IMG/VR virus record: IMGVR_UViG_3300025418_000694
Coordinates: 31,818-95,817 of that record
Reading direction: 5' to 3' (one strand)
Length of the DNA: 64,000 bases
Source of the DNA: a virus
Shown: in pieces, positions 1-64,000 of the stretch
Layout: every line of letters starts with the position of its first letter
Numbering within the stretch: the stretch's first letter is position 1
Translations under genes and position numbers: made by a program
Notes under the pieces: model-generated
Database searches by the model: none
Told to the model about the DNA's origin: nothing
What the model saw: only the letters and a program-made list of their open reading frames with translations

Positions 1-44
1 AGGCTAGGAATAGCTTTAGGAAATTGTGTCTCATCAGTATTCAC
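1..44 (-). CDS. N-terminal fragment of unknown gene
   Basis: Only the first 14 codons are inside the window. A GTG start at 42-44 overlaps the TAG stop of the upstream gene by one base, and a strong Shine-Dalgarno (AGGAGG) lies about 7 nt upstream. The product begins MNTDETQFPKAIPS. The function cannot be judged from this fragment. Confidence 0.6.
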   Translation of the reverse strand, partial: MNTDETQFPKAIPS

Positions 45-220
45 TACATACCTCCTAGGTATTTTTTACGTCGTTCAGAAAAAGCTGCTTGGTTCTTAAC
101 CGCTTCTACAATATCAGGCGCTGCAGTCTTTAACGCTTCTGGAGATTGCTTAGCAGTCTGCACTTGCCAGTCAAACTCTTCTTGGCGCTTAGATTGAGCA
201 TCTTGTTGGCGGTTAATCAC
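44..220 (-). CDS. small hypothetical protein (58 aa)
   Basis: This frame begins with GTG in a GTGA overlap with the HNH gene stop and ends with TAG at 44-46. The product is hydrophilic and probably helical, rich in Gln, Lys and Glu, and ends KKYLGGM. I see no known motif. Tight coupling to both neighbours supports it being a real gene. Its function is unknown. Confidence 0.6.
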   Translation of the reverse strand: MINRQQDAQSKRQEEFDWQVQTAKQSPEALKTAAPDIVEAVKNQAAFSERRKKYLGGM

Positions 221-507
221 TTCTCATTCTCTTTCTTACCTGCACGACGTTTATTTTCTTTAGCAGTATTCTTGCCGTGCTTTAGGGCTCTTAAGTTACC
301 TTTGCTGTCATTGCTGTGATTGTTGTCTTTATGATCAACGTCTACATTGCGAGGTAGCTTACCGTTCTTTCCCTCATAGTCAGCGCGAGCTTTATTTTTA
401 GAAGTAGTAACCCACTTATCGCCTACTTTTTTCTTGTAGACGTAAATAGGGCGTCCGCCATTAGCGGCAGAGCCTTTATAAGGCCCAAACTTCTTTGTCT
501 CAGCCAT
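217..507 (-). CDS. HNH endonuclease-like protein
   Basis: This 96-aa product has an HNH-type core near its C-terminus: VDVDHKDNNHSND followed by NLRALKHGKNTAKENKRR, giving the His, Asn and His/Lys positions of small phage HNH nucleases. The ATG at 507 is chosen because AAGAAG precedes it; an upstream TTG would lack such a site. It overlaps the preceding gene by 8 nt. Small HNH proteins in phages either nick DNA in packaging or act as homing nucleases. Lying among tiny genes, either is possible. Confidence 0.75.
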   Translation of the reverse strand: MAETKKFGPYKGSAANGGRPIYVYKKKVGDKWVTTSKNKARADYEGKNGKLPRNVDVDHKDNNHSNDSKGNLRALKHGKNTAKENKRRAGKKENEK

Positions 508-664
508 TTTTCTTTTTCTTCTTAGCCATAGCCATGTTGTCAATCAGGTTTGGATAAGGACGACCAGCAGCTTTAGCGCGTGCCTTTGCTGCAGCCTTCT
601 TCTTTGGCGTTAAAGCCTTAGACTTCTTCTTTGGATCTGGGGTGTCCCATACTTCTTTAGCCAT
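500..664 (-). CDS. Lys/Ala-rich basic protein (54 aa)
   Basis: The ATG at 664 shares a base with the TAA of the upstream gene, and the frame ends with TGA at 500-502. The product begins MAKEVWDTPDPKKK and has many Lys and Ala residues, ending MAKKKKKNG. Such a basic protein could bind nucleic acid, but no fold is recognised. It resembles the small basic proteins at 58743-59353 in composition. Confidence 0.6.
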   Translation of the reverse strand: MAKEVWDTPDPKKKSKALTPKKKAAAKARAKAAGRPYPNLIDNMAMAKKKKKNG

Positions 665-924
665 TAGCAATCCCACTTTCTTAATGCAAGCGCTTTACGA
701 GTTGGCTTGCCGTTGTCCCCAATCATAGGGCCTGGCATGCCTCCCATACGGGCGCAAAATGATTTACGGCGTGAAGCAGCCTTTGGAGACTTTCGTGCCT
801 CCTTAGCCGATACAGGGGGCTTTAAATGATGTCCCTCACGGGCAGCAGAAGCTCTACCTTTAGCGTTTAGTCCGCCTTTTGGGTTTTGTCCTTCTTTACG
901 AGTCCAAGCAGGTGATTTAGCCAT
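664..924 (-). CDS. DUF6321-like conserved phage protein
   Basis: This 86-aa basic protein carries a highly conserved signature: SPAWTRKEGQNPKGGLN at the start, then RRKSFCARMGGMPGPM and GKPTRKALALRKW at the end. I recall this pattern as the DUF6321 family, found in cyanophages and other marine or freshwater phages; its role is unknown. Invariant Cys and Gly-Met-Pro-Gly-Pro residues suggest a structural constraint. The ATG directly follows the upstream stop region. Confidence 0.75.
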   Translation of the reverse strand: MAKSPAWTRKEGQNPKGGLNAKGRASAAREGHHLKPPVSAKEARKSPKAASRRKSFCARMGGMPGPMIGDNGKPTRKALALRKWDC

Positions 925-1161
925 TTACTTATCTCCATGTTTATGTGATGCTTTACGGTGCCAGTCTTTAACTGCCTGCTCACCCTCTTCTACAGAGTGA
1001 ACGCCAGCCTTCTTAGTAAGGTCAATTTTGTCCCACTTAGGGTCATTCTTACCAGCGTGGTCAACAATAACGTCTCCACCCTTTTCATATACAGTGTGCA
1101 TTGTTCCGCCTGCAACTACTTTTGCAACACGGCGCTTATCGTGGGCTCTATCTTTAGCCAT
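925..1161 (-). CDS. small protein with MAKDRA N-terminus (78 aa)
   Basis: This basic hydrophilic protein begins MAKDRAHDKRR, the same start as the 73-aa protein at 22544-22765. It ends in a His/Lys-rich tail (WHRKASHKHGDK). The shared N-terminus in two separate clusters suggests a common recognition tag or common ancestry. The function is unknown. Its stop abuts the DUF6321-like gene. Confidence 0.6.
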   Translation of the reverse strand: MAKDRAHDKRRVAKVVAGGTMHTVYEKGGDVIVDHAGKNDPKWDKIDLTKKAGVHSVEEGEQAVKDWHRKASHKHGDK

Positions 1162-1418
1162 TAGTACTCCTTGTTCATTGTACGTTTTGATCGATTAAGA
1201 ATGTCTGCAGATTGCTCTGATACGTTATAGCGTCCATATGAGGCGCGTGGGCCGTCATATTGACCGACATGTACTACGCGAAACTCATTTAGACGAGAGC
1301 GCTTTTGTTTCATCTCTTTATTCTTCTTATCGCCCTCTTTCTTAGGTCCAAATTCACCTAGAGCTCTTTGAGCGCGTGTACGACCTAGTGCTGGGTCTTT
1401 CATGCGCGCTTTCTCCAT
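1161..1418 (-). CDS. hypothetical basic protein (85 aa)
   Basis: This protein is Arg/Lys-rich and begins MEKARMKDPALGRTRAQRALGEFG; its C-terminal half reads FRVVHVGQYDGPRASYGRYNVSE. No domain is recognised. It overlaps the ParB-like gene by 19 nt and shares one base with the following gene, so it belongs to the same translationally coupled run. Confidence 0.6.
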   Translation of the reverse strand: MEKARMKDPALGRTRAQRALGEFGPKKEGDKKNKEMKQKRSRLNEFRVVHVGQYDGPRASYGRYNVSEQSADILNRSKRTMNKEY

Positions 1419-1786
1419 TCATCGTGTTCTACAGGAACAAGAATGTTAGGGTCAATATCAGCAGCGGCTGCAACACGATGGTGCCCTTCATTCAGCTGAT
1501 ACCCCTTTGGGTGAAATACGCTAGAATCAAAGTTACGAATAAGTTCTACTGGTTTTTTAACACCTTCTCGTTTAATAGAATCATATAAAGAAGCTCCCTT
1601 ACGTACGCGTGTAGGTTGGTAGCGTGCGTTACGAATTGCGCCTGTCTTTGCTTCTCGTAATTTGTAATTCCACAAATTCTCCATGTCACCACCGCCTGGG
1701 TCTGCAGAGGTATTTACTTTAGACTTAATCTCACCAGCCCTCATAAACATAGGAAGCTGCTCCCACTGACCTTCAGAGCGGTTCAT
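1400..1786 (-). CDS. ParB/sulfiredoxin-fold protein
   Basis: This 128-aa protein has the ParB-like nuclease/CTPase-fold core: SLYDSIKREGVKKPVELIR, then GYQLNEGHHRVAAAADI and IPV-like strand LVPVEH. The GHHR motif matches the G-x-R/H-R loop of ParB N-terminal domains. There is no helix-turn-helix C-terminal half, so it is not a full partition ParB. Stand-alone versions occur in phages, and some are nucleases or modification-linked proteins. The exact role is unknown. Confidence 0.7.
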   Translation of the reverse strand: MNRSEGQWEQLPMFMRAGEIKSKVNTSADPGGGDMENLWNYKLREAKTGAIRNARYQPTRVRKGASLYDSIKREGVKKPVELIRNFDSSVFHPKGYQLNEGHHRVAAAADIDPNILVPVEHDEWRKRA

Positions 1787-2007
1787 TTACCCATCTCCTC
1801 TAAGTACTCTAAATAAGCTAGCATAAGCATATTTATTAAGCGATCTTTCTTCTCTTTGTGCTTTTCATCAAAGTGGCGCACCCAGTCCTGGCCTGAGAAT
1901 CGCACGCTTGCACATCCATTGTTGACATCTGCCCAGCAAAGTTTGGCAATTTCAGATATGTTACTAGGAACGTCCATCTGTTCCCATAACCAAGTTGAGA
2001 AGTGCAT
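1783..2007 (-). CDS. hypothetical protein (74 aa)
   Basis: This small acidic/aromatic protein begins MHFSTWLWEQMDVP and contains a conserved-looking stretch CASVRFSGQDWVRHFDEKHKEKK. No family is recognised. Its ATGA overlap with the ParB-like gene indicates coupled translation, and it may act with that protein. Confidence 0.6.
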   Translation of the reverse strand: MHFSTWLWEQMDVPSNISEIAKLCWADVNNGCASVRFSGQDWVRHFDEKHKEKKDRLINMLMLAYLEYLEEMGK

Positions 2008-2008
2008 A

Positions 2009-2518
2009 TTAACGCGGTGGAAGTCCGCGACGCTTTCTTACTGCTTCATTGCGCACATTTCTCATACTCTTCATATTCCAGATTGCGTCTTCTCCGCGCT
2101 CAATCATCTTATCTTCTGCGCGTTTTTTCTGAGCGTAACCTGTAGATAGATCAATTTGTACGCCCTTAGCTTTGCTCTTCTTACTGCTGCTATCAACCCA
2201 AGAGCCCATCATGGCTTTTTTATCTTTAGTCTCATGCTTAAGGCGATTAAAGTGCATAGAGAATTGACGAGGCGTAAGCGTAGTCTGTCCTGGGGCATAC
2301 TCAGTGTTAACAGGCATACCAGTTCTTTGGGACTTCTCTTTACCAACAATGTGCATCTTCTCGCCTGGTTGGGCTAGCTTCATTGAGTTAAGGTTGATGG
2401 AGGCGCCCCCAAAATCCCTTGTGCTATTAATAAAATCTTGCGCAGCCTGAGGTTGCTCAGCAAGGGTACGGACTTCGCGTTTAGAGCGCTCGTGGTCACT
2501 TAAGTCGCCATATAACAT
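2009..2518 (-). CDS. hypothetical protein (169 aa)
   Basis: This basic protein begins MLYGDLSDHERSKREVRTLAE and ends with an Arg-rich tail (AVRKRRGLPPR). It has no recognised domain. It is the first gene of a minus-strand run whose upstream border is the divergent plus-strand gene at 2561, so its promoter should lie in the 40 bp at 2519-2560. Confidence 0.65.
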   Translation of the reverse strand: MLYGDLSDHERSKREVRTLAEQPQAAQDFINSTRDFGGASINLNSMKLAQPGEKMHIVGKEKSQRTGMPVNTEYAPGQTTLTPRQFSMHFNRLKHETKDKKAMMGSWVDSSSKKSKAKGVQIDLSTGYAQKKRAEDKMIERGEDAIWNMKSMRNVRNEAVRKRRGLPPR

Positions 2519-2560
2519 GCTAGTATTCTCTCGTAAAAGGTCGAGAGAAAAAGGTTAAAG

Positions 2561-2737
2561 ATGGCCGTAGATATTGTGGCAGTAGATGTCGATCCTACCG
2601 TTTGGCAAGCTTATTGCGAAGAGTGCGATAAGTATGTCAGCGATTCGACCGCGGATATTCAGTACGCCGAAAAGAAAGGGTTAGTACACCTGGCCAGCAC
2701 TCATATAGACCACAGTAGTGTGGAGATACTCAAATAA
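2561..2737 (+). CDS. lone plus-strand CxxC protein (58 aa)
   Basis: An ATG at 2561 opens a 58-codon frame ending with TAA at 2735-2737, exactly abutting the convergent gene at 2738. The product begins MAVDIVAVDVDP and contains CEECDKYV plus HLASTHIDHSS, a possible zinc-binding Cys2His2 arrangement. A weak AAGG lies upstream. It is the only plus-strand gene within the left minus-strand cluster. Confidence 0.5.
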   Translation: MAVDIVAVDVDPTVWQAYCEECDKYVSDSTADIQYAEKKGLVHLASTHIDHSSVEILK

Positions 2738-2929
2738 CTATCTGCAGTCCATGCAGTAGTTCATAACTCTTAATTCGCTCTCAGGAAGTTCTATCTTCCG
2801 CGAGCAGTGTGCACACCTAGTGTTATCTCTTAGAGCTCTGAGGTTGCGCTCTCTATTAAAGGTCATTTCATGGGTATAGAACAATTTAGCTGCGTAGGCG
2901 CCTAATAGCGCGGTTATGATTGAGTTCAT
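2738..2929 (-). CDS. membrane-anchored zinc-ribbon-like protein (63 aa)
   Basis: A hydrophobic N-terminus (MNSIITALLGAYAAKLFY) is followed by a basic linker and a Cys4 pattern, CAHCSRK then YCMDC. This suggests an N-terminal membrane helix with a small cytoplasmic zinc ribbon. It overlaps the preceding gene by four bases. Its role is unknown. Confidence 0.6.
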   Translation of the reverse strand: MNSIITALLGAYAAKLFYTHEMTFNRERNLRALRDNTRCAHCSRKIELPESELRVMNYCMDCR

Positions 2930-3174
2930 TTTCCACCTGTATCCATAAGGTAAGCATGACGTAGAGCTGATTGTGGGGTTAATTCCTTCTCAATGGCTTT
3001 GATGGTATGGCAAGGGTATTCAACTGGTTCCCATTCAGAACTATCATAAATGCAGTATTCACCCTTTTCATCTGGCTTATGTAATTCTACTACCGCACGA
3101 AGGGCTTTTCGTAAAGCGTATTCGTAGTCGTGTTTCCCTTCAATCAATCTTAACAGCAAGTTAACGTGTTTCAT
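2926..3174 (-). CDS. hypothetical protein (82 aa)
   Basis: The product begins MKHVNLLLRLIEGKHDYEYALRKALRAVVELHK and has a Tyr/Cys-containing middle (YCIYDSSEWEPVEYPCHTIKAIEKEL). No family is recognised. It sits in a run with ATGA overlaps on both sides. Confidence 0.6.
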   Translation of the reverse strand: MKHVNLLLRLIEGKHDYEYALRKALRAVVELHKPDEKGEYCIYDSSEWEPVEYPCHTIKAIEKELTPQSALRHAYLMDTGGK

Positions 3175-3359
3175 TTAATGCTCTCTTTCTCCCACTCTTC
3201 ATATGCTAAAGCAAAGTCCACTATATCTAACCCATCTTGGGCGTTATAGTTCTCTTCTTCTAGGTACTCAAAGAAGTCTTCATCTACAACTACTACTGGT
3301 AGATCCAACCCTTTTAGTCGATGGCCATCAAGTGAGGCCACCATCTCAAACTCTTTCAT
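3171..3359 (-). CDS. acidic hypothetical protein (62 aa)
   Basis: This very acidic small protein begins MKEFEMVASLDGHRLKGLDLP and ends VDFALAYEEWEKESIK. No motif is seen. It is coupled to its neighbours by ATGA/TAATG overlaps. Confidence 0.6.
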   Translation of the reverse strand: MKEFEMVASLDGHRLKGLDLPVVVVDEDFFEYLEEENYNAQDGLDIVDFALAYEEWEKESIK

Positions 3360-3475
3360 TAGTTGACCTTACAGTATCTGCATTGGCAAAGTCCATTTAC
3401 GCACGGACACTCTTCATCTGATTGCAATAAACCCGTACCGTAGCACCAGTAACAGGCAGATATCTCTCTATCCAT
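3359..3475 (-). CDS. Cys-rich mini-protein (38 aa)
   Basis: The ATG at 3475 overlaps the upstream TAA and the frame stops with TAA at 3359-3361. The 38-aa product contains CYWCYGTG, CPC and CQCRYC, eight cysteines in total, suggesting two small zinc sites like a DnaJ-type zinc finger repeat. Position and overlaps support it being a real gene. Confidence 0.55.
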   Translation of the reverse strand: MDREISACYWCYGTGLLQSDEECPCVNGLCQCRYCKVN

Positions 3476-3558
3476 TACTCGTCCCCGTTCTGATAACCGC
3501 ACTTAATGCAGACCCAGTTATCCTCATCCTCATCAAAGACAAAGTGATGCTCACACAT
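3475..3558 (-). CDS. zinc-finger-like mini-protein (27 aa)
   Basis: The 27-aa product MCEHHFVF...WVCIKCGYQNGDE has a C-x2-H and C-x2-C pair consistent with one zinc site. The ATG lies 11 nt downstream of a TATGAT hexamer, so the transcript would be nearly leaderless. It would be the first gene of the left minus-strand operon. Confidence 0.5.
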   Translation of the reverse strand: MCEHHFVFDEDEDNWVCIKCGYQNGDE

Positions 3559-3569
3559 GGACCAATCCT

Positions 3570-3575
3570 ATCATA
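3570..3575 (-). promoter_or_regulatory. possible -10 element for left minus-strand operon
   Basis: Read on the minus strand, TATGATAGGAT precedes the first ATG of the left operon. The same TATGATAGGAT string precedes the ATG at 22204, which hints at a recurrent host-type promoter giving short or leaderless transcripts. No convincing -35 is visible. Confidence 0.3.
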
Positions 3576-3680
3576 AGCGCGATGATCCTCACCTTGGGCT
3601 ACTGCCTAACAAACTTAGGTCATACCTGTGGATTTCACCTGGCAGCCATGTCTATTTGTCGACAATTTAACCCTAGGGGG

Positions 3681-3724
3681 GTCTGAGAATAGTCTGAGAA
3701 TAGTCTGAGAATAGGCTGTGAATA
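3681..3724 (+). repeat. 11-bp tandem array A (4 units)
   Basis: Three exact copies of GTCTGAGAATA are followed by GGCTGTGAATA, with an exact 11-bp period. The array ends 6 bp before the -35 element of the sigma gene promoter. One unit per helical turn suggests a row of protein-binding sites on one face of the DNA. Related arrays precede four other operons. Confidence 0.85.
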
Positions 3725-3730
3725 ATGGGC

Positions 3731-3757
3731 GGGAATAAATAGGTGATAGGTTTGGTT
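3731..3757 (+). promoter_or_regulatory. ECF-type promoter A (sigma gene)
   Basis: GGGAATAA at 3731-3738 is followed after exactly 16 nt by GTTCAC, giving GGAAT-N18-GTT, the consensus known for actinobacterial SigR/SigH. It faces the sigma factor gene 43 nt downstream, which suggests autoregulation. The leader holds a hairpin (GTGAGC 3768-3773 with GCTCAC 3779-3784). Confidence 0.8.
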
Positions 3758-3799
3758 CACTAAGCAAGTGAGCAAGGGGCTCACTGATAGGGGTACAAA

Positions 3800-4294
3800 A
3801 TGGACAAGGCACAACTAAGCAAGGACATACTAAACTATCAAGGGATGCTTTATGGTTACGCCATGAAACTAACTAATGGCAATTCACATGACTCTCTCGA
3901 TTTGGTACAGGATACTTTCGAGAAAGCGCTCGCTAATAGTGAGAAGTTTGACGGGGCTAATCTTCAAGCGTGGCTTCACACTATCCTCCGCAATCAATTC
4001 ATCAACGTTTACCGCAAGCAGTCTCGCATGGTAGTGGCTGATGAAACCGCGCTAGTGGAATTAGAAACAGAAACCGCGCCTAGCGCAGAGTACCGCGCAA
4101 TTTTCAATCACTTTTCGCCTAAAGTCTCTCAAGCCTTACAGGCTCTAGGGGATGACTTTCTAAAGGTTGTCTACCTAGTAGACATAGAGGGTTTCACTTA
4201 TGAGGAAACCGCTAATCAACTAGGCGTTAAAACCGCCACAGTAGGCACACGCCTAAACCGCGCACATAAGGTTCTAAGGGAGGCTCTAGCATGA
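3800..4294 (+). CDS. phage ECF RNA polymerase sigma factor
   Basis: This 164-aa protein has only sigma regions 2 and 4, the layout of group IV (ECF) sigmas. Region 2 spans about residues 10-75, with DLVQDTFEKAL and AWLHTILRNQFINVYRK. Region 4 spans about 105-160, with VVYLVDIEGFTYEETANQLG and TVGTRLNRAHKVLREAL. The region 4 pattern resembles the SigR/SigH (ECF12) group. It would bind host core RNA polymerase and redirect it to the GGAAT-N18-GTT promoters found in this block, including its own. No RsrA-like HxxxCxxC anti-sigma follows; the next gene is a 30-aa membrane peptide. ATG 3800 follows AGGGG. Confidence 0.93.
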   Translation: MDKAQLSKDILNYQGMLYGYAMKLTNGNSHDSLDLVQDTFEKALANSEKFDGANLQAWLHTILRNQFINVYRKQSRMVVADETALVELETETAPSAEYRAIFNHFSPKVSQALQALGDDFLKVVYLVDIEGFTYEETANQLGVKTATVGTRLNRAHKVLREALA

Positions 4295-4383
4295 ACCCAC
4301 TCACAAGCGGACTCCCAATCACAATTCTGTGGTTGGGGGCGAGCATAAGTTTCTACCTACTGATTAGGGACTTAACGAAATAA
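4291..4383 (+). CDS. single-span membrane peptide (30 aa)
   Basis: The ATG lies within the last codons of the sigma gene (ATGA overlap) and the frame stops with TAA at 4381. The product is mostly one hydrophobic helix (GLPITILWLGASISFYLLI) with a short basic end. Its position directly after an ECF sigma, where anti-sigma genes often sit, is suggestive, but nothing else supports that role. Confidence 0.5.
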   Translation: MNPLTSGLPITILWLGASISFYLLIRDLTK

Positions 4384-4388
4384 GAAGG

Positions 4389-4406
4389 GGCGCGGGAAAC
4401 CGCGCC
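4389..4406 (+). terminator. hairpin terminator after sigma operon
   Basis: GGCGCGG and CCGCGCC pair around a GAAA tetraloop a few bases after the stop of the 30-aa gene. The downstream run is TCTCTCTC rather than pure T, so it is a moderate terminator or a stabilising 3' hairpin. Confidence 0.6.
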
Positions 4407-4444
4407 TCTCTCTCGATTCCCCGTAGGGGTATGGGGAGGGTGGG

Positions 4445-4503
4445 CCAACACAAACAATTGGCATTGGGAGCAAGGCATTAGGGAAGTGTTTACAATTCCC
4501 TAA
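4445..4503 (+). repeat. inter-operon element: CAACACAAACAATT motif plus inverted repeat
   Basis: The motif CCAACACAAACAATT (4445-4459) recurs in three later inter-operon regions. It is followed by an 8-bp inverted repeat, TTAGGGAA (4478-4485) with TTCCCTAA (4496-4503). Both lie just upstream of the 11-bp array and promoter B, so an operator role is likely. The binding protein is unknown. Confidence 0.6.
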
Positions 4504-4513
4504 AAGTGTTTAT

Positions 4514-4546
4514 TCCTGAGAGATTCCTGAGAATTATCTGGAAATT
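4514..4546 (+). repeat. 11-bp tandem array B (3 units)
   Basis: Units TCCTGAGAGAT, TCCTGAGAATT and ATCTGGAAATT follow an exact 11-bp period, sharing CTGRRA at the same phase. The array ends 6 bp before the -35 of promoter B, as in array A. Confidence 0.75.
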
Positions 4547-4552
4547 ACCTTA

Positions 4553-4579
4553 GGGAATAATAACCAACCCTAACCCGTT
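4553..4579 (+). promoter_or_regulatory. ECF-type promoter B
   Basis: GGGAATAA (4553-4560), a 16-nt spacer, then GTTATAC. It faces the operon starting at 4621. The leader contains a hairpin, GTCGG (4593-4597) with CCGAC (4603-4607), before the AGGGGAAAAAATG start region. Confidence 0.8.
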
Positions 4580-4620
4580 ATACAGGTACAAGGTCGGAAA
4601 CGCCGACAAAAGGGGAAAAA

Positions 4621-4911
4621 ATGAACCACTTATACAAAAGCAATTATTCAAGCCTTACTGATGTAGATGTACAGATGGATGTACGCGACAGCACCAACGG
4701 GGATGTCATGTTCGAGATGAACATGTCTAGTTGGCATGATAATAATACCTATCATGTCATGGAGCAATTCATCCTTACAGAGGCGCAGGCGCGCTCACTA
4801 AAAGAAGCACTAGAGACTTATCTAGAGGCTAAGTATGATGAGCGTGAAGCAGTTGCCCTAGCGCAATTTGACGCAGTACGTGACGACCTATTTGAAGTGG
4901 AGGCAGAATAG
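4621..4911 (+). CDS. hypothetical protein, operon B (96 aa)
   Basis: An AGGGG Shine-Dalgarno precedes this ATG. The product begins MNHLYKSNYSSLTDVDVQMDVRD, reads like a beta-rich N-terminal half, and ends in an acidic helix (LEAKYDEREAVALAQFDAVRDDLFEVEAE). No family is recognised. It is the first gene of the second sigma-driven operon and its stop overlaps the GTG of the next gene. Confidence 0.7.
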   Translation: MNHLYKSNYSSLTDVDVQMDVRDSTNGDVMFEMNMSSWHDNNTYHVMEQFILTEAQARSLKEALETYLEAKYDEREAVALAQFDAVRDDLFEVEAE

Positions 4912-5135
4912 TGGAAACACTATCAGCACTAGCAATTAAGAAAGATTCGGTGACTAGAGAAATGCTAGCCAGCGAGTTAGATGAAATGAACGCAGATTCA
5001 CGCGCCTATTGTCTAATGCAGGTAATCGGACACCTAGAGTTAGACAAGGCACAAGGTCAAGAGTTATTCCCACTCTGGACAGCGTGGGTTACTGCTCGCA
5101 GTATTAACAATGACGCTTACGGATTGAGGGACTAA
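4911..5135 (+). CDS. hypothetical protein, operon B (74 aa)
   Basis: A GTG start in a TAGTG overlap opens this frame. The product begins METLSALAIKKDSVTREMLASELDEMNADS and is acidic and probably helical. It has no recognised domain. Its stop overlaps the next ATG (TAATG), so the three genes of this operon are coupled. Confidence 0.65.
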   Translation: METLSALAIKKDSVTREMLASELDEMNADSRAYCLMQVIGHLELDKAQGQELFPLWTAWVTARSINNDAYGLRD

Positions 5136-5410
5136 TGGGACATAATTTCGCACAAGAATTGGCTAGCGGGGAGTTAACACTCCCCCTAGAGGAGGCTATA
5201 GCGATTCACCTAAGAAGTAATCACTATCCACCCGTACCGCTTTCTATGGTAACCCCCTGTATAGAAGCCATAGATAAATGCAACGAGGGTGATTCTGGCG
5301 CGCTAATAGACTTACCCGATCCAATTAAATGGAAAGGCGCAAGCCAAGCACCAGCGTATGCAGTAATAGAAGGTCATCACTTAGAACCATGGGTTCAATG
5401 GGATGACTAA
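5135..5410 (+). CDS. hypothetical protein, operon B (91 aa)
   Basis: The product begins MGHNFAQELASGELTLPLEEAIAIHLRSNHYPPVP and ends EGHHLEPWVQWDD. Pro-rich segments and a C-terminal HH motif are visible, but no family. A strong hairpin terminator follows 10 nt downstream. Confidence 0.65.
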   Translation: MGHNFAQELASGELTLPLEEAIAIHLRSNHYPPVPLSMVTPCIEAIDKCNEGDSGALIDLPDPIKWKGASQAPAYAVIEGHHLEPWVQWDD

Positions 5411-5419
5411 CCCCAGATA

Positions 5420-5442
5420 GGGAGGCTACCCCCTAGCCTCCC
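5420..5442 (+). terminator. terminator after operon B
   Basis: GGGAGGCTA (5420-5428) pairs perfectly with TAGCCTCCC (5434-5442) around a five-C loop. It is 9 nt after the last stop of operon B. The following sequence TAATTTG is only weakly T-rich. Confidence 0.7.
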
Positions 5443-5516
5443 TAATTTGAAATGCTTGCCAAAAGCAAGGCGTGTTATGCCGCAGCCATAACCGAGGACT
5501 CACTCGAACTGGGATT
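5443..5516 (+). ncRNA. candidate small structured RNA between two terminators
   Basis: This 74-nt stretch has no gene and is bracketed by two strong terminator hairpins. It can form CTTGC-caaaa-GCAAG (5455-5469) and GTTATG-ccgcagc-CATAAC (5474-5492), then a CTCGAAC stretch reminiscent of a T-loop. The length and 7-nt loop look tRNA-like. However, C replaces U33, no acceptor stem pairs and no D-loop GG is present, so I do not call a tRNA. Confidence 0.3.
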
Positions 5517-5539
5517 AAAGCCACCAAATCGGTGGCTTT
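5517..5539. terminator. hairpin terminator
   Basis: AAAGCCACC (5517-5525) pairs perfectly with GGTGGCTTT (5531-5539) around AAATC. T-rich sequence on both strands makes it a plausible bidirectional terminator insulating the next module. Confidence 0.7.
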
Positions 5540-5577
5540 ACTATTTAACTCCCTGACGGCATTGGGTTAGGCATTGA

Positions 5578-5591
5578 CCAACACAAACATT
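5578..5591 (+). repeat. CCAACACAAACATT inter-operon motif
   Basis: This is the second of four forward copies of CCAACACAAACAtT, here 36 bp upstream of array C. The rest of 5411-5746 contains only terminators, the candidate RNA, this motif, the 11-bp array and the promoter. Confidence 0.6.
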
Positions 5592-5626
5592 AGGCTTTCG
5601 GGTATTGGCGCAAACTCCCCAAACAA

Positions 5627-5670
5627 AACTGAGAGATTTCTGAGAATTGGCTGAGAATTGCCTGGAAATA
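5627..5670 (+). repeat. 11-bp tandem array C (4 units)
   Basis: The units are AACTGAGAGAT, TTCTGAGAATT, GGCTGAGAATT and GCCTGGAAATA, each 11 bp apart, with CTGAGA at constant phase. The array sits immediately upstream of promoter C. Confidence 0.8.
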
Positions 5671-5675
5671 GCGGC

Positions 5676-5702
5676 GGGAATAAATTGGGGTTATGAGCCG
5701 TT
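5676..5702 (+). promoter_or_regulatory. ECF-type promoter C
   Basis: GGGAATAA (5676-5683), 16-nt spacer, then GTTATACAG, the same -10 as promoter B. A leader hairpin GAATAGCC (5711-5718) with GGTTATTC (5724-5731) lies between the promoter and the Shine-Dalgarno. Confidence 0.8.
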
Positions 5703-5746
5703 ATACAGATGAATAGCCACACGGGTTATTCGGGAAAGGTAATCAA

Positions 5747-5941
5747 ATGCTAACTGATACACAATCTCGCGAGATTAACCATCTCGTATTGCAATTATCT
5801 GCTGATTTAACAGTAGCGCCCGACTTTATAGTTGAGGCTATCCGCGAGGATGAAAGCGTAAACGCGCTAGTCTATCGCTGGCTCACACGTGGGGGAGTGG
5901 AATACCGCTCAATCCTAGACCTACTCAATGGGATGTTCTAA
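5747..5941 (+). CDS. hypothetical protein, operon C (64 aa)
   Basis: AAAGGTAATCAA precedes this ATG. The product begins MLTDTQSREINHLVLQLSADLTVAPDFIVEAIRED and appears wholly helical, ending WLTRGGVEYRSILDLLNGMF. No family is recognised. Its stop overlaps the next ATG (TAATG). Confidence 0.65.
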   Translation: MLTDTQSREINHLVLQLSADLTVAPDFIVEAIREDESVNALVYRWLTRGGVEYRSILDLLNGMF

Positions 5942-6147
5942 TGATTAAATTCCCACACACAATTAAATTGGTTGCTGAATTAGATGAAAATAATCCAAGC
6001 ACCAAGGCGCTCCAAGCGCTACCAGAATACCTACAGCATAAATTGCTTGAAGAAGCGTTTATTGGAGCACTAAATAGATTAAGCGTGTTTGATACCATAA
6101 ATGAGGGCTCAACATGGGGAATAGTTAAGGTGGATACCAATGGATGA
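5941..6147 (+). CDS. hypothetical protein, operon C (68 aa)
   Basis: The product begins MIKFPHTIKLVAELDENNPSTKALQALPEYLQ and is a small mixed alpha/beta protein with no recognised motif. It is coupled to both neighbours by overlapping stop/start codons. Confidence 0.65.
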   Translation: MIKFPHTIKLVAELDENNPSTKALQALPEYLQHKLLEEAFIGALNRLSVFDTINEGSTWGIVKVDTNG

Positions 6148-6265
6148 ACAAGCCGAGCGTATCAAGGAGCGCATGTCCGAGGAGTTAGATGACATCCTAG
6201 CCAATGGAGACCTGCAAGCGTTCGAGGAATTATTCGAGGATCGAGACCCGTTCGAATTCCTATAA
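6140..6265 (+). CDS. acidic mini-protein, operon C (41 aa)
   Basis: An ATG at 6140 overlaps the preceding gene (ATGGATGA) and the frame ends with TAA at 6263-6265. The product MDEQAERIKERMSEEL...FEDRDPFEFL is a short acidic helix. Position and coupling support it being a gene; function is unknown. Confidence 0.55.
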   Translation: MDEQAERIKERMSEELDDILANGDLQAFEELFEDRDPFEFL

Positions 6266-6277
6266 CAAAAGTGGGGC

Positions 6278-6304
6278 GGGAATAAAAAGCCCGCCCCAAT
6301 CGTT
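6278..6304 (+). promoter_or_regulatory. ECF-type promoter I with hairpin across the spacer
   Basis: GGGAATAA (6278-6285), 16-nt spacer, then GTTACAG, 25 nt upstream of the HTH gene's ATG. The -35 and spacer are embedded in a perfect 8-bp inverted repeat, GGGGCGGG (6273-6280) with CCCGCCCC (6290-6297). In RNA from operon C this would be a terminator-like hairpin, so one sequence may serve both functions. Confidence 0.7.
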
Positions 6305-6326
6305 ACAGCAACAGAAGGGAGGAAAC

Positions 6327-6659
6327 ATGGAAAATGAAGTAGATGTGCTGCTTAAGCGCCTAAAAGAATTGGGCGTAGAGGCTAAGCCCGTTCGTGTCAA
6401 TGAGCGCCAAAAGGCTACGCTACAAAAAATTGTAGAGGCTGATGTCGCTATTAAAGAAGCGCGGGAAACTATCAAGCAGGCTACAGAAAATTGGCGCGTA
6501 TCTAGGGAAACACTAGACCGCCTATTAGTAGAAGCCCGTAAGATGAAAGTAACCCAAGCAGAAATTGGCAAAGCCCTTGGTATTAGCAATGGCTCTGTAT
6601 CAAGTAGGACAATTACGGCACGCCGTAGAGTCCGTAAAAGAAACCGCACCAAGAAATAA
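6327..6659 (+). CDS. helix-turn-helix DNA-binding protein (110 aa)
   Basis: The N-terminal two thirds is a predicted coiled coil (LLKRLKELGVEAKPV through RETIKQATENWRVSRETLDRLL). The C-terminus is a helix-turn-helix: MKVTQAEIGKALGISNGSVSSRTITARRRVRK, about residues 72-103, followed by a basic tail. ATG 6327 is chosen because GGGAGG lies 4 nt upstream and the promoter starts transcription near 6312; longer upstream reading cannot be translated from it. It is a good candidate for the protein that binds the 11-bp arrays or palindromes in this block, but that is inference. Confidence 0.8.
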   Translation: MENEVDVLLKRLKELGVEAKPVRVNERQKATLQKIVEADVAIKEARETIKQATENWRVSRETLDRLLVEARKMKVTQAEIGKALGISNGSVSSRTITARRRVRKRNRTKK

Positions 6660-6670
6660 CCGATAAATTT

Positions 6671-6774
6671 CTGAGGCTATCCGTCGCCAATCGAAGCCGT
6701 AATTGCCTCAGTTCCCCAAAGTAGGTGGTTGGTTCCCACCTGCTAGAGCGCGGGTATACCTTCCCCCCGCGCTC
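6671..6774 (+). terminator. three successive hairpins after the HTH gene
   Basis: CTGAGGC (6671-6677) pairs with GCCTCAG (6705-6711). GTAGGTGG (6721-6728) pairs with CCACCTGC (6736-6743). GAGCGCGGG (6746-6754) pairs with CCCGCGCTC (6766-6774). The stretch 6660-7002 has no gene; these hairpins, the inverted motif pair, array D and promoter D fill it. Confidence 0.6.
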
Positions 6775-6782
6775 ACCCCTAA

Positions 6783-6869
6783 AATGTTTGTGTTGAACCC
6801 GCCCGCCCACATGCCTGAAGGGAATAAGCCAATTGGACAATTGTTAAACAATTGTCCAACACAAACATT
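6783..6869. repeat. inverted motif pair flanking a perfect palindrome
   Basis: AATGTTTGTGTTG (6783-6795) and its reverse complement CAACACAAACATT (6857-6869) flank a 27-bp perfect palindrome at 6832-6858: TTGGACAATTGTT, A, AACAATTGTCCAA. GGAATAAGCC just upstream of the palindrome and ATTCC just after the right motif place GGAAT-N17-GTT on both strands. It could thus be a bidirectional promoter, an operator or an origin-like element. Confidence 0.65.
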
Positions 6870-6878
6870 CCTAGCCCA

Positions 6879-6922
6879 AAGTGAACATTAGGTGAACATT
6901 ACCTGAGAGAAACCTGTGAATA
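6879..6922 (+). repeat. 11-bp tandem array D (4 units, two types)
   Basis: Two units contain GTGAACATT and two contain CTGAGAG/CTGTGAA, all in the same 11-bp phase. This is the junction between the two repeat types seen in the block. Confidence 0.75.
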
Positions 6923-6927
6923 GAGAT

Positions 6928-6954
6928 GGGAATAATGAGAGGGTAGTATCCGTT
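6928..6954 (+). promoter_or_regulatory. ECF-type promoter D
   Basis: GGGAATAA (6928-6935), 16-nt spacer, then GTTCTAC. The leader has an 8-bp hairpin, TGAAAGCG (6962-6969) with CGCTTTCA (6982-6989). Because transcription starts near 6962, the gene start must be the ATG at 7003 rather than any upstream codon. Confidence 0.8.
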
Positions 6955-7002
6955 CTACTATTGAAAGCGAAACCAACCAAGCGCTTTCAGAATAGGACAA
7001 AA

Positions 7003-7386
7003 ATGAACACAACTGACACTCTTACAGTATCAAACGAGTTTACTGTAGGCGAACTATGGGAAGCAGTCTGGGGCTGTGACGGAGCGGGCATGGTCTATTG
7101 GTGCTCTAAAATCCGCACTCCAGAAGGCAAGGACATCTATCTTTTCCTCAACAAAGGTGATGAATTTGTCCCCAACCCTCAACCTGTCAAAATTTATGAC
7201 ACGACAGGCGTTACTCCTAAAACCTACGTGGTAACTGTCGAGGATTTGCGCCGAGGCTACGAACTAGCACTCAAAGCAGGTCAGACACATTGCGGAGGTT
7301 ATCCTCTAGAAATTGACGACGCCGACTCCTGTTTCGGTGACATGGTTATACAGTACGCAATCTTTAACGAATTAGTCTACGGATAG
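7003..7386 (+). CDS. hypothetical protein, operon D (127 aa)
   Basis: The start is ATG 7003 with AGGA 7 nt upstream. The product begins MNTTDTLTVSNEFTVGELWEAVWGCDGAGMVYW and contains Cys, Trp and a C-terminal QTHCGGYPLEIDDADSCFGDMVIQYAIF segment. It looks like a compact alpha/beta protein, but no family is recognised. It leads a four-gene operon. Confidence 0.7.
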   Translation: MNTTDTLTVSNEFTVGELWEAVWGCDGAGMVYWCSKIRTPEGKDIYLFLNKGDEFVPNPQPVKIYDTTGVTPKTYVVTVEDLRRGYELALKAGQTHCGGYPLEIDDADSCFGDMVIQYAIFNELVYG

Positions 7387-7397
7387 GAAGGGAAAAC

Positions 7398-7532
7398 ATG
7401 AGCGAAGTAGTATGGCAGAGCCAAATCACAGAGGACATGGTTCAAGATGTAAGCGCCCGTTCGTTCTTATTTGAGGAATTGGACGACGCGGTAATGCGAA
7501 TTTGTCAGGAATACGGGGTAAAATCCCTATGA
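7398..7532 (+). CDS. hypothetical protein, operon D (44 aa)
   Basis: AAGGGAAAAC precedes the ATG at 7398, and TGA at 7530-7532 overlaps the next ATG. The product begins MSEVVWQSQITEDMVQDVSARSF and ends AVMRICQEYGVKSL. It is helical and acidic; the family is unknown. Confidence 0.55.
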   Translation: MSEVVWQSQITEDMVQDVSARSFLFEELDDAVMRICQEYGVKSL

Positions 7533-7675
7533 GCCGTAGACACTTTCGCGCCCTAGCCGAAGCCCTAAAGGACTCAGGCGCTAGTTATCAGACTGTGGCT
7601 GCTATTGCTAGAGTCTGTGCCAATGAAAACCCAAGATTTGACTCCTCTAAGTTCTTTGAGGCGTGTGGCGTATGA
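7529..7675 (+). CDS. small conserved phage protein (48 aa)
   Basis: The ATGA overlaps fix both ends. The product begins MSRRHFRALAEALK and ends ENPRFDSSKFFEACG. This pattern (a basic start, helical middle, then NPRFD-x3-F-x2-ACG) is one I recall in many actinobacteriophage small proteins of unknown role. Confidence 0.65.
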   Translation: MSRRHFRALAEALKDSGASYQTVAAIARVCANENPRFDSSKFFEACGV

Positions 7676-7839
7676 CTACCTATAACACAGTAGTGCGCTT
7701 ATACGCCTCAATAGAGGCAGAAACAGAGGAACAAGCAGAGTCAAGACTCCATGACTACATGAATAGCGTGGGTCTAGTTCCTAGTAATTGCGTTGTAGTC
7801 GCCGATTATGACGTAACAGACTTCGACAAGGAGGATTGA
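7672..7839 (+). CDS. hypothetical protein, operon D (55 aa)
   Basis: An ATGA overlap begins this frame and TGA at 7837-7839 ends it. The product MTTYNTVVRLYASIEAETEEQAESRL...VVVADYDVTDFDKED looks like a small ferredoxin-fold beta-alpha-beta protein. The family is unknown. Confidence 0.6.
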   Translation: MTTYNTVVRLYASIEAETEEQAESRLHDYMNSVGLVPSNCVVVADYDVTDFDKED

Positions 7840-7885
7840 CGGAGACTAGCCGAGCCTGTCCTAGCCGTAATTGTATCCGTCAAGG

Positions 7886-7911
7886 GCGGTGGGAAGTAAA
7901 AAGCCCACCGC
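7886..7911 (+). terminator. terminator after operon D
   Basis: GCGGTGGG (7886-7893) pairs with CCCACCGC (7904-7911) across a loop containing AAGTAAAAAG. It lies 46 nt after the last stop of operon D. The T-run is absent, so efficiency is uncertain. Confidence 0.55.
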
Positions 7912-7936
7912 TATACAAAAAGCGCGGAAATGTCTA

Positions 7937-8048
7937 AATTGTTTGTGTTGACCCACCCACCCACGTACCTAAATACGACATCTTATTCCGCAATAAGCGG
8001 AATAAGCATTTGGGCTAATTGTTTAACAATTAGCCCAACACAAACATT
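7937..8048. repeat. second inverted motif pair with palindrome
   Basis: AATTGTTTGTGTTG (7937-7950) faces CCAACACAAACATT (8035-8048). Between them lie a perfect hairpin, CTTATTCCGC (7982-7991) with GCGGAATAAG (7997-8006), and a 25-bp perfect palindrome at 8012-8036, GGGCTAATTGTT, T, AACAATTAGCCC. The AATTGTT/AACAATT core is shared with the palindrome at 6832-6858. There is no gene in 7840-8394; this element, two arrays, an inverted repeat and promoter F account for most of it. Confidence 0.65.
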
Positions 8049-8057
8049 CCCGCCCCA

Positions 8058-8123
8058 AGATGAACATTAGATGAACATTAACTGAGAGATTGCTGAGAGA
8101 TTACTGAGAGAAGGCTGAGAGCC
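8058..8123 (+). repeat. 11-bp tandem array E (6 units)
   Basis: Two TGAACATTA units are followed by four CTGAGAG units, all at an 11-bp period (anchor bases 8061, 8072, 8083, 8094, 8105, 8116). It is the longest array and the only one not followed by a GGAAT-N18-GTT promoter. Confidence 0.8.
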
Positions 8124-8156
8124 AATCTATAGTAGAGTGAGAGTCTGCTATAGATT
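8124..8156 (+). promoter_or_regulatory. inverted repeat with possible TATAGT -10 element
   Basis: AATCTATAG (8124-8132) and CTATAGATT (8148-8156) form a perfect 9-bp inverted repeat. The left arm contains TATAGT at 8128-8133, a good housekeeping -10, with the array where a -35 would be. This may be an activator-dependent promoter, or simply an operator. Confidence 0.4.
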
Positions 8157-8272
8157 AAAAATGGACACGCCTTCGGCTACTGTCTAAAGAACGAAGTGAG
8201 AGTGTAGCGATACGTCCAGATTATTGCTATATGTCCGATTTGTCTTATATGATAACAATCTCTGCGATTACT
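8157..8272 (+). other. gene-free stretch, possible structured RNA
   Basis: No convincing gene is present. An ATG at 8161 gives only eight codons (MDTPSATV). The RNA could pair TGGAC (8162-8166) with GTCCA (8215-8219) around smaller hairpins such as GCC-TTC-GGC. It could be a leader or small RNA from the TATAGT promoter; evidence is weak. Confidence 0.25.
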
Positions 8273-8305
8273 GTTCACCTTCCGTTCACCTTCCGTTCAT
8301 CTACT
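8273..8305 (+). repeat. 11-bp tandem array F (3 units, reversed type)
   Basis: GTTCACCTTCC occurs twice and GTTCATCTACT once, at an 11-bp period. GTTCAC is the reverse complement of the GTGAAC unit in arrays D and E, so the same sites are present in the opposite orientation, directly upstream of promoter F. Confidence 0.75.
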
Positions 8306-8308
8306 TAG

Positions 8309-8335
8309 GGGAATATATATCTACTCTATTCCGTT
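8309..8335 (+). promoter_or_regulatory. ECF-type promoter F
   Basis: GGGAATAT (8309-8316), 16-nt spacer, then GTTCTAT, facing the AAA+ gene. The leader contains a hairpin GCGCC-aat-GGCGC (8362-8374) just before the AGAAGGAAGG Shine-Dalgarno. Confidence 0.78.
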
Positions 8336-8394
8336 CTATCCATGTACGACAAACACTAACCGCGCCAATGGCGCACTATTAGAAGGAAGGCAGT

Positions 8395-9774
8395 ATGACA
8401 CTAGCAGTATTGGTGGAGACCTTAGAGGGCGAAGCGCGCTCACAGACTCTCCTATTCCCTCACAAGGGAGAAGTGCGGATTTATCACCGCCTCTCAACAG
8501 GTCAGGCAGGACGTGGACAGACATGGTCTCACCTATCTGATATAGAGGATTTGCCCGACACTCTCCTATCCAAGAAACCCGTAGCCGTTGTCCTCACCGA
8601 GCGCGATACTGCTCTCGTTGATACAGGACTCGTTACCAATATCGGTGCTAAGGCTCTCTATGCCTATGAAAGTGCCGACCCTGTTACCGCGCCAATCTCA
8701 CACAGAGATAGCGTTCTAGACCTTAAAACTCGATTCGAGTCAGGAGACAACTCTCTCTCTGATTTGATTACCGATAAACGTCGTAATCAGGGTGTAATTC
8801 TAACCCCGTTGAGCGCGACCCCGAACGTGACCTTTATTAAGCAAAGTGAGCCTATCAAGCAAGAAGTAACAATAGGCGCACACGAAAGCACACGTCTCGC
8901 CTATGAAAATATGATTACTGTTCCCGACCAAAAGTGGTCACGTGATTATATAAACCGCTACTTTGAGGACGGCAAGTCCGACTTCGAGATTTATGACTAC
9001 GCAGATTCTAACGATATAAACGTTCTAATCGAAGGTGGCGCTGGTTCAGGCAAGACCATGAGTGTAATCGCCTATGCCTCTGCTAGACAGAAGCGTTATT
9101 TCAACGTCTCCTCTAATGCTGGTATTGACCCTAGCCAACTATTCGGGCGCTGGATTCCTAGAGAGGACGGACATGGTTATCGCTGGCAGGACGGCGCAGT
9201 CACTCTCCTAGTTCGACATGGCGGAGTTCTACTCCTCAATGAAGTGAACTTCATGCCCGAACGTATTATGACAGTTCTCTATTCCTTACTAGATGACCGA
9301 CGTGAGATTCAATTATTGGATAACGGCGGTGAGGTTATTAAGGCTCACAAAGACCTGCTAATCGTGGCAGACATGAACGCTGGTTATCGTGGCACTCACG
9401 AACTATCACAGGCTAACAATGACAGGTGGAAAATTAAACTAGAGTTTCCTTACGATAAGAAAATCGAAAGCAAACTAATCAAGTCTAAGGCTCTGCTGGA
9501 ATTGGCTCAAAAGTTACGTGACCGATTCGACCTAGATGAACTCACAACTCCAATCTCGACACGTGGTCTAGTAGCACTACAAAATAACGTGACGGGTCTA
9601 GGCTTGAACTTCGCAATTACTTCTTACGTCAATGGATTCGACAAAGATGAACGCGTGGCAGTTCGTCAGGTAATCGAAACAATGAAGTGGAATATCGCAA
9701 CCGACTTCGGTGTAAAGGTTGAAGTCGAACCTACAGATTCAATCGTAACCGAGACAGTAAAGGTGGATAACTAA
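8395..9774 (+). CDS. MoxR/CobS-like AAA+ ATPase
   Basis: This 459-aa protein has an unknown N-terminal domain (1-180) and a MoxR/CbbQ/CobS-type AAA+ module. The Walker A is GGAGSGKT at 214-221, the Walker B is VLLLNE at about 278-283 (Asn replacing the usual Asp), and sensor 1 is VADMN near 329. Such ATPases pair with VWA proteins to remodel substrates or insert metal ions; CobS with CobT inserts cobalt in B12 synthesis. The next gene, 1 nt downstream, is a VWA protein, so the pair is intact. CobS-like genes are known in phages, but the substrate here is unknown. The phage RNR needs B12, which makes a cobalt role worth testing. Confidence 0.85.
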   Translation: MTLAVLVETLEGEARSQTLLFPHKGEVRIYHRLSTGQAGRGQTWSHLSDIEDLPDTLLSKKPVAVVLTERDTALVDTGLVTNIGAKALYAYESADPVTAPISHRDSVLDLKTRFESGDNSLSDLITDKRRNQGVILTPLSATPNVTFIKQSEPIKQEVTIGAHESTRLAYENMITVPDQKWSRDYINRYFEDGKSDFEIYDYADSNDINVLIEGGAGSGKTMSVIAYASARQKRYFNVSSNAGIDPSQLFGRWIPREDGHGYRWQDGAVTLLVRHGGVLLLNEVNFMPERIMTVLYSLLDDRREIQLLDNGGEVIKAHKDLLIVADMNAGYRGTHELSQANNDRWKIKLEFPYDKKIESKLIKSKALLELAQKLRDRFDLDELTTPISTRGLVALQNNVTGLGLNFAITSYVNGFDKDERVAVRQVIETMKWNIATDFGVKVEVEPTDSIVTETVKVDN

Positions 9775-9775
9775 T

Positions 9776-11734
9776 ATGGGTCGCCGTCGCCGTCGCAATA
9801 ATGGACTAATCTCTGAATTGGATTCCCTATCCACAGGACGTGGACTCCATGAACGTATCAACGATAACAATGAGTGGGAACTCTATGATGAGGAAAGCGG
9901 TTTAGCAGTAACCCATGCCGAACTAGTCGCAAAATACACAGAGCGCGCTAACCGACTCAATGCGGTGGCACAGGTGTACGAACGTGTAGATAGGATTCTC
10001 ACCAATGAGGATATTACTGTTCGTGTAATCAACGATAAGAATATGGATACCAATGCCCGTTCCAATGGAAAGGATATTGAACTCAATGCCAATCTAATTG
10101 AGGATTTATCTGACGAAAGTATTATGAGCCTTCATGGTCTGAACTATCACGAACTAGCGCACGTGGAGTTCTCTCCCCGTCAGGGTTCAGACTTAGGAAT
10201 ATACGTTCGCGATAATAAACTGTTTAAGGCAATCGCAATTCTAGAGGAAGGTCGCGCTGAACAATTACTGCTCAAAAAGTATCCTTCAATTCGACCTTAC
10301 CTAGAAGCAAGTGTTTATACCTACGTGTTAGCAGACCAGCCTAGTGATTGGGGAACTAAGTTTCATCTAATCACAGGTCGCACCTACTTACCACTAGAAA
10401 TTAGGCAATCTATTCTAGACAAAGCAATCGTTCAATACGGATATGAAATTGTCTCCAACGTTCACTCGATTATCCATGCCTATCGTGACTTAGTGTTCCC
10501 TGCTGATTTCGATAAGGCTAAAGAACTCGCACACAGACTCGCCAATATACTCGGACATGATGAGGATTCTAATAATTCAGGTTCAAGTTCTAGTGAAGGT
10601 TCAGAGGAGTCTAAGGACTCAAAAGGTATCACAGGTGTAGGCGGTGGGTGCGGTCTGCCTAGTAAGGGCAGACCAGCAAGCGGAAAGGAGCAGGCTAAGT
10701 ATCAAAGCCAGCCCTCTAATGATAAATTAGAAAGCCTCAACACAAACAGGTCGCAAAGCGATAGCGGTTCAGGTAGCGAAATTGAAACTCAATCGGTCAA
10801 TGATTCAGATTCAGAAATTACTGCCAAAGATGTTGAAGTGGCTCATGCTCTCAATGAGCGCATGAACCAACTAAAGCAGGACTCTCGCGTTAAGCGCGAA
10901 GTCAAGGACACTCGAAATGCGATTCTCGGTTCAGGTGAGGCTAAGGCTGATATTCCAACAGGTGACACTATGGAAATCGCACCTTCTATGGGAGCAATCT
11001 CAATGGCAAAGCGATTCAGCACAGAGTTAGAACGCATAGTGCGAAACAATGACCCTGCTTGGGTAGGTCGCACTAGAAGTGGTCGCCTGAATATCTCTCG
11101 CACCATGAACCCTGATGTCAATGCTATCTCTGAAATGTTCGACCAATGGGATATTGGTAATGAAGCCACCGATATAGAAGCGGTTATCCTTACCGATAAT
11201 TCAGGTTCAATGGGCGGTTCAATGAAAGCAGTATGCGAGAACACTTGGATTCTAAAGCGCGCTATCGAAAGCATAGAAGGTTCAGTAACCGCCTTCTCCT
11301 TCGATTCTGATACTGAACTGCTCTACTCTAAAGATGATAAGGCTAAGTCTAGAGTAATGAAGTTCGTGGGTTCACGTGGAAGCACTAACCCACTACGCGG
11401 AATTATCGAAGCAGACCGCATATTGACCTCATCTAAAAAGTCAATCAAGATTCTATTTATAGTTACTGACGGGGATTGGGAGCGCCAAGAACAATGCGAC
11501 GACCTAATCAAGTCTATGAACAATAAGGGATTCCTGACGTGCGTAGTGTTCTTAGGTGATTTCAAGTCCTATCAGAACCTAATCGAGCAGTCTGCTAGAG
11601 GTGATGACCGCGCTACTAATTACTTAAAGGCAATACGTCACCACGCCAAAGTGTTCCACGCTGTTACCAACACCGCAGATATTCTCAAAGTGGCAAGTAT
11701 GCTAGTCAAATCAACTCTAAAGAAGGTGGCTTAG
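9776..11734 (+). CDS. VWA protein with HExxH metallopeptidase-like domain
   Basis: This 652-aa protein has a HELAH zinc-binding motif at 125-129 in LNYHELAHVEF, with a downstream EEGR (157-160) placed like a third metal ligand. A Ser/Gly/Asp-rich linker follows at about 260-350. A C-terminal von Willebrand A domain has a MIDAS motif DNSGSMGGS near residue 474 and a TDGDWE loop further on. The order metallopeptidase-like domain plus VWA matches proteins encoded next to MoxR ATPases, and resembles CobT at the C-terminus. It probably acts as the substrate arm of the upstream AAA+ ring. Whether HELAH is catalytic is unknown. Confidence 0.85.
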   Translation: MGRRRRRNNGLISELDSLSTGRGLHERINDNNEWELYDEESGLAVTHAELVAKYTERANRLNAVAQVYERVDRILTNEDITVRVINDKNMDTNARSNGKDIELNANLIEDLSDESIMSLHGLNYHELAHVEFSPRQGSDLGIYVRDNKLFKAIAILEEGRAEQLLLKKYPSIRPYLEASVYTYVLADQPSDWGTKFHLITGRTYLPLEIRQSILDKAIVQYGYEIVSNVHSIIHAYRDLVFPADFDKAKELAHRLANILGHDEDSNNSGSSSSEGSEESKDSKGITGVGGGCGLPSKGRPASGKEQAKYQSQPSNDKLESLNTNRSQSDSGSGSEIETQSVNDSDSEITAKDVEVAHALNERMNQLKQDSRVKREVKDTRNAILGSGEAKADIPTGDTMEIAPSMGAISMAKRFSTELERIVRNNDPAWVGRTRSGRLNISRTMNPDVNAISEMFDQWDIGNEATDIEAVILTDNSGSMGGSMKAVCENTWILKRAIESIEGSVTAFSFDSDTELLYSKDDKAKSRVMKFVGSRGSTNPLRGIIEADRILTSSKKSIKILFIVTDGDWERQEQCDDLIKSMNNKGFLTCVVFLGDFKSYQNLIEQSARGDDRATNYLKAIRHHAKVFHAVTNTADILKVASMLVKSTLKKVA

Positions 11735-11854
11735 GTGTTCTTTATAGTATCTATGGGGCTAATTCTAGTAATAGCGTTAGCCCTAATCATAACTGAAGTA
11801 GATGATTCACTGAAGGACGAGTGGGAAGCGTGGGAAAGGAAACAGAAATGGTAA
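11735..11854 (+). CDS. single-span membrane peptide (39 aa)
   Basis: A GTG immediately after the VWA stop opens 39 codons ending TAA at 11852. The first 20 residues are hydrophobic (MFFIVSMGLILVIALALII), followed by an acidic then basic tail (DEWEAWERKQKW). The next ATG overlaps its stop. It could anchor the AAA+/VWA complex, but this is a guess. Confidence 0.55.
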   Translation: MFFIVSMGLILVIALALIITEVDDSLKDEWEAWERKQKW

Positions 11855-12027
11855 TTCAATTCGGAACTAGCGCGGATAATCTAGATTATGCCGTACTACA
11901 GAAGGAAACGCTGAACCAATTAAAGGGCGCACTACTAGCAGAGCAGACTCGCAACGAGTATCTAATCAACTTAGTGGACACCGCTATTGACTACTCGTTC
12001 TATTTAACAGATGAAAGGATTAAATAA
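11848..12027 (+). CDS. hypothetical protein (59 aa)
   Basis: The ATG at 11848 (ATGGTAA overlap with the previous stop) is preferred over an upstream GTG at 11821 that would run through the preceding gene. The product MVIQFGTSADNLDYAVLQKETLNQLKG is mostly helical, with no known family. Confidence 0.6.
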   Translation: MVIQFGTSADNLDYAVLQKETLNQLKGALLAEQTRNEYLINLVDTAIDYSFYLTDERIK

Positions 12028-12267
12028 ATGAGCGAACACCACTTTGTAATCAAGTTCAACACAAACAATGGGCGGTTCGATTGGGATTCAGATACCGAGT
12101 CGGCTCGATTCCCCGAAGGCGCTATCTATCTTTCAGAGGTCAATAAATGGGTGGATTCCTCATATAACGATTCTCTGAACCAAATAGACACACAAGCAGG
12201 TGAGGCGCTTAGTCAAACCCTAAACGTATTAAACCTGATGTACGAACAAGCAGGAAACAAGGAATAA
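12028..12267 (+). CDS. hypothetical protein (79 aa)
   Basis: The product begins MSEHHFVIKFNTNNGRFDWDSDTESARFPEG and looks like a beta hairpin followed by helices. Its 3' end contains the -35 of promoter G. No family is recognised. Confidence 0.6.
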   Translation: MSEHHFVIKFNTNNGRFDWDSDTESARFPEGAIYLSEVNKWVDSSYNDSLNQIDTQAGEALSQTLNVLNLMYEQAGNKE

Positions 12268-12286
12268 AAGTAAAGAGTCAAATGTT
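12261..12286 (+). promoter_or_regulatory. ECF-type promoter G (intra-operon)
   Basis: GGAATAA at 12261, 16 further bases, then GTTATAT at 12284 gives GGAAT-N18-GTT. The -35 overlaps the stop region of the upstream gene, and no 11-bp array is present. The ATG of the next gene is 32 nt from GTT. Confidence 0.65.
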
Positions 12287-12315
12287 ATATAGAGATATAA
12301 AGAGAGGAATAAATA

Positions 12316-12621
12316 ATGCCACACCCACTAAGCGGTCTAACGCCCGACGAAAAGCGTAAGTTATTCAAGATGTTCGAGATTATGTCTGAACCTAGTGATA
12401 CTTCACATGAGGACATGATGTACGTCGTGAATAACGTTAGTCCTATGGTCGAGATACTAAAGAAAACTATCAGCAATCGCATGATAGATAGCGGTATCAG
12501 CGCAGAGGAAACAGACGCTCTATTAAGTACGTTGATAGGAGTATCTAATATGGCTGGCGGTGTTAGTTTCGCCGACTTCGCCCACACAGAAAGCATGGCA
12601 GAGGATTTATCAGATAACTAG
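12316..12621 (+). CDS. hypothetical protein (101 aa)
   Basis: The start is preceded by AGAGAGGAATAAATA. The product begins MPHPLSGLTPDEKRKLFKMFEIMSEPSDTSHEDMMYV and is acidic and helical throughout. It is unrecognised. A gene-free, structured stretch follows. Confidence 0.65.
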   Translation: MPHPLSGLTPDEKRKLFKMFEIMSEPSDTSHEDMMYVVNNVSPMVEILKKTISNRMIDSGISAEETDALLSTLIGVSNMAGGVSFADFAHTESMAEDLSDN

Positions 12622-12830
12622 AGTTGGATAGACACTTGGATAAGATAGACCTAATCTAACTACCAACAGACTTCAAGTTAGTCACATGAACAGTTTAATT
12701 ACTTAGTAATAAGACTCCGAGTAAGTTGAGGTATCAGGGTCGCAAAGACGAAAGGACTTGCGAAGGAGTTAGTTCCTAAACGTTGTACCTAGTGTCTATC
12801 TACGCAATCTAATCGAAAGAAGGTAAGTAA
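12622..12830 (+). ncRNA. candidate structured RNA or long leader (about 200 nt)
   Basis: This 209-nt gap has no gene. GATAGACACT (12627-12636) pairs perfectly with AGTGTCTATC (12791-12800), closing the whole region. Inside are AGAT/ATCT (12643-12657), ACTTA/TAAGT (12701-12726), TCGCAA/TTGCGA (12740-12763) and AGGA/TCCT (12764-12777). A closed multi-branch fold of this size suggests a functional RNA or riboregulator of the downstream gene. It matches no RNA family I know; I looked for tmRNA, RNase P and group I intron core motifs and found none. Confidence 0.5.
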
Positions 12831-13121
12831 ATGGGAATAGTAAGTCCCGAACTCGCTCACAGATACGAGCGTGAGTTAGTAGGCTCTACTCTAATTAACG
12901 AGTATGGCGACACTATCGTTAAGGCTAAACACCTTAAAGATAATACGTTTCTAGTCATAGCGGTAAGACCCGTAAAGACTAATCCGTACCAAGTATCAAA
13001 GGTAATCTATATTTCAGAGGACTTCTTAAACCCCTACAACGAAACAGGGGCAGAGACTTTGGAAGAAGCAGAAATTATATTTAATGAAAGGATTGAAAGT
13101 GGCAAAATACTCAATAGTTAA
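12831..13121 (+). CDS. hypothetical protein, paralogue 1 (96 aa)
   Basis: The product contains LAHRYERELVGSTLIN, IVKAKHLKDNTFLVIAVRPVKTNP and TLEEAEIIFN. The protein at 13278-13595 shares the same framework, so the two arose by duplication. The start ATG follows AGAAGGTAAGTAA. The function is unknown. Confidence 0.7.
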   Translation: MGIVSPELAHRYERELVGSTLINEYGDTIVKAKHLKDNTFLVIAVRPVKTNPYQVSKVIYISEDFLNPYNETGAETLEEAEIIFNERIESGKILNS

Positions 13122-13278
13122 AACTGTTACTTACGATTTGGAAGCCGTAATCTATTCTGATTTATCAGAGGACGAACTAAAGCAGAGTCTAAAGCATGAT
13201 GATTCAGATGTTGAGTACGAACAAATAGAGGGTAATGATGTTCAGTTCTATCTAGATTTATTAGAGGACGACGAGTAA
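13099..13278 (+). CDS. hypothetical acidic protein (59 aa)
   Basis: GTG 13099 has GAAAGGA about 6 nt upstream and is preferred; an ATG at 13084 would lengthen it by five residues. The product begins VAKYSIVKTVTYDLEAVIYSDLSEDELKQSL and is strongly acidic at its end (LDLLEDDE). It sits between the two paralogues. Confidence 0.55.
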   Translation: MAKYSIVKTVTYDLEAVIYSDLSEDELKQSLKHDDSDVEYEQIEGNDVQFYLDLLEDDE

Positions 13279-13595
13279 TGTCTAATAAACTTACAGACCT
13301 GTACGAAAAAGAAATGGTAGGCGCTGAACTTACGAATAAAGCGGTGGTAATCAAATCTAAACACCTAGAGGGCAGTAAGTATATTGTCCTTGCCGTTCGT
13401 AAAGTTCCAGCAGAACCTCTCTATGATGAGCGAGATGTTGAGAAAACAACTCCTATTTATCACCGCCCATATATTGTATGGCAGGTGGATAAAAAGACTA
13501 TGCGACCTATGAGTGGAGAGTATGCTCTGACACTAGAGGAAGCAGAGGAAGTCTATGAAATATATGGGAATAAAAAGAAGTTCTTAATCGTTTAA
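13278..13595 (+). CDS. hypothetical protein, paralogue 2 (105 aa)
   Basis: The product begins MSNKLTDLYEKEMVGAEL and contains VVIKSKHLEGSKYIVLAVRKVPAEP and LTLEEAEEVYE, matching paralogue 1 with a longer middle insertion. Its last codons overlap promoter H. Confidence 0.7.
   Translation: MSNKLTDLYEKEMVGAELTNKAVVIKSKHLEGSKYIVLAVRKVPAEPLYDERDVEKTTPIYHRPYIVWQVDKKTMRPMSGEYALTLEEAEEVYEIYGNKKKFLIV
13566..13592 (+). promoter_or_regulatory. ECF-type promoter H (intra-operon)
   Basis: GGGAATAA (13566-13573), 16-nt spacer, then GTTTAAT at 13590. It lies in the end of the preceding gene, whose stop is the TAA after GTT. The downstream ATG at 13622 is 32 nt from GTT, as for promoter G. Confidence 0.7.
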
Positions 13596-13621
13596 TAACT
13601 AATCGAAGGGAGTTGCCTACA

Positions 13622-14104
13622 ATGGGCATGGACGTATATGGAAAGAACGCTACGGACGAACGTGGCGAGTACTTTAGAAACAATGTATGGTGGTGGAGAC
13701 CACTATGGGACTACTGCGAGCAGGTCTATCCACCTTGTCGTGAGATAGACGGACACTCAAATAGCGGTGCTGGCTTTGATGTAGAAGGCGCACACGCACT
13801 ACGCGACGCACTTATTAAAGAGATTAGTAGTGGTCGCACCTATGAATATGAGAAAGAACGCCAAGAGTTCTTAGATTCTATTCCTGATGAGACTTGTACC
13901 TTATGTGAAGGCATGGGAATAGTTCAAGTTAAAGAGGGCTGGTTCGATTACGTAGAGGGAGAAGTTACCTTCCGCGACCCATGTAATGCCTGTAATGGAA
14001 CTAAGGTCAAGAGACCTTTCGAGTGTAATTATGGATTCAGCGTAGAGAACGTAAAAGAGTTCTGCCAATTCCTAACTACCTGCGGTGGATTCGAGATTTG
14101 CTAA
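13622..14104 (+). CDS. conserved MGMDVYGK protein with zinc site (160 aa)
   Basis: ATG 13622 gives the start MGMDVYGKNATDERGEYFRNNVWWWRPLWDYC, which I recall as the conserved beginning of a phage and bacterial family of unknown role; a TTG nine bases upstream is less likely. GGGAG lies 10 nt before the ATG. CTLCEGMG and CNACNGTK form a DnaJ-like double CxxC zinc site at about residues 92-125. Confidence 0.75.
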   Translation: MGMDVYGKNATDERGEYFRNNVWWWRPLWDYCEQVYPPCREIDGHSNSGAGFDVEGAHALRDALIKEISSGRTYEYEKERQEFLDSIPDETCTLCEGMGIVQVKEGWFDYVEGEVTFRDPCNACNGTKVKRPFECNYGFSVENVKEFCQFLTTCGGFEIC

Positions 14105-14334
14105 TGAATAACGAGACCTTATCAGAGAGCGTTTCTACGCATGGCAATCTTTCAAGGGGATTAGCCGACACACTTTCAGAAATTATGGGCAGACCTGTCA
14201 CACACTTAGCAGTTATCTCTGCCTTATCTATTGAAGGAATAAAGTTAGATATAGATACAGAAGGAATATCCTCTATTGCTATGGAATACGGAACTCATCT
14301 CCTTCACAAAAGTAGAAGTGAGGAAGATGAATAA
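14104..14334 (+). CDS. hypothetical protein (76 aa)
   Basis: The ATG overlaps the upstream TAA. The product begins MNNETLSESVSTHGNLSRGLADTLSEIMG and ends in an acidic tail (SRSEEDE). It is helical and unrecognised. Confidence 0.6.
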   Translation: MNNETLSESVSTHGNLSRGLADTLSEIMGRPVTHLAVISALSIEGIKLDIDTEGISSIAMEYGTHLLHKSRSEEDE

Positions 14335-14423
14335 TGAGCCTGTGTAATTGGTGCGGAGATGAAATGAAAGAAGGATTATGGGAATCCCATATCTGTATAG
14401 ACTCTGAAAGTGAAAGTAAATAA
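14334..14423 (+). CDS. zinc-finger-like mini-protein (29 aa)
   Basis: A TAATG overlap starts it and TAA at 14421 ends it. The sequence MSLCNWCGDEM...SHICIDSESESK has C-x2-C and H-x-C, consistent with one zinc site. Confidence 0.5.
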   Translation: MSLCNWCGDEMKEGLWESHICIDSESESK

Positions 14424-14551
14424 TGGATAGATGTATAAATTGTGGTTATGAAATAGATGAAGCAGTAAGCGACCCAACAGGTATGTGTCAGACCTGTTGG
14501 TGGGCTTATGACAAGGGCTATCAAAAAGCAAAACAGGAAGCGAGCGAATAA
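14423..14551 (+). CDS. double-CxxC mini-protein (42 aa)
   Basis: A TAATG overlap sets both ends. The product MDRCINCGYEIDEAV...GMCQTCWWAYDKGYQ carries two CxxC pairs, a minimal zinc ribbon. It is one of several tiny zinc proteins in this operon. Confidence 0.55.
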   Translation: MDRCINCGYEIDEAVSDPTGMCQTCWWAYDKGYQKAKQEASE

Positions 14552-14913
14552 TGATTAAAGAATTAGATACAGACGAAGTTCTGTTGGCTATGAAGCACTA
14601 CAAGCCTGTGAACTATATGGAAGCCCTTAGAAAACAAGCGCCCAATGGCACTAGCCTATTAACGGGAGAGAACAACGCTATATTCGTTCAGTTCCCTGCC
14701 TTCATGGAGTTGCCTGACCTAATGATTAGTTTATTAGAACAAGACACTCACACTTGGAAATGGATTAGTTTGGGCAATAATCAAGAGTATGAAGGCGTAA
14801 TAAAGTTTAAGGGCGGTAGTGAGAAGCCTAGTGATGAGGAGTTCTACGAGATGTCCGAGTATCTAGCCCTAAACTTTTGGAAGCAAGCAAGGAAGCAAAT
14901 GAGGTTCAAGTAA
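14551..14913 (+). CDS. hypothetical protein (120 aa)
   Basis: The product begins MIKELDTDEVLLAMKHYKPVNYMEALRKQ and contains FVQFPAFMELPDLMISLLEQDTHTWKWISLG. It is an alpha/beta protein with no recognised family. The ATG overlaps the upstream stop. Confidence 0.65.
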   Translation: MIKELDTDEVLLAMKHYKPVNYMEALRKQAPNGTSLLTGENNAIFVQFPAFMELPDLMISLLEQDTHTWKWISLGNNQEYEGVIKFKGGSEKPSDEEFYEMSEYLALNFWKQARKQMRFK

Positions 14914-15113
14914 TGTCTAATATAAAGAGAGCAATCGAATCTATTATAGAGTGCGAGTCCTGTAGTGGTCAGGGCTGGCATTTCTACGGAGACGACGAAA
15001 TGTGGGACGTGGAGTCCTGTGATTGTAACCCTCACTCTATTGACATAGAGGAGATTGAGGACTATAAATTACGTATGGGCATGGACGCGTACCGCAATTT
15101 AATGGAAGAATAA
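14913..15113 (+). CDS. zinc-site protein (66 aa)
   Basis: The ATG at 14913 overlaps the upstream TAA; an upstream TTG is less likely. The product has CESCSGQGWHF and ESCDCNPH, giving a DnaJ-like CxxCxGxG half followed by a second Cys pair. Confidence 0.65.
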   Translation: MSNIKRAIESIIECESCSGQGWHFYGDDEMWDVESCDCNPHSIDIEEIEDYKLRMGMDAYRNLMEE

Positions 15114-15116
15114 ACC

Positions 15117-15169
15117 TTCGCTATGGGTTGATGAAACCTTAGGGATTAAGTAGTCAGCACCATAGCGAA
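15117..15169 (+). promoter_or_regulatory. long stem-loop upstream of ATT-start gene
   Basis: TTCGCTATGG (15117-15126) pairs perfectly with CCATAGCGAA (15160-15169) around a 33-nt loop. The Shine-Dalgarno AAGGAG follows 7 nt later and then the unusual ATT start. Such an arrangement suggests translational control of the next gene, or a small regulatory RNA. Confidence 0.55.
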
Positions 15170-15189
15170 ATCTATTAAGGAGTAATTTA

Positions 15190-15597
15190 ATTCAGACTTT
15201 CTTGCCCGCTCCTGATTTCAAGGAGTGCGCCCGTATTCTTGATTACCGCAGGTTAGGTAAGCAGAGAGTTGAGGCATATCAAATACTAAATACCCTACGT
15301 GGGGAGAGTCTTGGCTGGCGCAATCATCCTGCCGTAAAGATGTGGGCTGGTTACGAGCCAGCACTTAAACAATACGGGAGAGAGATGTGCCTAGAGTGGA
15401 GAGCGCGTGGGTACAAGGACAATATGCTCGAAAGGTTTGTGTTGGACGCGCCCGTCGTGTTGCCAACATGGTTAGGGGATAGTAGGCTTCATATATCCCA
15501 CCAATCAAATCTAATAAGGAAAGACCCCGAATACTACAAAGACAAGTTTCCAAATGTACCCGCAGACCTGCCGTACTTTTGGATTACGAAAGGATAA
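15190..15597 (+). CDS. MSMEG_6728-like protein with ATT start
   Basis: This 135-aa protein matches the MSMEG_6728/pyrimidine dimer glycosylase-like family: QTFLPAPDFKECARILDYRRLGKQRVEAYQIL, then WRNHPAVKMWAGYEPAL and LPTWLGD...HQSNLIRKDPEYY. Family members begin M-Q-T-F-L-P. Here that register starts with ATT at 15190, placed 7 nt after a good AAGGAG. The first conventional start (TTG 15202) would remove the conserved QTFL and sit 19 nt from the AAGGAG. The fold suggests DNA-repair-type activity, not proven. Confidence 0.75.
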   Translation: MQTFLPAPDFKECARILDYRRLGKQRVEAYQILNTLRGESLGWRNHPAVKMWAGYEPALKQYGREMCLEWRARGYKDNMLERFVLDAPVVLPTWLGDSRLHISHQSNLIRKDPEYYKDKFPNVPADLPYFWITKG

Positions 15598-15600
15598 TAA

Positions 15601-15876
15601 ATGGCTAAACCAATGGAAACAATGAAAGCAACTCTAATCAAGAATACGAGTAAAGGTGGAGCATGGCTTCTCAATTACCAGTTTATTCTTGATGGAACTG
15701 TGCGCCACGATACTACGCAGGCTTGGGCTAACCCTTCCGCAGCAAAGCGCGCTCTAAAAGAAATCGTATTGAGAGAAACACCTCGCAAGTCGATTAAAAT
15801 GATTGCTAACAGGCAAGATGAGAACGACAAGCCAATCTCCTTTATTGGAGAGATTAACTATCGACCACTAAATTAG
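15601..15876 (+). CDS. hypothetical protein (91 aa)
   Basis: The product begins MAKPMETMKATLIKNTSKGGAWLLNYQFILDG and is a basic alpha/beta protein, possibly DNA-binding (WANPSAAKRALKEIV). The family is not recognised. It follows the MSMEG_6728-like gene by 3 nt. Confidence 0.65.
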   Translation: MAKPMETMKATLIKNTSKGGAWLLNYQFILDGTVRHDTTQAWANPSAAKRALKEIVLRETPRKSIKMIANRQDENDKPISFIGEINYRPLN

Positions 15877-15896
15877 GGAGAGAGAGAAAGAGAGAA

Positions 15897-16019
15897 ATGG
15901 TTGATGACGACCCTTTTGATGAAGATATAGATATTGAAGAAGATTGGATTGAGGAAGATGACGAAGAAGAAGTCGAGTGGGAAGATGAAGAAGATTTCGG
16001 AGAGTATATTGGAGAGTAA
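15897..16019 (+). CDS. extremely acidic mini-protein (40 aa)
   Basis: GGGAGAGAGAGAAAG precedes this ATG. More than half of the residues are Asp or Glu, for example EEDWIEEDDEEEVEWEDEEDF. Such proteins can mimic DNA and inhibit DNA-binding host proteins; this is an inference from composition only. Confidence 0.55.
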   Translation: MVDDDPFDEDIDIEEDWIEEDDEEEVEWEDEEDFGEYIGE

Positions 16020-16185
16020 TCCCAATTACGTTACAGTAGAGGAGTTTACTCAAAGATACGCCAATGCTCTTGGCGGTTATCTAGCAGGGTCTTTTCCTAA
16101 TGGAGAGACTCACGTAGTAGATTTAATGGTAAGCGCTTCCTGTTTTGCTGAAGCGTCGTTCTATTTGTTTGATAACTTCTTTTAG
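15985..16185 (+). CDS. hypothetical protein, last gene of block (66 aa)
   Basis: The C-terminal part reads VTVEEFTQRYANALGGYLAGSFPNGETHVVDLMV, a plausible folded domain. The start is uncertain: ATG 15985 overlaps the acidic gene in another frame, and TTG 16009 is an alternative. It is the final gene before the convergent terminator. Confidence 0.5.
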   Translation: MKKISESILESNPNYVTVEEFTQRYANALGGYLAGSFPNGETHVVDLMVSASCFAEASFYLFDNFF

Positions 16186-16312
16186 TAGAAACCACAGAAG
16201 GGCGTTAAAGCGCTTTCCTGCCTTTCCACGCTAAGGGCGGTCATGACCTTGTAATTGTTTTTTATCATATTTTGGGCAATTACAGGCGAGCCGTACCTGC
16301 GCCTTATGTGAG
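16186..16312 (+). other. 3' untranslated stretch with inverted repeat
   Basis: There is no gene here. TGTAATTG (16250-16257) pairs with CAATTACA (16277-16284). The stretch separates the convergent blocks and precedes the bidirectional terminator. I see no tRNA or other recognisable RNA. Confidence 0.4.
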
Positions 16313-16341
16313 AAACCCCCCGATTCGTTCACGGGGGGTTT
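16313..16341. terminator. bidirectional terminator between convergent blocks
   Basis: AAACCCCCCG (16313-16322) pairs with CGGGGGGTTT (16332-16341), followed by more T on the plus strand; A-rich flanks also give a T-run on the minus strand. It stops both the plus-strand block and the RNR-containing minus-strand block. Confidence 0.9.
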
Positions 16342-16347
16342 TACTAT

Positions 16348-18384
16348 TTACTGATTGTCTTTAATCAGTTTAACTTCACACGCGTCTGTCGTACAGTAAG
16401 CCTCTCCAACTGCGTCATAAGCCATGCCAGCGTACACGCCAGCAAAGTCTATTGGAAAGAGAGTCATACGATAATTCTCATAATCATCTTCAGTAATTTG
16501 AGTGTAAGGCATTTGGTTATAGACCATGTTTCCTGAAGGTAAGAAAGAGATAGTCTTTAATTGACCGTCATACAAATGTAGAACAGTTCCAACATCTTTA
16601 GATTCCGACTCTGGATTAAAAGAGACAGTTACAGAGACAGAATTGTCACTCCAATAACGTTGAGCTGTGGCAGCTAGAGCTACCTTTTCATAGATAGAGA
16701 CATCTTTCTCAGAGCGTTTAGCATTAGATTTGACTGGAAAGTAGACTACAGAGGTAGTATCAGGAGATTCCATAGCAGGTTCTACTTTATATTGAGCCAT
16801 CTTAAAGAGAGGAAGCATTGGATCATTGTTTCCAAAGCGGATGGCACGTAGGAAGTATTCTCCACCAACAGACCAATGAACTCCTGGACTCTCACCTGCC
16901 AAGATAGAGACAGTTCCCGAAGGCTTTACAGTTGTAGTCTTAATTGACTCACGGATACCAAGCCACTCTGAATAGCCCTTGTCATAACTTTGGATAGTGC
17001 CGTAGCCCTCATCCATCCATTGACGCAAGGCTGGTAGCCCTTTGTTATCTGCGAAGTTAGCCACACCTGACATGGAAGTTCCAATACGGCGATTGCGTTG
17101 CATGATTGCGTTAGTCTCTTCCCAGTGAGTAGGCAGGAGAGTGACTGTCTTGGCATAGAGATAGGCAAACTTAAGAGTTCGCTTAAAGTCATCTAAAGAG
17201 TCATGGCGGTTGAGATAAGTCTCAACGAGCGTACAACACTCATAGGATTCAAGAGACTGTTCGGCACATGGGTTATATCCAGAAGCGCGCCAGTCTTTAT
17301 TGTTGATTGGGTCAGCCAAGCGACCATACTTACGAGTGACATCCATCCAGATAACCCCAGGCTCACCATTGAGGGCAATGCCATCAATAATAGAATCCAA
17401 GTTATCGCCAACATTTACCTCTACGGAGTTGTTAGACATCCAAGCCCAGCCAGGCTTATCAGCATCGTAGGAGTTTCTTTTTGGGAATACTTTAGGGTTC
17501 TTTAGATTTAAGAAGGTTTGATCATCCAGTCTACCCATTAGAAGCTCAGCTGAGCGGCGGACGTTACCAGAGACCACGCATACTCCGATTAGGTTACCCA
17601 AATCAGCAATGTCTACTCTAGAAAGCTTCTCTCCAGCCTTATTCTTGAATATAGAACGGATGTGCTTGTGTAATCTTTCAAGAGGCTCTGGGCCTGCAGC
17701 TGTGCCGCCAAATGTTTTGATTGGAACGCCTGCTGGACGTACTAAACTGTAATCAAACTTATACTTAGGCTGGTCTGGCTTTAGATACGAGTTGATTAGC
17801 AAAGCAACAGACTCAACCCATCCCTCACGGGTATCAGCTACCTGGTATACCGCCTCCTCATCAGTTGGCTGGTAAATAGTAAAGTCTTTATCAGCACCCT
17901 TGTCATCAAAGCCAACACCCACACCTAGCATTGAGGCTTCCATTAGGAAGGCAAATGGCTTGGCTGGATCGTTCTTTGTCATAGACGCAGTTGATACAAA
18001 AGAACAGTTTTGGAGAGCTGCTGAATTGCGCTGCTCATTTACAAGGGGAGTTCCCATTACCCATAGACCGCGTCCTGGTGGAGTCCACTTTAGAGTAAAC
18101 AAGCGGTCAAAGGCTTCTTTAGCAGAAGCTTGAGCTTTAGAATCATTCCAAGGAAGACGGTTGGTTTTGCAATGGTCTTTCTGTAGAGAATACATACCGT
18201 TGATGACTCTCTCACAGACATCTACCCAAGTCTCTTTTGTGCCGTCCTCTTTAAGTCTAGAGTAGGTTCTAAGGAAGGTAATCTCACCGACTGAGTTTCC
18301 AGCGGCATCTTGATAGCCCCAAGGGACTTTCTTAGACCGATAACCTGAGACGAATTCCTCTGCTAGACGAAAGGACAATGCCAT
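16348..18384 (-). CDS. nrdJ: class II (B12-dependent) ribonucleotide reductase
   Basis: This 678-aa protein belongs to the monomeric adenosylcobalamin-dependent ribonucleoside-triphosphate reductases, like the Lactobacillus leichmannii enzyme. The active-site Cys of the ALQNCSF motif is at 127. NPCAEQ gives Cys373 and Glu375, and ECC supplies Cys384 eleven residues after Cys373, the spacing seen in the family. The C-terminal CTTDAC holds the redox pair Cys664/Cys669 that regenerates the active site. It makes dNTPs for phage DNA synthesis and needs B12. It is the last gene of its transcription direction before the terminator. Confidence 0.95.
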   Translation of the reverse strand: MALSFRLAEEFVSGYRSKKVPWGYQDAAGNSVGEITFLRTYSRLKEDGTKETWVDVCERVINGMYSLQKDHCKTNRLPWNDSKAQASAKEAFDRLFTLKWTPPGRGLWVMGTPLVNEQRNSAALQNCSFVSTASMTKNDPAKPFAFLMEASMLGVGVGFDDKGADKDFTIYQPTDEEAVYQVADTREGWVESVALLINSYLKPDQPKYKFDYSLVRPAGVPIKTFGGTAAGPEPLERLHKHIRSIFKNKAGEKLSRVDIADLGNLIGVCVVSGNVRRSAELLMGRLDDQTFLNLKNPKVFPKRNSYDADKPGWAWMSNNSVEVNVGDNLDSIIDGIALNGEPGVIWMDVTRKYGRLADPINNKDWRASGYNPCAEQSLESYECCTLVETYLNRHDSLDDFKRTLKFAYLYAKTVTLLPTHWEETNAIMQRNRRIGTSMSGVANFADNKGLPALRQWMDEGYGTIQSYDKGYSEWLGIRESIKTTTVKPSGTVSILAGESPGVHWSVGGEYFLRAIRFGNNDPMLPLFKMAQYKVEPAMESPDTTSVVYFPVKSNAKRSEKDVSIYEKVALAATAQRYWSDNSVSVTVSFNPESESKDVGTVLHLYDGQLKTISFLPSGNMVYNQMPYTQITEDDYENYRMTLFPIDFAGVYAGMAYDAVGEAYCTTDACEVKLIKDNQ

Positions 18385-18490
18385 CGAAACACCCCGTATT
18401 CTGTAGTAAGTTTTATAGTTTAAGTGGAAAATTTCTGTAGTTCAGCGGGAAGGTACTTTCCAACTCTGGTAGTACCAAGTTATATGATAA
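18385..18490 (-). other. intergenic stretch with hairpins upstream of nrdJ
   Basis: GGTACT (18452-18457) pairs with AGTACC (18471-18476) with an inner CCA/TGG, and AGTTAT/ATAACT (18478-18492) forms a second hairpin. There is no gene. The plus strand has an AGTTCAGCGGG string like a tRNA D-arm, but no cloverleaf forms. It could be a processing site or weak attenuator ahead of nrdJ. Confidence 0.35.
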
Positions 18491-19945
18491 CTAGCCGTCC
18501 GTCAGACCTTTGATTACTTCGTCAGTTTCGGCCTGATTGAGACCCTGATTAGGTAATTCTTTAAGGACATTTGCCCTATCTCCGAAGATAGAACTGAGCA
18601 CTCCTGCCCCGCCTTGGCGCTCTACTGTCATGCGGATAAACTCTCTTGAGTCATCTAATTCTTTAGTCGTTTTAATCAATTTGAATAGGCGGTCAATCTC
18701 TTTAGAAACATTGGGATCGGCGTATCCACCGTTCATTTCTTCAGAAAAACGCATAAAAGCAACCCTTTGCCCCTGCATTTCAATGATTGCATTGATGAGT
18801 GATTTGAGTTGTTCTTTGGTCTTTACCTCTACTGGAAGCTTGAAAGCACATACTGATTGAGGCTTAAAAGCAGGGCAGTTAGAGGCTACAAAGCAGGTAT
18901 CACATACACGTAAACTCGATTGTTGTGAGTGTACGGTGGACACTTCTTTAATAGTTCCATCTGGGTCAATTACCTGTTCTGAAGCGTATCCAAAGACGGG
19001 TAAATTGCCCATTTCTTCTGGATTACGTGGCAAAAGTTTTCCTACTTCTAAGGGCTTCTTATCAATAGTTGAGGGGGTAGTTTCTCCATTTTCTGGAGTC
19101 GCTGGTATGTCCTTATTATCATATAACTTCTCTGGTTCTTCTGGTGACATACCGTTTAACCTCGCTTCAAATTGAAGGTAAGACCATACCGCTAAACGGC
19201 AGACTTCCTTATCGTCGTCTTCTAAAATCTTCTCTACGTCCAACCCAGCCTTGTTATAGGCGTTCCTATACCTAGGGCGAGCTTGGTCTTTCATACGGGC
19301 TGGGTAGCGGTTTAACTTAGTTCCGTCCCAGACAATGGTCTCTCCATTACGCATAGGGCTGAGCCATGACATAGTGCTGGCAGTCTCACAGGTGATCTGG
19401 CGCAGTATCTCGGGCTTGGCTGAGCCTAGCACATGAAACCTTGTACCTTGAGTACGAACAAGTGTTCTGGTCACTGTTAACAGCTGTGAGCTGTTCTCTA
19501 GGGATTCTCCAGGAATTGCTATGTCTAAGTACCTATCTCCGAGTAGATTAAGCTCAGCAAATCCAGAATCGAAGTGCCAAGTAGGCAGGAACTTACCTGG
19601 TGGCACCTGAGCCCACACAGTGCGGCGCTGTTCCTCTACAAAGTCGGGGTTATCTACAGTTATCTCGCTGAACATATTGATACGGTCAATGTTGTTAGCA
19701 ATAAAATCCTCATACTCAGCTGCAAAGATCTCTAGCTCAAGCTGGTCTAACTCCGTATCCTTGGGTACTCCTGGGTATACATAAATGTAGAAATGGTCTT
19801 TGAAGTAATTCTTCAATAGATATGTTTTTTGAGGCAGCCCCCGCTTCTGAAGGCCCCAGAAGCTAACGCCAACGTGGGTAGCTGAGGTACTTTCTAGTAA
19901 AGTGCGGTTGCTAGGAATCTCTGCTCCTAAGTAAACGAACTTCAT
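18491..19945 (-). CDS. TIM-barrel/TGT-like protein with Cys4 domain
   Basis: This 484-aa protein begins MKFVYLGAEIPSNRTLL, with a barrel-like N-terminal half to about residue 250. HVLGSAKPEILRQI and TASTMSWLSPMRNGETIVWDG resemble the late barrel strands of tRNA-guanine transglycosylases and the phage DpdA family. The second half has CDTC, NCPAF and VCAF, a possible Fe-S or zinc cluster, then a helical tail. If DpdA-like, it would exchange guanine for a 7-deazaguanine in DNA, but no queuosine-precursor genes are in this window. I recall similar uncharacterised proteins in other actinobacteriophages. Confidence 0.55.
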   Translation of the reverse strand: MKFVYLGAEIPSNRTLLESTSATHVGVSFWGLQKRGLPQKTYLLKNYFKDHFYIYVYPGVPKDTELDQLELEIFAAEYEDFIANNIDRINMFSEITVDNPDFVEEQRRTVWAQVPPGKFLPTWHFDSGFAELNLLGDRYLDIAIPGESLENSSQLLTVTRTLVRTQGTRFHVLGSAKPEILRQITCETASTMSWLSPMRNGETIVWDGTKLNRYPARMKDQARPRYRNAYNKAGLDVEKILEDDDKEVCRLAVWSYLQFEARLNGMSPEEPEKLYDNKDIPATPENGETTPSTIDKKPLEVGKLLPRNPEEMGNLPVFGYASEQVIDPDGTIKEVSTVHSQQSSLRVCDTCFVASNCPAFKPQSVCAFKLPVEVKTKEQLKSLINAIIEMQGQRVAFMRFSEEMNGGYADPNVSKEIDRLFKLIKTTKELDDSREFIRMTVERQGGAGVLSSIFGDRANVLKELPNQGLNQAETDEVIKGLTDG

Positions 19946-20403
19946 TGGACTCTAGTGTCTTCTAGGAAAGCTTCCTGTTGTTTAACAATCTCGCCTTTAA
20001 TTTTGTCCCAAGACTTAACGCCCTGACGGCCATCTGGACGGAACTTCTCTGTTAAATAGACTGGGTGTAGAAACATTAAAGTGGTGACCCCAATCTCTAG
20101 AAGTCGTGCTGCTAACTCAGGGTCCGATGTTATTACAAGATCGACCTGCCCTTGACCGCGGCAGTATTCCACTTGGCGTAACTCTAAGAAGTCAGCACCT
20201 ATGGCTACATCTGGCCCAACAATGTCATCAATAAAATTGGCTTTGTTCTCTCTTAACCAACGGTCTCCTAGCGCTTTATTAGGGCATAGAAGAAGCACAC
20301 GGCCTTTGTCTTTTAAGGTACGGAACAAGGACATGCCTTGAGGGATTGGGGCGTTAGTTACTGTGTTACGCAATACGCCGTCGATAAAAATAAGTGTTGC
20401 CAC
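19942..20403 (-). CDS. HAD-like hydrolase (phage type)
   Basis: This 153-aa protein begins VATLIFIDGVLRNTVTNAPI (GTG start), with an FIDG motif like the first HAD aspartate, then VLLLCPNKALGDRW and LVITSDPELAARLLEIG, matching a Rossmannoid HAD core. The catalytic DxD is reduced to D-G, so phosphatase activity is uncertain. It overlaps the TGT-like gene by 4 nt and probably acts in the same pathway. Confidence 0.5.
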   Translation of the reverse strand: MATLIFIDGVLRNTVTNAPIPQGMSLFRTLKDKGRVLLLCPNKALGDRWLRENKANFIDDIVGPDVAIGADFLELRQVEYCRGQGQVDLVITSDPELAARLLEIGVTTLMFLHPVYLTEKFRPDGRQGVKSWDKIKGEIVKQQEAFLEDTRVQ

Positions 20404-20446
20404 GAGTTGTACCCTACTACTAATTACAGATTGTTGTTAAATTGTT

Positions 20447-21376
20447 TTATCTTCCACCGATTGCTCGGCGGATTAAGGTATCAACATTAGGCAGTTCCAT
20501 GCCGTATGTTTGCTCCTCAAATACTTTCTTTCCTTTTGCGGATATATCCTTAAGCTTCTTAAGTGCTTGAATCGTACCCGTTTCTTTACCTGCTTGCCAG
20601 CGATAGTTAGCTGGATCCATATATCCTAGCCCAGATTCACTGAAAGCATATCTGCGACCTTTGTGGATATCTTCAAAAAGGGCTACTCCCTGATCTATAG
20701 CTAACTTCAATGCGGCTTCAGCATTACGGCGAGCTGTATCTGTAGGGGCGCTTCCTATAGATGTTAAGGCTGCTGAGTACCGTGAAAGGATATCACTTGT
20801 TAATGATGTATCTTTCTGCACTTTCTGCTCTAGCATCTTATTTTTAGGAGCTGCTTTAGTTTCTGGCTGAACAGTCCAATCGTCATTAGTAAGTGAATAA
20901 GCGGCATAGGGCTTAATCTGTCTAATATCAGACTTTACATTTACATAGAAGGTAAGTTCAAATGCGCCCAAGAAATTAGAAGTTAATGGATGCAGGTCAT
21001 TTCTGAAGTCTTCATTGAACATAGCTGCAATTTGCTTATCGCTCAAAGCTTTGTACTCTGGATTAGATTGGCGGAACATTAGGTAATTTATACCAATTAA
21101 ACAGTCTAAATCTGCTGGTGTTCTTGAAGCTGTCCATTGATAGCTTACTCCAGAGCCAGCTAACCAAACAGTTGTGTAAGCCTCTGGGTTGTAATAGTGC
21201 ATGCTTAGATGCTCAAATAGGACTCTAATAATGGCAGAGCGTACAGAGGGAACAATCTTCCCATCTCTGAATAAACGTGGATCTAGACCTGCGCCTGGAG
21301 CGCTGAAATATGAGGTCTCAGATGGCTGTAACGAAACAGGCTCTGCTTGTTGCGCTAATGTCTCGTACAAATCCAT
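20447..21376 (-). CDS. nucleotidyltransferase-fold protein (309 aa)
   Basis: WLAGSGVSYQW followed by TPADLDCLIGI matches the GS-x-DxD active-site pattern of the DNA polymerase beta-like nucleotidyltransferase fold. The C-terminal half is helical. Similar proteins are encoded in actinobacteriophages. It could adenylylate or uridylylate RNA or protein; the substrate is unknown. It heads a cluster with the HAD-like and TGT-like genes. Confidence 0.65.
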   Translation of the reverse strand: MDLYETLAQQAEPVSLQPSETSYFSAPGAGLDPRLFRDGKIVPSVRSAIIRVLFEHLSMHYYNPEAYTTVWLAGSGVSYQWTASRTPADLDCLIGINYLMFRQSNPEYKALSDKQIAAMFNEDFRNDLHPLTSNFLGAFELTFYVNVKSDIRQIKPYAAYSLTNDDWTVQPETKAAPKNKMLEQKVQKDTSLTSDILSRYSAALTSIGSAPTDTARRNAEAALKLAIDQGVALFEDIHKGRRYAFSESGLGYMDPANYRWQAGKETGTIQALKKLKDISAKGKKVFEEQTYGMELPNVDTLIRRAIGGR

Positions 21377-21383
21377 TTAGATA

Positions 21384-21593
21384 TTATAGTTCGTTTTTAC
21401 GTTGTTCTTTGTGGGTAATGTCGTAGCGCTTGGTTTTTTCTTCAACCTCTTCTTTAACTTTAGACACAAAACCGCAATCTTGGTGGGCATTGACAAATCG
21501 CTGACCCCAGACTAGGCCTATGGTTTCGTTTTCTAGCGAGTCTACTTGAAGCGTAGCTCCACAGTTACAAGACATTTCTACGAACATAGCCAA
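21384..21593 (-). CDS. small Cys-containing protein (69 aa)
   Basis: The product MAMFVEMSCNCGATLQVDSL...NAHQDCGF has CNC and a later H-x3-C, suggesting a small zinc-binding domain followed by a basic helical tail. A promoter with TATACT lies upstream. The family is unknown. Confidence 0.6.
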   Translation of the reverse strand: MAMFVEMSCNCGATLQVDSLENETIGLVWGQRFVNAHQDCGFVSKVKEEVEEKTKRYDITHKEQRKNEL

Positions 21594-21619
21594 CCACCTT
21601 TATCTATTAGTGTAAATAC

Positions 21620-21647
21620 AGTATACCTGTTTTATACATCAGTAAAA
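21620..21647 (-). promoter_or_regulatory. probable housekeeping-type promoter
   Basis: On the minus strand TATACT (21620-21625) is preceded, 15 nt away, by TTTACT. This would drive the gene at 21593 and those downstream to nrdJ. The surrounding AT-rich gap supports it. Confidence 0.45.
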
Positions 21648-21658
21648 AGGGTTAAAGG

Positions 21659-22204
21659 TTACTTGTACAAACCCTTTTCTTTGTAGGCTTTTTGTTGAAC
21701 CATCATCTTGTAAGGGCAGAAATCACAAAGAAATACTTTAATTGTAGACTTTCCTAAACCTTCTGCTTTACGCTCTTTATCGGTACCAGCGTTTAGTAGT
21801 TTTTTATCGGTTTTGTAATCAGAACAGTCTGTAGTTTTATTGTGCGCTTGCCAACATGCCATGGCGTCTTGGCTGTATGTATCTTTAGTCTCGTAAAAGT
21901 TAGTTCCAAATGCGTCTAAACCAGCAGTTAAAGGACTTCCTTTACCTGTGAATTGCTCTTTAATTTGGGAAATGATTGAGGCTTTTATCTTTGGAGTCAT
22001 CCAATAGACAAAATTAACATCAGTAAGCATGCCCATGTGACCGCCACGCTCATGTGGGGAAACGGCTGCTTCTAAAAAGGGATTTTCTGATTGATCGTAT
22101 TTGCCATCACCTAGATACTTACCATTCTTAGCGTAAGGTAGCTCTTCAATGGTTTTACAGGTCTTGCATACGAGTAGGTTGACGCGCTCTTCATCTAGTT
22201 CCAT
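21659..22204 (-). CDS. zinc-binding hypothetical protein (181 aa)
   Basis: An N-terminal CKTCKTIEELPY and a C-terminal CDFCPYKMMVQQ form two CxxC pairs that could share zinc. The middle, GGHMGMLTDVNFVYWMTPKIKASII, is conserved-looking but unrecognised. It is the first gene after a likely TATGAT promoter. Confidence 0.6.
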   Translation of the reverse strand: MELDEERVNLLVCKTCKTIEELPYAKNGKYLGDGKYDQSENPFLEAAVSPHERGGHMGMLTDVNFVYWMTPKIKASIISQIKEQFTGKGSPLTAGLDAFGTNFYETKDTYSQDAMACWQAHNKTTDCSDYKTDKKLLNAGTDKERKAEGLGKSTIKVFLCDFCPYKMMVQQKAYKEKGLYK

Positions 22205-22215
22205 GTGGTGATCCT

Positions 22216-22221
22216 ATCATA
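22216..22221 (-). promoter_or_regulatory. possible -10 element (TATGAT)
   Basis: TATGATAGGAT lies about 11 nt upstream of the ATG at 22204, identical to the string before the ATG at 3558. A GCGCC-taaa-GGCGC hairpin (22233-22246) just upstream could terminate the previous transcript. Confidence 0.35.
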
Positions 22222-22250
22222 TGTTCCGATTAGCGCCTAAAGGCGCAGTA

Positions 22251-22544
22251 TTACTTCTTTCTAGCGGCTAATTTGGCTCTTGCTGCAGCCATAGCTTTTT
22301 CTTTAGCATACTTATTTGTAGCAGTATTGGCTGCTTGAACTTTTAACTTCTCTTTATGCTCTGCTTCTTCTGTGGTTACAGCTACTGCCCGAGCAACAGG
22401 CTCTTCACTCTTAATTTTTTGAGGGGCAGTTTCTTGTTGAACTGCTTGAATCTGACGTGTAGGTTCAATAGGTTTAGAGACAGGGGTAGTGCCGCCAAAA
22501 CGATCTATTACAGAAGGCCTAGTTCCTGTTGAAGGACGACCCAT
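22251..22544 (-). CDS. Ala/Lys-rich hypothetical protein (97 aa)
   Basis: The N-terminal half is Pro/Thr-rich (MGRPSTGTRPSVIDRFGGTTPVSKP) and the C-terminal half is an Ala/Lys helix (YAKEKAMAAARAKLAARKK). Low complexity makes assignment impossible. It is part of the cluster of small basic genes at 22251-24686. Confidence 0.55.
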   Translation of the reverse strand: MGRPSTGTRPSVIDRFGGTTPVSKPIEPTRQIQAVQQETAPQKIKSEEPVARAVAVTTEEAEHKEKLKVQAANTATNKYAKEKAMAAARAKLAARKK

Positions 22545-22765
22545 TAGTATTTATCATACTCGTTAGGTACGTGACGTACGTGGCCTTCTCCAGGAAGAAA
22601 ACTTTCTTGTTTACCTGTTAGGTCGTGGGAAACAGAATAATGTGGCATCCCATGTGAATCTTTTACGTTATTGCGTTCCCAACCAGAAGCTTTACCAAGT
22701 GCGCCCATCATTTTTTCATGTGAGCCTACAGAACGACGAGTATCTCTTGCACGGTCTTTAGCCAT
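22544..22765 (-). CDS. MAKDRA-type small protein (73 aa)
   Basis: The product begins MAKDRARDTRRSVGSHEKMMGALG and shares the MAKDRA-x-D-x-RR start with the 78-aa protein at 925-1161. The C-terminus has GHVRHVPNEYDKY. The function is unknown. Confidence 0.6.
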   Translation of the reverse strand: MAKDRARDTRRSVGSHEKMMGALGKASGWERNNVKDSHGMPHYSVSHDLTGKQESFLPGEGHVRHVPNEYDKY

Positions 22766-22941
22766 TAGTTACCCCAATTTTTTGAACGCATATTAGGCGT
22801 TGTTACAGATTTAAGATGGGAAGCTGCGGAATTAAATTTTTCAGTTGAATCTTCTCCAGGCAGTCTTTCTATACGCGTCATAGCTTTTAGCACATTGCTA
22901 TGTGCTTTTGCATATTTTTGCTGTTTAGCCATCTTTCCCAT
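22765..22941 (-). CDS. hypothetical basic protein (58 aa)
   Basis: The ATG at 22941 opens MGKMAKQQKYAKAHSNVLKAMTRIERLPG and the stop overlaps the next ATG. A start at the internal Met4 is possible. It is helical and basic, with an unknown role. Confidence 0.55.
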   Translation of the reverse strand: MGKMAKQQKYAKAHSNVLKAMTRIERLPGEDSTEKFNSAASHLKSVTTPNMRSKNWGN

Positions 22942-22943
22942 AA

Positions 22944-23153
22944 TTAGTTACCTGCTGGGTTTACTTTGTTGGTCTCTTCTGAGTTTACAAAACCGTAGTT
23001 AAAATATGGATGTAGCCCTGAACGGTTTTTGACTACTAATTCATCGCCCATAGCAGGTGCGACCTCTGTGTTTGGACGGCGCTTACGATACTTGCCGTCA
23101 GTAGCACCCTCAGATAGGGATGCGTTCTCGGAACGTAGTTTACGTACGGTCAT
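22944..23153 (-). CDS. hypothetical protein (69 aa)
   Basis: The product begins MTVRKLRSENASLSEGATDGKYRKRRPNTEVA and ends with FVNSEETNKVNPAGN. It is basic and possibly disordered. It overlaps its upstream neighbour by 4 nt. Confidence 0.55.
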   Translation of the reverse strand: MTVRKLRSENASLSEGATDGKYRKRRPNTEVAPAMGDELVVKNRSGLHPYFNYGFVNSEETNKVNPAGN

Positions 23154-23383
23154 GCCATGCGGCCTTTCACTAATGAGCTCTGCTTCCGTCTATTGCAAGA
23201 TGGGCATAGCTCTTGGTTCATCAACGATTGTACAGGGTCAATACGCATGCCACAGGCTTTGCAGGGTCTATCGCCTACGTAATTGGTCTTGCTTAAATCT
23301 TTTTGGGTCTGAAGGCTAACATCTTCTGCCCCAGCCATGCCATCGCCAGTTGAATCCGTAAATAGTCCTGGGTCATTGCTCAT
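23150..23383 (-). CDS. zinc-ribbon-like protein (77 aa)
   Basis: PCKACGMRIDPVQSLMNQELCPSCNRR gives two CxxC pairs in the C-terminal half, a typical zinc ribbon. The N-terminal half is Asp/Gly-rich. It is coupled to neighbours by overlaps. Confidence 0.65.
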   Translation of the reverse strand: MSNDPGLFTDSTGDGMAGAEDVSLQTQKDLSKTNYVGDRPCKACGMRIDPVQSLMNQELCPSCNRRKQSSLVKGRMA

Positions 23384-23571
23384 TAGTAATCGCCTATTTC
23401 TGCATCAGCAGCTTGTGTATGTGCATGGTCTGCTGCTAAATCTCTACTATAAACACCGTGTGGGTCGTAATCATTGTTAGATTCGGTTTCTTTTTTCATA
23501 TTAGCTTTTGCCCCTGTAATTTTTTTATACCCATGAGCTTCTGCTATAAAATCTGCAATATTGCGTCCCAT
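23383..23571 (-). CDS. hypothetical protein (62 aa)
   Basis: The product begins MGRNIADFIAEAHGYKKITGAKANMKKETESNNDYDPHG. The amphipathic start and Asp-rich end are the only visible features. Its stop and start overlap its neighbours. Confidence 0.55.
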   Translation of the reverse strand: MGRNIADFIAEAHGYKKITGAKANMKKETESNNDYDPHGVYSRDLAADHAHTQAADAEIGDY

Positions 23572-23930
23572 TAGATTGTTCCTCCTAGTGAGTTAGTGCT
23601 TGTGGATTCTTGAGTATTAGGGGTCTGGCTGAAGTCAGATTCTACACGCTGAGTTGTGGCAACTTTACGAGGCATTTGTGCAATATCTTCAATAGTAATT
23701 TCATCTTCAGTATAGCCAAAGCGAGGGGGGAATAATTTAATTTGTGGCATTGGGGGGCGTACGTATGTTTGCAATTCGTCACGTCCCATTGTCCATGAGG
23801 CTAATGATTGACTCAATAGACGCTCTTGATTGGATTGGAACGGCCCGACGTATTCTTGCGGAGGATATGCAGCCTCGGGTGGTGCTACCCACGGTCTACG
23901 TCCGTAGACTCCATCAGCAAATTTTGTCAT
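23571..23930 (-). CDS. Pro-rich hypothetical protein (119 aa)
   Basis: The product begins MTKFADGVYGRRPWVAPPEAAYPPQEYVGPF and has a central LYPP-like Pro-rich stretch. It ends Ser/Thr-rich. It may be a virion-associated peptide, but no family is recognised. Confidence 0.55.
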   Translation of the reverse strand: MTKFADGVYGRRPWVAPPEAAYPPQEYVGPFQSNQERLLSQSLASWTMGRDELQTYVRPPMPQIKLFPPRFGYTEDEITIEDIAQMPRKVATTQRVESDFSQTPNTQESTSTNSLGGTI

Positions 23931-24151
23931 TGGTTTCCCATATTTTTAATGTCGCTAAAAATGCCGACCATTGATCCAGCCTTACCTTTACCTGAAAGAC
24001 GATTTGCTCCAGGTAGGGTTACATGCTCTCCATCATGGTGCATAACATTTGTTTCTTTAGAGGCGCTTACTGTTGCATCTGGGCGAGTAAATTTAAGTAC
24101 ATCAGTCTTTTTAATTATTTGACTAGGCATTTGTGGCTTATCTATATTCAT
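23927..24151 (-). CDS. hypothetical protein (74 aa)
   Basis: The product contains VLKFTRPDATVSASKETNVMHHDGEHVTLPGANRLSGKG, a beta-rich short protein. It is unrecognised. It overlaps the preceding gene by four bases. Confidence 0.55.
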   Translation of the reverse strand: MNIDKPQMPSQIIKKTDVLKFTRPDATVSASKETNVMHHDGEHVTLPGANRLSGKGKAGSMVGIFSDIKNMGNQ

Positions 24152-24152
24152 G

Positions 24153-24686
24153 CTATCTCCATGCTGGGCGCATACGCGCTACTTGGTCAACACGACGCTT
24201 GTCTAATGCCATAGGCGATGTGCTTCTGATATTAGCTTTACCATCATTTGGTAAGTGAGGTGCTGGAGCTGCATACGCATCTTCTACTCCACGCTTTACA
24301 CGAATAACATTACCGTCCCTAACGCCTTTCATTTGGCGCCGAATTCCTCGCATAGCATCGAGTCCTTCTGGGTAGTAATAATCTTGTACATCAATGCGTT
24401 CACCTCTGTGAACACCACGTTGGTATGAACGCTGTCCTACACGTACCTTAAGTGCGTTAAGAACATTGTCTGAGGTGTCACGGCCACGGTCATCTCTGCG
24501 TGTACGAATAGTTCCTAGATAACCATCTGGATATTCTGCTTGAGGGGCGCGACCAACACCGATACGAAGGTAATCCAACTCATTGCGAGCAACAGGAACA
24601 CCGCCACCACCATAGACAGTGTTAGTTCCATACATGCCACCTGCGCCCAGATTCTGGACGTTTTGATGCGGGGATGGATTAGCCAT
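24153..24686 (-). CDS. hypothetical basic protein (177 aa)
   Basis: The N-terminus is Gly-rich (QNLGAGGMYGTNTVYGGGG), followed by an Arg-rich body with QRSYQRGVHRGERIDVQDYYYPEGLDAMRG. No domain is recognised. It heads the cluster of small genes 22251-24686. Confidence 0.6.
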   Translation of the reverse strand: MANPSPHQNVQNLGAGGMYGTNTVYGGGGVPVARNELDYLRIGVGRAPQAEYPDGYLGTIRTRRDDRGRDTSDNVLNALKVRVGQRSYQRGVHRGERIDVQDYYYPEGLDAMRGIRRQMKGVRDGNVIRVKRGVEDAYAAPAPHLPNDGKANIRSTSPMALDKRRVDQVARMRPAWR

Positions 24687-24709
24687 GTATTAAGAATACG
24701 CCTAATTAA

Positions 24710-25735
24710 CTACAGACTGGACTTAAACTCTTTACCCTCGTAAACAGCCCATTTGTCCATGATATGAATAGGTTGCAAGGTGAAATGACCATCGTCATGT
24801 ACCCAACCAATCATGATTCCCTGTTGCCAATCTTCCCAATGCTTAACAGGGCGCCCGTTATCATTAAGACCAGAACCATAAGATGGAACAGCTCCGTCTA
24901 CACGGCATAGGCATCCAGGACTAGCAGAAACAGACCTGATAGGACCATCACCATTAGCAACGGTTTTATATTGTAGTTCTTGTCTGTGTGCGTGCCCAAA
25001 TACTGTTGATACATGAGGGTTCTTATTTACGTATGCGCTGGCGGTAGAACCATTGCTACGTACAGTAGTTCCGTGAATAGCGCGAAGGTGTGGAGTAATC
25101 CAGTACTCACCAGCAGGATAGGCGCCTACATAATTAACACCTAGTTCTTCTAATCTTAATAGATATTGAACAGACATTACTGGCCACTCATCAGGGGTAG
25201 CGTTAGCGCGCTTAATTCCCTTAGATGCCATGGCATTCATGACTACATACTTTTGCATACGGCAGTCATGATTACCTTCTAATAGGGTGATCTTTGCACT
25301 AGGGCAGGTAGCACGTTGCTTAGCCAATAGTGCATGGCCGTAATCAAGAGCAGGTTGAACTGTGTGTGCAAACATTTCTTCTTGTGCATATTTACCCATG
25401 GTTGGTAGGTCTAGATAATCACCTAGGTGAACAATCTCATCTACGCCATAGCGCTCTTCTAGATAGGCTAACAATTGGAAATGAACATCAATTGCTGCTT
25501 CATCGTGGAAAGGGTCTAAGGTTCCGTCTTCATACTTGCGGTAACCAATTTGAGGATCAGGAACAAATACAAATAGTTTGAATCCATTTTTACTAGCTTG
25601 GCGTTCTTTATATTCTGCTGGCTTAATTACTGTTGGTTTAGCTTGTTGGATTGGAGGCCATGACCAATCTGTAGGACGGCTTTCAATAAGGTCTTCTAGT
25701 GTTTCTAGCAGTGTTTCTTTTACCGACATGTGCAA
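24710..25735 (-). CDS. calcineurin-like metallophosphoesterase
   Basis: This 341-aa protein has the metallophosphoesterase motifs in order: PDPQIG (variant of DxH), HLGDYLD (GDxxD), LLEGNHDCR (GNHD) near residue 155, and VFGHAHRQE (GHxH). It would bind two metal ions and hydrolyse phosphodiesters, with DNA, RNA or nucleotides as likely substrates. It overlaps the small gene at 25720 by 16 nt; that pairing also occurs in other actinobacteriophages, as I recall. Confidence 0.85.
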   Translation of the reverse strand: MHMSVKETLLETLEDLIESRPTDWSWPPIQQAKPTVIKPAEYKERQASKNGFKLFVFVPDPQIGYRKYEDGTLDPFHDEAAIDVHFQLLAYLEERYGVDEIVHLGDYLDLPTMGKYAQEEMFAHTVQPALDYGHALLAKQRATCPSAKITLLEGNHDCRMQKYVVMNAMASKGIKRANATPDEWPVMSVQYLLRLEELGVNYVGAYPAGEYWITPHLRAIHGTTVRSNGSTASAYVNKNPHVSTVFGHAHRQELQYKTVANGDGPIRSVSASPGCLCRVDGAVPSYGSGLNDNGRPVKHWEDWQQGIMIGWVHDDGHFTLQPIHIMDKWAVYEGKEFKSSL

Positions 25736-25950
25736 TATCCCCTTAGGTGTGAGCGGAAGGCAGTTAGTTTAAATGGAAGGTCTAGATTTTTACTCAGATC
25801 TGCATATAGCTGGGCTACTTTTATAGTTGAGCTTTTTTCTTTGATTAGTTCGAATACTTTTTGTTCATCTTTACTTAGAGTATTTATCCAGCGGGCTGCG
25901 GCGCATCCTGTTGGGGCGTTTTCTAAGTGCTTGTTTAACACATCTAGCAT
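25720..25950 (-). CDS. small HTH-like protein next to phosphoesterase (76 aa)
   Basis: The product begins MLDVLNKHLENAPTGCAAARWINTLSKDEQKVFELIKE and ends FRSHLRGYCTCR. The C-AAARW-x3-L-x3-E core followed by helices suggests a small helical, perhaps DNA-binding domain. A minus-strand terminator lies upstream, so it starts a transcription unit. Confidence 0.55.
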   Translation of the reverse strand: MLDVLNKHLENAPTGCAAARWINTLSKDEQKVFELIKEKSSTIKVAQLYADLSKNLDLPFKLTAFRSHLRGYCTCR

Positions 25951-26020
25951 GACTCTCCCTCGTGTTCGTCAAGTTACGACGTGATAAGACTAGCACATTG
26001 TTACCCTAAAAAAAGCAAAA

Positions 26021-26038
26021 CCCCGCCTAACGGCGGGG
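26021..26038 (-). terminator. terminator after hsp20-like gene
   Basis: CCCCGCC and GGCGGGG pair around TAAC. On the minus strand the stem is followed by TTTTGCTTTTTTT, a strong intrinsic terminator for the Hsp20 transcript. Confidence 0.9.
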
Positions 26039-26059
26039 CTTTGGACGGTAGCGAACCTG

Positions 26060-26503
26060 TCACTTAATTTTAATGGTTCGCGGCTTCATTTCCTCGGGCA
26101 ACTCACGGTCTAATTTAATGGTAAGTATTCCGTCTTCCATCTCAGCCGAAGTCACATTAACGTAGTCAGCTAATGGGAAGGTTTGAGTGAAGTTACGAGT
26201 GGCGATACCTTTGTGGAAGTAGGCATCGGTAGACTCTTCTTCTTTGTCTCCTGTAACAGTTAGTACTCCGTTTGAGTAGGTCACACGAATGTCGGATTTC
26301 TTAAACCCAGCTACCGCAAATCTAATCTCATACTTGTTTTCTTCAATAGAAAGTATGTCATAGGGTGGGTATTTAGCGGGGGAACCAGCGTTTAGAATTT
26401 CTTCAAAGAACTTGAACTGGTTATGAAACCCAACTCCCCGATTAATAAGGGAATTTGTTAGGGTTGAGTGATCGAATGTTGCAATATAGGCGTTAGCCAT
26501 CAT
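26060..26503 (-). CDS. small heat-shock protein (Hsp20/alpha-crystallin)
   Basis: This 147-aa protein has the alpha-crystallin domain from about residue 45: YDILSIEENKYEIRFAVAGFKKSDIRVTYSNGVLTVTG, then FTQTFPLADYVNV and DGILTIKLDRELP. The family holds unfolding proteins until refolded. It is a single-gene unit with its own extended -10 promoter (26560) and terminator (26021). Hsp20 genes occur in several large phages and may assist virion protein folding. Its Shine-Dalgarno is AAGGAG. Confidence 0.93.
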   Translation of the reverse strand: MMANAYIATFDHSTLTNSLINRGVGFHNQFKFFEEILNAGSPAKYPPYDILSIEENKYEIRFAVAGFKKSDIRVTYSNGVLTVTGDKEEESTDAYFHKGIATRNFTQTFPLADYVNVTSAEMEDGILTIKLDRELPEEMKPRTIKIK

Positions 26504-26559
26504 TTTATATCTCCTTAGACGATATATGTTTAGTAGGTCCCGTTTGGCGACCTGTATTA

Positions 26560-26570
26560 ATTATAGCAAT
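26560..26570 (-). promoter_or_regulatory. extended -10 promoter for hsp20-like gene
   Basis: On the minus strand ATTGCTATAATT contains TGC-TATAAT, a perfect extended -10 (TATAAT at 26560-26565). It follows directly after the terminator of the upstream unit and is 57 nt from the Hsp20 ATG. Confidence 0.7.
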
Positions 26571-26576
26571 AAAAAA

Positions 26577-26603
26577 CCCCCCAGGGAAGGGGATCCTGGG
26601 GGG
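26577..26603 (-). terminator. terminator after 26631 gene
   Basis: CCCCCCAGG (26577-26585) pairs with CCTGGGGGG (26595-26603). On the minus strand it is followed by TTTTTTATT, a strong intrinsic terminator. Confidence 0.9.
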
Positions 26604-26630
26604 CCGTATTCCTTTGGTGGAAAGGAATCT

Positions 26631-26963
26631 TTATGCGTGATCTTCCATGCCTGCACCAAAGTTCTGAGACTGGCGCTTGATTGCTGAAGGAAGTAGACGT
26701 CCGTTAGCTAGTGTAGAACCAGCTTCTGGAGCCTCTGACTTTTGAAACTTAACGCGAACACCATAACGTGCTCCGCCTGTTGCTTTTACATGTGAGCGTG
26801 ATGGCTTAGCCATCTTGGTTGGGTCGCCAGCTTGTGCACCCTTCTTCTTCATTAACTTAGTGTTAGCTGAAGGTGCTGCAGAAGCATTTTCTACTTTCAT
26901 GCTTGAAACTGCTGCACTTGTTGGTGCAAGTGGTGCTGGGTTCTTCTTAGATGATTCTTTCAT
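26631..26963 (-). CDS. hypothetical basic protein (110 aa)
   Basis: This Lys/Ala/Ser-rich, low-complexity protein begins MKESSKKNPAPLAPTSAAVSSMKV and has a basic centre (KMAKPSRSHVKATGGARYGVRVKF). It has its own strong terminator, suggesting high expression. It could be a small virion or DNA-associated protein; unproven. Confidence 0.6.
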   Translation of the reverse strand: MKESSKKNPAPLAPTSAAVSSMKVENASAAPSANTKLMKKKGAQAGDPTKMAKPSRSHVKATGGARYGVRVKFQKSEAPEAGSTLANGRLLPSAIKRQSQNFGAGMEDHA

Positions 26964-27022
26964 GTTTATCCTTTGGCCGAAGGTTTTAATAACTGTACGG
27001 TATTTACCATTTAAATACAGGC

Positions 27023-27298
27023 TTAATTAGCAATTACTTGAAATACGATGGCGCTGATATCCCCGTCATGGCTCTTGATGCTGGCAAAGCCTGGGATACA
27101 GACTAGGTTCAAGCCTCTTGGAGCCGTGTATCCACGGGCAATAGCGATGGCTTTAACGGCTTGATTGACTGCCCCTGCGCCTACAGCGCGAATATGTACC
27201 TGACGCTTCTCGTAGATAGCGTGGGCTACAGCCGAGGCTACAGACTGTGGGTTAGACCCTGCAGAAACGCGCAGGATGTTCTCTTCTTGTTCTGACAA
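27023..27298 (-). CDS. spoVS: SpoVS-like protein
   Basis: This 91-aa protein matches SpoVS over its full length: LRVSAGSNPQSVASAVAHAI, then IRAVGAGAVNQAVKAIAIARGYTAP and LVCIPGFASI. SpoVS has an Alba-like fold and in Bacillus affects sporulation and cell division; it may bind nucleic acid. The start is TTG 27298 with AAGGAG 7 nt upstream. A phage copy could modulate host development or RNA binding; that is inference. Confidence 0.92.
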   Translation of the reverse strand: MSEQEENILRVSAGSNPQSVASAVAHAIYEKRQVHIRAVGAGAVNQAVKAIAIARGYTAPRGLNLVCIPGFASIKSHDGDISAIVFQVIAN

Positions 27299-27371
27299 TT
27301 TATGCTCCTTGGGTTACGAATTATTTTTCCCCGTGGCATAAAGTATGAGGCCTAACTTAGACAAAATAAGG

Positions 27372-27581
27372 TTAAAAGTCTCGTTTCCAATGCAGATAAG
27401 AACGAACATAGGTGGCTGCGTAGGCTAAAGATGCAAATATAAAACCGTATTGGTGGGTTGTTATTGCATAGGTCATCCAGAGGCACTCATTAAAACCAAG
27501 TACAAACCAGCCCCACATTGATTTTTGACCTACAAAGTAAATACCAGTAACGCCAATTATGGCTAGCACCCATGACCACAT
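27372..27581 (-). CDS. small membrane protein, 2-3 helices (69 aa)
   Basis: Hydrophobic segments WVLAIIGVTGIYFVG, WGWFVLGFNECLWMTYAI and GFIFASLAYAATYV suggest three short spans, with a basic C-terminus (HWKRDF). The Trp-Gly-Trp pattern resembles half of a PnuC-type transporter and small actinophage membrane proteins. A holin role cannot be excluded. Confidence 0.6.
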   Translation of the reverse strand: MWSWVLAIIGVTGIYFVGQKSMWGWFVLGFNECLWMTYAITTHQYGFIFASLAYAATYVRSYLHWKRDF

Positions 27582-27793
27582 TAGGGTCTATCCAATGGTG
27601 TAGGAGCCTTTGCATAAGTCCCACAGGAGGCGCACTCCATGTCTAAGAAATATGTTGACATTTCATAATCATCAAAGCAGGCTTTTATATTCCATACAAA
27701 TGATTTACAAACTGGGCAAATGTGGTGGACCTCATTGGCATGGTCCATCGTGCCTGTGTAATCAGGCTTTAGCTGTCGGATAGGCCTGCTCAT
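27581..27793 (-). CDS. zinc-ribbon protein (70 aa)
   Basis: ICPVCKSF and ECASCGTY form two CxxC pairs around a helical middle. The start may be ATG 27793, overlapping the previous gene by 32 nt, or the internal Met16. The role is unknown. Confidence 0.6.
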   Translation of the reverse strand: MSRPIRQLKPDYTGTMDHANEVHHICPVCKSFVWNIKACFDDYEMSTYFLDMECASCGTYAKAPTPLDRP

Positions 27794-28004
27794 GAAGCTT
27801 GTCCAATGCTGCTCGTTGTTCGGCCATCATCTTTTCAATTTGTTCTATTTCATCTGGAGCCAGAGTATCTTTTTGATCTTGATACATCTTTACGCCGATC
27901 TCAAAGTTCTGCTCTAAAATTTGTAGCTGAACTCTACGGCGCTCTGCTACAAAGTTTTCTGCTTCTGCTAAACGTTCAGCTCTTTTATCCTGTGTCTTAC
28001 TCAT
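27762..28004 (-). CDS. coiled-coil protein (80 aa)
   Basis: This is nearly all a charged helix: MSKTQDKRAERLAEAENFVAERRRVQLQILEQNFE and onward. A coiled coil is likely. Its partner is unknown. Confidence 0.6.
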   Translation of the reverse strand: MSKTQDKRAERLAEAENFVAERRRVQLQILEQNFEIGVKMYQDQKDTLAPDEIEQIEKMMAEQRAALDKLHEQAYPTAKA

Positions 28005-28005
28005 G

Positions 28006-28086
28006 TTAACCCCAAATACTTAGTACAGCAGATAATAAATCAGCAAGACTTCCGTATAACAGTGCTAAGAATTTTAACGCATTCAT
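28006..28086 (-). CDS. possible single-span membrane peptide (26 aa)
   Basis: The ATG overlaps the FmdB-like stop (ATGA), and the frame ends TAA at 28006-28008. MNALKFLALLYGSLADLLSAVLSIWG is almost wholly hydrophobic. Supported by coupling only. Confidence 0.4.
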   Translation of the reverse strand: MNALKFLALLYGSLADLLSAVLSIWG

Positions 28087-28250
28087 TGTCCACCCCATCC
28101 ACCGCCCTTAAAATGAGCTGGTATGGCAGACCATACACGAGACATAGTAGATTGGCAAGGCGAGCATGTAGGACTGCTTTCTTCATCAAAGGATCTTGTT
28201 ACCTCTATAGTAGAACCGCACTTGTCGCATTTATAATCGTAAGTAGGCAT
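28083..28250 (-). CDS. FmdB-family zinc ribbon protein
   Basis: This 55-aa product begins MPTYDYKCDKCGSTIEVTRSF and has SPTCSPCQSTMSRVWS, the signature start and double CxxC of FmdB regulatory proteins. The tail AHFKGGGWGG is also typical of the family. Its function in phages is unknown; it is usually described as a putative regulator. The gene is bounded by overlapping codons. Confidence 0.85.
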   Translation of the reverse strand: MPTYDYKCDKCGSTIEVTRSFDEESSPTCSPCQSTMSRVWSAIPAHFKGGGWGGQ

Positions 28251-28799
28251 TTAGTATTTGTGCTGCTCTATCTCAATAAACGGGCCTGAGGTATAAACGT
28301 CTAGTGAAGCTGCAATCTCTAGGGCTTCTCCAATAGAAGCGCCAGCGTGAAGGGCGCCTAGCGCATAGGATGAACCATTCCCTACCCCATAAAAACCTGT
28401 GTCTGTTCTACATACAGATAGGTCGTCTGCAACATCAAATACTTCTCCGTTGACTGCTATAAGGAAATGAAACCTAGGACCGTCATCTCCTTCTTTGCGC
28501 TCTTCGTCAAAGTTGTAGCCGTTAGACTTCAAGCATTCTCTAAGTGAGGGCATGGCTTTTGCAATCATAAAGTGGTAAATGTCTTTTTTGTCCGATGCTG
28601 TAAGTGAGGGTGGCTTCCAAAGGTGCTGGGCAATGTCACATGGCTGCACCTCACCACTACCACCAATTAAGAAAGATCCTCGCTCACTAATCTTTTCCAT
28701 GTTGGGGTGCCTAAAGATACGGCCTGAGCCGTCTGTGACTTGGTTATCTGCCCCTAAGACGCATCGATCGGGGTACTGAACAGCTACTATGGTTGTCAA
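28251..28799 (-). CDS. HslV/proteasome-like Ntn hydrolase
   Basis: This 182-aa protein begins (TTG start) with MTTIVAVQYPDRCVLGADNQVTDG, closely resembling bacterial HslV, which starts MTTIVSV and has the GDGQ turn. GGSGEVQPC aligns with the HslV GFAGG loop, and MEKIS supplies a Lys at about position 35, near the expected catalytic Lys33. Removal of fMet would expose Thr as the N-terminal nucleophile. HslV needs the HslU unfoldase; no HslU is in this window. The substrate could be host or virion proteins. Confidence 0.8.
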   Translation of the reverse strand: MTTIVAVQYPDRCVLGADNQVTDGSGRIFRHPNMEKISERGSFLIGGSGEVQPCDIAQHLWKPPSLTASDKKDIYHFMIAKAMPSLRECLKSNGYNFDEERKEGDDGPRFHFLIAVNGEVFDVADDLSVCRTDTGFYGVGNGSSYALGALHAGASIGEALEIAASLDVYTSGPFIEIEQHKY

Positions 28800-28807
28800 A
28801 GGGTGCC

Positions 28808-29347
28808 CTATCGCTCTCTGAACTTCGGATCTTGAAGTTTAACATAGACATCCCTCTCGTATGTACGTGAATGCGACCCTGAGACAAGGTGAGCTAGTAC
28901 GTAGGAGTCAGCAGCGTTGTCATCTGAGAATTCCGCCCCAAAGTTTTTGTACACACTGAGCATTATCTGGCTCTTAGAGACCCCTGAGGCCTTGCCACAG
29001 GCATATTTCTTGAGATTGGTAGGGGGGACAATAAGGGGATAGATTCCAAAGTCGTATAGGGTCAATTTAACCATGCCCCCAAGCTCCCCTAGCATGTTAG
29101 CCATCTGGGAACCAAAGGCGTAGCCCTCCATAGCCACGTCCTCAATCTTGTCAAACTTGTGCAGCCAGTTCATTACGTGGGCTTGGATGTCAGACAGCCT
29201 GGCTATACCTCTTTGGTCAGACTTGTAGACCTCCGTATAATAACTGCCCTGTTGATAGGCTGTTACGGCAAACCCGCTGTAAGACTGGTCTATACCTAGA
29301 TACACGGGGTTCTCTGGGATTACCAGACCTCCGTGGAATACTTTCAT
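28808..29347 (-). CDS. RuvC-like Holliday junction resolvase
   Basis: This 179-aa protein has a RNase H-fold RuvC layout: YLGIDQSYSGFAV (first Asp), VAMEGYAFG (Glu) and a C-terminal DDNAADSYVLAHLVSG (final acidic pair). Phage RuvC-like enzymes resolve branched DNA before packaging. It follows the Cas4-like and unknown genes in the recombination cluster. Confidence 0.88.
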   Translation of the reverse strand: MKVFHGGLVIPENPVYLGIDQSYSGFAVTAYQQGSYYTEVYKSDQRGIARLSDIQAHVMNWLHKFDKIEDVAMEGYAFGSQMANMLGELGGMVKLTLYDFGIYPLIVPPTNLKKYACGKASGVSKSQIMLSVYKNFGAEFSDDNAADSYVLAHLVSGSHSRTYERDVYVKLQDPKFRER

Positions 29348-29823
29348 TAGTAACCGCGTGCCTTTAGAACAGATGTTCGACGGGTAAGTTCACGGCTAGT
29401 TAGTTGATAGTACCGCTCTAGGTTGTCCATAGTGGTCTTCAGTAACTTGTGATAAGCCTGTGCCCTGAGCAAATTGTTAGCTAGGTCTTTCATAATTGGA
29501 TCAGTAATAATCATGGCTTTTACTGTGGTGGCTTTGACCTTTGGGTCAGAAGACTTGGATAAAAGCATCTCTGCCTCAGTAGTGTCGTAAAGGTTATCGG
29601 CTTCTGTCACAGCCAGTTCGGCGCAAGCAACCTGAGTTAACATGAAGTTATAGTTTTCCATATAACAACGGGCTAGCTCCATTAGCTCTTGGTCATCTAC
29701 CGACGTGATGTCATTAGGGAAAGGAATGATATCAAGGTTGAGATTGCGCCTTACTGGAAGGCCTTGTGCTTCTAAAACACCGATAATGTCTTCACTGATA
29801 CCAGTGGTAACTATGCTAATCAT
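29347..29823 (-). CDS. hypothetical protein (158 aa)
   Basis: ATG 29823 is chosen because it overlaps the end of the Cas4-like gene; a longer reading starting at 29901 would extend 86 nt into that gene. The product begins MISIVTTGISEDIIGVLEAQGLPVRRNLN and is mostly helical (TEADNLYDTTEAEMLLSKS). It is unrecognised, with a possible role alongside the nucleases. Confidence 0.6.
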   Translation of the reverse strand: MISIVTTGISEDIIGVLEAQGLPVRRNLNLDIIPFPNDITSVDDQELMELARCYMENYNFMLTQVACAELAVTEADNLYDTTEAEMLLSKSSDPKVKATTVKAMIITDPIMKDLANNLLRAQAYHKLLKTTMDNLERYYQLTSRELTRRTSVLKARGY

Positions 29824-30652
29824 TGTACCCCTTACATTTAGCGCACCCGTCTGACGATATATTACAGGCAGGTGGAGTATTGTTTTTAACCGACTCAACA
29901 ATCATAGCAGCAGCTTCAAAGATATGGGTAATCCCGAAGTCACTCTTAGGAACTACAAACTCTTTAGCCTCTTGATTAGACTTGTTCTCATAAATAATGA
30001 CTGCCTCTTTTGGATAGTCTTCGTAGTTAAGAAGTTCAGCCAACTTCATGTAAATCTGCACTTGCATTATGTGCTTCATAAAGGGCGCGCTAATAGCCTT
30101 CCAAGTTTTATCAAAGTCATTGTTATTCTCAGCCAGTAACTCTGGGCACTCAAAGCGCAGTGTTCCCATGCCAACAGATTTAATCTCTAGCATTAGGGCA
30201 TCTCCCAAGCCGACTAACCAACCATCTGCATGACCAGAAATGCGCAATGGTTCGTAAAATAGAGGGACTTCACAGTATTCAAGAGGACCGTTATGGCAGT
30301 CTGCACCGCCCCAAAAGAACTCTTCACATTCTATGCAATACCACTTGCCGTATAGAACACCCATCTGATGTAACCAACTTTGCCACTTGGCGTGGATAGC
30401 GTGTCCTTCAGCAAAAACTGAAGCGAGGCGTAAAGTGTTAGTACGATTACTTATAGGCTCTTCGCCTTGTAATTGAAAGTAAGAAGCTCTGTGGCACCAG
30501 TCTGCGGCAACCATCTCAGAGGGATGTAGAACATCTGTTCGACGTGATTTATCTTTAGGTTTGGACATTAGATAACGTTCTAATGAACCGAGTACGCGGG
30601 TCTCTTTTTTACCCACGTCTACAAATTTCTTTAACTGACTTCCCATTTTCAT
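29816..30652 (-). CDS. Cas4/RecB-like PD-(D/E)XK nuclease
   Basis: This 278-aa protein shows the RecB/Cas4 motifs: ISGHADGWLVG (H-x-D), LMLEIKSV (E-x-K) and HIMQVQIYMKLA (Q-x3-Y). There are Cys near the N-terminus (WCHRASY) and a C-terminal cluster C-x6-CAKC, which could hold a Cas4-type iron-sulphur cluster. It is probably an exonuclease for recombination with RecA. An extra YCIECEEFFWGGADC pair in the middle is unusual. Confidence 0.85.
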   Translation of the reverse strand: MKMGSQLKKFVDVGKKETRVLGSLERYLMSKPKDKSRRTDVLHPSEMVAADWCHRASYFQLQGEEPISNRTNTLRLASVFAEGHAIHAKWQSWLHQMGVLYGKWYCIECEEFFWGGADCHNGPLEYCEVPLFYEPLRISGHADGWLVGLGDALMLEIKSVGMGTLRFECPELLAENNNDFDKTWKAISAPFMKHIMQVQIYMKLAELLNYEDYPKEAVIIYENKSNQEAKEFVVPKSDFGITHIFEAAAMIVESVKNNTPPACNISSDGCAKCKGYND

Positions 30653-30664
30653 GGGAGTAACCTA

Positions 30665-30982
30665 TCACGACTCTTTGGTTAATACCCACTCCTTTAGTGT
30701 CATACCTGCGCGTGTCGCCTTACGCTTAAGGGCATTACGCTCACGGTGACTCATGCCACCCCAAATTCCGTGCGTGTCTTCCATCTCCTCCGCATACAGT
30801 AAGCACTGCTTACGTACGGGGCATTCAGGAAGACCGTCTTTACCGTAGCAAATAGCTTTTGCTCGGTCAGCAATATCTTTATATTGGTCTTTATCTCTTG
30901 GCGGGTACCAAGTATTAGTGTCTATTCCTCGACACTTGGCTTTGTATCTCCAAGGTTCTGGTCCGAGATCTTCGTCGTACAA
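30665..30982 (-). CDS. whiB: WhiB-family regulator
   Basis: This 105-aa protein has the four WhiB cysteines (KCRG, ICYG, ECPVRKQC), the GIWGG turn and a C-terminal basic region. WhiB proteins bind a 4Fe-4S cluster and contact the host principal sigma factor. They are essentially confined to actinobacteria and their phages, which supports the host assignment. A phage copy (compare WhiBTM4) can down-regulate host WhiB2-type functions. Its start overlaps the upstream nuclease gene by 61 nt. Confidence 0.95.
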   Translation of the reverse strand: MYDEDLGPEPWRYKAKCRGIDTNTWYPPRDKDQYKDIADRAKAICYGKDGLPECPVRKQCLLYAEEMEDTHGIWGGMSHRERNALKRKATRAGMTLKEWVLTKES

Positions 30983-31302
30983 GTTTTATGCTCCTGGAAG
31001 CTCAGGCGCAATTCTAGATAATCATCTTCTGTTAACAATACGTAGTTCTCATCGTTAAGACTTATGCCTAATGCAGGCATCCGACTTTCAAGTATTGCTT
31101 CTTTAATGATCTTCTCCAGAACCGCGGCTTTAACGGTAAAGGAGGCTTTGCCCGTCCACTTATGTTCTATTAGAACATCCTTAGCGCGAACATCACCTTT
31201 ACGACTCCAGAAAGCTCCGCTTCCAGCGTTACGTTTCCCGTTAAGAGCTTTTGCAAGTCGTGCCTCGTGCTTCTGAGATTCTCTTTGACCCTTACTCTTC
31301 AT
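30922..31302 (-). CDS. Hjc-like PD-(D/E)XK endonuclease
   Basis: This 126-aa protein has HEARLAKALNGKRNAGSGAFWSRKGDV, then DVLIEHKWT, giving the E, D and ExK-like (EHK) residues of archaeal-type resolvase and phage endonuclease folds. It would be a second junction or branched-DNA nuclease besides the RuvC-like one. It overlaps recA by 11 nt. Confidence 0.7.
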   Translation of the reverse strand: MKSKGQRESQKHEARLAKALNGKRNAGSGAFWSRKGDVRAKDVLIEHKWTGKASFTVKAAVLEKIIKEAILESRMPALGISLNDENYVLLTEDDYLELRLSFQEHKTCTTKISDQNLGDTKPSVEE

Positions 31303-32344
31303 GAGCGTGTTTAGAGCCTGCTTTAATAGAATCTAACACGTCACGTTCAAGGGTCTCTTGAAGATCAATTTCTTCCCGTATGGACGCTAGCATAGCATCA
31401 CTACCTTGCCATTGTCTATCCGCGTATCTGTAATAGGCACCTGCACGTGTGATGACTTTATTCAGCATTCCAATAGACAAAATCTCTTTAGCAAAGTCAA
31501 ACTGACCTGCAGGGATATCACCACCATCTGCAAAGTAGAAATCAACTATTGCTACTTGTCCAGGGGCAGCTGACTTGTTCTTTATGATTCTAATCTTGAT
31601 TGACTGGCCTACCTTGCGCTTTTCCTGCCCTGTGCCAGCCTCAATCCACTCATCACGACGGACTTCCATGCGAGTAAAGAAGGCGTAATCCTTGCCCAAC
31701 CCTCCTGGGGTAGTGCGTGGGTCTCCGTACATAACACCAATCTTTGATCTCCACTGGTTAATGATTAGTCCAATGAATGGACGCTCTGGGCGGATAAGTG
31801 AGCGCTTAGACGCCTTACCAACCTTGCGGAAGAACTTATTTGTTAGAAGAGCTCCTCGTCCAACTGTTGATTCTTCCATTTCTTTGTCGTCTTCTGCGCT
31901 AGGAACCAGAGCAGGAAGACTGTCAATAACAATGCAATCGATAGCTTTGCTTTCGACAATTTGAATGACGGCTTCATATGCCTCCTCCATTATATTAGTT
32001 GCTACTACATATACGCGTGAAGTATCCACGCCACACATCTCTGCATAACCTGCTACCCACTCTTCAGCAGCTACCCACACAGTTGTAAACTCTGGGTCAC
32101 GCTTTTGATTTGCAGCGATAGTTTTAAGGGCTAGTGCAGTTTTTCCATTGCTGGCTTCACCAACGAGTTCATGCCATTGATTAGAGGGCCAACCACCACC
32201 AAGAGCAACGTCTAATGCAACTGACCCTGTAGTAGTTCTCTTACCTGTCTCAGTAATATCTGAGCCAAGAACGATTGTGTCATCGCCCATCTTTTTATTG
32301 ATGGCGCTAAATACTTTTGCTAGATCTCCTGTTAGGGTGCTCAT
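31292..32344 (-). CDS. recA: RecA-like recombinase
   Basis: This 350-aa protein has a RecA core: GSVALDVALGGGWPSNQWHELVGEASNGKTALAL (Walker A at about 63-70), CIVIDSLPALVP (Walker B) and a phage-type L1/L2 region with INQWRSKIG and TTPGGLG. It promotes strand exchange with the SSB-like and nuclease proteins nearby. Confidence 0.92.
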   Translation of the reverse strand: MSTLTGDLAKVFSAINKKMGDDTIVLGSDITETGKRTTTGSVALDVALGGGWPSNQWHELVGEASNGKTALALKTIAANQKRDPEFTTVWVAAEEWVAGYAEMCGVDTSRVYVVATNIMEEAYEAVIQIVESKAIDCIVIDSLPALVPSAEDDKEMEESTVGRGALLTNKFFRKVGKASKRSLIRPERPFIGLIINQWRSKIGVMYGDPRTTPGGLGKDYAFFTRMEVRRDEWIEAGTGQEKRKVGQSIKIRIIKNKSAAPGQVAIVDFYFADGGDIPAGQFDFAKEILSIGMLNKVITRAGAYYRYADRQWQGSDAMLASIREEIDLQETLERDVLDSIKAGSKHAHEE

Positions 32345-32721
32345 CCTAAGAATCCTCCGTCTGCTCCGATTGCTGGCTTACTGCCATTGAATGTACCTGT
32401 TGGAACTTGTATTGCTGGTGTAGCAGGACCAGATGTTGATTGACCTGGAGTAATAATTCCCTTGCCTACCCCACTACCAGATTGTTGTATTGGGTATCCG
32501 CAGTCATAACAACGTGGCGTAGCACCTTGAATACTTCCATAGTTACCGCTGTTACATCCTGGGCAACGTGGTGCTTGTGGAGTTGCTTGTTGTGAAGGCG
32601 GATATTGAGGTTGAGAAGGCTGTACATAAGTGGCTGGTTGAGGCGCTGCATATGTAGGTGCGGGTGTCTGTGTCTCAACAGGATGCCCTAATTTTTTAGA
32701 GAACCAGTCTGAACTAGTCAT
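32341..32721 (-). CDS. Pro/Gln-rich zinc-ribbon protein (126 aa)
   Basis: A Pro/Gln-rich N-terminal half (YVQPSQPQYPPSQQATPQAP) leads to CPGCNSGNYG...RCYDCGYP, a zinc ribbon, and a Gly/Pro tail. The ribbon plus disordered linker suggests a protein interaction factor. It overlaps recA by four bases. Confidence 0.65.
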   Translation of the reverse strand: MTSSDWFSKKLGHPVETQTPAPTYAAPQPATYVQPSQPQYPPSQQATPQAPRCPGCNSGNYGSIQGATPRCYDCGYPIQQSGSGVGKGIITPGQSTSGPATPAIQVPTGTFNGSKPAIGADGGFLG

Positions 32722-33190
32722 TTATTTCTCCAATGTCTATAACATTTGAACGTATCATATTGTTCTGAATCATACCTAATTCTATACCTATAGAAAAGGC
32801 ACCTATTAACGTGGACAAGGAGACCGCCTTGTAAACATTAAACATTCCCTCTTTGTGGTCTTCTATATCTTCCATAGACTCTATGTCTCCAGCAAGCATA
32901 GCCTCCTCTAAATGAAGGGCGGTTAAAGAACTTGCGCTTATGTCTGAGACTGTATCGAGAAAACTGTAGAGGGGCTCAAGCTTTTTAATACGGCTATCGC
33001 TGTCCTCTTCTTCTTTAGACTCTCCCTCTTCACTGATAGGTGATAGCCCAACAAGTTCGGCTAGCTTACTTGTGTCTTCAGATAGACCCGTGTCATACAG
33101 GTACCAACGAAAGATTGTGCTCATAGGAACTTCATTGATAATGACTTCAGTATCGTCTGAGTCTTTCTTTCTAAAGAACTTTGGTCTCAT
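32714..33190 (-). CDS. hypothetical acidic protein (158 aa)
   Basis: ATG 33190 overlaps the PolA stop (TAATG) and is preferred over an upstream start inside polA. The product begins MRPKFFRKKDSDDTEVIINE and has an acidic middle and a hydrophobic segment (VSLSTLIGAFSIGIELGMI). Its place between polA and recA suggests a replication accessory protein, unproven. Confidence 0.6.
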   Translation of the reverse strand: MRPKFFRKKDSDDTEVIINEVPMSTIFRWYLYDTGLSEDTSKLAELVGLSPISEEGESKEEEDSDSRIKKLEPLYSFLDTVSDISASSLTALHLEEAMLAGDIESMEDIEDHKEGMFNVYKAVSLSTLIGAFSIGIELGMIQNNMIRSNVIDIGEIND

Positions 33191-35172
33191 TACTTGGCTT
33201 CTCCCCACCTTTGGACAACTTTGATGTCAGCAATAAGTGGGACTTGTAGGTAATTAATACCTTCCATAGCCTCGCGTATAGCTTCTCTTGTTTCATCTAC
33301 TAGCGCGTCTGGTGTGACGGTAACTATTTCATCGTGAACAGTTAGTATCATTTTTGCCTCAGATGGTATGCGCTCGTAGGCCCTAATCATAGCAAGTTTA
33401 ATTATGTCCGCTGCCGACCCTTGGATACGGGTATTGAAGGCTTGGCGCTCAGCGCTGGCACGAAAGCCAATGATCTTGGACTTGATATCGGGAAGGTAAC
33501 GCCTGCGCTTTAAGATAGTGGAGACGTAGCCAGTATTACGAGCAGCCCCAATAACCTTGGCGCGGTACAAATCTACAGAGGAGAACTTATCTGAGAAGTC
33601 AGTCAGAAGTTTCTTAGCTTCTTGTACAGAGCAACCAATCTGACGTGAAATCTTATCTGGTCCTACTCCATAGGCAATGGCTAGAACTAAGACCTTACCC
33701 GCCTTACGGCTAACCCCCATAGTGTTACCAATGGTTGTATAGATATCCTCACCATCTAAATAGTTCTGAATCATAATTGGGTCGCCTGACATAGAGGCAA
33801 TGATTCTAGGTTCAATCTGTGAGTAGTCGGCTACTACTAACTTGTGTCCTTCAGGAGCAGCAAACATATTACGGATCATCTTTCCGTAGTCCTTATCTAC
33901 AGGTACCTTGTCATTAGGCGCAGGAAGATTTTGCAAATTAGGGTTGGAACTAGAGAAACGACCTGTATCTGTGCCCCAAGGTTTGAAGTCCCCGTAGATT
34001 TTGCCGTTAATTAAAAGGCTTTCTTTCTCTTCAACCTTAGACTTACCGTTAACTGACTTAATTACATCGCCACCAACATAAGGGATTATGTACGTGGTAA
34101 GTAGCTTATTAATGCTTGCATACTCAAGTAGGGACGCAACTAATTCATCATCAGGATAGGCCTCTAAAGCATCAGCAGAAACAGACCAATCAGATACTTC
34201 TCTTTGTTCTGGTGGCTTCTTCTCGCCTTTAGTTGTAGGAATCTTGGGCTTTAAACCTCTATTGCCCTCTTCTATAGGACCATAAAGTAGCATCTGCTTC
34301 TCTGGGTTAGAGTTAATATTAAATACCTTGCCAGCAATGCGATAGATATCTGAGCGAACTCTTTCAATCTCTGCCTCAAACTTAACATGTAAAGCTTTTA
34401 AGTGTTCTGTATCAATATTGGCGCCAGTAAGTTTCATTTGGCAAAGTACTTTAAGAACGTCCATCTCTAGAGTCATTACTTTATCTACCTCTGACTCAAC
34501 CAGCTTTGGCGCAACCTCTTGCCAGAGAAGGTACGTGTACTTTGAATCTAGATAAGAGTATTTAGCTACCTCAGAGAAGGAATAGTCCTCTACTTTGTGG
34601 CCAATACCTTTCTGCATGCTGTAACCAAGTTCGCGTTCAAGGCAATCGTCTAGACCTAGCTTTCCGCTATTACGGCTATCGTATAGAAAGGAACCAATTA
34701 AAGTATCAAAATATGGGCCTGAAGGTATAACGTTGTCGTAGTACTTAGCCACGGACGATAAATCAAATACTAAGTTGTGACCAATAGTAAGTATGTTCTC
34801 ATTAAACATAAGAGGCTTTAAAGCCTCAAAGACTTCTGCTGGGAATAACTGCTTAGGTGCAGGGGTAAAATTCTTATCGTACTTTTTCTTATTACGTGAG
34901 TAGTCATACTCACGTGCAGGTAGACCAGCGTCTACACGTGCCTGTCCTTGTCCTGTAAGTGGCTTTACGTAATTAATGAATTCTCCGTTGGGATGTCCCA
35001 TAGGAATAACATCTCCGCGACCGCGAGTTGCAAAAGAAATCCAAACAACTTCATTGACTGCAGGAACTTCTCTGCGCTTGCCAACGGTCTCTACGTCAAA
35101 GGCAAAAGAATCTTGCTTAAGGTAGTACTTGACCATCTCGTCAAGTTGTTTCTTTGTTGTAATTATATTCAA
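33190..35172 (-). CDS. polA: family A DNA polymerase (Leu762 type)
   Basis: This 660-aa protein has a 3'-5' exonuclease domain (FAFDVETVG, TIGHNLVFD, KYSYLDSKY) and a polymerase domain. Motif A is VADYSQIEPRI, the O-helix is RKAGKVLVLAIAYG, and motif C is LTVHDEIV. There is no 5'-3' exonuclease. In the O-helix the residue aligned with E. coli Phe762 is Leu (R-x3-K-x3-L-x3-YG). Leu at this site is known from environmental phage polymerases and affects speed and fidelity. It is the phage replicative polymerase. Confidence 0.95.
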   Translation of the reverse strand: MNIITTKKQLDEMVKYYLKQDSFAFDVETVGKRREVPAVNEVVWISFATRGRGDVIPMGHPNGEFINYVKPLTGQGQARVDAGLPAREYDYSRNKKKYDKNFTPAPKQLFPAEVFEALKPLMFNENILTIGHNLVFDLSSVAKYYDNVIPSGPYFDTLIGSFLYDSRNSGKLGLDDCLERELGYSMQKGIGHKVEDYSFSEVAKYSYLDSKYTYLLWQEVAPKLVESEVDKVMTLEMDVLKVLCQMKLTGANIDTEHLKALHVKFEAEIERVRSDIYRIAGKVFNINSNPEKQMLLYGPIEEGNRGLKPKIPTTKGEKKPPEQREVSDWSVSADALEAYPDDELVASLLEYASINKLLTTYIIPYVGGDVIKSVNGKSKVEEKESLLINGKIYGDFKPWGTDTGRFSSSNPNLQNLPAPNDKVPVDKDYGKMIRNMFAAPEGHKLVVADYSQIEPRIIASMSGDPIMIQNYLDGEDIYTTIGNTMGVSRKAGKVLVLAIAYGVGPDKISRQIGCSVQEAKKLLTDFSDKFSSVDLYRAKVIGAARNTGYVSTILKRRRYLPDIKSKIIGFRASAERQAFNTRIQGSAADIIKLAMIRAYERIPSEAKMILTVHDEIVTVTPDALVDETREAIREAMEGINYLQVPLIADIKVVQRWGEAK

Positions 35173-35190
35173 GTTATCCCCTATAAGTTA

Positions 35191-35220
35191 GAAGCCAGTG
35201 GAAGGGGTTTCACTGGCTTC
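35191..35220 (-). terminator. hairpin between SSB-like gene and polA
   Basis: GAAGCCAGTG (35191-35200) pairs with CACTGGCTTC (35211-35220). On the minus strand it follows the SSB-like stop and lacks a T-run, so it may be a partial terminator or mRNA processing hairpin that sets SSB above polymerase. Confidence 0.6.
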
Positions 35221-35237
35221 CAACATCTATTTATTTA

Positions 35238-35906
35238 TTAAAGTAATGAATCCGCAATGGCATCAAGTTCTTCCCATGTAGGAGTCTTGAGGTCAGCGCG
35301 GGTGAATGGCTCGAATGAAGCAACTGCAGCCTCTGCTGCTGCCTCATCAATTTGCCAATCTTCCATTAGGTCGCGTCCCTTAACAGGATTAACATGATAA
35401 GCAGTTGTCTGTTGCTTACCTGTACGACTTAGTGCCCAATAGTTTTTGGTCAATGGGCCTTGTGGGGAAAAGTGTGCTGCATGTAAAGACTTCCACAAGC
35501 GTGGTGTAGCAATAAGCATCTGGCGCTGAGGACCGCCTTCTGCAGATAGGTTCACAATAGAGAAAGCACGCTTCTCTTCTGGCTTGCTATTAAGCTTTAC
35601 AATTAAAGGATCGTTAGGTCCTAGAGACATGTAAGACTTTTGGCCTTCCTTATTATTTAGGAAGTGTTGCTTGTATACAGCAAATGGACCGTCTTGGTCT
35701 AGGAACTTAATTACCTGGAAACCACCTTCGGTAAACTTAAATTCTTTATTAAAGTTACCTGCTGGGGATGTTAGTTTTTCTCCAGCATCCCATCCTGATT
35801 GGATGAAATTACCTGAAGCAGTTGATTGAGCTGGTCGTGCGTTGATTGCCTCGTTACTGAATTCATCAGTCTCTGGCAGATATGCGTCTGTGCGATTAAT
35901 TGACAT
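35238..35906 (-). CDS. probable single-stranded DNA-binding protein
   Basis: This 222-aa protein has a low-complexity N-terminus, a beta-rich centre (FKFTEGGFQVIKFLDQDGPFAVYKQHFL, then RAFSIVNLSAEG) and an acidic C-terminus (LKTPTWEELDAIADSLL). This layout and its place directly before polA fit a phage gp2.5/gp32-like SSB. The family assignment is by context and shape, not a clear motif. Confidence 0.6.
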   Translation of the reverse strand: MSINRTDAYLPETDEFSNEAINARPAQSTASGNFIQSGWDAGEKLTSPAGNFNKEFKFTEGGFQVIKFLDQDGPFAVYKQHFLNNKEGQKSYMSLGPNDPLIVKLNSKPEEKRAFSIVNLSAEGGPQRQMLIATPRLWKSLHAAHFSPQGPLTKNYWALSRTGKQQTTAYHVNPVKGRDLMEDWQIDEAAAEAAVASFEPFTRADLKTPTWEELDAIADSLL

Positions 35907-35918
35907 TATTTTCCTTTG

Positions 35919-36380
35919 TTAGTTAGTTTCTTGTGCGCGGATTTTATTCCACGCCTCGGCAATCTCATTACTGAGCTGTCGGTGTAAAGACCAGTCTATA
36001 CGCTTTATCTCAAGAATGCCAGCTTTGGAGAACAATTCTATTGTCTCCTCAATCATGGCTCTGGAATACAAGCGGTTGCCTAGTCTATTTTCTCCATGCT
36101 TATTTTTAGTAGCAGGAAGTCTGTAGGGTGCTGAGGGCAAGTAGCCCTCTTTTATCCATGTTCGTATAGTAATGATGGGTCTACCTAGCGCCATTGCAAG
36201 CGATCCTATACCAAACATCTCAACGTCAATTCCGTTAGGTAGCGTTCTAATCTTTGGATTGGTATCCCAATTAGGGGATATTTTTATCTCTGGTTCTTTA
36301 ATTACCTCGGGTTTACGTTTGCGTTTACTTCCTGGGTAGTACAAATCTCCAAAAGTAGATTCAATAAAATCGTCTGTCAT
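35919..36380 (-). CDS. MerR-like DNA-binding protein (153 aa)
   Basis: GIGSLAMALGRPIITIRTWIKEGYLPSAPYRLP, about residues 55-90, is a winged helix-turn-helix of the MerR/excisionase kind. It is followed by GNRLYSRAMIEETIELF, a typical second half. It probably regulates transcription or assists replication initiation. Confidence 0.75.
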   Translation of the reverse strand: MTDDFIESTFGDLYYPGSKRKRKPEVIKEPEIKISPNWDTNPKIRTLPNGIDVEMFGIGSLAMALGRPIITIRTWIKEGYLPSAPYRLPATKNKHGENRLGNRLYSRAMIEETIELFSKAGILEIKRIDWSLHRQLSNEIAEAWNKIRAQETN

Positions 36381-36778
36381 TTACTATCCACAATAAAAGC
36401 AAAGATTTCTTTGGCAGGAAACATGGCATCAATATCTTCTTCAGTAAGGTAGCCCTCATAGAAAGCGGACATAATCGCTGCCTCATCTAGGGTAGGAACC
36501 ATTTTAACGCAGGTGTCTTTGATTCCCTTTTGAGTAAGAATTGTTTCAGCAACATTCATGTCTAATGTCTTAGACACTTTGCGCTGTTTAGTAACTTTAA
36601 CTTGGCCGATAGTATCTTCAAACTCTAATACTCTGTGGCCTTTATCATCTGCCTCTACAACATCGATCTCTTGTAGCAATCTGTTTTTAAGATCGGCCTG
36701 TCGGTTAGTTAATAAACTAATCTCGCCCTTAATAGACAGGAATTGACGAGCGCTTCTCTTGAAGTCTTCTAGATCCAT
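36377..36778 (-). CDS. conserved phage protein (133 aa)
   Basis: ATG 36778 is chosen because AAGGGGG lies 5 nt upstream; a longer TTG form begins at 36829. MDLEDFKRSARQFLSIKGEISLLTNRQADLKNRLLQEID is a coiled coil, then a small alpha/beta part (KMVPTLDEAAIMSAFYEGYLTEED). I recall similar proteins in actinobacteriophages, function unknown. Confidence 0.65.
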   Translation of the reverse strand: MDLEDFKRSARQFLSIKGEISLLTNRQADLKNRLLQEIDVVEADDKGHRVLEFEDTIGQVKVTKQRKVSKTLDMNVAETILTQKGIKDTCVKMVPTLDEAAIMSAFYEGYLTEEDIDAMFPAKEIFAFIVDSK

Positions 36779-36812
36779 AGCTACCCCCTTATAGGGCGCT
36801 ACATTAATAGGC

Positions 36813-36968
36813 TTAGGAGGCCTTGTCAACCTTAATATAATTTTCTAGCGCTTCGATAATAACGCTAGTTACTGTGACCTTCTCTTTGGCTGCTTTCTTC
36901 TGGACAGCAAGCCAGAGCTCATCAGATACACGGATAGTGCGTGTAGGAGTCTTAGGTGCGTTAGGCAT
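36813..36968 (-). CDS. ribbon-helix-helix (CopG-like) regulator
   Basis: This 51-aa product has PTRTIRVSDELWLAVQKKAAKEKVTVTSVIIEALENYI, the strand-helix-helix pattern of CopG/Arc/MetJ proteins over its whole length. It would bind DNA as a dimer. It lies directly after the SNF2 gene. Confidence 0.85.
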   Translation of the reverse strand: MPNAPKTPTRTIRVSDELWLAVQKKAAKEKVTVTSVIIEALENYIKVDKAS

Positions 36969-36975
36969 CCCTCAA

Positions 36976-38565
36976 TTATACAGTAGATGAGAGTAAGAAC
37001 TGCTTTAAGCTACCAGCAGTCATCTCTATACCACCCTCTTTAGTAATGCCTTCGCCGTCAATTACCGCGTTGGCCAGAGCGTTTTTCTGTTGGAGGAGTT
37101 CCCATTGTCTGACCTCAACGCTACCTTGTACGAGTAGGTCAGTAATAACGATTGATGGCCAAGTTGAAGACGCTCTTTTAATACGTCCGTTTCTTTGAAC
37201 TGCTGTTCCAGATGACCAAGGGAGATCATAGTTGATGAGGAGATTAGCCGCAGGTAAATCCACGCCATAGCCACCAGCGTCAGAGCTGATGAGAACCCGA
37301 ATACTAGGATCAGTGTTAAAAGCAATCTTGTTATTCTCTTTAGTCTTGGCGTCTAACCTACCTGAATAAAGCTTACATCTTTCAGGGCCTAGCTGCTCGG
37401 CAATCATGCCCAGCATGTCTACATAAGTTGCAAATATAACTACTTTGTTCTCTTCATTTTGTTCGAGAAAATCTTCCACATATTGCACAAGGTAATCCAG
37501 TTTAGGTGAACTGTGAATCCCATCAAGAGCGCCAGTATCAACAAGGTCGCAAGCATAAGCTGATCCTTCTCCATTCATTAACTTGAACTTATCGGCGCTA
37601 GTTTTTAGAAGTTGCGGATGAGAGCAGAGCATCTTAAGCGCGCCAATCTTTGACATGATCTTACCCCTCATTTCATCCTCAGGTCCACCACGCTGTGCTT
37701 CTACTCCATAGTGGGCAAAGATGTTAAATGAAGAGCCAAATAAAGACTGAGCTTCCTCCAAATCAAACATAAGGTCATTGACTATTTTGGAATAGAGTTT
37801 GCTGGTCTTACGATCAAATGTAATCTGGACAGGGTCTTGGTGGATAGTCTCAGGTAAGAATGGAGCTACGTCTGGGTCTTTCTGCGCTTTACGCACAGAT
37901 GCCTCTTTCATTTTGGTGTGAAGTGTAGGCAAGTTTCTATAGTAGTTAACCCCACCCCAGCTATTACGAACAATAAAAGCTGAGTCAAAGATGTCAAAGC
38001 GCCCAAGAACAGTAGGGTCTACAAATTGCATAATGCTATAAAGTTCTTCTGGTTTTCCGTTTTCAATAGGAGTACCTGTAAGAGCAAATCTGTAAGGTGT
38101 TTGAATTAGCTTCTTTACATGCTTAGAGCGTTTAGACTTGAAAGACTTTATTGCTGTGGCTTCGTCAAGGACAACAAATCCTCTTGGCAGTTTCTCGATA
38201 AATTTCCAGTCATTAACGACCTGCTCATAGTTAAGAATGATGTAATCGACTCCTGAGGTACGCCAGTTAAATGCTTCTTCGTACTGCTCTGCTCGTTTCT
38301 TTGGGCTTCCGTCAATGACCAAAGCGCGTGAAGTACCATCTGTAAATTTCTCAATCTGATTAGCCCACTGATATTTCAGGGAAGATAAACAAATTATAAG
38401 TCCTGGCTCATCTATTTTCTGCTCATCCATTAGGCGCTCTATAGCCGCTATGGTGATAACAGTTTTACCTAACCCTAAGTCGTAAGCTACTAACATTTTA
38501 GTTCGCTCACACATGCGGTCTACAGCCTCAGGCTGATAAGGCAACAAAGTTCCTTTAAAAGTCAT
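36976..38565 (-). CDS. SNF2-family DNA helicase/translocase
   Basis: This 529-aa protein has the SNF2 motifs in order: LPYQPEAVDRM (Q-like), YDLGLGKTVI (I), FVVLDEATAIKS (II, DEAT), ALTGTPIEN (III), VVIFATYVDML (IV), GYGVDLPAANLLINYD (V) and TAVQRNGRIKR (VI). It is a DNA translocase likely used in replication fork restart or recombination. Phage SNF2 helicases are common. Confidence 0.92.
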   Translation of the reverse strand: MTFKGTLLPYQPEAVDRMCERTKMLVAYDLGLGKTVITIAAIERLMDEQKIDEPGLIICLSSLKYQWANQIEKFTDGTSRALVIDGSPKKRAEQYEEAFNWRTSGVDYIILNYEQVVNDWKFIEKLPRGFVVLDEATAIKSFKSKRSKHVKKLIQTPYRFALTGTPIENGKPEELYSIMQFVDPTVLGRFDIFDSAFIVRNSWGGVNYYRNLPTLHTKMKEASVRKAQKDPDVAPFLPETIHQDPVQITFDRKTSKLYSKIVNDLMFDLEEAQSLFGSSFNIFAHYGVEAQRGGPEDEMRGKIMSKIGALKMLCSHPQLLKTSADKFKLMNGEGSAYACDLVDTGALDGIHSSPKLDYLVQYVEDFLEQNEENKVVIFATYVDMLGMIAEQLGPERCKLYSGRLDAKTKENNKIAFNTDPSIRVLISSDAGGYGVDLPAANLLINYDLPWSSGTAVQRNGRIKRASSTWPSIVITDLLVQGSVEVRQWELLQQKNALANAVIDGEGITKEGGIEMTAGSLKQFLLSSTV

Positions 38566-38839
38566 CTGCGTAATCCTTTAGCTTTTTCCTTCTAAGACTT
38601 GCGTTATGCTCAGAAGGGCACCGATACATATGCAATCGTCTGCAAGAATTTTTAGACTGTTCAATCATAAGGTCATGTTGACCAGGCGCATACTTTGCTA
38701 TTACTTGCCCCAATTTATAGCAGTGATAGCACTGCTTATGAAGGTGGTCTCCTTTAAATATAGTTCCATCTTCTGCTTGAAAGTCTAAATTACCATGAGT
38801 CCACACCCAACAATGGTTGCAGGACGAGTAACGGCTCAT
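38555..38839 (-). CDS. Cys-rich protein (94 aa)
   Basis: The product MSRYSSCNHCWVWTHGNL...KQCYHCYKLG...NSCRRLHMYRCPSEHN has at least three Cys pairs and several His, consistent with two zinc sites. It overlaps the SNF2 gene by 11 nt. No family is recognised. Confidence 0.6.
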   Translation of the reverse strand: MSRYSSCNHCWVWTHGNLDFQAEDGTIFKGDHLHKQCYHCYKLGQVIAKYAPGQHDLMIEQSKNSCRRLHMYRCPSEHNASLRRKKLKDYADDF

Positions 38840-39369
38840 TACAGAAGCATAGCCATTCTGGTTTTAACCGCAAGTTCGAGGCTAGCTACCGTGCTGTTAT
38901 TGTGTATGACGCGGTCAAACTCCCAGTTATCTAATTCAGACTCAGAGATATGGTCATTAACAGGGCCTACAAACTCTCGTTGAATTCTCCAAACCTGACC
39001 GCCTAATTGTTTAATCATTACGGCCTCATTCTCAAACCTAACGTCAGTTACTACATATCTATTGTTTACCTCTTCCATTTTTCGCAAAGCGGCAATTACC
39101 CAGATGTCTTGATCTAACACGGTTCTAGCAGATAGGCCTAGGCTCTGAAGAAGCCTTCTTACTTCTTCTTTTTTCTTGGTCATCTCCCAGCCATATTCAT
39201 TTACTACTGAGTTTAGGTGTAAACCGTTTTCTAAAATGGGGTTTAGGTCAATCAGTATGTCACGAATAGGGTCAGCAAAGGCCACCCGTTCAAACCCATA
39301 GTGCTCTATAAGAAACTTAGCCACTGTATCTTTACCGCTTTGAGCATATCCAGATAGTCCAATAATCAT
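38839..39369 (-). CDS. deoxynucleoside monophosphate kinase
   Basis: This 176-aa P-loop kinase begins MIIGLSGYAQSGKDTVAKFL, the Walker A of T4 gp1-like dNMP kinases, with VAFADPIRDILIDLN and RYVVTDVRFENEAVMI, which are family hallmarks. It phosphorylates dNMPs for dNTP synthesis and works with the RNR. Confidence 0.9.
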   Translation of the reverse strand: MIIGLSGYAQSGKDTVAKFLIEHYGFERVAFADPIRDILIDLNPILENGLHLNSVVNEYGWEMTKKKEEVRRLLQSLGLSARTVLDQDIWVIAALRKMEEVNNRYVVTDVRFENEAVMIKQLGGQVWRIQREFVGPVNDHISESELDNWEFDRVIHNNSTVASLELAVKTRMAMLL

Positions 39370-40292
39370 CTTAAAGTTCCTTCCAAACGTAGCATGTGTT
39401 TTGCCGTATCTAGTCCCGATATTACTTCTGGTCTACTCATCGCCCCTACATCTTTTACATCTATGTTGCCGTAGTTAAAGAACCAAGCTTCGGTTTTAAG
39501 CTCTCTACAACGTTGAAATAAATCTCTAGAGGCAGCTCTACCCGCTTCGTCATTATCCATAGCAAATATTATTCTATCCGCACCTCTGATAGCGCTTAGC
39601 TGGTCTATTGATATAGAACAGCCGTAGGTGGCAACTCCGCCAGGAATACCTATAGAAGCAAGGCGCACAACGTCTAGAGGAGACTCTACAACAACCATGT
39701 CCCCAGAGGAATACTGGTCGTAGCCAAATAGTGAGTGGCCTTTTTTCATGCCCTTAGGATGATTGTTGAAGTAACGATTTGTAAAACCTTTTTCCTGCCA
39801 ACCAAGTAAATGACCATAGACATGTCGTACAGGAATAATCCAGTTGTTTTTATGTCTATCCCATCTAATGCGATAGGTGTTTGCAGCCTCTCTGGTTAAT
39901 CCCCTAGCTTTTAAAGCTTCATCAGGAACATCCACAAAAGCGCTTAACATAGACTCAGTAACAATTACTTTCTCTTCTTCTTTAGCCTCTACTGGATTTA
40001 GTAATCGCAACATACGGTCTGTTAAATTCAATCTTGTAGAGGCAAACTCTGTAGCTTGATCTAGAGGGATACCCTTCATATAAGAAATTAATGAATGGAT
40101 GTTTCCTTTGAACCCGCAAGAGAAACAAATATGGGCGCCTGACTCTGAGTTGATGTACCAAGAAGGATTTCTATCGGCATGGCCTGTGCGCTCTTCATGA
40201 GCAGGGCAAGCAGCCTGCACTTCAACTCCACGAGTTCCAATCACTTGGATTCCTAAAGTGTTTAGAGTAGCTTCCATATCCTCTAATGTCAT
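39366..40292 (-). CDS. DnaG-type DNA primase
   Basis: This 308-aa protein has an N-terminal zinc site (CPAHEERTGHADRN and ICFSCGFKG) and a TOPRIM domain with VVVESPLDVVRLAS (Glu) and IIFAMDNDEAGRAA (DxD). It is shorter than bacterial DnaG and lacks the helicase-binding C-terminus. It makes RNA primers for the adjacent DnaB-like helicase. Confidence 0.93.
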   Translation of the reverse strand: MTLEDMEATLNTLGIQVIGTRGVEVQAACPAHEERTGHADRNPSWYINSESGAHICFSCGFKGNIHSLISYMKGIPLDQATEFASTRLNLTDRMLRLLNPVEAKEEEKVIVTESMLSAFVDVPDEALKARGLTREAANTYRIRWDRHKNNWIIPVRHVYGHLLGWQEKGFTNRYFNNHPKGMKKGHSLFGYDQYSSGDMVVVESPLDVVRLASIGIPGGVATYGCSISIDQLSAIRGADRIIFAMDNDEAGRAASRDLFQRCRELKTEAWFFNYGNIDVKDVGAMSRPEVISGLDTAKHMLRLEGTLR

Positions 40293-41515
40293 AGGTCGTC
40301 GTTATCCATTTCACGAAACGCGCCTGTGTTCCAATCCCACATTAGGGAGACTTCACTAAGGCCAGAGTTACGACTAGCAATAACACGTAATAAACGTGTG
40401 TCATCTACATTCTCATCCTCACGCTGTAAGCCAAAGATAACGTCAGCGTCTTGGTGGAAAGATGAGGAGTAACCGATAGAGTCTGCGCTTACTTGCCCCT
40501 TCTTCATCTTCCAAGAAAGAGCCTGAGTAGATATAACTACTGGCTTATTAATCTTCATAGCCAATCTCTTAAGGCTACGAGTAATTTGAGTAATGGCTTG
40601 TGGAGTATTTGACTCCCCTGTTACCTCATCAAACATAAGATAAGTACCGTCAATAAAAACAATGTCGGGGGTCTTGCCCTGAATTTTGCTAGCAACGGCG
40701 CTTACAGTTAAACCATTAGAGGAGTCTGTAAACCAAAAGTCATCGTTCATATTTTGGATGCTAGTAACAATACGCTCATACCGCTGCTCTTCTTCATCGG
40801 TAAGAGTACCTGTCATCAAACGCTTATGGGATATACGAGCGCGCATAGCGTAGTAACGGGTCTTCTGTTCGTTGTTACTCATCTCAAAAGACATGAACAT
40901 AGGCTTGTGGCCATTTAAATGGCAGTTAATAGCAATCTGCAAAGCAAGCGTGGACTTACCTGTTTTAGGCGGAGCAACAATAACCACTAACTGTCCTGGT
41001 TGTAGACCTGAGGTAGAAGCATCCATTGTAGGAAACCCTGTAGGCAATCCAAGTAACCCTGGGTTGTTCTTGCGATTTGTGTACTCTTCTATAGCAGACT
41101 TAGCGGCGTGTCTAATTTCTAAATCAGTTGTGCTACCTAAACCAGTCTGCTCAAGTAAAGCCATACCTTTTTGTAAAGTAAGAAGAGCGGCTTCATGGTC
41201 TTTCTTAACCTCTAACTGCTGACTAGCTTCTAGCATAGAGTTAATGATTAAAGATTTACGGCGAGAGTCAATAAGTTTATCTATGAAGTAATCAATGCTA
41301 TCGGTAACTTCGTGGACCATATAGTTACGAAAGTTAGATTGGATTACATCTAAACTAGGTGCCTCTTGGTACTCTGAATAGTGATGCTGTAAGAACTTGT
41401 AGACATTTTTATCGGTAGTATCGGCAAACCATTCATCAGTTACACCGCGCTCTAACGCATAGCCAATACTTTTATCGGCGATGATCTTGCTAAGTAGATA
41501 CGATTCGTTGTTCAT
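40289..41515 (-). CDS. DnaB-like replicative helicase
   Basis: This 408-aa protein has a DnaB-type N-terminal helical domain and a RecA-fold core with LVVIVAPPKTGKSTLAL (Walker A), KPMFMSFEMSNNE and PDIVFIDGTYLMF (Walker B), followed by VVISTQALSWK. It unwinds the fork with the primase and the DnaC-like loader encoded nearby. Confidence 0.92.
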   Translation of the reverse strand: MNNESYLLSKIIADKSIGYALERGVTDEWFADTTDKNVYKFLQHHYSEYQEAPSLDVIQSNFRNYMVHEVTDSIDYFIDKLIDSRRKSLIINSMLEASQQLEVKKDHEAALLTLQKGMALLEQTGLGSTTDLEIRHAAKSAIEEYTNRKNNPGLLGLPTGFPTMDASTSGLQPGQLVVIVAPPKTGKSTLALQIAINCHLNGHKPMFMSFEMSNNEQKTRYYAMRARISHKRLMTGTLTDEEEQRYERIVTSIQNMNDDFWFTDSSNGLTVSAVASKIQGKTPDIVFIDGTYLMFDEVTGESNTPQAITQITRSLKRLAMKINKPVVISTQALSWKMKKGQVSADSIGYSSSFHQDADVIFGLQREDENVDDTRLLRVIASRNSGLSEVSLMWDWNTGAFREMDNDDL

Positions 41516-41919
41516 AGATAAGTGAAGTCCATTCCCCAGTGACCGTACCGTAGCAGATTTTTAGGTAGGTCTATAACACCGACAACCTCTGGTCTGTAAG
41601 GAAGGTCTTTAACTACTTCTTCGATAGATTCATAAGCGCGCGAATAACGAAAGGGATTAGTTCCCATAGCGTCCAAAGTCAGCATTAACTCAGACAGGTC
41701 GTTATCGTTAATGTCGTAAGAAATTACCTCTAAGGTAACTCCTTGACGAGTTGTGAACACGTAAAAGCGACTGAGGATATCTTTACGTATCTTCAGGTCT
41801 TTATGTATTACTGGTATTACTTTAAACCGTTTTTTGATGCTAGGTTCCACAATTGAAAACACGTCTGTTGTAACGAGTATTCTTTTGGGGAGCTCATTGC
41901 TGATGTCCCCGTTCCGCAT
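41512..41919 (-). CDS. hypothetical protein (135 aa)
   Basis: The product begins MRNGDISNELPKRILVTTDVFSIVEPSIKKRFKVIPVIH and is alpha/beta. It lies between the SWIM-like and DnaB genes with four-base overlaps, so it probably belongs to the replisome set. No motif is recognised. Confidence 0.6.
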   Translation of the reverse strand: MRNGDISNELPKRILVTTDVFSIVEPSIKKRFKVIPVIHKDLKIRKDILSRFYVFTTRQGVTLEVISYDINDNDLSELMLTLDAMGTNPFRYSRAYESIEEVVKDLPYRPEVVGVIDLPKNLLRYGHWGMDFTYL

Positions 41920-42227
41920 TAGTAGACCTCAATCCTTCCGTATTTAATTACAAACTCTCTAAAGTTCTCTGCAGACTTCTTTGCTTTGTCTGCTTCTTCT
42001 TCTGTAGCTCTGCTTGAAATCTCTAACGGGTAGTTCCCATCATTGTTATCCATGCGGGACTTAACAAAGCGCGCATGCTTACAAGTACTGCGACCTTTAA
42101 AACCAGGGCAGGTGCAGAATAAGTTGCCTTGCTCATCGCCAGATACCTCATAGATACCTGGGCCAGGAGTTTGAGACTGGCTCAAGAACACCTGTATGAG
42201 CTTTGTAGATGACATCTTATTACTCAT
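41919..42227 (-). CDS. SWIM zinc-finger protein (102 aa)
   Basis: FCTCPGFKGRSTCKHARFVKSRM matches the SWIM signature CxC-x(n)-CxH at about residues 38-55. SWIM domains bind DNA or proteins and occur with recombination factors. It is coupled to the DnaC-like gene. Confidence 0.8.
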   Translation of the reverse strand: MSNKMSSTKLIQVFLSQSQTPGPGIYEVSGDEQGNLFCTCPGFKGRSTCKHARFVKSRMDNNDGNYPLEISSRATEEEADKAKKSAENFREFVIKYGRIEVY

Positions 42228-42913
42228 TTCTTCCTCAAATCTGAGGTCTCAATAGGGATGTAGATAAAGGACTCGTGAGCAAAACTGGCTGTTGCGTCTC
42301 CGTACATACCAACCCAATTATCTCTATCTACATTGCTAGTAACAATGGTAGGCAATCCGTTGTTAAATCGTGTGCGCAACACATGATGAAACATACTACG
42401 TTGCCAACCAGATAGCGAAGCATGTTCTTTACCTAAATCATCAATTATCAGTACACGAACATTGTAAGAATCATTTGGGCAGTCACCCAAGAGGCCTTGA
42501 TATAAAATCTGTGCTTCGTCATCCTCTGACTCATCCATCAATTGACCTTTAAGATTTAATATGTCGTTAAAGGTAATGAAGTAGCAAGGGCGTATAAGTA
42601 CCCGTCCCTCTTTAACATCAAATGCTTCAATAGGAAACCTTGTCATCATCTCTTGGATAATAGACAGAGCAATAGTAGTTTTACCATGACCAGGTTCTCC
42701 TATTAGAAGTAGGCCTTTACCGCAACGGTCATTACCTACAGCGCGAATGACCTCTCCTTGTTCTACCGCATCCATCCACTTATTAATCTGTTTACGGTCT
42801 TCGTTAGATAGAACAGTGCAGTCTTCAAGAAGCCAACCTAGGCGGTTAGGATTTATATGTGCTGCCTGCACCCAAGCTTTGCGTCGTATCTTTAAGGCAT
42901 CTAGTTTGTACAT
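42224..42913 (-). CDS. DnaC-like helicase loader ATPase
   Basis: This 229-aa AAA+ protein has LLIGEPGHGKTTIALSI (Walker A), VRVLIIDDLGKE (Walker B) and PTIVTSNVDRDNW (sensor 1), the set seen in DnaC/DnaI. It would load the DnaB-like helicase and follows the winged-helix initiator candidate. Confidence 0.9.
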   Translation of the reverse strand: MYKLDALKIRRKAWVQAAHINPNRLGWLLEDCTVLSNEDRKQINKWMDAVEQGEVIRAVGNDRCGKGLLLIGEPGHGKTTIALSIIQEMMTRFPIEAFDVKEGRVLIRPCYFITFNDILNLKGQLMDESEDDEAQILYQGLLGDCPNDSYNVRVLIIDDLGKEHASLSGWQRSMFHHVLRTRFNNGLPTIVTSNVDRDNWVGMYGDATASFAHESFIYIPIETSDLRKK

Positions 42914-43737
42914 TAAAACTTATCCCATTCTTTACGCGCTTTATCTTTTTGGGTTTCCATGTCAATGTTGGCCAACTCTACATCATGAAGAAGAGTGCCC
43001 CAACGACTGATGAACACTTTCCAAATCTTCTCTGGATCGCGCAAACCTTTTTCGTGGTCCAATCCCATAAAGAACCGATCAATCATCTTAATCTCAAGAG
43101 TGCCGTTAGTGTTGAACTCTTTACGAGCTTTGGCATACGCAGCCAAGAAACGGGTACGTGCTGTCTCCCAAGGTGGAATGTCCCAGCGAATCATACGTTG
43201 CGCAAAGTAGTACACACCGTTATCAACTGTCCAGTTAAATGGCTCTAGTGAACGAAGGTCGGTGAGTTTAGCTTCTGTTTTGGCGGCACGTAGCTCTTCA
43301 TATTCTTTTTGGCGACGAGCCTTCTCTTTACGCTTTATCTCCGCAATCTCATCGGGGTCTTGCTCATAGGCACCTAAGCCCCACCAATCTCTATCCACTT
43401 GCGCACTCTTTTCCTCATTGGCTTCGCCAATGACTATTTTTTTACTTATAAATGTATTATTATTTAGTATTAAATTGCTATACTGCTGACTCTGCTGTAT
43501 CAGATGACCAATTCCTGGTCGCCAGAGATTGGGCTCCACAAGACGGTTTACAGTCATGATTCGGTTTCCCACCCGCTCTTTAGTAGAGGAGATCATGTTG
43601 TAGTCCTTCAGCTCTTTTAACGCCAGCCTCATGGAGTTTCTACCTTCAGCAAAAACCTTGGAAAGGCTCTCAGCGCTTATAGAGGCGCCTGAAGCCTTCA
43701 GGTATACATACACTCCTAGGGCGCGGGCTGTAATCAC
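42913..43737 (-). CDS. winged-helix replication initiation candidate (274 aa)
   Basis: The N-terminus MITARALGVYVYLKASGASISAESLSKVFAEGRNSMRLALKELKDYNMI is a winged helix-turn-helix like DnaD or phage replication proteins. A charged coiled coil (EIKRKEKARRQKEYEELRAA) and a C-terminal helical domain follow. Directly before the DnaC-like gene, it is probably the origin-binding or loading partner. Confidence 0.7.
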   Translation of the reverse strand: MITARALGVYVYLKASGASISAESLSKVFAEGRNSMRLALKELKDYNMISSTKERVGNRIMTVNRLVEPNLWRPGIGHLIQQSQQYSNLILNNNTFISKKIVIGEANEEKSAQVDRDWWGLGAYEQDPDEIAEIKRKEKARRQKEYEELRAAKTEAKLTDLRSLEPFNWTVDNGVYYFAQRMIRWDIPPWETARTRFLAAYAKARKEFNTNGTLEIKMIDRFFMGLDHEKGLRDPEKIWKVFISRWGTLLHDVELANIDMETQKDKARKEWDKF

Positions 43738-44396
43738 CCTGTAGGGCCATTCTCGCCCGTTTCTGAGGTAACTACGAGCTGGGCTACAACCTCTTTTGCT
43801 ATGAGTCTTGCCAAGGCTTGGATTCCTATGTAGACGTCGTCCACTAGGTCAGCCTCCTCGACCATATCCTCTATATCAGAGAGTAGGTCTTCAAACTCCT
43901 CTTCGTCCTCTGGCTCATCTGCCTCTTCAAGCATCTCCGCCTCTGGCATCTCTACCTTAGTCTCTTCTACAGATTTAGGGTTGAAGGCGATTGGCATTAG
44001 GCCTTCGGTTAGGTCAAAGGTAGGCACGTCGTTTTTAGCAAAGACGCTAAGAACTTTATTAGTGCTCTCGTCCTCATCATCCACTAGAACAAATGCAACA
44101 TGGTCTGTCTTTTTTAACTTAGAGCATGCAGCCTCTAGAGGTGTATCTGAGTGGCTTACTGATGATGCAGGCAAACCGTCATAACTAGCGCTTTCTGGAC
44201 AAAAGATTAAAACCTCTTTGCTCTTGTCTTTGGCTAATTGGGCAACAAATGTTTGGCCCTGACTTGGTTTTTTATCGTAGATTAGAACGAAGATAACGTC
44301 TTGTCCGTGACCGTAAACATAATCTTCTACAAGCGCCTCTACGTTAGCGCGGCTGGTCTGTCCTGACCCAGCGATCATTACATAGTATTTGTCCAT
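43734..44396 (-). CDS. Rossmann-like protein with acidic region (220 aa)
   Basis: The product begins MDKYYVMIAGSGQTSRANVEALVEDYVYG with an alternating alpha/beta pattern to about residue 130, then a very acidic stretch (EEADEPEDEEEFEDLL). The family is not recognised. It is the first gene of the replication run and has AGGAGG upstream. Confidence 0.6.
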   Translation of the reverse strand: MDKYYVMIAGSGQTSRANVEALVEDYVYGHGQDVIFVLIYDKKPSQGQTFVAQLAKDKSKEVLIFCPESASYDGLPASSVSHSDTPLEAACSKLKKTDHVAFVLVDDEDESTNKVLSVFAKNDVPTFDLTEGLMPIAFNPKSVEETKVEMPEAEMLEEADEPEDEEEFEDLLSDIEDMVEEADLVDDVYIGIQALARLIAKEVVAQLVVTSETGENGPTG

Positions 44397-44431
44397 TGGA
44401 CCTCCTGTTAGGGGAGGCCAACACTAGCACA

Positions 44432-46960
44432 TCAAGTCTGGGGCTGAGCCACGTAGACTGCTGCGGTTGATCCCATAGGCAATTCAGCGGTTAGAGTTGC
44501 CCCAAATAAGCGGGTTTGCACTACAAAACTATTCTTGTAGTAGTGGCTGCGTGCAGCGTTTGCCACCCCACCTTCCCAGATAAAGTTACGATAGTCACCC
44601 AGACCTGTAGAGCCATCAAAGTATGTTAGAAGTTGTCCGCTATTTTCAAACAAAGCGTGGTCTAGTAATAGAACGTGTGTAGATGTTGTAGACCAATCTA
44701 CCTCAACACTTGCATAGGCTGCTGTTGCTGGCGCAGTTCCAGTTACATACGGTCTAGTCCAAGACCCAATTGGTATAGAGGTTGCAGTTCCTGTTGATGA
44801 ACTGATTAAAGAGTAAGAAGTGTCGTACCAGTTAATCTTTAATGTAATTGATTCTGTTGCGGTTACTGCTTGAGCATATGTGCTAAATGTGTAAGAGGTA
44901 TTAGGGTAGAAAATTCCCATAAGTTGAGAGGTAGTTGAACCGTCCCAAGACTTAGTTACTACAGAGCTGCCAGAAGCAGTTACTTGTAGTTGATGTCCTG
45001 TAGCGTAAACAGAGCCTGTTGTAACAGTTGAATTAGACGCCGTTACCGCATAGCTAAATGTGCTCAAGGTTACTGCTGTAATTGTTCTAGCCCCGTTGTA
45101 ATTAGACGCCCCTGTACCAGTAACTCCAGTAATAGTTACTGAAGAGCCTACTTGATATGAATGAGGGTGATTAAGGGTAACTGTGGCTACGTTAGAAACA
45201 ATGCTTGCTGTAGTAATTGAGAACGTATCTGCTCCTGGCTCTGGATACGTAGTTATAACTGATTGAGATGCGCCAGTAGAAGTCCAAGGAGTAGTTGCTG
45301 TAGAGAAATTAGGGTTGATTAATTCATTGATTCTGTTAGCGCGCAAAGTGATGTGTAGTTGGCGGGCTTCATCAAATGATGTAGGCGTGCTAGCAACTTC
45401 AAATTGAGCCGCATCAAAGAAGTGATGCTCGTTAGTAGCAGAGCCTCCTACAGATGCAACAGAGATTCCTGGAGCAGCATAATAAGCGCCAGTAGGAGCA
45501 GCGGCTGATACATAAGGGCGGTATGAACCAGAGAATGTGGCTGTATTATCAGATACTCCAGTGCCACTAGATGTGGATAGATAAACACCAAAACGGTTGT
45601 ACCACTTAATTTTTGCTGTAACTGTTCGTGCAGTCGAGCCCGCTCCTTTAGAAGCGTAAATACTAAAGCAGTATGTTGTTGCAGCGGTTACTGGTATTCC
45701 GTTTGTTATTGGAGCGTCGTCCCCACAGTAGACGTTAAGAGTTTGAGCGCTTGCTGAAGCATTATAGATAGAGAGGATGCTGTTTGCTTTATTTGGAAAT
45801 AGTGTAGGCGCTGTTGGTTCTACCCATGGTGCTGGGTATGGGGTAATTAATCCGTAAGCTCCAGTTGCGGCGTTGTAACCAGTAGTTGTGGCTAGGTTAG
45901 AAGTTGTTATAGCAAAGCTTAAAGAGGTTGAGGTAACCGCGGTAATTGTGTATGGAGTTGCTGAGTTAAATAAAGGGTAAGGCAATCCACTGATTGTTAT
46001 GTAATCTCCAACATCGTATTGTTGGTTGTAACTTGCGCTAAAGGTTAAAGTAGCAACATTTGAAGTAACAGATATTGTGAGGATATTCATTATTGGCATA
46101 TAATCAATGTCTGCTGTGCCATCTCCAGATACCCAGTGACCAGTTCCTTCTTCAAATGAAGAGTCGTTATAGTCCAGCATAATGTTGTGACCAATAGTGA
46201 TTCCATTAGTGCTTGGGTTAGGCGTGCCAGATATAGGTACTGGAACCCCCCACCCACTAAAGTCTTTAATAAAACCTAGTAATCCTTCTTTAGAACCTTT
46301 TTGCTTTGTAAGGGTAACTCCATCACGCAACAAAATGCGGTTTTGTTGAAGACCAATAGCTGGTTCATACGTCTGACCAAATTGGTTCATAAGGGTTGGG
46401 ACTAGCGCTCCATTTACTTTTTCAGGGTTATAGCGCTCTAGTAATAGCTCTGTCATTGTGTGCTCATAGTCCAACTCAAAACCAAAGTTACTTAGGAATG
46501 AATAGAGGGCTGGATTATCCCAATCAGATGAGGGGGAGTAAGGCGAAGTAATCTTGTAAATATCAGGAAGTGAGTTATAAAGATTTGTAGTGCTTCCTTG
46601 GTCTTTAACTGAAACCGCAAACGCGCTACCCGCATTAGACCAAGCATATTGAACAAGGTTATAGACAAAAATTGTGTAGTAATAAAACTGGCTTGGTGCC
46701 AATCCAGTATCTTGATAGATAACAGGGTCTGCTCCGTTGTAGGCAGTTAGTATGATGGTTCCGTCAGATACATCTACAGGAAATCCGTAAGTGTTTCTTA
46801 CGACAACTAACTTAGACCAGTTACCTGTTGGGTCTGTCCAGTTTAAAAGTATTTGGCCTTGTTTAGATGGAATTGCTGTAAAAGGGGTGGCGTCAAACTT
46901 AATAGGGTTATCAGTGCCGTAATAGGCTTCACCATAGTAATCAATTCCGTAGCGTGACAT
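44432..46960 (-). CDS. gpI-like tail protein with Fn3 and Ig-like modules
   Basis: This 842-aa protein begins with a fibronectin-like module (LLNWTDPTGNWSKLVVVRN through YYYTIFVYN). A region ERYNPEKVNGALVPTLMNQFGQTYEP through LLGFIKDFSGWG matches P2 gpI-type baseplate proteins. Then come two Ig-like repeats (SNVATLTFS... and SNVATVTLN...) and beta-sandwich carbohydrate-binding-like regions. It follows baseplate J, as gpI does in P2-like phages. The added modules probably contact host surface sugars. Confidence 0.8.
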   Translation of the reverse strand: MSRYGIDYYGEAYYGTDNPIKFDATPFTAIPSKQGQILLNWTDPTGNWSKLVVVRNTYGFPVDVSDGTIILTAYNGADPVIYQDTGLAPSQFYYYTIFVYNLVQYAWSNAGSAFAVSVKDQGSTTNLYNSLPDIYKITSPYSPSSDWDNPALYSFLSNFGFELDYEHTMTELLLERYNPEKVNGALVPTLMNQFGQTYEPAIGLQQNRILLRDGVTLTKQKGSKEGLLGFIKDFSGWGVPVPISGTPNPSTNGITIGHNIMLDYNDSSFEEGTGHWVSGDGTADIDYMPIMNILTISVTSNVATLTFSASYNQQYDVGDYITISGLPYPLFNSATPYTITAVTSTSLSFAITTSNLATTTGYNAATGAYGLITPYPAPWVEPTAPTLFPNKANSILSIYNASASAQTLNVYCGDDAPITNGIPVTAATTYCFSIYASKGAGSTARTVTAKIKWYNRFGVYLSTSSGTGVSDNTATFSGSYRPYVSAAAPTGAYYAAPGISVASVGGSATNEHHFFDAAQFEVASTPTSFDEARQLHITLRANRINELINPNFSTATTPWTSTGASQSVITTYPEPGADTFSITTASIVSNVATVTLNHPHSYQVGSSVTITGVTGTGASNYNGARTITAVTLSTFSYAVTASNSTVTTGSVYATGHQLQVTASGSSVVTKSWDGSTTSQLMGIFYPNTSYTFSTYAQAVTATESITLKINWYDTSYSLISSSTGTATSIPIGSWTRPYVTGTAPATAAYASVEVDWSTTSTHVLLLDHALFENSGQLLTYFDGSTGLGDYRNFIWEGGVANAARSHYYKNSFVVQTRLFGATLTAELPMGSTAAVYVAQPQT

Positions 46961-46962
46961 GG

Positions 46963-48732
46963 TTAGCTAAGAATTCCGCCCGTTACGTTTACTGTAAGAC
47001 TTCCAATACCAGTTGCAGATGAGCTAGCTGTAGTTCCTAGTTCATATAAAGTAGGTATTTCGCTAGAGGCGCAAACAATATTCCCAACAGTCAAGGCTGT
47101 AACTGAACCAGAAGCCGACGCAGAAGATACGTTAGTCGCTACCAGAGCATACGAAAATGTATTGGTTGTAACTCCAGTGACAACAAAGGTACCGTTAAAT
47201 GTTGAGTCTACTCCTGTAACAGACACTGTTTGACCTACAGTTAGCGTGTGGGTAGCAGAGGTTGTTAAGGTAGCCACATTAGATGTTAGTGCTTTATTGT
47301 TAATTGTATAGGTTTGGTCTTGGTCCGCTCTAACCATTTTAGTTATGCTTTGGTACCCAACCCCATCTACTGAAGCAATTGCTGAATAAACGTCAGATAC
47401 AGCCAGTGTGTCTCCAAAAACTACGTTGTCTATATATAGAAGGGCGTTTAGGGCCGCTGTAACGTTTGTTAAAACAGAGGATTGCTTATACTGTGGCAAA
47501 ACGGTTACATTTACTATTAAGTAGACCCCAACATATTTAGGAGGTTGAAAGGTAATGGTTGTATTAGCTGGCGCTCTATCAGTTAAAGCGGTAAGGATTT
47601 TTGTAGATAGAGTATTAAATACTGTAGTAGGGGTTACATTATCTGTAGCTACTCCTGGGTCTCCAGAAGGAGCAAAGTAAAGGGTCACAGATGTGTAAAC
47701 ACTTGCTGTTGCTATTGCTTTAGATACTCCAGATACCTGCACAGCAAGAGCTGCATAATCTGTTAAAGATACAGCTCTGTTAATTGCACGAATACTTAAT
47801 GGAGCATTAATTCTAATAGAGTCTGTTGATTCCGCATCAGCTCCTCCTGTAGCGGCTCCGTCACCAGATATTGAAATGTCCTGGTTTGCAACTGTTAACC
47901 CAACAGGTATAATAGAACTAGGAACATTTATAATGTAATTAATTGTATTGGAGGCTACATTTCCTAACGAACCTGCTCCAATTCTATAAGTTGCATATAT
48001 AGCAATTCCATTTGGAGGAATACGTCCACTGACGCTATCACCAAATTTTATGTATGTATAGCCGTCTGCATTAGTAAACGTTGTAAAAACTGGATCATAA
48101 CTATTTGAATCAATTAGATAATTAACTTTTTGATACGACACGCCATTGATTGTAATTTGAACTGATGAATTAATAACTGAGTTATTTGATAATTGGTATG
48201 TTTGATTTGCACTGCCGTCTGAAGTACCGATTACTTCATTATAAACAGTTTCACCTTGAGTGGCGGTTACTGTAGCTGACCCATTAACAGCACCAGAAGC
48301 AGCAGGTATGGATAGAGCTGAGTCTGTTTCAAATACAATCTGAGTTGTAGTTGCGTTTTGAACTAGTGAGGTAGCTACCTGAGTAAGTGCTGGAATTGTA
48401 ATAATAGAGCCAGTTGAATTTTGAAAAGTTAACGTTACAGTTGCTGCTGTTATATCTGTAGGTGTATACCCAAGAAGATTGGCTATTTGAAGAACGCTTG
48501 AGCGTTGAGTGGCTGTGGCAATAAAAGCTTCGTTAGCAGCGCGGTCAATGTAATAGTTGAGGATATCTCCCATGTAGGAGAACAGCTCCAACAGGGTCAT
48601 ACCAAAGTCTGCAGGGTCGCGGTTTGTCCAATTAGGGGAGAAGTTAGGTATCAAGGTTGTCATATCAGACAAAATTGATGCGTAGTCTCTAGATGTGTAG
48701 TCTATAGACGGTACATAGTTACTTGTTGCCAT
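46963..48732 (-). CDS. baseplate wedge protein J
   Basis: This 589-aa protein starts YVPSIDYTSRDYASILSDMTTLIPNFSPNWTNRDPADFGMTLLELFSYMGDIL, the hallmark of baseplate J/T4 gp6-like proteins. Its C-terminal part carries an Ig-like insertion (ALTSNVATLTTSATHTLTVGQ), also found in the next gene product. It is longer than P2 gpJ because of this insertion. Confidence 0.92.
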   Translation of the reverse strand: MATSNYVPSIDYTSRDYASILSDMTTLIPNFSPNWTNRDPADFGMTLLELFSYMGDILNYYIDRAANEAFIATATQRSSVLQIANLLGYTPTDITAATVTLTFQNSTGSIITIPALTQVATSLVQNATTTQIVFETDSALSIPAASGAVNGSATVTATQGETVYNEVIGTSDGSANQTYQLSNNSVINSSVQITINGVSYQKVNYLIDSNSYDPVFTTFTNADGYTYIKFGDSVSGRIPPNGIAIYATYRIGAGSLGNVASNTINYIINVPSSIIPVGLTVANQDISISGDGAATGGADAESTDSIRINAPLSIRAINRAVSLTDYAALAVQVSGVSKAIATASVYTSVTLYFAPSGDPGVATDNVTPTTVFNTLSTKILTALTDRAPANTTITFQPPKYVGVYLIVNVTVLPQYKQSSVLTNVTAALNALLYIDNVVFGDTLAVSDVYSAIASVDGVGYQSITKMVRADQDQTYTINNKALTSNVATLTTSATHTLTVGQTVSVTGVDSTFNGTFVVTGVTTNTFSYALVATNVSSASASGSVTALTVGNIVCASSEIPTLYELGTTASSSATGIGSLTVNVTGGILS

Positions 48733-49132
48733 ATGGAACCTCCGTGATTACATCCCCAGCTTGGCTAAGAATATCAGTTTTAATCGTTACAGTCTCAGGG
48801 TTCTGAGAACTACCGTACTTATAGGTAATTGATACATCTAAATGACCATCATCTTGACTTATAGAGGGGTCTACAGAAATAAGAGTTAAGTAAGGAAGCA
48901 TTTGAGAGAAGCCTTGTGAGATTTCTTTTTTAATCATAGCAACTGCCGCATTATTATTTTCAAAAGATGAAGCACGAACTCTTGTTCCATAACCAGGACG
49001 CATGACCCTTTCACTAACTAAAGTCATAATTGCAAGAACTACTCGGTCTTGCATTATTTTTTTCTGATCGCTAGTGTTGTAGATAGCCCCATTATCATCA
49101 AAAGAAAAAGGCAAAGCTATTGCTTTACTCAT
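48719..49132 (-). CDS. baseplate wedge protein gp25/gpW-like
   Basis: This 137-aa protein has IMQDRVVLAIMTLVSERVMRPGYGTRV, the gp25/gpW lysozyme-like wedge signature (RVM-x-P-x-G), and DVSITYKYG later. It overlaps the J gene by 14 nt, the usual gp25-J order. Confidence 0.9.
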   Translation of the reverse strand: MSKAIALPFSFDDNGAIYNTSDQKKIMQDRVVLAIMTLVSERVMRPGYGTRVRASSFENNNAAVAMIKKEISQGFSQMLPYLTLISVDPSISQDDGHLDVSITYKYGSSQNPETVTIKTDILSQAGDVITEVPYGNK

Positions 49133-49644
49133 AGTTCAACTCCCATCCATACTGGAAAATTAGGGTCTCCTGCAATAAACATGACCCATACTTTTTGTTT
49201 AACATCTGGGACCAGTCTATGAGGTGTGTGCTCTAAAGTGCTGGTTAGATCATTATATGCTCCAGAAGAAGCATTCCATTTATTTGTTTTACTTACTGTT
49301 GTAACATGAGGGTGCTTTAGAGTTCCTGAGTTACCACTATGCGCAGCATTAAGAGTTACGGTGTGGGAATGTGAGCTAGACCCTGTTCCACCATCATTTA
49401 CCGAACTTGTTGTAATTGTGTCCGTGTGGTTTACAAGTAAGGCGGCTACTTGAGCAGCCGTATGCGCTATGTGGTCAGGATGATTGGAGTTGTCTGTTAC
49501 AGGAAGGCAAGGTTTTGCCCAGTCTGTTTCAGCGTCCCCCAATACTTGAGGAACTTTTAATTTAATCATAGACTTCTTAGTAGGGTCTTGATTATTGGTG
49601 CAAATGCCCTCGTATATTCCGTAAAAGCGCTTATCTTCATTCAT
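49129..49644 (-). CDS. baseplate spike OB-fold protein (gp5/VgrG-like)
   Basis: This 171-aa protein begins RFYGIYEGICTNNQDPTKKSMIKLKVPQVLGD, followed by TDWAKPCLPV, the N-terminal OB-fold of tail spike hub proteins. It ends VWVMFIAGDPNFPVWMGV. A His/Thr/Ser-rich middle (SSHSHTVTLNAAHSG) may be the stalk. There is no lysozyme domain here; that activity sits in the tape measure. Confidence 0.85.
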   Translation of the reverse strand: MNEDKRFYGIYEGICTNNQDPTKKSMIKLKVPQVLGDAETDWAKPCLPVTDNSNHPDHIAHTAAQVAALLVNHTDTITTSSVNDGGTGSSSHSHTVTLNAAHSGNSGTLKHPHVTTVSKTNKWNASSGAYNDLTSTLEHTPHRLVPDVKQKVWVMFIAGDPNFPVWMGVEL

Positions 49645-50972
49645 AATATGCTCGGTATCTTTGTCAATAGTCTGTTAGCAGTTTGAGCTTTGCTTCCGTT
49701 TGCTTGAGAAACTGGGTTAAGTGTAGCGGTTGAAGAAACCCAGACTGGACCATTGGTTGTAGTTTTAGCTCTGTTGTTTAAAGTTCCAAATGAACCAACT
49801 GATTGAGGTCCCAGGTTAGGAGATGTTTTTAGTATCTTAGAGGTCGGTACAACCGCAGTTTGACGAACATTAGGGATAACAGTTCTTGCTGGAGTAGCTG
49901 ATGGTTTTGTAATTAATTTTCCATCTGTCCAGGTAGCAGCTGTTCCTAAAGAATCAGTTCCTACAGTAAGGATAGTTGTATAAATTTGGCTATTTCTTTC
50001 TTTTTCTATAACTTTATGCTCTGCGCTAAGAATGGTCCAATAACCAGTGTAGTAATTGCCTAAGCCATCTAAGTAAATAGGCAAATCTGGTCTTAAAGTA
50101 GGGTTGCCTAACACCTCTACTGTGGCTCTGTAAGGAAATGCGTTTCTATCATCCGCAGCTTTTGACTCGTGTTTAGCAATTGCTGGGTTATTGGCTACAA
50201 CATGGGTATGAAATTTATCAAAAAATTCAGCAGAACTTTTAGTTTTAGTTGTTTTTGCTTTATTTTTAGTTGTTAAAGCTATAGGTGTAGTGGTTGCTGT
50301 GTCTAAACCAGACACCGCCACAGCAGATTTCATATCTCCGTCATAGGTTATAGACTCACCAATTATTGGTTCAAAAGAGTATATGGTAGAGCCATTAGGG
50401 TCATTTGAATCACGCATTACAAAATAAGATGCTTCTGACCGTTTACTTGTGTATTCATAAAGCATTGGCTGAAAGTAAATTTCTGTGTTTTCGGCTCTCA
50501 GGCTATATCCTGATTGTTTAGCCAACCTAACCATTAACTCCCAATCTGTATGACCAGCTTGGGATACTTGAGGATATATACGGGGGTGACCAATGGTAAA
50601 GGCAACAAATTTATATTTTTTAGCAATTTTTTGAATAATTGCATCGGCAGAAAGACCTTTATACACGTATTGTGATTCATTTTTCATAACCATAGAGGCC
50701 CCGAGGACAACTATTTCTGTTAAAAATGAACCAGGAGTTCTATTTACATTTACATGGTGAACATACCCTTTAAAAGTTTTTGAAGTTTTAGAGTTGCCAA
50801 TAGTAAACTGTACAGGAGAACCGCTTTCCACAACATCATACCTAACAGCCCAGTCTCTAAATTGAATTACGGCTATCTCATGCTCGTATTTAGTTTGGTA
50901 AAATTGCATGGAGTAAACGTATGAAGGACCCACGGTTGTATTTGGAAAAGTTACTGTAACGTAATTAAACAT
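49641..50972 (-). CDS. baseplate hub protein (gpD/gp27-like)
   Basis: This 443-aa protein has YVHHVNVNRTPG, SADAIIQKIAKKYKFV and HTDWELMVRLAKQSGYSLRAENTEIYF, features of the late-control gpD/gp27 hub. The C-terminal Thr/Ala-rich tail is extended. It overlaps the LysM gene by 8 nt. Confidence 0.82.
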   Translation of the reverse strand: MFNYVTVTFPNTTVGPSYVYSMQFYQTKYEHEIAVIQFRDWAVRYDVVESGSPVQFTIGNSKTSKTFKGYVHHVNVNRTPGSFLTEIVVLGASMVMKNESQYVYKGLSADAIIQKIAKKYKFVAFTIGHPRIYPQVSQAGHTDWELMVRLAKQSGYSLRAENTEIYFQPMLYEYTSKRSEASYFVMRDSNDPNGSTIYSFEPIIGESITYDGDMKSAVAVSGLDTATTTPIALTTKNKAKTTKTKSSAEFFDKFHTHVVANNPAIAKHESKAADDRNAFPYRATVEVLGNPTLRPDLPIYLDGLGNYYTGYWTILSAEHKVIEKERNSQIYTTILTVGTDSLGTAATWTDGKLITKPSATPARTVIPNVRQTAVVPTSKILKTSPNLGPQSVGSFGTLNNRAKTTTNGPVWVSSTATLNPVSQANGSKAQTANRLLTKIPSIL

Positions 50973-51246
50973 TTGGTATCTTTAAAACCGTCCCTACTGG
51001 AATAGCTGTAAAGTCAGTAACTTGAGGATTAAATTCAGGAATAATCCACCAAAAAGCAGGATCTCTATAATATTTAAACGCTATTTGGTCTAAGCGTTCT
51101 CCTTCAACATATTCATGCTCAATGTATGTTAATCCACCCAAAGTTGTAAAGTCATAAAAAACAATTGGGTTAGCTTGTCCATTTACAGTTTTAGATACAA
51201 AATCAATTGTAGAGTACTCGTATCTAGATCCTTTATAAATTGTCAT
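50965..51246 (-). CDS. LysM-domain tail protein (gpX/gp53-like)
   Basis: This 93-aa protein ends with a LysM-like domain: EGERLDQIAFKYYRDPAFWWIIPEFNPQ...IPVGTVLKIP. Such proteins link the tail tube to the hub. Confidence 0.85.
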   Translation of the reverse strand: MTIYKGSRYEYSTIDFVSKTVNGQANPIVFYDFTTLGGLTYIEHEYVEGERLDQIAFKYYRDPAFWWIIPEFNPQVTDFTAIPVGTVLKIPNV

Positions 51247-51248
51247 TA

Positions 51249-52376
51249 TTACCCTTTACTTAGCAATGAGACTCGAGAGAATGCGTTGAAGTTTAACGTA
51301 ATCTCTGAATGAATTGGGATCATGTCTTCTGTAAACATAGTGTGGTTTATATTTAAACTCTCTATCCAACCTACATAGGAAAGGCTGTCTGGATTTGGAC
51401 CTAATTGAAGTGCGATTGCGGTAGGGGACAAAAATGATAAGTCTGCAGTTTTTCTGTTTAATGCGTTTACCCAAACAAGGTCTGCCCCAGAGCTGTCCAT
51501 TCGTCCAGATCCGTTAATCATTTTATATATAAACTCAATGTCTGCCATAGTACCCTTTTTCATTAAATCATCAATAAGGGTTGGGATATCTTGTAGTTTA
51601 CCTGCAGTACCGCCCGCATTGTAATAATCAGCAAAAGTTGAAGCTGGAGAAGCAGCATATGGGGAGTATGAGCTTTTAAAACAAGCAAAGTCATTAACTC
51701 TATCGATTACAATAGTTAGTTGAATAGCTTCCATAGCTGTAAAAAGACCGCTCAAAGCAGCATGAGCGTCTAAAGCACTAGGTACCACATTAGCGTTTCT
51801 TGTTAATACACTGCTAAATTGCTGTGGATTCCACAAGAATTGAAAGCCCCAATGCGTATTTGTATCAGAAGATGTTGTGGTTCCAGTTGTTGTGCTTTTT
51901 GACGTGGTATTGCTTGGGGTCAAAATACCATTGGTACTAACGCCTGTTGCGTCTGCGTAATACCACATGATAGCTCTACGTGTTGAGTTATCTACAACAT
52001 TACCCCTATAAATAGAGGTATCTGTTTTAGATGGATTTAAAGGCAAACTCCAAGCATGTGGAGGTAAGTTAAACTGCATTGTTGTTGGGGCCGCGTAGGT
52101 AGCAGGGGTAAACGGTATTGGTCCTGGTTTTGATTGCTGTCCTGAAGATCCTTTTTGAACAACTTTTCCATTAAAATCGTATAGGTTAGTGAATCCAGAG
52201 ATTTGAACTGGGGCTTTTTTTGTATTAATTCCCAGTGTTTTGTTTACAGCAATAGCTTCTTTAACCACACGAGCAACTTGTGGATCCAATTTAGCCGTAT
52301 TTACTGGGGAAAACGCCCCTTTACCAGAGCCCATAGGTGAATTAGGTACTGGAATTCCTCCAAAAGTTGTTGCCAT
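51249..52376 (-). CDS. tail/baseplate protein (375 aa)
   Basis: Position between the tape measure and LysM protein, and blocks such as HWGFQFLWNPQQFSSVL and LSYVGWIESLNINHTMFTEDMIPIHSEITLNF, fit a conserved tube-baseplate connector found in contractile systems. The N-terminal 90 residues are low complexity. The precise family is not certain. Confidence 0.65.
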   Translation of the reverse strand: MATTFGGIPVPNSPMGSGKGAFSPVNTAKLDPQVARVVKEAIAVNKTLGINTKKAPVQISGFTNLYDFNGKVVQKGSSGQQSKPGPIPFTPATYAAPTTMQFNLPPHAWSLPLNPSKTDTSIYRGNVVDNSTRRAIMWYYADATGVSTNGILTPSNTTSKSTTTGTTTSSDTNTHWGFQFLWNPQQFSSVLTRNANVVPSALDAHAALSGLFTAMEAIQLTIVIDRVNDFACFKSSYSPYAASPASTFADYYNAGGTAGKLQDIPTLIDDLMKKGTMADIEFIYKMINGSGRMDSSGADLVWVNALNRKTADLSFLSPTAIALQLGPNPDSLSYVGWIESLNINHTMFTEDMIPIHSEITLNFNAFSRVSLLSKG

Positions 52377-54335
52377 TTATTTCTTTCCTATCGTTTGAGT
52401 AGGATTTTGTAAAATCTTTTTAACTTCTGAGGCAACTTTATTTGGGTCTGTTATTCCGTTTACATTGATAGTAAACCCACCATAATTAATGTTTCCACCG
52501 CCACCAGCTCCTCCTCCAAAAGCAGCAGCTTGAGCAGCAGCAAATCTTGATGCAGCGGTTGGGTCGCCCGATTGAGCCACGCTATTTATTGACGCCACTC
52601 CTCCGCCCATAGAAGAGCCACCAGCGTCAATTATTCCAAGTTTTCTAGCGGTATTAGTCCAAGCGTTGCTCCACGTAGTTCCGCCATGAGAAATATCATA
52701 AGCAATTTTTGCATTAATTGCTGGATTGTAAAGGCTTTGAGGACCAGTATAACCAATAGAAGCATAGTCTTTTAAATACTGTGCATTTCTTTTTCTACCT
52801 AAATCACCAATCATATTAATTTGAAAAAGACCTTCAGAGTAATCTCCAGTACTAGAATTTGGGTTAAGCGCGCCTGGTCTTCCACCAGATTCCATACGTG
52901 CTACATTAAATGCTGTATCTAAAGAGGCGCCTTTAAAACCAGCTGCTTTAAGAACATTCTTTAATTGACTATCTGTTAATGCTGTTTTAGGTCCAGCCGC
53001 TCCATATGAGGATACTCCACCACCACTTTCTTTAAACATATTGTTAGGTATAACTGTTCCGTCAGTCTTAGGGATAAATAGCTCTGGGCCTTTTTCACCA
53101 ACAACGTACGGCATATTTCCTTGGGCAGGGCCGCCAGTTTCTAAAGCAAGTCCTAGTAAAGGTAAAAGCTTTAGTAGCATTTCTGGTGCATCTTTAAATA
53201 AACTTTTAACAGCAAATCCAATTCCAACTTTTCCTAAGCTGCCCATTGCGCCTCCACCAAGGCCTAAAACTCCAGTTCCTAATCCTTTTCCTCCACCAAG
53301 CACTGCAGTTAAATTGCTCATAGAGGCTGCAAGATTGTTCATACCTGTTCCTATATCAGCAGCACCAGCATAGCCTCCAGCAGTAGCAGAGGCGGTTGCT
53401 GTAAGTAAACTTGTTTGAGCAGCTGTTTGACTAGCCATATTACGCACAGTTGCGGATTGAATTCCAGCATTGACCATTTGTTCTCTGCTAATTGTTCCTA
53501 CTGCTTGTCCATTAAAAGTTGCTTTTACAAGAAGAGCATCTGAAACCATTTTAATCATTGTTGGGTCGCCATTAAAAAGACCACTTAGCATGTTGTATAC
53601 GCCGTAACCTGGTTGCATAGAATATTGAAGAGACTTTTTATCCATGCCACGTCCACCGCTATTTTGGCTAATAAACGCCCAAATTTTATCTACTAGTTGT
53701 GGGAAAGGCATCATGCTTCCATCAGCACCGCGAATGTTAATTCCAATTGTTCTGGCAAGGTTTACGGTTGTAGGAGCGTTCATTGTTCCAGCAATTGCCG
53801 TTGCTGCCCCAGTAATACCAATACCAGGAGTTATATTAGAGGCTTGAGCTGCCCCAGCCATAACTTTATTAAAGTTGCTTACGCCTCCAAGGCCAGCATT
53901 TTGAGCGGCAATAATTGCATTTGTTGTGTCCATGCTATTAAGAGCTGTTCCGCCATAGGCTAAACTCTTTTGTAAAGAACGAACTCCGCCAGCACCATTT
54001 GCTCCACCAAGCCCATAAAATGATGCACGCTGTGTTAATAGGTCTTGCATAACAGCGGTGGGCACACTAGGCATAGCGCCAAAGGCAGCGCTTGCAGCAG
54101 ACACTCCCATAGCTATTCTATTAGCGTTTCCTCCACCAGGACCTGACATTACTTGGTTAACGCCACCTCCACCGCCACCCATCCCCATACCTTTAAAGGC
54201 TGATGAAAGGGCTTGGACTTTAGGTAGGAGTGTGTTTTCAATGGTTGAAGCTAATTGCAAAATATCTTTGTTAATACTAGTAACAGTATTTGATATTCCG
54301 CCAATGCCCATAGCGGTTTTACTATCGTCAGCCAT
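52377..54335 (-). CDS. tape measure protein with lysozyme-like domain
   Basis: This 652-aa protein has a helical N-terminus (INKDILQLASTIENTLLPKVQALSSAFKG), hydrophobic Ala/Gly-rich central helices and a transglycosylase-like domain at about 440-560. There ARMESGGRPG carries the catalytic Glu, followed by EGLFQINMIGD and YNPAINAKIAYDI. Its place after the chaperone genes is the tape measure position. The short length would imply a short tail for a myovirus. The lysozyme domain would open peptidoglycan during infection. Confidence 0.85.
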   Translation of the reverse strand: MADDSKTAMGIGGISNTVTSINKDILQLASTIENTLLPKVQALSSAFKGMGMGGGGGGVNQVMSGPGGGNANRIAMGVSAASAAFGAMPSVPTAVMQDLLTQRASFYGLGGANGAGGVRSLQKSLAYGGTALNSMDTTNAIIAAQNAGLGGVSNFNKVMAGAAQASNITPGIGITGAATAIAGTMNAPTTVNLARTIGINIRGADGSMMPFPQLVDKIWAFISQNSGGRGMDKKSLQYSMQPGYGVYNMLSGLFNGDPTMIKMVSDALLVKATFNGQAVGTISREQMVNAGIQSATVRNMASQTAAQTSLLTATASATAGGYAGAADIGTGMNNLAASMSNLTAVLGGGKGLGTGVLGLGGGAMGSLGKVGIGFAVKSLFKDAPEMLLKLLPLLGLALETGGPAQGNMPYVVGEKGPELFIPKTDGTVIPNNMFKESGGGVSSYGAAGPKTALTDSQLKNVLKAAGFKGASLDTAFNVARMESGGRPGALNPNSSTGDYSEGLFQINMIGDLGRKRNAQYLKDYASIGYTGPQSLYNPAINAKIAYDISHGGTTWSNAWTNTARKLGIIDAGGSSMGGGVASINSVAQSGDPTAASRFAAAQAAAFGGGAGGGGNINYGGFTINVNGITDPNKVASEVKKILQNPTQTIGKK

Positions 54336-54337
54336 TT

Positions 54338-54532
54338 TTACCTCCTACCTCGCATAGCGCGCTCAATCCAGTTAATTCTTTCTCTAGCAGATAAACTTCT
54401 TATATCTGCTAGTGTCCAACCAGTAAAAGTTCTTGTTATAGATTCGTACTGGTCAAGCAATTTTTCATAATCTGCTTCGCTATAGGCGAAACAAATCGAC
54501 AAGACTAAGTGGGAGAGCGATAGCTTCACCAC
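54338..54532 (-). CDS. tail assembly chaperone, second frame
   Basis: This frame overlaps the end of the chaperone gene and lies +1 (equivalently -2) relative to it. It encodes FAYSEADYEKLLDQYESITRTFTGWTLADIRSLSARERINWIERA, a segment I recall as the continuation of related chaperones. No Shine-Dalgarno precedes the GTG at 54532, so it is probably made as a frameshift extension of the upstream product rather than separately. Confidence 0.65.
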   Translation of the reverse strand: MVKLSLSHLVLSICFAYSEADYEKLLDQYESITRTFTGWTLADIRSLSARERINWIERAMRGRR

Positions 54533-55271
54533 ATGCCTTGCAGGTCTTCTTCACCTCCCCAAGGCGTGGGCCTGGGTTACGGTCAAGAATAGATTCAATA
54601 ATCTTTGTGCGGTCAGACATGCTTAGATTTAATACTGTGCTTGCTCCCATAGAAGGCACATCATTTACTGATAAAACACATCCAGATAGAAGTAAAGTAT
54701 TAATTTCTGCAGAAGTTTTTTCTGCATTTTCTAATAGTTTCTTTTGAGTAAGACCTGTAGGAAGGGTTACTGTTACGTAACCTTTCTTTGTCTCTACTCT
54801 CCAAGTTCTATCTGCTGCAGGGTCATTGAGAGTCTTAGTTGGCACATCAACCTCAAGGTCAATAGAAACGTCTTGAGACTCTGCACAATTACCGCAAACA
54901 ATAGATAAGTCAAGAGTGTCTCCAAAAGTAATACGGCGCACACCTATTAAGATAGCGTCGCGATCACCAGATAGGAGCTTGTCTAAATCCTCAATGGTTG
55001 CATCCCTTGAGCCAATCTTGACAAGACCTCTTTGCAAAAGAACGTTAAGGGCTTTACCAGTAGTTGACGCTTTGGCAATAGCCTCTTCATCAATACCAGT
55101 TAGCTCTCGAACTTCTGCTGTCTTAATGACTTCACCATTTTCTATAAAGCCGCCAGGTAATCTGACTTCTGGCCCTAGAGGAGCCTTGGTCTCAATTACT
55201 TGAGCGGGCTCCTCCATTGCCTGTTGCGCAAACTTATTTACTAAGTCTGCATCTGTAATAACTTGTGTCAC
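54480..55271 (-). CDS. tail assembly/baseplate chaperone (T4 gp26-like)
   Basis: This 263-aa protein resembles the T4 gp26-type hub chaperone family: VRLPGGFI, LTGIDEEAIAKAS, LLQRGLVKIGS and DAILIGVRRITFGDTLDL. Two Cys pairs (CGNC, CKACG) make a zinc ribbon. It precedes the tape measure gene, the standard place for tail chaperones. The stop is followed in another frame by a 64-codon extension. Confidence 0.75.
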   Translation of the reverse strand: MTQVITDADLVNKFAQQAMEEPAQVIETKAPLGPEVRLPGGFIENGEVIKTAEVRELTGIDEEAIAKASTTGKALNVLLQRGLVKIGSRDATIEDLDKLLSGDRDAILIGVRRITFGDTLDLSIVCGNCAESQDVSIDLEVDVPTKTLNDPAADRTWRVETKKGYVTVTLPTGLTQKKLLENAEKTSAEINTLLLSGCVLSVNDVPSMGASTVLNLSMSDRTKIIESILDRNPGPRLGEVKKTCKACGEAIALPLSLVDLFRL

Positions 55272-55296
55272 GTGTAGTTCTCCTAATTAATTAGTC

Positions 55297-55953
55297 TTAG
55301 AGTGTTGCTAGAGGTGTATCTGGGTCTGCTGGGCTTCCGTCTGCCTTGGTGTAGTAAACAGATAGTCCTTCGTGAACCAATTGCATTGTTTCAAAAAGGA
55401 TTGCTCCATTTGTTGCATCCAAGTCGGTATAGTTTAGCCCAGTAATCCACGCATTGTGAATTTTAAAAGCCATTTTGGCTCTATCAGCTGTTGCATTTGT
55501 ATTTGGGTGGTCATTGACTGTCAATGTGATATCTACACGGAAGTTTCCTGGTGTAGATGAGCCATTAAGGCCAGAACCCTGAGCAGCTGAAAACATACCG
55601 CGCATCCACGCGATTGCTTGGTCATTTCCATATAGAACACCACGTGAGAATGTCACTGGTGAGAATGTGGTCATGCCAGGAATCTGGTGAACGGTGGTGT
55701 TGTATCCGCCTTCACGGTACTGGATAGCCTGTGTGTTGATAGACAACCCACTGACGTTTGTAAATCCTCCGACCCAGCCAGTTGAAACTCCACTTGTAGG
55801 TGGTGTTACTGTTCCAGCAGCGTCTTGGATGCGCTTATCAAATGGAGCAGTAGCATCTCCAGCTGATTGCTTAAAGCTAGCAGTAAACCTAAACCCGCGA
55901 AGTGGGTCAGTTGCTAGACTTGAGTTATAGGTAGCTAGTGTTGAACTTGCCAT
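55297..55953 (-). CDS. tail tube protein
   Basis: This 218-aa protein has DPLRGFRFTASF, GLSINTQAIQYREGGYNTTVHQIPGMTTFSPVTFSRGV and DITLTVND, the T4 gp19-like tube pattern. It follows the sheath gene directly. It forms the inner tube of the contractile tail. Confidence 0.92.
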   Translation of the reverse strand: MASSTLATYNSSLATDPLRGFRFTASFKQSAGDATAPFDKRIQDAAGTVTPPTSGVSTGWVGGFTNVSGLSINTQAIQYREGGYNTTVHQIPGMTTFSPVTFSRGVLYGNDQAIAWMRGMFSAAQGSGLNGSSTPGNFRVDITLTVNDHPNTNATADRAKMAFKIHNAWITGLNYTDLDATNGAILFETMQLVHEGLSVYYTKADGSPADPDTPLATL

Positions 55954-55968
55954 TTTTATTTATCTCCT

Positions 55969-57483
55969 TTACGCCACAGTAACGGTGGTTCCACCGTTGT
56001 ACTGACCGATGTTGATTACTACGAATTCAGCTGGGCGTTGTAGAGCAACTCCAACTTGAATATTTACAATTCCATTATCAATGGAACTTTGTGGGTTGTT
56101 ATCTGCGTCGCACTTAACGAAGTAAGCGTTAGCAGGACTTGTACCTGATAGCCCACCTTGAGACCAGAATGATGTCAAGAATGCGCTGCAGGTTGCGTTA
56201 AGACGAGCCCATAGAAGAGCATCGTTTGGCTCAAATACTGCAAAGCGTGTGATATCACGAAGAACCTTCTCAATGTAGATAAGGCTACGACGGACTGGTA
56301 CGTAACGGTCTACGTATCCACCCTTAAGTGTACGAGCGCCAAATACTACGATTCCAGAACCTGAGATATAACGAATTGCGTTAACTGGTGGGTTGGTGCT
56401 GTTTAGGCTATCCAAATCCGCCATTGATAGTGAAGGAACTGATACAACGCCTGCAAGACGAGCTTGTAGACCAGCTGGTGCCTTAAAGACTCCACGAGAT
56501 GTATCTGTTGCTGCATATAGACCTACTACAGCGGGACCTGCTCCAACAGTCTTAACTGCGCCTGTTGTAGCACCTACAGAAGCTGTTGGGTCAGCAATTG
56601 TAAGTTGTGGGTAGTAAACAGCAGCATATGAAGTTGCTGTATAGGTAGCTGCAAGTGATAGTTGGTTGGCTGCAGTGTCGTTAATTCCATCAATGACTAC
56701 AAAGACATCGTTTGGACGAGTTGCTCCAGTTGCATATGAGATAGCTCCATTGACTGTTGTAGCATCTGTGTATCCTGGGATGTTAAGTACCAAAGATTGT
56801 GGGATGGTGTCATATAGGCTAAGTGAGTTTAGGATATTTGTGCTTGTAACAGCTGAGCCGTCTGAGCCTGTGCTTAGAGCAGAGTTTGTAACTGTTGATG
56901 GGTTACGGGTTGCTCCAGTAGCGGTTGAGCCCATATCTGTTGCTACAAGATATGTTGAGTTGTTATTAATAACTGTTACAGCATATCGAGAATCTGTAGC
57001 TGTCATTGATACGTCGTTCCATTGCTCAACAATGTTTCCAGCAGCAGAGCCAGCATAATAAACTACAACGTTAAAGTAACCAGTAGTTGTAGAGGCAGCA
57101 ATGCTGATATTGATGCTGTTGCCCCAAGCGCCTACGTTTGCTGCTGTTAGCCTCAAAGTAGCGGCAGGGGTACCTGCTCCATCATTAAATGTGCGGGTAG
57201 CGGCTGATGCGCTAGAGCCAGCAACACGAGTTACATAGGCTGTGTTTCCGCCATTAGCAAAGTACATGTACAGAGCAAGTGGAAGGTTGTTAGATTGAGT
57301 TGTGTTCCAAGAACCAAATGCGTTTACATATTGGCTCCAAGAAGTTACCAAAGTAGGTGTTGTTGGTCCGCGGTCATTCGCGCCAACAAAGGCAGCAACA
57401 GTATTTGATGCCGCTCCTGCTAGTGGTTGAATAGGGTTTAGCGTCTCTTGAACGTATACCCCAGGGCGTAGGTAGGTTGCCAT
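55969..57483 (-). CDS. contractile tail sheath protein
   Basis: This 504-aa protein begins TYLRPGVYVQETLNPIQPLAGAASNTVAAFVGANDRGPTTPTLVTSW, the sheath signature, and ends with a domain containing VPVRRSLIYIEKVLRDITRFAVFEPND and LWARLNATC. It establishes myovirus morphology. Confidence 0.95.
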   Translation of the reverse strand: MATYLRPGVYVQETLNPIQPLAGAASNTVAAFVGANDRGPTTPTLVTSWSQYVNAFGSWNTTQSNNLPLALYMYFANGGNTAYVTRVAGSSASAATRTFNDGAGTPAATLRLTAANVGAWGNSINISIAASTTTGYFNVVVYYAGSAAGNIVEQWNDVSMTATDSRYAVTVINNNSTYLVATDMGSTATGATRNPSTVTNSALSTGSDGSAVTSTNILNSLSLYDTIPQSLVLNIPGYTDATTVNGAISYATGATRPNDVFVVIDGINDTAANQLSLAATYTATSYAAVYYPQLTIADPTASVGATTGAVKTVGAGPAVVGLYAATDTSRGVFKAPAGLQARLAGVVSVPSLSMADLDSLNSTNPPVNAIRYISGSGIVVFGARTLKGGYVDRYVPVRRSLIYIEKVLRDITRFAVFEPNDALLWARLNATCSAFLTSFWSQGGLSGTSPANAYFVKCDADNNPQSSIDNGIVNIQVGVALQRPAEFVVINIGQYNGGTTVTVA

Positions 57484-57506
57484 TAGATTATCTCCTTATT
57501 ATTTAC

Positions 57507-58148
57507 TTAGTTAACGGATGGTGGTAGAGGTATCATGCCAGACGGGATATACGATGTAGTAGCGTTGATATCGACATACTGAACATTCTTTGTAGCAGTG
57601 GCTGCCTGTGCAGGAGTCATTTCACTGAGTACTCGAATGGACAATACATTTCTCAAAAGACGACGGTTTCCAGTTTCACCTTCAACTGCGTCTCTCTTTA
57701 CAAATCCATCAAGAAACATTGAACGGCTACTGTTCTCAGTACCTAGTTGATTAGGCACGATTAGGTATCCGTATTTTGATGGAAACTTATTTAGTAGTTG
57801 GTACATAAGCGCACGGTCATGGCGCGGATGGCGAGAGTAAGAAGTCACTTGGTAGATAAGGTCATAGGCAACAGGTGTGATGTATGTATATGAGTATCCA
57901 GATACTGGTGTCTGTGTGCCGCGGTTATCGTTATCTACCATGTAACCGTATGTCTGACGTTCATTACCAGGCATGATGTCAATAAGGTCAATTGTGATAA
58001 ATGGAAATGTTTGGTCACGAACTTCCACGTCAGGGTAGCCAAACCAAGCCTTAACTGGTCGACTAGCATTAACGTCATCAGATACTGTGATGCCTGAGAG
58101 CAAATTCTTAAGGGCTAGGTCCTCAGCAATAATAAATGGATTACCCAT
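57507..58148 (-). CDS. tail terminator/completion protein
   Basis: This 213-aa protein is located just before the sheath gene and has KAWFGYPDVEVRDQTFPFITIDLIDI and AYDLIYQVTSYSRHPRHDRALMYQLLNKFP. This fits the neck or tail-completion proteins that cap contractile tails. Assignment is from position and shape. Confidence 0.65.
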   Translation of the reverse strand: MGNPFIIAEDLALKNLLSGITVSDDVNASRPVKAWFGYPDVEVRDQTFPFITIDLIDIMPGNERQTYGYMVDNDNRGTQTPVSGYSYTYITPVAYDLIYQVTSYSRHPRHDRALMYQLLNKFPSKYGYLIVPNQLGTENSSRSMFLDGFVKRDAVEGETGNRRLLRNVLSIRVLSEMTPAQAATATKNVQYVDINATTSYIPSGMIPLPPSVN

Positions 58149-58486
58149 TACATAATCCCCAATGAGTAAAAGAGCTCTGGAATTATTTGTTCTTCTAAAA
58201 TCTGTTTGATAATAGAAGGGGCTCTATAGATGAATGGGCGGATAACAGCGTTAGGGAGCCCTTGAAAGGCGCCGTATTCCAAGTCTTCAATCTCTTGGCG
58301 CATGCTGTCTGGGTAATTAACAAAGATCTCAAAGTCTTCGTTGAGCTCTACAGATAAACTCAAAATAATGTCTTCAGGCCAGCCAGATTTTTCAGCTAGG
58401 GAGTGAAGTAGATTTGTTAGCGGCTCAATAAGCTCTTTGGCAGCCGAGTCAGAAAGATGCTCTAGGTTATCGTTTTTTAATAACAC
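58148..58486 (-). CDS. neck-region hypothetical protein (112 aa)
   Basis: The product contains LIEPLTNLLHSLAEKSGWPEDIILSLSVELNEDFEIFVNYP and a C-terminal helical part. It has a GTG start overlapping the 50-aa gene by 20 nt. It is probably a virion connector or tail protein by position; no family is recognised. Confidence 0.6.
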   Translation of the reverse strand: MLLKNDNLEHLSDSAAKELIEPLTNLLHSLAEKSGWPEDIILSLSVELNEDFEIFVNYPDSMRQEIEDLEYGAFQGLPNAVIRPFIYRAPSIIKQILEEQIIPELFYSLGIM

Positions 58487-58619
58487 GCTTAACCGCTTTG
58501 CTTATTAGATATCCTGCAGCCACTCCTTGGAGTAACTCTGTTTTGCCAGGGTGAGGGATATTATCGACAATTGCTTGAGCAAATTCGATATCCGACGGTT
58601 TGTCTAGTTTTTCAGACAC
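58467..58619 (-). CDS. hypothetical protein (50 aa)
   Basis: A GTG start with AAAGGAG upstream opens MSEKLDKPSDIEFAQAIVDNIPHPGKTELLQGVAAGYLISKAVKRVIKK. The helical C-terminus is mildly hydrophobic and basic. It is coupled to the 112-aa gene by overlap. Confidence 0.6.
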   Translation of the reverse strand: MSEKLDKPSDIEFAQAIVDNIPHPGKTELLQGVAAGYLISKAVKRVIKKR

Positions 58620-58704
58620 GGCAAATCTCCTTTAGGAGGCAAGATACTTCGCAAGGGTGGTGCTTAGTTCCCCGCACGGGAAACTACTATAAGGATAAAC
58701 GAAA

Positions 58705-58722
58705 GGGCGCCCGTAGGCGCCC
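58705..58722 (-). terminator. hairpin terminator after Lys-rich gene
   Basis: GGGCGCC (58705-58711) pairs with GGCGCCC (58716-58722) around CGTA. On the minus strand it follows the Lys-rich gene and is followed by TTTCG, so it is a moderate terminator separating that gene from the tail operon. Confidence 0.7.
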
Positions 58723-58742
58723 TCAAGTCATTTCTATTTTAA

Positions 58743-58967
58743 TTACTTAGACTTCTTCACCTTAGCGGCTAGAGCCTTGTCCATCTTTGCATCAGCCTTG
58801 GCAGATGGCTTCTTAGCATCCATCTTCTTATCAGCCTTTGCGAATGCTGACTTTTGCTTAGGGGTCATGCCCTTCATAACTTTGGCGTCTTGCTTCTTAT
58901 CGGCTTTCTTACCCTTGCCGTATCCGACTTCGCCCTTTTTCTTACCGCAACCACATGACATGCACAT
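58743..58967 (-). CDS. Lys-rich protein with Cys start (74 aa)
   Basis: The product begins MCMSCGCGKKKGEVGYGKGKK and is followed by Lys/Ala/Asp repeats (ADKKMDAKKPSAKADAKMDKALAAKV). The CSCGCG start followed by basic repeats suggests a nucleic acid-associated or virion protein. A family cannot be assigned because of low complexity. Confidence 0.6.
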   Translation of the reverse strand: MCMSCGCGKKKGEVGYGKGKKADKKQDAKVMKGMTPKQKSAFAKADKKMDAKKPSAKADAKMDKALAAKVKKSK

Positions 58968-59140
58968 TATTTCTTCTCATCTCTCTTGCCCTTAACGGCA
59001 AGTTTAGTCATTTTCTTTTTACCATACTTTTTAATGCCTGCTGCAGCGGCTACCGCGGCAGGATCCTTAGCGCCTGACTTCTTAGCTTCAGATTCAATCT
59101 TCTTGAAACGAGCTCCTGAGCCTAACTTAGCTTTTGCCAT
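58967..59140 (-). CDS. basic hypothetical protein (57 aa)
   Basis: The ATG at 59140 begins MAKAKLGSGARFKKIESEAKKSGAKDPAAVAAAAGIKKYG, and the TAA overlaps the next ATG. GARFK and AAAAGIKKYGKKK are motifs I have seen in small phage proteins, with unknown role. It is one of four consecutive tiny basic genes. Confidence 0.65.
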   Translation of the reverse strand: MAKAKLGSGARFKKIESEAKKSGAKDPAAVAAAAGIKKYGKKKMTKLAVKGKRDEKK

Positions 59141-59264
59141 CTTTTTTCTCCTTCTTAACTTTCTTAGGTAATTTACCTTTTGGTGTTTCTTTCTGCCATT
59201 GGCGCGCCATCTCTGGGTGGGTAGCGTACATCCACTTTTCTTGGGCTTCAGATTTAAATGGCAT
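59127..59264 (-). CDS. conserved MPFKSEAQ protein (45 aa)
   Basis: The product MPFKSEAQEKWMYATHPEMARQWQKETPKGK matches a conserved short phage family starting MPFKSEAQ-x3-WM. The remaining tail is Lys-rich. Its function is unknown; its wide occurrence in phages supports a real gene. Confidence 0.75.
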   Translation of the reverse strand: MPFKSEAQEKWMYATHPEMARQWQKETPKGKLPKKVKKEKKDGKS

Positions 59265-59353
59265 TACTTACCTTTTACTTTAATTGAAGCTTTCTTTGTT
59301 GAAGAGGCTGAGACTTTAATGCTCTCGCCTTTTTTAGTTATGCGGATACTCAC
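59264..59353 (-). CDS. basic mini-protein (29 aa)
   Basis: A GTGA overlap starts this frame and a TAATG overlap ends it. MSIRITKKGESIKVSASSTKKASIKVKGK is a basic beta-like repeat. Supported by coupling on both sides only. Confidence 0.45.
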   Translation of the reverse strand: MSIRITKKGESIKVSASSTKKASIKVKGK

Positions 59354-59658
59354 GCAGTTGTCACCATTAATGTAGCAACTTTAGGTGAACCTGAAGCAGC
59401 AATTGCGTAGATCTTCTCTGAAGGGCTTAAGCTGTCAAGAGTAATCGAAGCTCCAGCGGCAAGTGAAGCGCCATATGAAGTAGATGTTACGCTTGAAGAT
59501 CCAATATAGACAATGATAGAAGCGTCTGTGTTTTGGATAGAGATAGAGCCGTACTGCCAAGTGTTGCGGGTTTCTGGTCCCACGGTAACTGCAGGATCAT
59601 TGTTAAGTAGTGTAGCTGTTGACGAGTTTAACGTAACAACTGAGTGTGTTAGTGCCAT
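59350..59658 (-). CDS. small structural/decoration-like protein (102 aa)
   Basis: The product is Ser/Thr/Val-rich and beta-predicted: NSSTATLLNNDPAVTVGPETRNTWQYGSISIQNTDASIIVYIG. This looks like a small virion protein that coats the capsid or fibre. Assignment by composition and position only. Confidence 0.55.
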   Translation of the reverse strand: MALTHSVVTLNSSTATLLNNDPAVTVGPETRNTWQYGSISIQNTDASIIVYIGSSSVTSTSYGASLAAGASITLDSLSPSEKIYAIAASGSPKVATLMVTTA

Positions 59659-59666
59659 GGGTCTCC

Positions 59667-60197
59667 TTAGTTGGCGTACTGAGCAAATTGAGGGTCATTG
59701 ACAAGTTCTTCAGGCATGACCTGAATACAGTCAATGGCTAGCAAAGTATAGCGTTCAGCAACTATACCGCGTTGCTGGGTCAAATATGGGCGATACACTT
59801 CGCCTTTCCATACTACGCGGCTCTTATCTTGCTGGCCGATAGAGTAAATCTGAGATTCAAGAGTTGGGTCAATTTTATTAAGGTCTTCAATGTTAATTGT
59901 AAGGTGGAGCTCATCGGCTTTATAGAAACCAGCCTGAGAAGTCTTAGCGCTACCTTGAGAGATAACGGCGCGCACAATAGGAATGCTATAAGGGCCATAC
60001 CATTTACGGCCACCACCAGAGGCAGATACCCCATCGCCCACATCATAGATAGGGTCAATGTTTGTGTCGGTGATATCAAAGAACCACCATTGAGCAACTG
60101 TGCCTACGGGATTGCGCAACTCAGAGTTAACACCAGATAAGATGTCATTGGTTTCAAAGTCGGAGTTAAACCGACCGCCTTGAGTGTATCCGCGCAT
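59667..60197 (-). CDS. putative structural protein (176 aa)
   Basis: The product begins MRGYTQGGRFNSDFETNDILSGVNSELRNPVGTVAQWWFFD and includes ELHLTINIEDLNKIDPTLESQIYSIGQQDKSRVVWKGEVYRP. It lies between the fibre genes and the tail genes and is probably a neck or head-tail protein. No clear family. Confidence 0.55.
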   Translation of the reverse strand: MRGYTQGGRFNSDFETNDILSGVNSELRNPVGTVAQWWFFDITDTNIDPIYDVGDGVSASGGGRKWYGPYSIPIVRAVISQGSAKTSQAGFYKADELHLTINIEDLNKIDPTLESQIYSIGQQDKSRVVWKGEVYRPYLTQQRGIVAERYTLLAIDCIQVMPEELVNDPQFAQYAN

Positions 60198-60211
60198 ACT
60201 TTTATTATCCC

Positions 60212-60652
60212 CTATTTATCTGAATTTGTAAGGTGCTGCGCAGCAGCTTCTGTGCCCGCTTTTCTATATCTAAAAGTCTCCCACAAAGGGGCTGGAATTG
60301 AATGTATACCGTAGAGAGTTCTGTGATGAGCGGTGCAGAGAACCTCTAGATTGCCTGGACTTTCAATCCAATTTTGAAACTCTTCATCGTTCTCAAAGTG
60401 GACTCCAAAAGCGCGCTCAACCTTTGTTGGGTCCATAGAGTTAACCTGTGAAAACTCAATATGGCTGTGGTGAAGCTCAGGGCCTCCAGAGCACAGGTCA
60501 TCATTAATAATGCACTTCCATAGTCCAGCTTTTTTAATTCTAGCTTTAGCCTGATTAAAGAGATGATAATGGGGGTCTGACTCTCTAGGTTCATGCTCAG
60601 GAGTAGATACAACTAAATGTAAGTTTAATTGTTCTTTATGGGCATCGGTCAT
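60212..60652 (-). CDS. HNH endonuclease
   Basis: This 146-aa protein has an HNH core: CSGGPELHHSHIEF (HH), NLEVLCTAHHRTLYG (N and H) with CIIN and LCTAH cysteines binding zinc. HNH genes next to structural genes are common in phages and often needed for packaging. It could instead be a homing enzyme. Confidence 0.85.
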   Translation of the reverse strand: MTDAHKEQLNLHLVVSTPEHEPRESDPHYHLFNQAKARIKKAGLWKCIINDDLCSGGPELHHSHIEFSQVNSMDPTKVERAFGVHFENDEEFQNWIESPGNLEVLCTAHHRTLYGIHSIPAPLWETFRYRKAGTEAAAQHLTNSDK

Positions 60653-60693
60653 CTACCCATTATCTCTTACTTATATTCTTTTAAAGCCCAAAA

Positions 60694-61392
60694 CTACTTG
60701 TACTCTTTTTTATTCCACCAGAACTTCTTATAGCGGTCAAAGAAGACACGTCCAAATTTACGCATATCAACGTCATATTTTTTTCTTTCTTTCTCCCCAC
60801 CAATTGATGATGTCCAGTCTTCACGCTTGAAAGGAATAATCTGTAGGAATGGAGTACCAGCAGGAATCATGCCCTCAAACTTAGGGTCCCGTAACTTAAG
60901 GAACATATTAAATGGGATTGAGAAGTCATCGCTATCTACAATTCCACTGGCGCAACTAATAGGCGCAGGCTCATGGTGTTGTGGTTCCATAACCATAATT
61001 GACCAACCCTTAGGAGTCTTAATGGACCAAGGTATAACAATTCTTACTGCGTAGTTAATATCGCGTGAGTACGGATGATTTTGAAACTGCTCCATAGATT
61101 GAAAAGCAATAGCCTCATTTGCTCCCCATTGAAAATACGGACCTTCAGGAGTCTGACGAATATAAATATCGTACGGGGTCTCCATAATGTAACCAGCAGT
61201 CATCATGTCCCATAGAGGCATACAGCGCTTAATAGTTGCCATAGGTGAGCCATCTAGAGTTGGCGCCTTCTTACCATCTGGACTTGTATATGCCTTGGCA
61301 TCTTTATACCATTGAGGAATGTACTCAGTAGCAGGTTTTGGCTTTTCTAATACACCCTCTGGATTGTGGATGTCTGTAAAAATAATCTCCAT
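60694..61392 (-). CDS. DUF6065-like phage protein (232 aa)
   Basis: The product begins MEIIFTDIHNPEGVLEKPKPATEYIPQWYKD, followed by PMATIKRCMPLWDMMTAGYII and SWSIMVMEPQHHEP. This pattern, an IPxWY start and a CMP-x2-D-x2-TAGY motif, is one I recall from T4-like cyanophages and marine phages under DUF6065. Its role is unknown; placement with fibres suggests an assembly or receptor-related function. Confidence 0.6.
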   Translation of the reverse strand: MEIIFTDIHNPEGVLEKPKPATEYIPQWYKDAKAYTSPDGKKAPTLDGSPMATIKRCMPLWDMMTAGYIMETPYDIYIRQTPEGPYFQWGANEAIAFQSMEQFQNHPYSRDINYAVRIVIPWSIKTPKGWSIMVMEPQHHEPAPISCASGIVDSDDFSIPFNMFLKLRDPKFEGMIPAGTPFLQIIPFKREDWTSSIGGEKERKKYDVDMRKFGRVFFDRYKKFWWNKKEYK

Positions 61393-61441
61393 CTATCGCT
61401 CCCTTGTTAGGGTGCTAGGCTACCACAGGTTTAAGAAAAGA

Positions 61442-61828
61442 CTATACGTTTTTAGGGACTTCAATCCAAGACACGCTTGGCTCATCCCATTTCCAACGTG
61501 TTGTTTCAGTAGCCTTTGGGCGTGGGGTTGGTGCTTCCCATAGGCAAGTATCCTCATTTAATAACCAAGATGGGTATGGGCTAGGTGGAATAAAAGCATC
61601 ACGAGTTGCATCATAGGTAAAACCAATACCCGCATAATTTTTACGAAACGGTGTGCCTTTATCATTTACTCCACCATACGTATTATATGAAGTTCTTAGA
61701 CATCTTTGTCCTTGAAAATTACCGTACCAAGTTTCAGGGTCAAGCCCATCAATAAGTTCAGTCTCATCTTTGCCTACAATAACTTGTGTAACAATATTGT
61801 TTTCATCAAGAAAAGCATAATGTGCCAT
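61442..61828 (-). CDS. fibre-partner protein, copy 2 (128 aa)
   Basis: The product MAHYAFLDENNIVTQVIVGKDET...RKNYAGIGFTYDATRDAFIPPSPYPSWLLNEDTCLWEAP is a paralogue of 63288-63704. This family is common beside tail fibres in cyanophages. Its ATG overlaps the fibre stop, so it is translated with the fibre and may be a chaperone or tip protein. Confidence 0.8.
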   Translation of the reverse strand: MAHYAFLDENNIVTQVIVGKDETELIDGLDPETWYGNFQGQRCLRTSYNTYGGVNDKGTPFRKNYAGIGFTYDATRDAFIPPSPYPSWLLNEDTCLWEAPTPRPKATETTRWKWDEPSVSWIEVPKNV

Positions 61829-63288
61829 TAAAATGTCACCGTACCTGTTCCCGCTGTAAATGTATAAACCTTATTACTGCCAATTGTTGTTGGACCTGAG
61901 TAAGTCAAGCCACCGCTAATGGTTGTAATATTTGCGTAACTGCTTGGGTAGGCAATAATAACAACACCAGAACCGCCCGTGCCGCCTGGGGAAATATTAC
62001 CGCAACCACATTGATCAATCATTCCCCCGCCGCCGCCTCCACCAGTATTAACAGTTCCTGGTTTTCCAAAAGAGCTACCGTAGCCTCCACCAGCACCACC
62101 GCCACCGCTTCCGCCAGTACCGCCAGACACAACTTGCTGGTTTCCGTTTCCAGCACCACCGCCACCGCCGCCAGCATAAGTAGTACTATTTATTGTAAAT
62201 ACTGAGCCGCTTCCGCCAGCACCACCATTTCCACTACCAATAACGCCAACTTTAACGTTATTACCTCCAACGGCTCCTGCGCCGCCTCCACCTGCCCCGC
62301 CATACCAAGTCGTTACACCGTTTCCGCCGTTGTTTCCTTGTCCAGCAGTTCCAGCACCACCACTGTTTGTAGTTCCAGACCCACTACCGCCACCTGAACC
62401 ACCTGAACTACCACCAATGTTTCGTCCACCACCACCACCACCAATAGATGTTATTGATGAAAATACAGATGAACTACCACAACTTTGTCCCATAGGTCCG
62501 CCAGCACCAACAGTTACTGTGTAAGCCGTACCAGGGGTAACGGATAGCGTTGATGTTCTATAACCTCCAGCACCACCACCGCCTTGACCGTGGTAATAAC
62601 CACATACAGGAGTTGAAGAATTGTAAGGGGCACCGCCACCACCTGCAACAACTAGGTAGGTAACAGAAGAGGTTGTAAATGTTGATGTAACAGCGTTAGA
62701 TGCAGAAGATGCAGCAGATGTTCCATTAGCATTTGTAGCGGTAATTGTGTAGGTGTAAGTTCCAGCGACTGTTTCATTAACTGTAATTGGGCTTGAGGAG
62801 CCAGTACCAGTTACTCCAGAAGAAGAAGTTGCCGTGTAAGATGTAATAGTTTTTCCACCAGATGATGCTGGCGCGGTAAAAGGCACAGATACAACTCCAC
62901 TAGTTCCACCAGAAGCAGTTCCAATAGTAGGCGCGCCTGGCACTGTAGTTGCGGTAATAGCGCCTGAAGAAGATGAGTTACTAGAGCTTCCAGTAGCATT
63001 AGTTGCCTTTACTTGGAAGGTATAAGAAGAGGTGCTTGTTAGACCAGTAACAGTTACAGGAGAAGAAGTTCCAGTACCAGTGATTGAGCCAGGGGTAGAT
63101 GTAGCTGTATAAGATGTAGGAGTTCCACCAGTAGCCGCTGGAGTAAATGAGACTGTAGCCGCGCCATTGTTTAAAGCGCGCCCAGTACCAACATCTGTAG
63201 CAGTACCAATAGTAGGAGCATCAGGTACATCTGGAATAACGACGTTAGTTAAATCTACATCTTCTTCACTAGCGTGTCTTACGCTCAT
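61828..63288 (-). CDS. Gly-rich tail fibre/adhesin with Fn3 domains
   Basis: This 486-aa protein has an N-terminal pair of Fn3-like repeats (PDAPTIGTATDVGTG and VPGAPTIGTASGGTSG, about residues 20-200) and a Gly-rich region at about 215-440 with long GGGGGAG runs and GGSGVVIIAYPSS. It ends YTFTAGTGTVTF. Such Gly-rich sheets resemble the adhesin of T4-like gp38 and bind receptors. Its stop overlaps the partner gene. Confidence 0.85.
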   Translation of the reverse strand: MSVRHASEEDVDLTNVVIPDVPDAPTIGTATDVGTGRALNNGAATVSFTPAATGGTPTSYTATSTPGSITGTGTSSPVTVTGLTSTSSYTFQVKATNATGSSSNSSSSGAITATTVPGAPTIGTASGGTSGVVSVPFTAPASSGGKTITSYTATSSSGVTGTGSSSPITVNETVAGTYTYTITATNANGTSAASSASNAVTSTFTTSSVTYLVVAGGGGAPYNSSTPVCGYYHGQGGGGAGGYRTSTLSVTPGTAYTVTVGAGGPMGQSCGSSSVFSSITSIGGGGGGRNIGGSSGGSGGGSGSGTTNSGGAGTAGQGNNGGNGVTTWYGGAGGGGAGAVGGNNVKVGVIGSGNGGAGGSGSVFTINSTTYAGGGGGGAGNGNQQVVSGGTGGSGGGGAGGGYGSSFGKPGTVNTGGGGGGGMIDQCGCGNISPGGTGGSGVVIIAYPSSYANITTISGGLTYSGPTTIGSNKVYTFTAGTGTVTF

Positions 63289-63704
63289 TATTTACTCACC
63301 TCTGTTTTTGTAAAAGAATCCCAAAACTTAGTATCTTCGTTCCACCTATAGCCAGTAGTTTGTGTTGGCGTAGGGCGGTCTATAGGGGCTTCCCATAGGC
63401 ATGTATCTTCGTCTATAACCCAAGATGGGTATGGGCTAGGAGGAATAAAAGCATCACGTTCGCTATCGTAAGTATGTCCAATACAGGCATAATTTTTACG
63501 TAAAGCAACACCATTATCAGGCTGACCATCTGCTCCATAATGAACACCCCCACGAGTGTTATATGAAGTCTGCTTCCAGTTACCTTCAAAACCTATAGAA
63601 TGAAGAAAAGCAATACCAGTAGCCTCATCAGGAACTTCGTTATTGTGTACAACGTTTATTTCTGTAACAATATTGTTTTCATCAAGTTTAGCAAAATGAG
63701 CCAT
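63288..63704 (-). CDS. fibre-partner protein, copy 1 (138 aa)
   Basis: The product MAHFAKLDENNIVTEINVVHNNEVPDE...RKNYACIGHTYDSERDAFIPPSPYPSWVIDEDTCLWEAP is closely related to the 128-aa protein at 61442-61828. It follows the right-most fibre gene with a TAATG overlap. The pair fibre plus partner therefore occurs twice in tandem. Confidence 0.8.
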   Translation of the reverse strand: MAHFAKLDENNIVTEINVVHNNEVPDEATGIAFLHSIGFEGNWKQTSYNTRGGVHYGADGQPDNGVALRKNYACIGHTYDSERDAFIPPSPYPSWVIDEDTCLWEAPIDRPTPTQTTGYRWNEDTKFWDSFTKTEVSK

Positions 63705-64000
63705 TAGAAAGTTATGCTCCCATTTCCAGTAAAGGTATAAATTCTATTACCGTTAAGATTTTGAACTGTTGGTGAACCTGATGTTGAAGATGCAAGAGCA
63801 TAAGTGTTTGAGTAGTAAATAACAGCAATACCTCCACCACCGTTACCTCCATTACCTCCAGCGCAACTACCGCCACACCAACCACCGCCACCACCACCAC
63901 TACCATACGAAGTTGCATTACCGCCTTGAACAGCAGAGGAATTTTGTGGGCCACCATTACCGCCACCACCAGTTCCACCATTACCACCACCACCGCCACC
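63704..64000 (-). CDS. C-terminal part of a second Gly-rich tail fibre
   Basis: The gene runs off the right edge. The readable frame is Gly-rich (GGGGWCGGSCAGGNGGNGGGG), then IAVIYYSNTYALASSTSG, and ends NRIYTFTGNGSITF with TAA at 63704-63706. This tail matches the end of the 486-aa fibre (YTFTAGTGTVTF). Another minus-strand frame here is long but consists of Val repeats caused by the GGT codons, and is not a gene. Confidence 0.8.
   Translation of the reverse strand, partial: GGGGGGNGGTGGGGNGGPQNSSAVQGGNATSYGSGGGGGGWCGGSCAGGNGGNGGGGIAVIYYSNTYALASSTSGSPTVQNLNGNRIYTFTGNGSITF

Follow-up and report, generated by a model that had tools for sequence, protein, structure and literature searches.

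Does the ECF sigma factor encoded by this phage read a promoter set of its own and, if so, which genes does it serve? We addressed this in a 64,000-nt window (the whole stretch of DNA analysed) of a 95.8-kb phage record, for which an earlier note had proposed a dedicated, autoregulated regulon. From the sequence it is reasonably probable that an autoregulated phage ECF sigma serves a rightward arm comprising about 30 genes, most of them unknown, although a host sigma of this type may read the sites too.

Promoter-like sites precede most gene clusters of one genome arm

An exact search of the window for GGAAT-N18-GTT recovers all eight plus-strand sites named in that note, at 3732, 4554, 5677, 6279, 6929, 8310, 12261, and 13567; the note had placed each one base early except 12261. 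Seven carry the longer box GGGAATA, as claimed, the exception being AAGGAATA at 12261. Only two matches lie on the minus strand of the window (8050 and 9285), both in the right arm and neither before minus-strand genes, in keeping with the earlier observation. At every site the GTT stands 22–59 nt upstream of a start codon; these distances had been given as 25–62 nt. Six sites are intergenic, while those at 12261 and 13567 lie partly within the 3′ end of the gene before them. The sites precede nearly every gene cluster of one genome arm, and the right-arm gaps of at least 40 nt without any site are 12622–12830 and 15114–15189. The features, all on the plus strand, are listed below (sites 2–8 from the motif search).

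3731–3757 (+): site 1, GGGAATA-N17-GTT, before the sigma gene; the GTT ends 42 nt upstream of the ATG at 3800
3800–4294 (+): ECF sigma factor, 164 aa; sigma2 about 1–80, linker, sigma4 about 107–163
4291–4383 (+): hydrophobic 30-aa peptide, probably single-span, overlapping the sigma stop codon (ATGA)
4553–4579 (+): site 2
4621–5410 (+): three-gene unit following site 2 (ORFs, profile scan)
5676–5702 (+): site 3
5747–6265 (+): three-gene unit following site 3 (ORFs)
6278–6304 (+): site 4; the following gene starts at 6327
6327–6659 (+): small HTH protein with likeness to sigma region 4 only (Sigma70_r4 1.3e-6, scanned from 6204; weak ECF-profile matches)
6928–6954 (+): site 5
7003–7839 (+): gene cluster following site 5 (ORFs)
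8309–8335 (+): site 6
8395–9774 (+): MoxR/CobS-like AAA+ ATPase following site 6 (AAA_5 1.1e-18; phrog_249 4.3e-42)
9776–11734 (+): CobT/CoxE-like VWA-domain protein adjoining the ATPase, with Gordonia and Brevibacterium phage homologues
12261–12286 (+): site 7, the AAGGAATA variant, overlapping the preceding gene end
12316–12621 (+): single gene following site 7 (ORF)
13566–13592 (+): site 8, overlapping the preceding gene end
13622–16185 (+): run of about ten small genes following site 8, the first with a DnaJ-like Cys motif

The earlier note had proposed a scan of the whole genome on both strands against shuffled sequence. Across the 95.8-kb record, GGGAATA-N17-GTT occurs seven times forward and never in reverse, whereas dinucleotide shuffles of the whole genome give a mean of 0.09 (maximum 2 in 300), which excludes an equal density on the opposite strand or in shuffled sequence. 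The reversed control pattern has no match on either strand of the record, other spacings between 12 and 24 nt have 0 or 1 match each over the whole record, and none of 2000 right-arm shuffles reaches the observed count. When all 6-mer/3-mer pairs with spacers of 12–22 nt were searched, two independent signals led in the right arm: GGGAAT-N18-GTT and an 11-bp repeat array. A matrix trained only on seven sites of relatives places all eight window sites within the top 11 of 191,554 positions, site 7 ranking 11. Pairwise identity among the sites is 1.0 in the GGAATA box and 0.32 in the spacer; with invariant boxes and variable spacers, the sites are not a simple duplication.

Several further matches were set aside. 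The matrix match at -1436 recurs in the relative G068 and lies in the structural region, and those at 37789 and 34842 fall inside ORFs on the opposite strand. Matches with N17 or N19 spacers at 6821 and 7999 lie within inverted repeats, and that at 6226 within a coding frame.

The published actinobacterial SigH promoter core is GGAAT-N18-19-GTT, with GGAATA-N17-GTT at mshC and trxB1 of the C. glutamicum SigH regulon (PMC10012870), in agreement with the SigR/SigH consensus recognised in the earlier note. All eight sites have the SigR/SigH-group promoter form with a spacing of exactly 18, a likeness of site form that does not identify the reader.

A compact ECF sigma factor follows the first site

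The product of 3800–4294 matches Pfam Sigma70_r2 (1.5e-15) and r4_2 (5.6e-8), both over cut-off, TIGR02937 (5.2e-25; 88 bits against a cut-off of 42.9), PHROG 1740, annotated as RNA polymerase sigma factor (1.4e-25), and M. tuberculosis SigH (2e-22). It has the ECF (group 4) architecture, in which a short linker connects region 2 to region 4, and neither region 1.1 nor region 3 is present. An AlphaFold model (pLDDT 79.6), whose alignment rows left out plasmid sequences, predicts a pair of helical domains with a disordered linker; fitted to Streptomyces SigR, sigma2 superposes at 1.1 Å (43% identity) and sigma4 at 1.7 Å (44% identity).

The earlier description of a SigR-like ECF sigma is thus borne out for the ECF assignment and the domain likeness, but not for family membership: TIGR02947 (SigH_actino) is its best NCBIfam match, yet at 108.7 bits falls below the 251.55 cut-off, and no short HxxxCxxC protein of the RsrA/RshA zinc anti-sigma type was found in the phage record. 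In a tree with long branches, its nearest sequences by path are a Tsukamurella SigR (adjoining rsrA) and Bacteroidota ECFs. A direct search of viral contigs with the sigma found no relative, and a search with a two-sequence alignment recovered mostly unrelated ECFs. No Rfam family scored above threshold. The region upstream of the sigma gene yielded no sigma70-like promoter.

Tandem 11-bp repeats lie upstream of most sites

Arrays of 11-bp repeats, absent from the earlier note, stand directly upstream of the -35 box at most sites and nowhere else in the genome; the two sites at gene ends lack them.

3681–3724 (+): 11-bp tandem array, GTCTGAGAATA x4, directly upstream of site 1
4512–4550 (+): 11-bp array, CTGAGA-type, upstream of site 2
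5629–5664 (+): 11-bp array upstream of site 3
6878–6917 (+): 11-bp array, GTGAACATTAG then CTGAGA type, upstream of site 5
8058–8121 (+): 11-bp array with no GGAATA site after it, preceding a conserved non-coding block
8273–8299 (+): 11-bp array, GTTCACCTTCC, upstream of site 6

The right-arm gaps also share TTTGTGTTG...CAACACAAACATT inverted repeats. Outside this phage (G000) and its relative G043, only a few weak arrays were found in the family. The tandem repeats probably serve to position an activator or a repressor along one face of the helix.

The motif recurs before a divergent sigma gene

Among 50 family members tested, only G022 has a sigma70-ECF match over cut-off, and it has one copy of the motif directly in front of that sigma gene and another ahead of a second gene. 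The two sigmas are 32% identical and the terminases 83%, which allows for separate acquisition of the sigmas. A restrictive array-plus-motif pattern, run over 2.9 million viral contigs, matched G022 and its relative L110 and no others; scanning genome contigs with the terminase gave no match. G022, G021, and L110 are related, and G021 and L110 end before any sigma gene would be visible, so independent comparisons are few. G043, a relative of nearly equal size, has three GGAATA-N18-GTT sites before right-arm genes (a fourth, at 42026, is intragenic and was not used for the matrix) and a gene similar to that of the 6327–6659 HTH protein; no sigma70 region 2 was detected in it. In two Streptomyces phage relatives that lack a sigma, GGAATA-N17-GTT matches number 0 and 1, and most relatives without a sigma show background motif counts only.

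The phage carries a WhiB gene, its terminase is nearest to those of Streptomyces phages, and its VWA protein is nearest to those of Gordonia and Brevibacterium phages. From these features the host of this lake virus is very probably actinobacterial.

Model of arm transcription and its alternatives

This phage combines an encoded sigma with an enriched, phage-wide motif before transcription units, as expected of a phage sigma with dedicated promoters. We infer that the compact two-domain sigma would join the host core RNA polymerase after infection and bind promoters composed of a -35 element GGGAATA, a spacer fixed at 18 nt counted from GGAAT, and a -10 element (C/G)GTT(A/C)(T/A)A, directing transcription of its own gene and of seven further rightward-arm units. 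The arm would be switched on as a block, including the CobS/CobT-like AAA+/VWA pair and the small region-4-like HTH protein. Because a site stands before its own gene, the sigma would amplify its own synthesis, and matching sites before nearly every cluster of the arm probably make this a private, self-amplifying program. Of the dedicated regulon proposed earlier, we retain a motif that exceeds chance, is one-sided and promoter-placed, and recurs before the divergent sigma of G022, but not the phage sigma as sole reader, given that host SigH/SigR share the core and that G043 has sites without a sigma. The figure of about 33 regulon genes assumes read-through from eight starts.

That shared core would also suit a host SigH/SigR-type stress sigma as the main reader, with the phage tapping the thiol/heat stress regulon and its own sigma acting as a later supplement or replacement. 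G043 and the very probably actinobacterial host fit this reading, and since the sigma gene has no sigma70-like promoter upstream, something must start its first transcription. In both ECF-sigma phages found, however, the motif directly precedes the sigma gene, and the background counts in most sigma-less relatives also argue against it. Host SigR is normally held by its anti-sigma, and early expression in unstressed cells would be poor. We consider a host main reader unlikely. As a tentative extension, the phage may have taken over the promoter code of its host's thiol-stress regulon: host SigH/SigR would read the sites first, then the phage sigma, which in turn would activate host SigR-type stress genes, making infection and stress response one regulon in which the 11-bp arrays form a phage-specific layer putting viral promoters ahead of the host's.

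A reading in which the GGAATA-GTT pair is not a promoter, and belongs instead to an intergenic repeat (an operator, a terminator, or a replication cassette) whose copies are alike by descent, is very unlikely. The arrays and inverted repeats common to right-arm gaps would suit such an element, but conservation is limited to two boxes at fixed spacing with random spacers, the two gene-end sites have no arrays, start codons follow 22–59 nt downstream, and the site form is a known promoter consensus. Alternatively, the HTH protein rather than the ECF sigma could be the main factor, perhaps in the role of an activator at the 11-bp arrays or the -35 element; it occurs in both multi-site phages, this one and G043, whereas the sigma occurs only in the former. 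Having no sigma region 2, it cannot supply -10 recognition, and nothing ties it to the arrays, which leaves this role highly improbable. The preferred reading remains an autoregulated phage ECF sigma.

Comparison with known systems

Few phage sigmas have an assigned promoter set, and the worked-out cases found are enterobacterial phages. For this uncultured actinobacterial phage, sequence allows candidate target promoters of the sigma to be named, and relatives confirm them; about 30 unknown genes are thereby placed in a single candidate transcription program. These promoters coincide with a host stress consensus, and the question arises whether a phage sigma can take over the SigR/SigH promoter class. 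G043, with promoters and no sigma, raises that of evolutionary order: did promoters or sigma come first?

There are precedents for phage sigmas with promoters of their own. Phage 7-11 gp47 and phiEco32 gp36 likewise provide a phage sigma with its own promoter set on the host polymerase (PMC8948821, PMC4331800), and in 7-11 reading by the phage sigma is experimentally established (PMC8948821). The 7-11 promoters are GTAAtg-(16)-aCTA at late genes, whereas here a SigH/SigR-type consensus precedes an arm of small unknown genes; phiEco32 has a single promoter element, in contrast to the two boxes GGGAATA and GTT. Unlike both, this phage has a site before its own sigma gene, and 11-bp arrays upstream of most sites. 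The sigma also matches the phage sigma family PHROG 1740, a label that carries no promoter information. The freshwater actinobacterial Planktophila phages E7 and F5 likewise encode a sigma-70-type factor (TIGR02943) and WhiB; they are 39-kb phages, with no promoter set described in the part of the source consulted (PMC10202952). Further parallels are S. coelicolor SigR and M. tuberculosis and C. glutamicum SigH, which share the domain folds (38–44% identity) and the core GGAAT-N18-GTT. The phage differs from those systems in having no RsrA/RshA-type zinc anti-sigma, in a sigma sequence far below the SigH_actino cut-off, and in the -10 continuation, GTTMWA versus GTTgaa in C. glutamicum.

Genome context and the sigma factor

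The viral record is 95,817 bases long (window, 31,818–95,817) and belongs to an actinobacterial phage, as indicated by a WhiB gene in this genome (G000:62545–62769, 5.4e-18), a large terminase whose closest isolate relatives are Streptomyces phages, including BRock and GiJojo (53–54%), and a VWA protein with named relatives in Gordonia and Brevibacterium phages. Most genes, both structural and replicative, run leftward, and a separate arm runs rightward. Features in window coordinates are:

~3.7–16.2 kb, + strand: rightward arm of ~30 small genes
3800–4294, + strand: ECF sigma factor, 164 aa
6327–6659, + strand: HTH gene, resembling sigma region 4 only
8120–8240, + strand: non-coding block ahead of the AAA+ ATPase gene
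8395–11734: AAA+ (MoxR/CobS-like) and VWA (CobT/CoxE-like) pair, also in Gordonia and Brevibacterium phages
26060–26503, − strand: ORF that by eye looks like a small heat-shock protein (HSP20/alpha-crystallin-like)

The sigma factor contains sigma region 2 (1.5e-15) and region 4 (5.6e-8), and its AlphaFold model has a loose linker between two helical domains. Among solved structures, M. tuberculosis SigH complexes are its best matches, and it aligns with S. coelicolor SigR at 1.1 Å for region 2 (1h3l, 43% identity) and 1.7 Å for region 4 (5fgm, 44% identity). SigH_actino is the top NCBIfam profile, at 108.7 bits far under the 251.55 cut-off; the tree gives no firm placement, and no short protein in the phage record carries the RsrA-type anti-sigma motif HxxxCxxC. 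The earlier note's "SigR-like" thus holds as resemblance to SigR/SigH but not as group membership, and we do not file the protein there.

Eight promoter-like sites

All eight GGAAT-N18-GTT sites that the earlier note assigned to a phage sigma regulon were found on the + strand, within one base of where it placed them, with a start codon 22–59 nt past the end of GTT in every case (HTH gene start taken as 6327). A scan of both strands of the full record gave seven forward and zero reverse matches to GGGAATA-N17-GTT, against 0.09 in shuffles and zero for a reversed control pattern; spacings other than 18 gave 0–1 matches each. When all 6-mer/3-mer pairs were searched without bias, GGGAAT-N18-GTT reached p = 1e-9 in the right arm.

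A matrix built on seven sites of other family phages (three from G043, two from G022 and one each from G021 and L110) is a non-circular test of the window sites. Among the 191,554 positions scanned in the window's genome, both strands included, it ranks the eight sites 1–5, 8, 9 and 11; ten positions exceed 15 bits at spacing 18, against at most three at any altered spacing from 15 to 21. Across 16 sites (these eight and seven plus a G043 in-gene match), strong conservation is limited to GGAATA, GTT and an A three bases past GTT and does not extend to the spacers, giving the refined consensus (G)GGAATA(A/G)-N15-(C/G)GTT(A/C)(T/A)A.

Upstream arrays and other non-coding elements

Most −35 boxes are immediately preceded by tandem 11-bp repeats, absent from the earlier note, with units of CTGAGAATWNN, GTGAACATTAG or, at site 6, the reverse complement of GTGAACATTAG. 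Lags 11 (z = 9.5) and 22 are the sole autocorrelation peaks in the upstream DNA, and within this genome the arrays are confined to the right arm; those of G043 are CGTTATC-type. Register against the −35 box is constant to ~1 base in most array-bearing sites, which therefore keeps the repeats on one helix face. We infer that an activator or repressor may bind these arrays.

The 8120–8240 block recurs partly in G043 (L161 ~1000–1140, minus) and in L022 (~9700), with GGCTACT...GATAC as the shared core. Shuffled versions fold less well (z −2.4) and Rfam gives no match; the block is a candidate small RNA or leader. Gaps in the right arm (6783–6869, 7937–8047, 4445 and 5578) hold inverted repeats TTTGTGTTG...CAACACAAACATT, frequently with an inner hairpin, possibly a terminator or boundary element, and the CAACACAAACA element is widespread among relatives. 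At the divergent junction (window 3660–3680; L106, L110, L161), a TTAACCCT-GGGGGGTCT stretch is conserved in the window, G022, L110 and G043. In G022 and G021, DnaA-box-like TTATCCACA boxes (L106 1–60 and 790–845; L107 70–130) are grouped close to the sigma gene and the genes upstream of it.

Recurrence in relatives and a possible host reader

Of the 50 long family members, G022 alone has an ECF sigma over the cut-off; it shares 32% identity with the window's sigma, against 83% for the terminase. GGGAATA-N17-GTT occurs there twice, immediately before its own sigma gene and before one other gene, both copies with CTGAGA-type or GGGGGGTCT sequence upstream. Of 2.9 million viral contigs, a restrictive pattern (two CTGAGA repeats plus the motif) matched G022 and L110 alone. 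G021 and L110 share the first rightward gene of G022, again with the motif ahead of it, and their contigs stop short of any sigma gene position. G051 has three scattered matches; in most other relatives, and in two Streptomyces phage relatives, counts are at background. The right arm of L114, from a close relative with neither sigma nor motif, has a GTTAT-N13-CGTG(TC) pair four times, possibly another promoter class.

In G043 (95,815 bases), three right-arm genes have GGAATA-N18-GTT ahead of them and one further copy lies inside a gene; a weaker site precedes an HTH gene similar to the window's, and sigma region 2 was not found in the record. Either the sigma was lost, or the record missed it, or the promoters are served by a host factor of the SigH/SigR type. 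The last is realistic because the mshC and trxB1 promoters used by C. glutamicum SigH carry GGAATA-N17-GTT (PMC10012870). Host reading would also account for the first transcription of the window's sigma gene, as the DNA upstream of that gene has no sigma70-like promoter.

For the window phage, homology, sites, statistics and recurrence are direct observations, from which we infer binding, transcription, timing and what the arrays do. Most likely, and with reasonable confidence, the phage sigma would bind host core polymerase, recognise the eight promoters, amplify its own synthesis via site 1 and turn on the rightward arm.

Comparison with known systems

Dedicated promoter sets have already been described for phage sigmas, namely phiEco32 gp36 and 7-11 gp47, the latter with eight promoters (PMC8948821). 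The consulted part of a report on freshwater actinobacterial phages gives sigma-70 factors and describes no promoter sets (PMC10202952). Whereas 7-11 gp47 promoters read GTAAtg-(16)-aCTA, those here follow a SigH/SigR-type consensus, which is new in a phage. Also new are a site ahead of the gene for the sigma itself, seen in two divergent phages, an arm of small genes as the target, the 11-bp arrays and the loose coupling of sigma to promoter class across the family.

Follow-up and report, generated by a model that had tools for sequence, protein, structure and literature searches.

The window analysed here is a stretch of 64,000 nucleotides within a 95.8-kb virus record (IMG/VR record IMGVR_UViG_3300025418_000694), and its minus strand carries, in this order, genes for the sheath and the tail tube, two ORFs that we call G and T, and the tape measure and baseplate genes (Table 1). 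G matches the Pfam family PF12322 (E=1.6e-8; 34.9 bits, above the curated cut-off of 24.5) as well as PHROG 150 (E=7.9e-10) and, judged by sequence, is a tail assembly chaperone, because it occupies the position between the tail tube and tape measure genes and because the tail chaperones of T4-like phages have reportedly been identified by Vladimirov et al. in 2022 (cited in PMC12846349). The chaperone meant there we take to be T4 gp26, in line with the match of G to the gp26 family (PF12322). A search with G found no relatives in bacterial and archaeal genomes. The presence of two ORFs between the tail tube and tape measure genes is also one of the features by which chaperone pairs of the G/GT type are recognized. 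The lysozyme-like domain (SLT_3) of the tape measure protein lies at its residues 461-560.

Table 1. Features of the tail chaperone locus, in coordinates of the window.
Feature	Position	Strand	Remarks
Sheath	57483-55969	-	
Tail tube protein, T4 gp19-like	55297..55953	-	PF06841, E=3.2e-23
G, short form of the tail assembly chaperone (263 aa), T4 gp26-like	54480..55271	-	PF12322, PHROG 150
Conserved nucleotide block AACCCAGGCCCACGCCTTGGGGAGGTGA in G, candidate upstream stimulator	54551..54578	-	
Candidate RNA structure	54502..54573	-	from -91 to -20 relative to the G stop; ends 10 nt before UUU
Putative E-site codon UUG	54492..54494	-	57/57 in the clade
Putative slip codon UUU (P site, +1 to UUC)	54489..54491	-	TTT in 57/57
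Zero-frame A-site codon CGC	54486..54488	-	C 54488 would be skipped in the shift
T, 49-codon +1-frame extension of G	54341..54487	-	open in 57/57 relatives
Zero-frame stop of G, TAG	54480..54482	-	some relatives have TAA or TGA
AGGAGG Shine-Dalgarno of the tape measure gene	54341..54346	-	within the last codons of T
Tape measure protein	52377..54335	-	ATG at 54335; internal lysozyme-like domain (SLT_3)
Predicted junction peptide of the +1 G-T fusion			ACGEAIALPLSLVDLFAYSEADYEK
Predicted junction without extra Phe (contrast to the -2 product)			DLFAYSEADYEK

A 64-codon ORF (54532-54338) overlaps the end of G in the +1 frame, as an earlier, sequence-only reading of this DNA had described, and this frame extends from the TGA of GAGGTGA to 54338; its coding part, T, begins at 54487 and not at the GTG at 54532. 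The same reading had called the segment a continuation common in relatives. In a set of 57 non-redundant relatives (<95% identity over 300 nt) drawn from 124 loci, T is open in the +1 frame without exception. Past the G stop the +1 frame is without stops for 99 nt in 57/57 relatives, and the same 99 nt contain a stop in the zero frame in 57/57 and in the third frame in 55/57. Variation in the T frame is distributed over the three codon phases as 0.31/0.16/0.54, the normal pattern of coding sequence, which indicates that T is under protein-coding selection. The predicted G-T fusion is 310 aa long (261 + 49), with SLVDLF of G joined to AYSEADYEK of T, and residues W285, L287, R296-E297-R298 and W301 are kept across the aligned fusions. 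In one row of an alignment (L013 in alignment A4) the junction region was misread, an earlier in-frame TTTC having been taken as the shift word. The resemblance of T to the GpE family of phage P2 (PF06528) is weak (15.4 bits, below the cut-off of 23; E 0.013). Pairs of the G/GT type are further recognized by a second ORF that overlaps the first in another frame, lacks a start of its own and is conserved in relatives, and T is such an ORF.

The conserved site, and the probable point of entry into T, is TTG TTT CG, at 54494-54487. TTGTTTC is invariant in the relatives (57/57), always equally far from the G stop, and is mostly followed by GY, the codon after TTT being CGT or CGC in 52/57, CAA in 3/57 and CGA in 2/57. 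The overlap thereby contains the conserved slippery site (TTGTTTC, 57/57) that is a third mark of G/GT-type pairs, and the site has the form of the UUU_CGN class, with UUU_C at the P site and CGN as the A-site codon (54/57; CAA in 3/57). Since a T-frame stop lies at most 20 nt from the G stop in 23/57 relatives, the shift is confined to a few codons. Moreover, variation follows the zero frame up to position -13 relative to the G stop and the T frame from -3 onward, so that the switch of frame falls within the invariant heptamer. When each P-site codon was checked for +1 and -2 re-pairing options in the relatives, UUU to UUC at -9 was the sole option present in all of them (57/57), and in 36/57 it was the only option at all. 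Given this comparison, the gene pair very probably encodes two forms of the tail assembly chaperone by means of a +1 frameshift at UUU-C. It is the conservation of the +1 frame, the position of the shift and the uniqueness of the UUU-to-UUC re-pairing that comparison of the relatives establishes, and from the re-pairing we infer the +1 direction.

The sequence-only reading had allowed for a programmed shift of either +1 or -2; the former is strongly supported by the above and the latter is disfavored. A -2 slip would arrive in the same frame as a +1 slip, and CUC-on-CUC re-pairing would be possible in the window at -33, but no -2 re-pairing is common to the relatives and none whatever is available in 36/57 of them, which makes this direction very unlikely. 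If it took place at UUU, the codon would land on UGU and the product would read ...DLFFAYSE.

It is also very improbable that T is a separate protein, translated by coupled initiation from the GTG at 54532 or from another start codon. The GTG does exist in the window, and two distant contigs (L186 and L187) have a T ORF with its own ATG just past the G stop; these are the only loci where we found two separate genes, an arrangement that the earlier reading had named as evidence against a frameshift and that is absent from the clade of the window. However, no Shine-Dalgarno is found at a usable distance from the GTG, in agreement with that reading, a T-frame stop lies downstream of the GTG position in 35/57 relatives, and three relatives (L019, L059 and L062) are without any ATG, GTG or TTG in the T frame, so that an independent start is impossible in many members of the group.

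The position of the shift is where our analysis departs from the earlier proposal of CTT-AGT as the slippery sequence. This sequence is present in the zero frame at 54509-54504, where the window has an open T frame, but +1 slippage at CUU-AGU is refuted as the mechanism of the clade and retains almost no probability: CTT is kept in 28/57 relatives and AGT in 18/57, a stop closes the T frame between this sequence and the end of G in 23/57, variation is still of the zero-frame type at -25 to -13, and a shift from CUU to UUA would be a poor re-pairing. The site favored here, UUU-C, lies 18 nt downstream. Stop-driven +1 slippage of the prfB kind, at the NUA that immediately precedes the stop, would be in keeping with a stop two codons past UUU in this clade; yet NUA moved to UAU would be unable to re-pair and its N is variable, the stop itself can be TAG, TAA or TGA, and the Streptomyces phages discussed below have the stop one codon further off, all of which leaves this idea with a negligible chance. 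Finally, that T is an untranslated leftover, or a frame error of sequencing or assembly, is exceedingly unlikely, given that the same frame relation recurs in more than 100 contigs and that the codon-phase variation (0.31/0.16/0.54) is typical of a translated frame.

It is important to note that the evidence for UUU-C is the conservation and position of the site and not the motif itself. In-frame TTT-CGN is not rare in the window (6 observed vs. 9.7 expected in 13,088 codons), and its other occurrences there are without apparent shifting. TTG represents 10-14% of the Leu codons in these genes and yet occupies the E site in 57/57 relatives, an invariance for which the protein does not account. 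The codon usage of the phage does not support pausing at a rare codon in the A site; CGC and CGT, at 13.4 and 14.2 per 1000 codons, are not rare, so slow decoding in the A site is not explained by codon rarity. Transcriptional slippage was also rejected, the homopolymer at the site being no longer than three T. The locus offers a short, testable site for asking what would make a common codon pair slippery.

A candidate for what may stimulate the shift lies 60-90 nt upstream, where a conserved nucleotide block comprises G codons 232-240 (AAC CCA GGC CCA CGC CTT GGG GAG GTG) and is the run of the gene with the highest synonymous conservation, up to 4.9 times expectation (CGC 57/57, GTG 57/57). 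The block (54551-54578) contains a perfect anti-Shine-Dalgarno match, GGGGAGGTGA, which is invariant in nearly all close relatives and is not suitably spaced from any start codon. One caution is that the Streptomyces phages lack the block. The consensus RNA structure has 96.7% of its pair cells formed, vs. 27-49% when it is slid, and includes one clearly covarying pair, with both sides changed in 17 sequences. Further, the folding energies of the last 84 nt of G are below those of synonymously randomized sequence (mean z of -2.97, with 19/19 sequences tested below 0), a value to be read with the caution that in relatives an unrelated stretch close to the start of G (codons about 12-40; about 55240-55150, minus strand) also folds far more stably than such randomized sequence (mean z of -3.89). 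Similar caution applies to the exact pairing, since a rival hairpin, CCCAGGC/GCCUUGGG, fits nearly equally (94.2%). A 12-bp hairpin of the window that contains the slip site was discarded, as some relatives, L011 and L052 among them, lack it. Tentatively, block and structure together might act as a 5' stimulator and promote +1 slippage at a UUU-CGY that is otherwise ordinary, either through refolding once the ribosome has passed or through binding of the 16S anti-Shine-Dalgarno via GGGGAGGUGA, although we consider this doubtful; if true, such an architecture would be unusual among bacterial-type +1 sites.

Under the +1 model at UUU-C, the majority of ribosomes would read G through to its stop. 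In a minority, tRNA-Phe (anticodon GAA) would occupy UUU (54491-54489) in the P site with CGC still undecoded and would slide one base forward, from UUU to UUC, after which reading would continue with GCC UAU AGC... and yield the 310-aa G-T fusion. By analogy with phage lambda, coating of the tape measure protein would fall to G, and recruitment of tail tube subunits to the T part. The occurrence of the shift, its rate and these roles of G and T are what we infer from the comparisons made here.

The pairing of G with T extends beyond the clade of the window. Matches to G with 38-40% identity occur in Streptomyces phages LuckySocke, Alone3, GiJojo, pSt2308 and BRock, and in a set of 12 non-redundant loci of this type (LuckySocke, GiJojo, pSt2308 and BRock plus IMG/VR relatives) T lies in the +1 frame and the site reads CTG or CTA, TTT, and then CGC, CGT, CGG, CGA or CAG. 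The public records of the four named phages of this set (L072-L075) give T as a separate ORF starting inside T or omit it, and the fusion product is missing from the annotations (e.g., LuckySocke gp90/91 and BRock gp136/135). Among the 7 non-redundant loci of a lineage related more distantly (L172-L185), UUU-UGG, not UUU-CGN, is the only shared +1 option. In the distant relative L071 (4700-4740), T lies in the -1 frame, at A-AAU-UUU (A-AAT-TTT), and the same pair is apparently made there by the opposite shift. Together with the separate ORF of L186 and L187, these loci indicate that one chaperone family obtains the same extension by a +1 shift, by a -1 shift and, it appears, as a separate gene. 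Among the loci compared, G and T thus stay paired while the way of making the pair changes.

A frameshifted chaperone pair is itself well known in phages, and it is the forward (+1) skip and its site that are unusual here. In T4, where we assign gp26 and gp51 as the tail chaperones, the likeness is that G belongs to the gp26 family (PF12322); the difference is that T4-like phages are said, going by the title of the 2022 work of Vladimirov et al., to use a mechanism other than frameshifting, as opposed to the +1 shift proposed for the clade of the window. The lambda-type G/GT frameshift is -1 (Xu et al. 2004, described in PMC5009743), whereas here the shift would be +1 on UUU-C and G is T4 gp26-like. 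The view of the sequence-only reading that most tail chaperone shifts are -1 is sound, but TTT-CGC +1 was already proposed for the tail chaperone of the HF1 group of haloarchaeal myoviruses, based on six genomes (PMC7230728). In addition, the tail chaperone of HSTV-2 involves a +1 shift, and in bacteria UUU_Ynn is said to undergo +1 frameshifting with particular ease (PMC5009743). In HF2 we confirmed AAG TTT CGC AGA TAG with a +1 continuation. The HF1 group resembles the clade of the window in having a tail chaperone pair, a +1 shift and TTT CGC shortly ahead of the G stop, and differs in its archaeal host and in the breadth of the comparison (six genomes vs. 57 non-redundant relatives plus two further lineages here); the UUU-C motif common to both may be convergent, because G of HF2 showed no match to PF12322. 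The closest proven case is PA-X of influenza A, where +1 frameshifting at UCC_UUU_CGU was demonstrated by mass spectrometry (PMC3498833), with the same slip of a P-site UUU to UUC and a CGN codon in the A site, but on a eukaryotic ribosome, with UCC rather than UUG in the E site, and in a different gene. Accordingly, UUU-C +1 frameshifting, proven in influenza and proposed in haloviruses, can now be placed, as a prediction, in the tail chaperones of Streptomyces phages and of a large clade of environmental phages.
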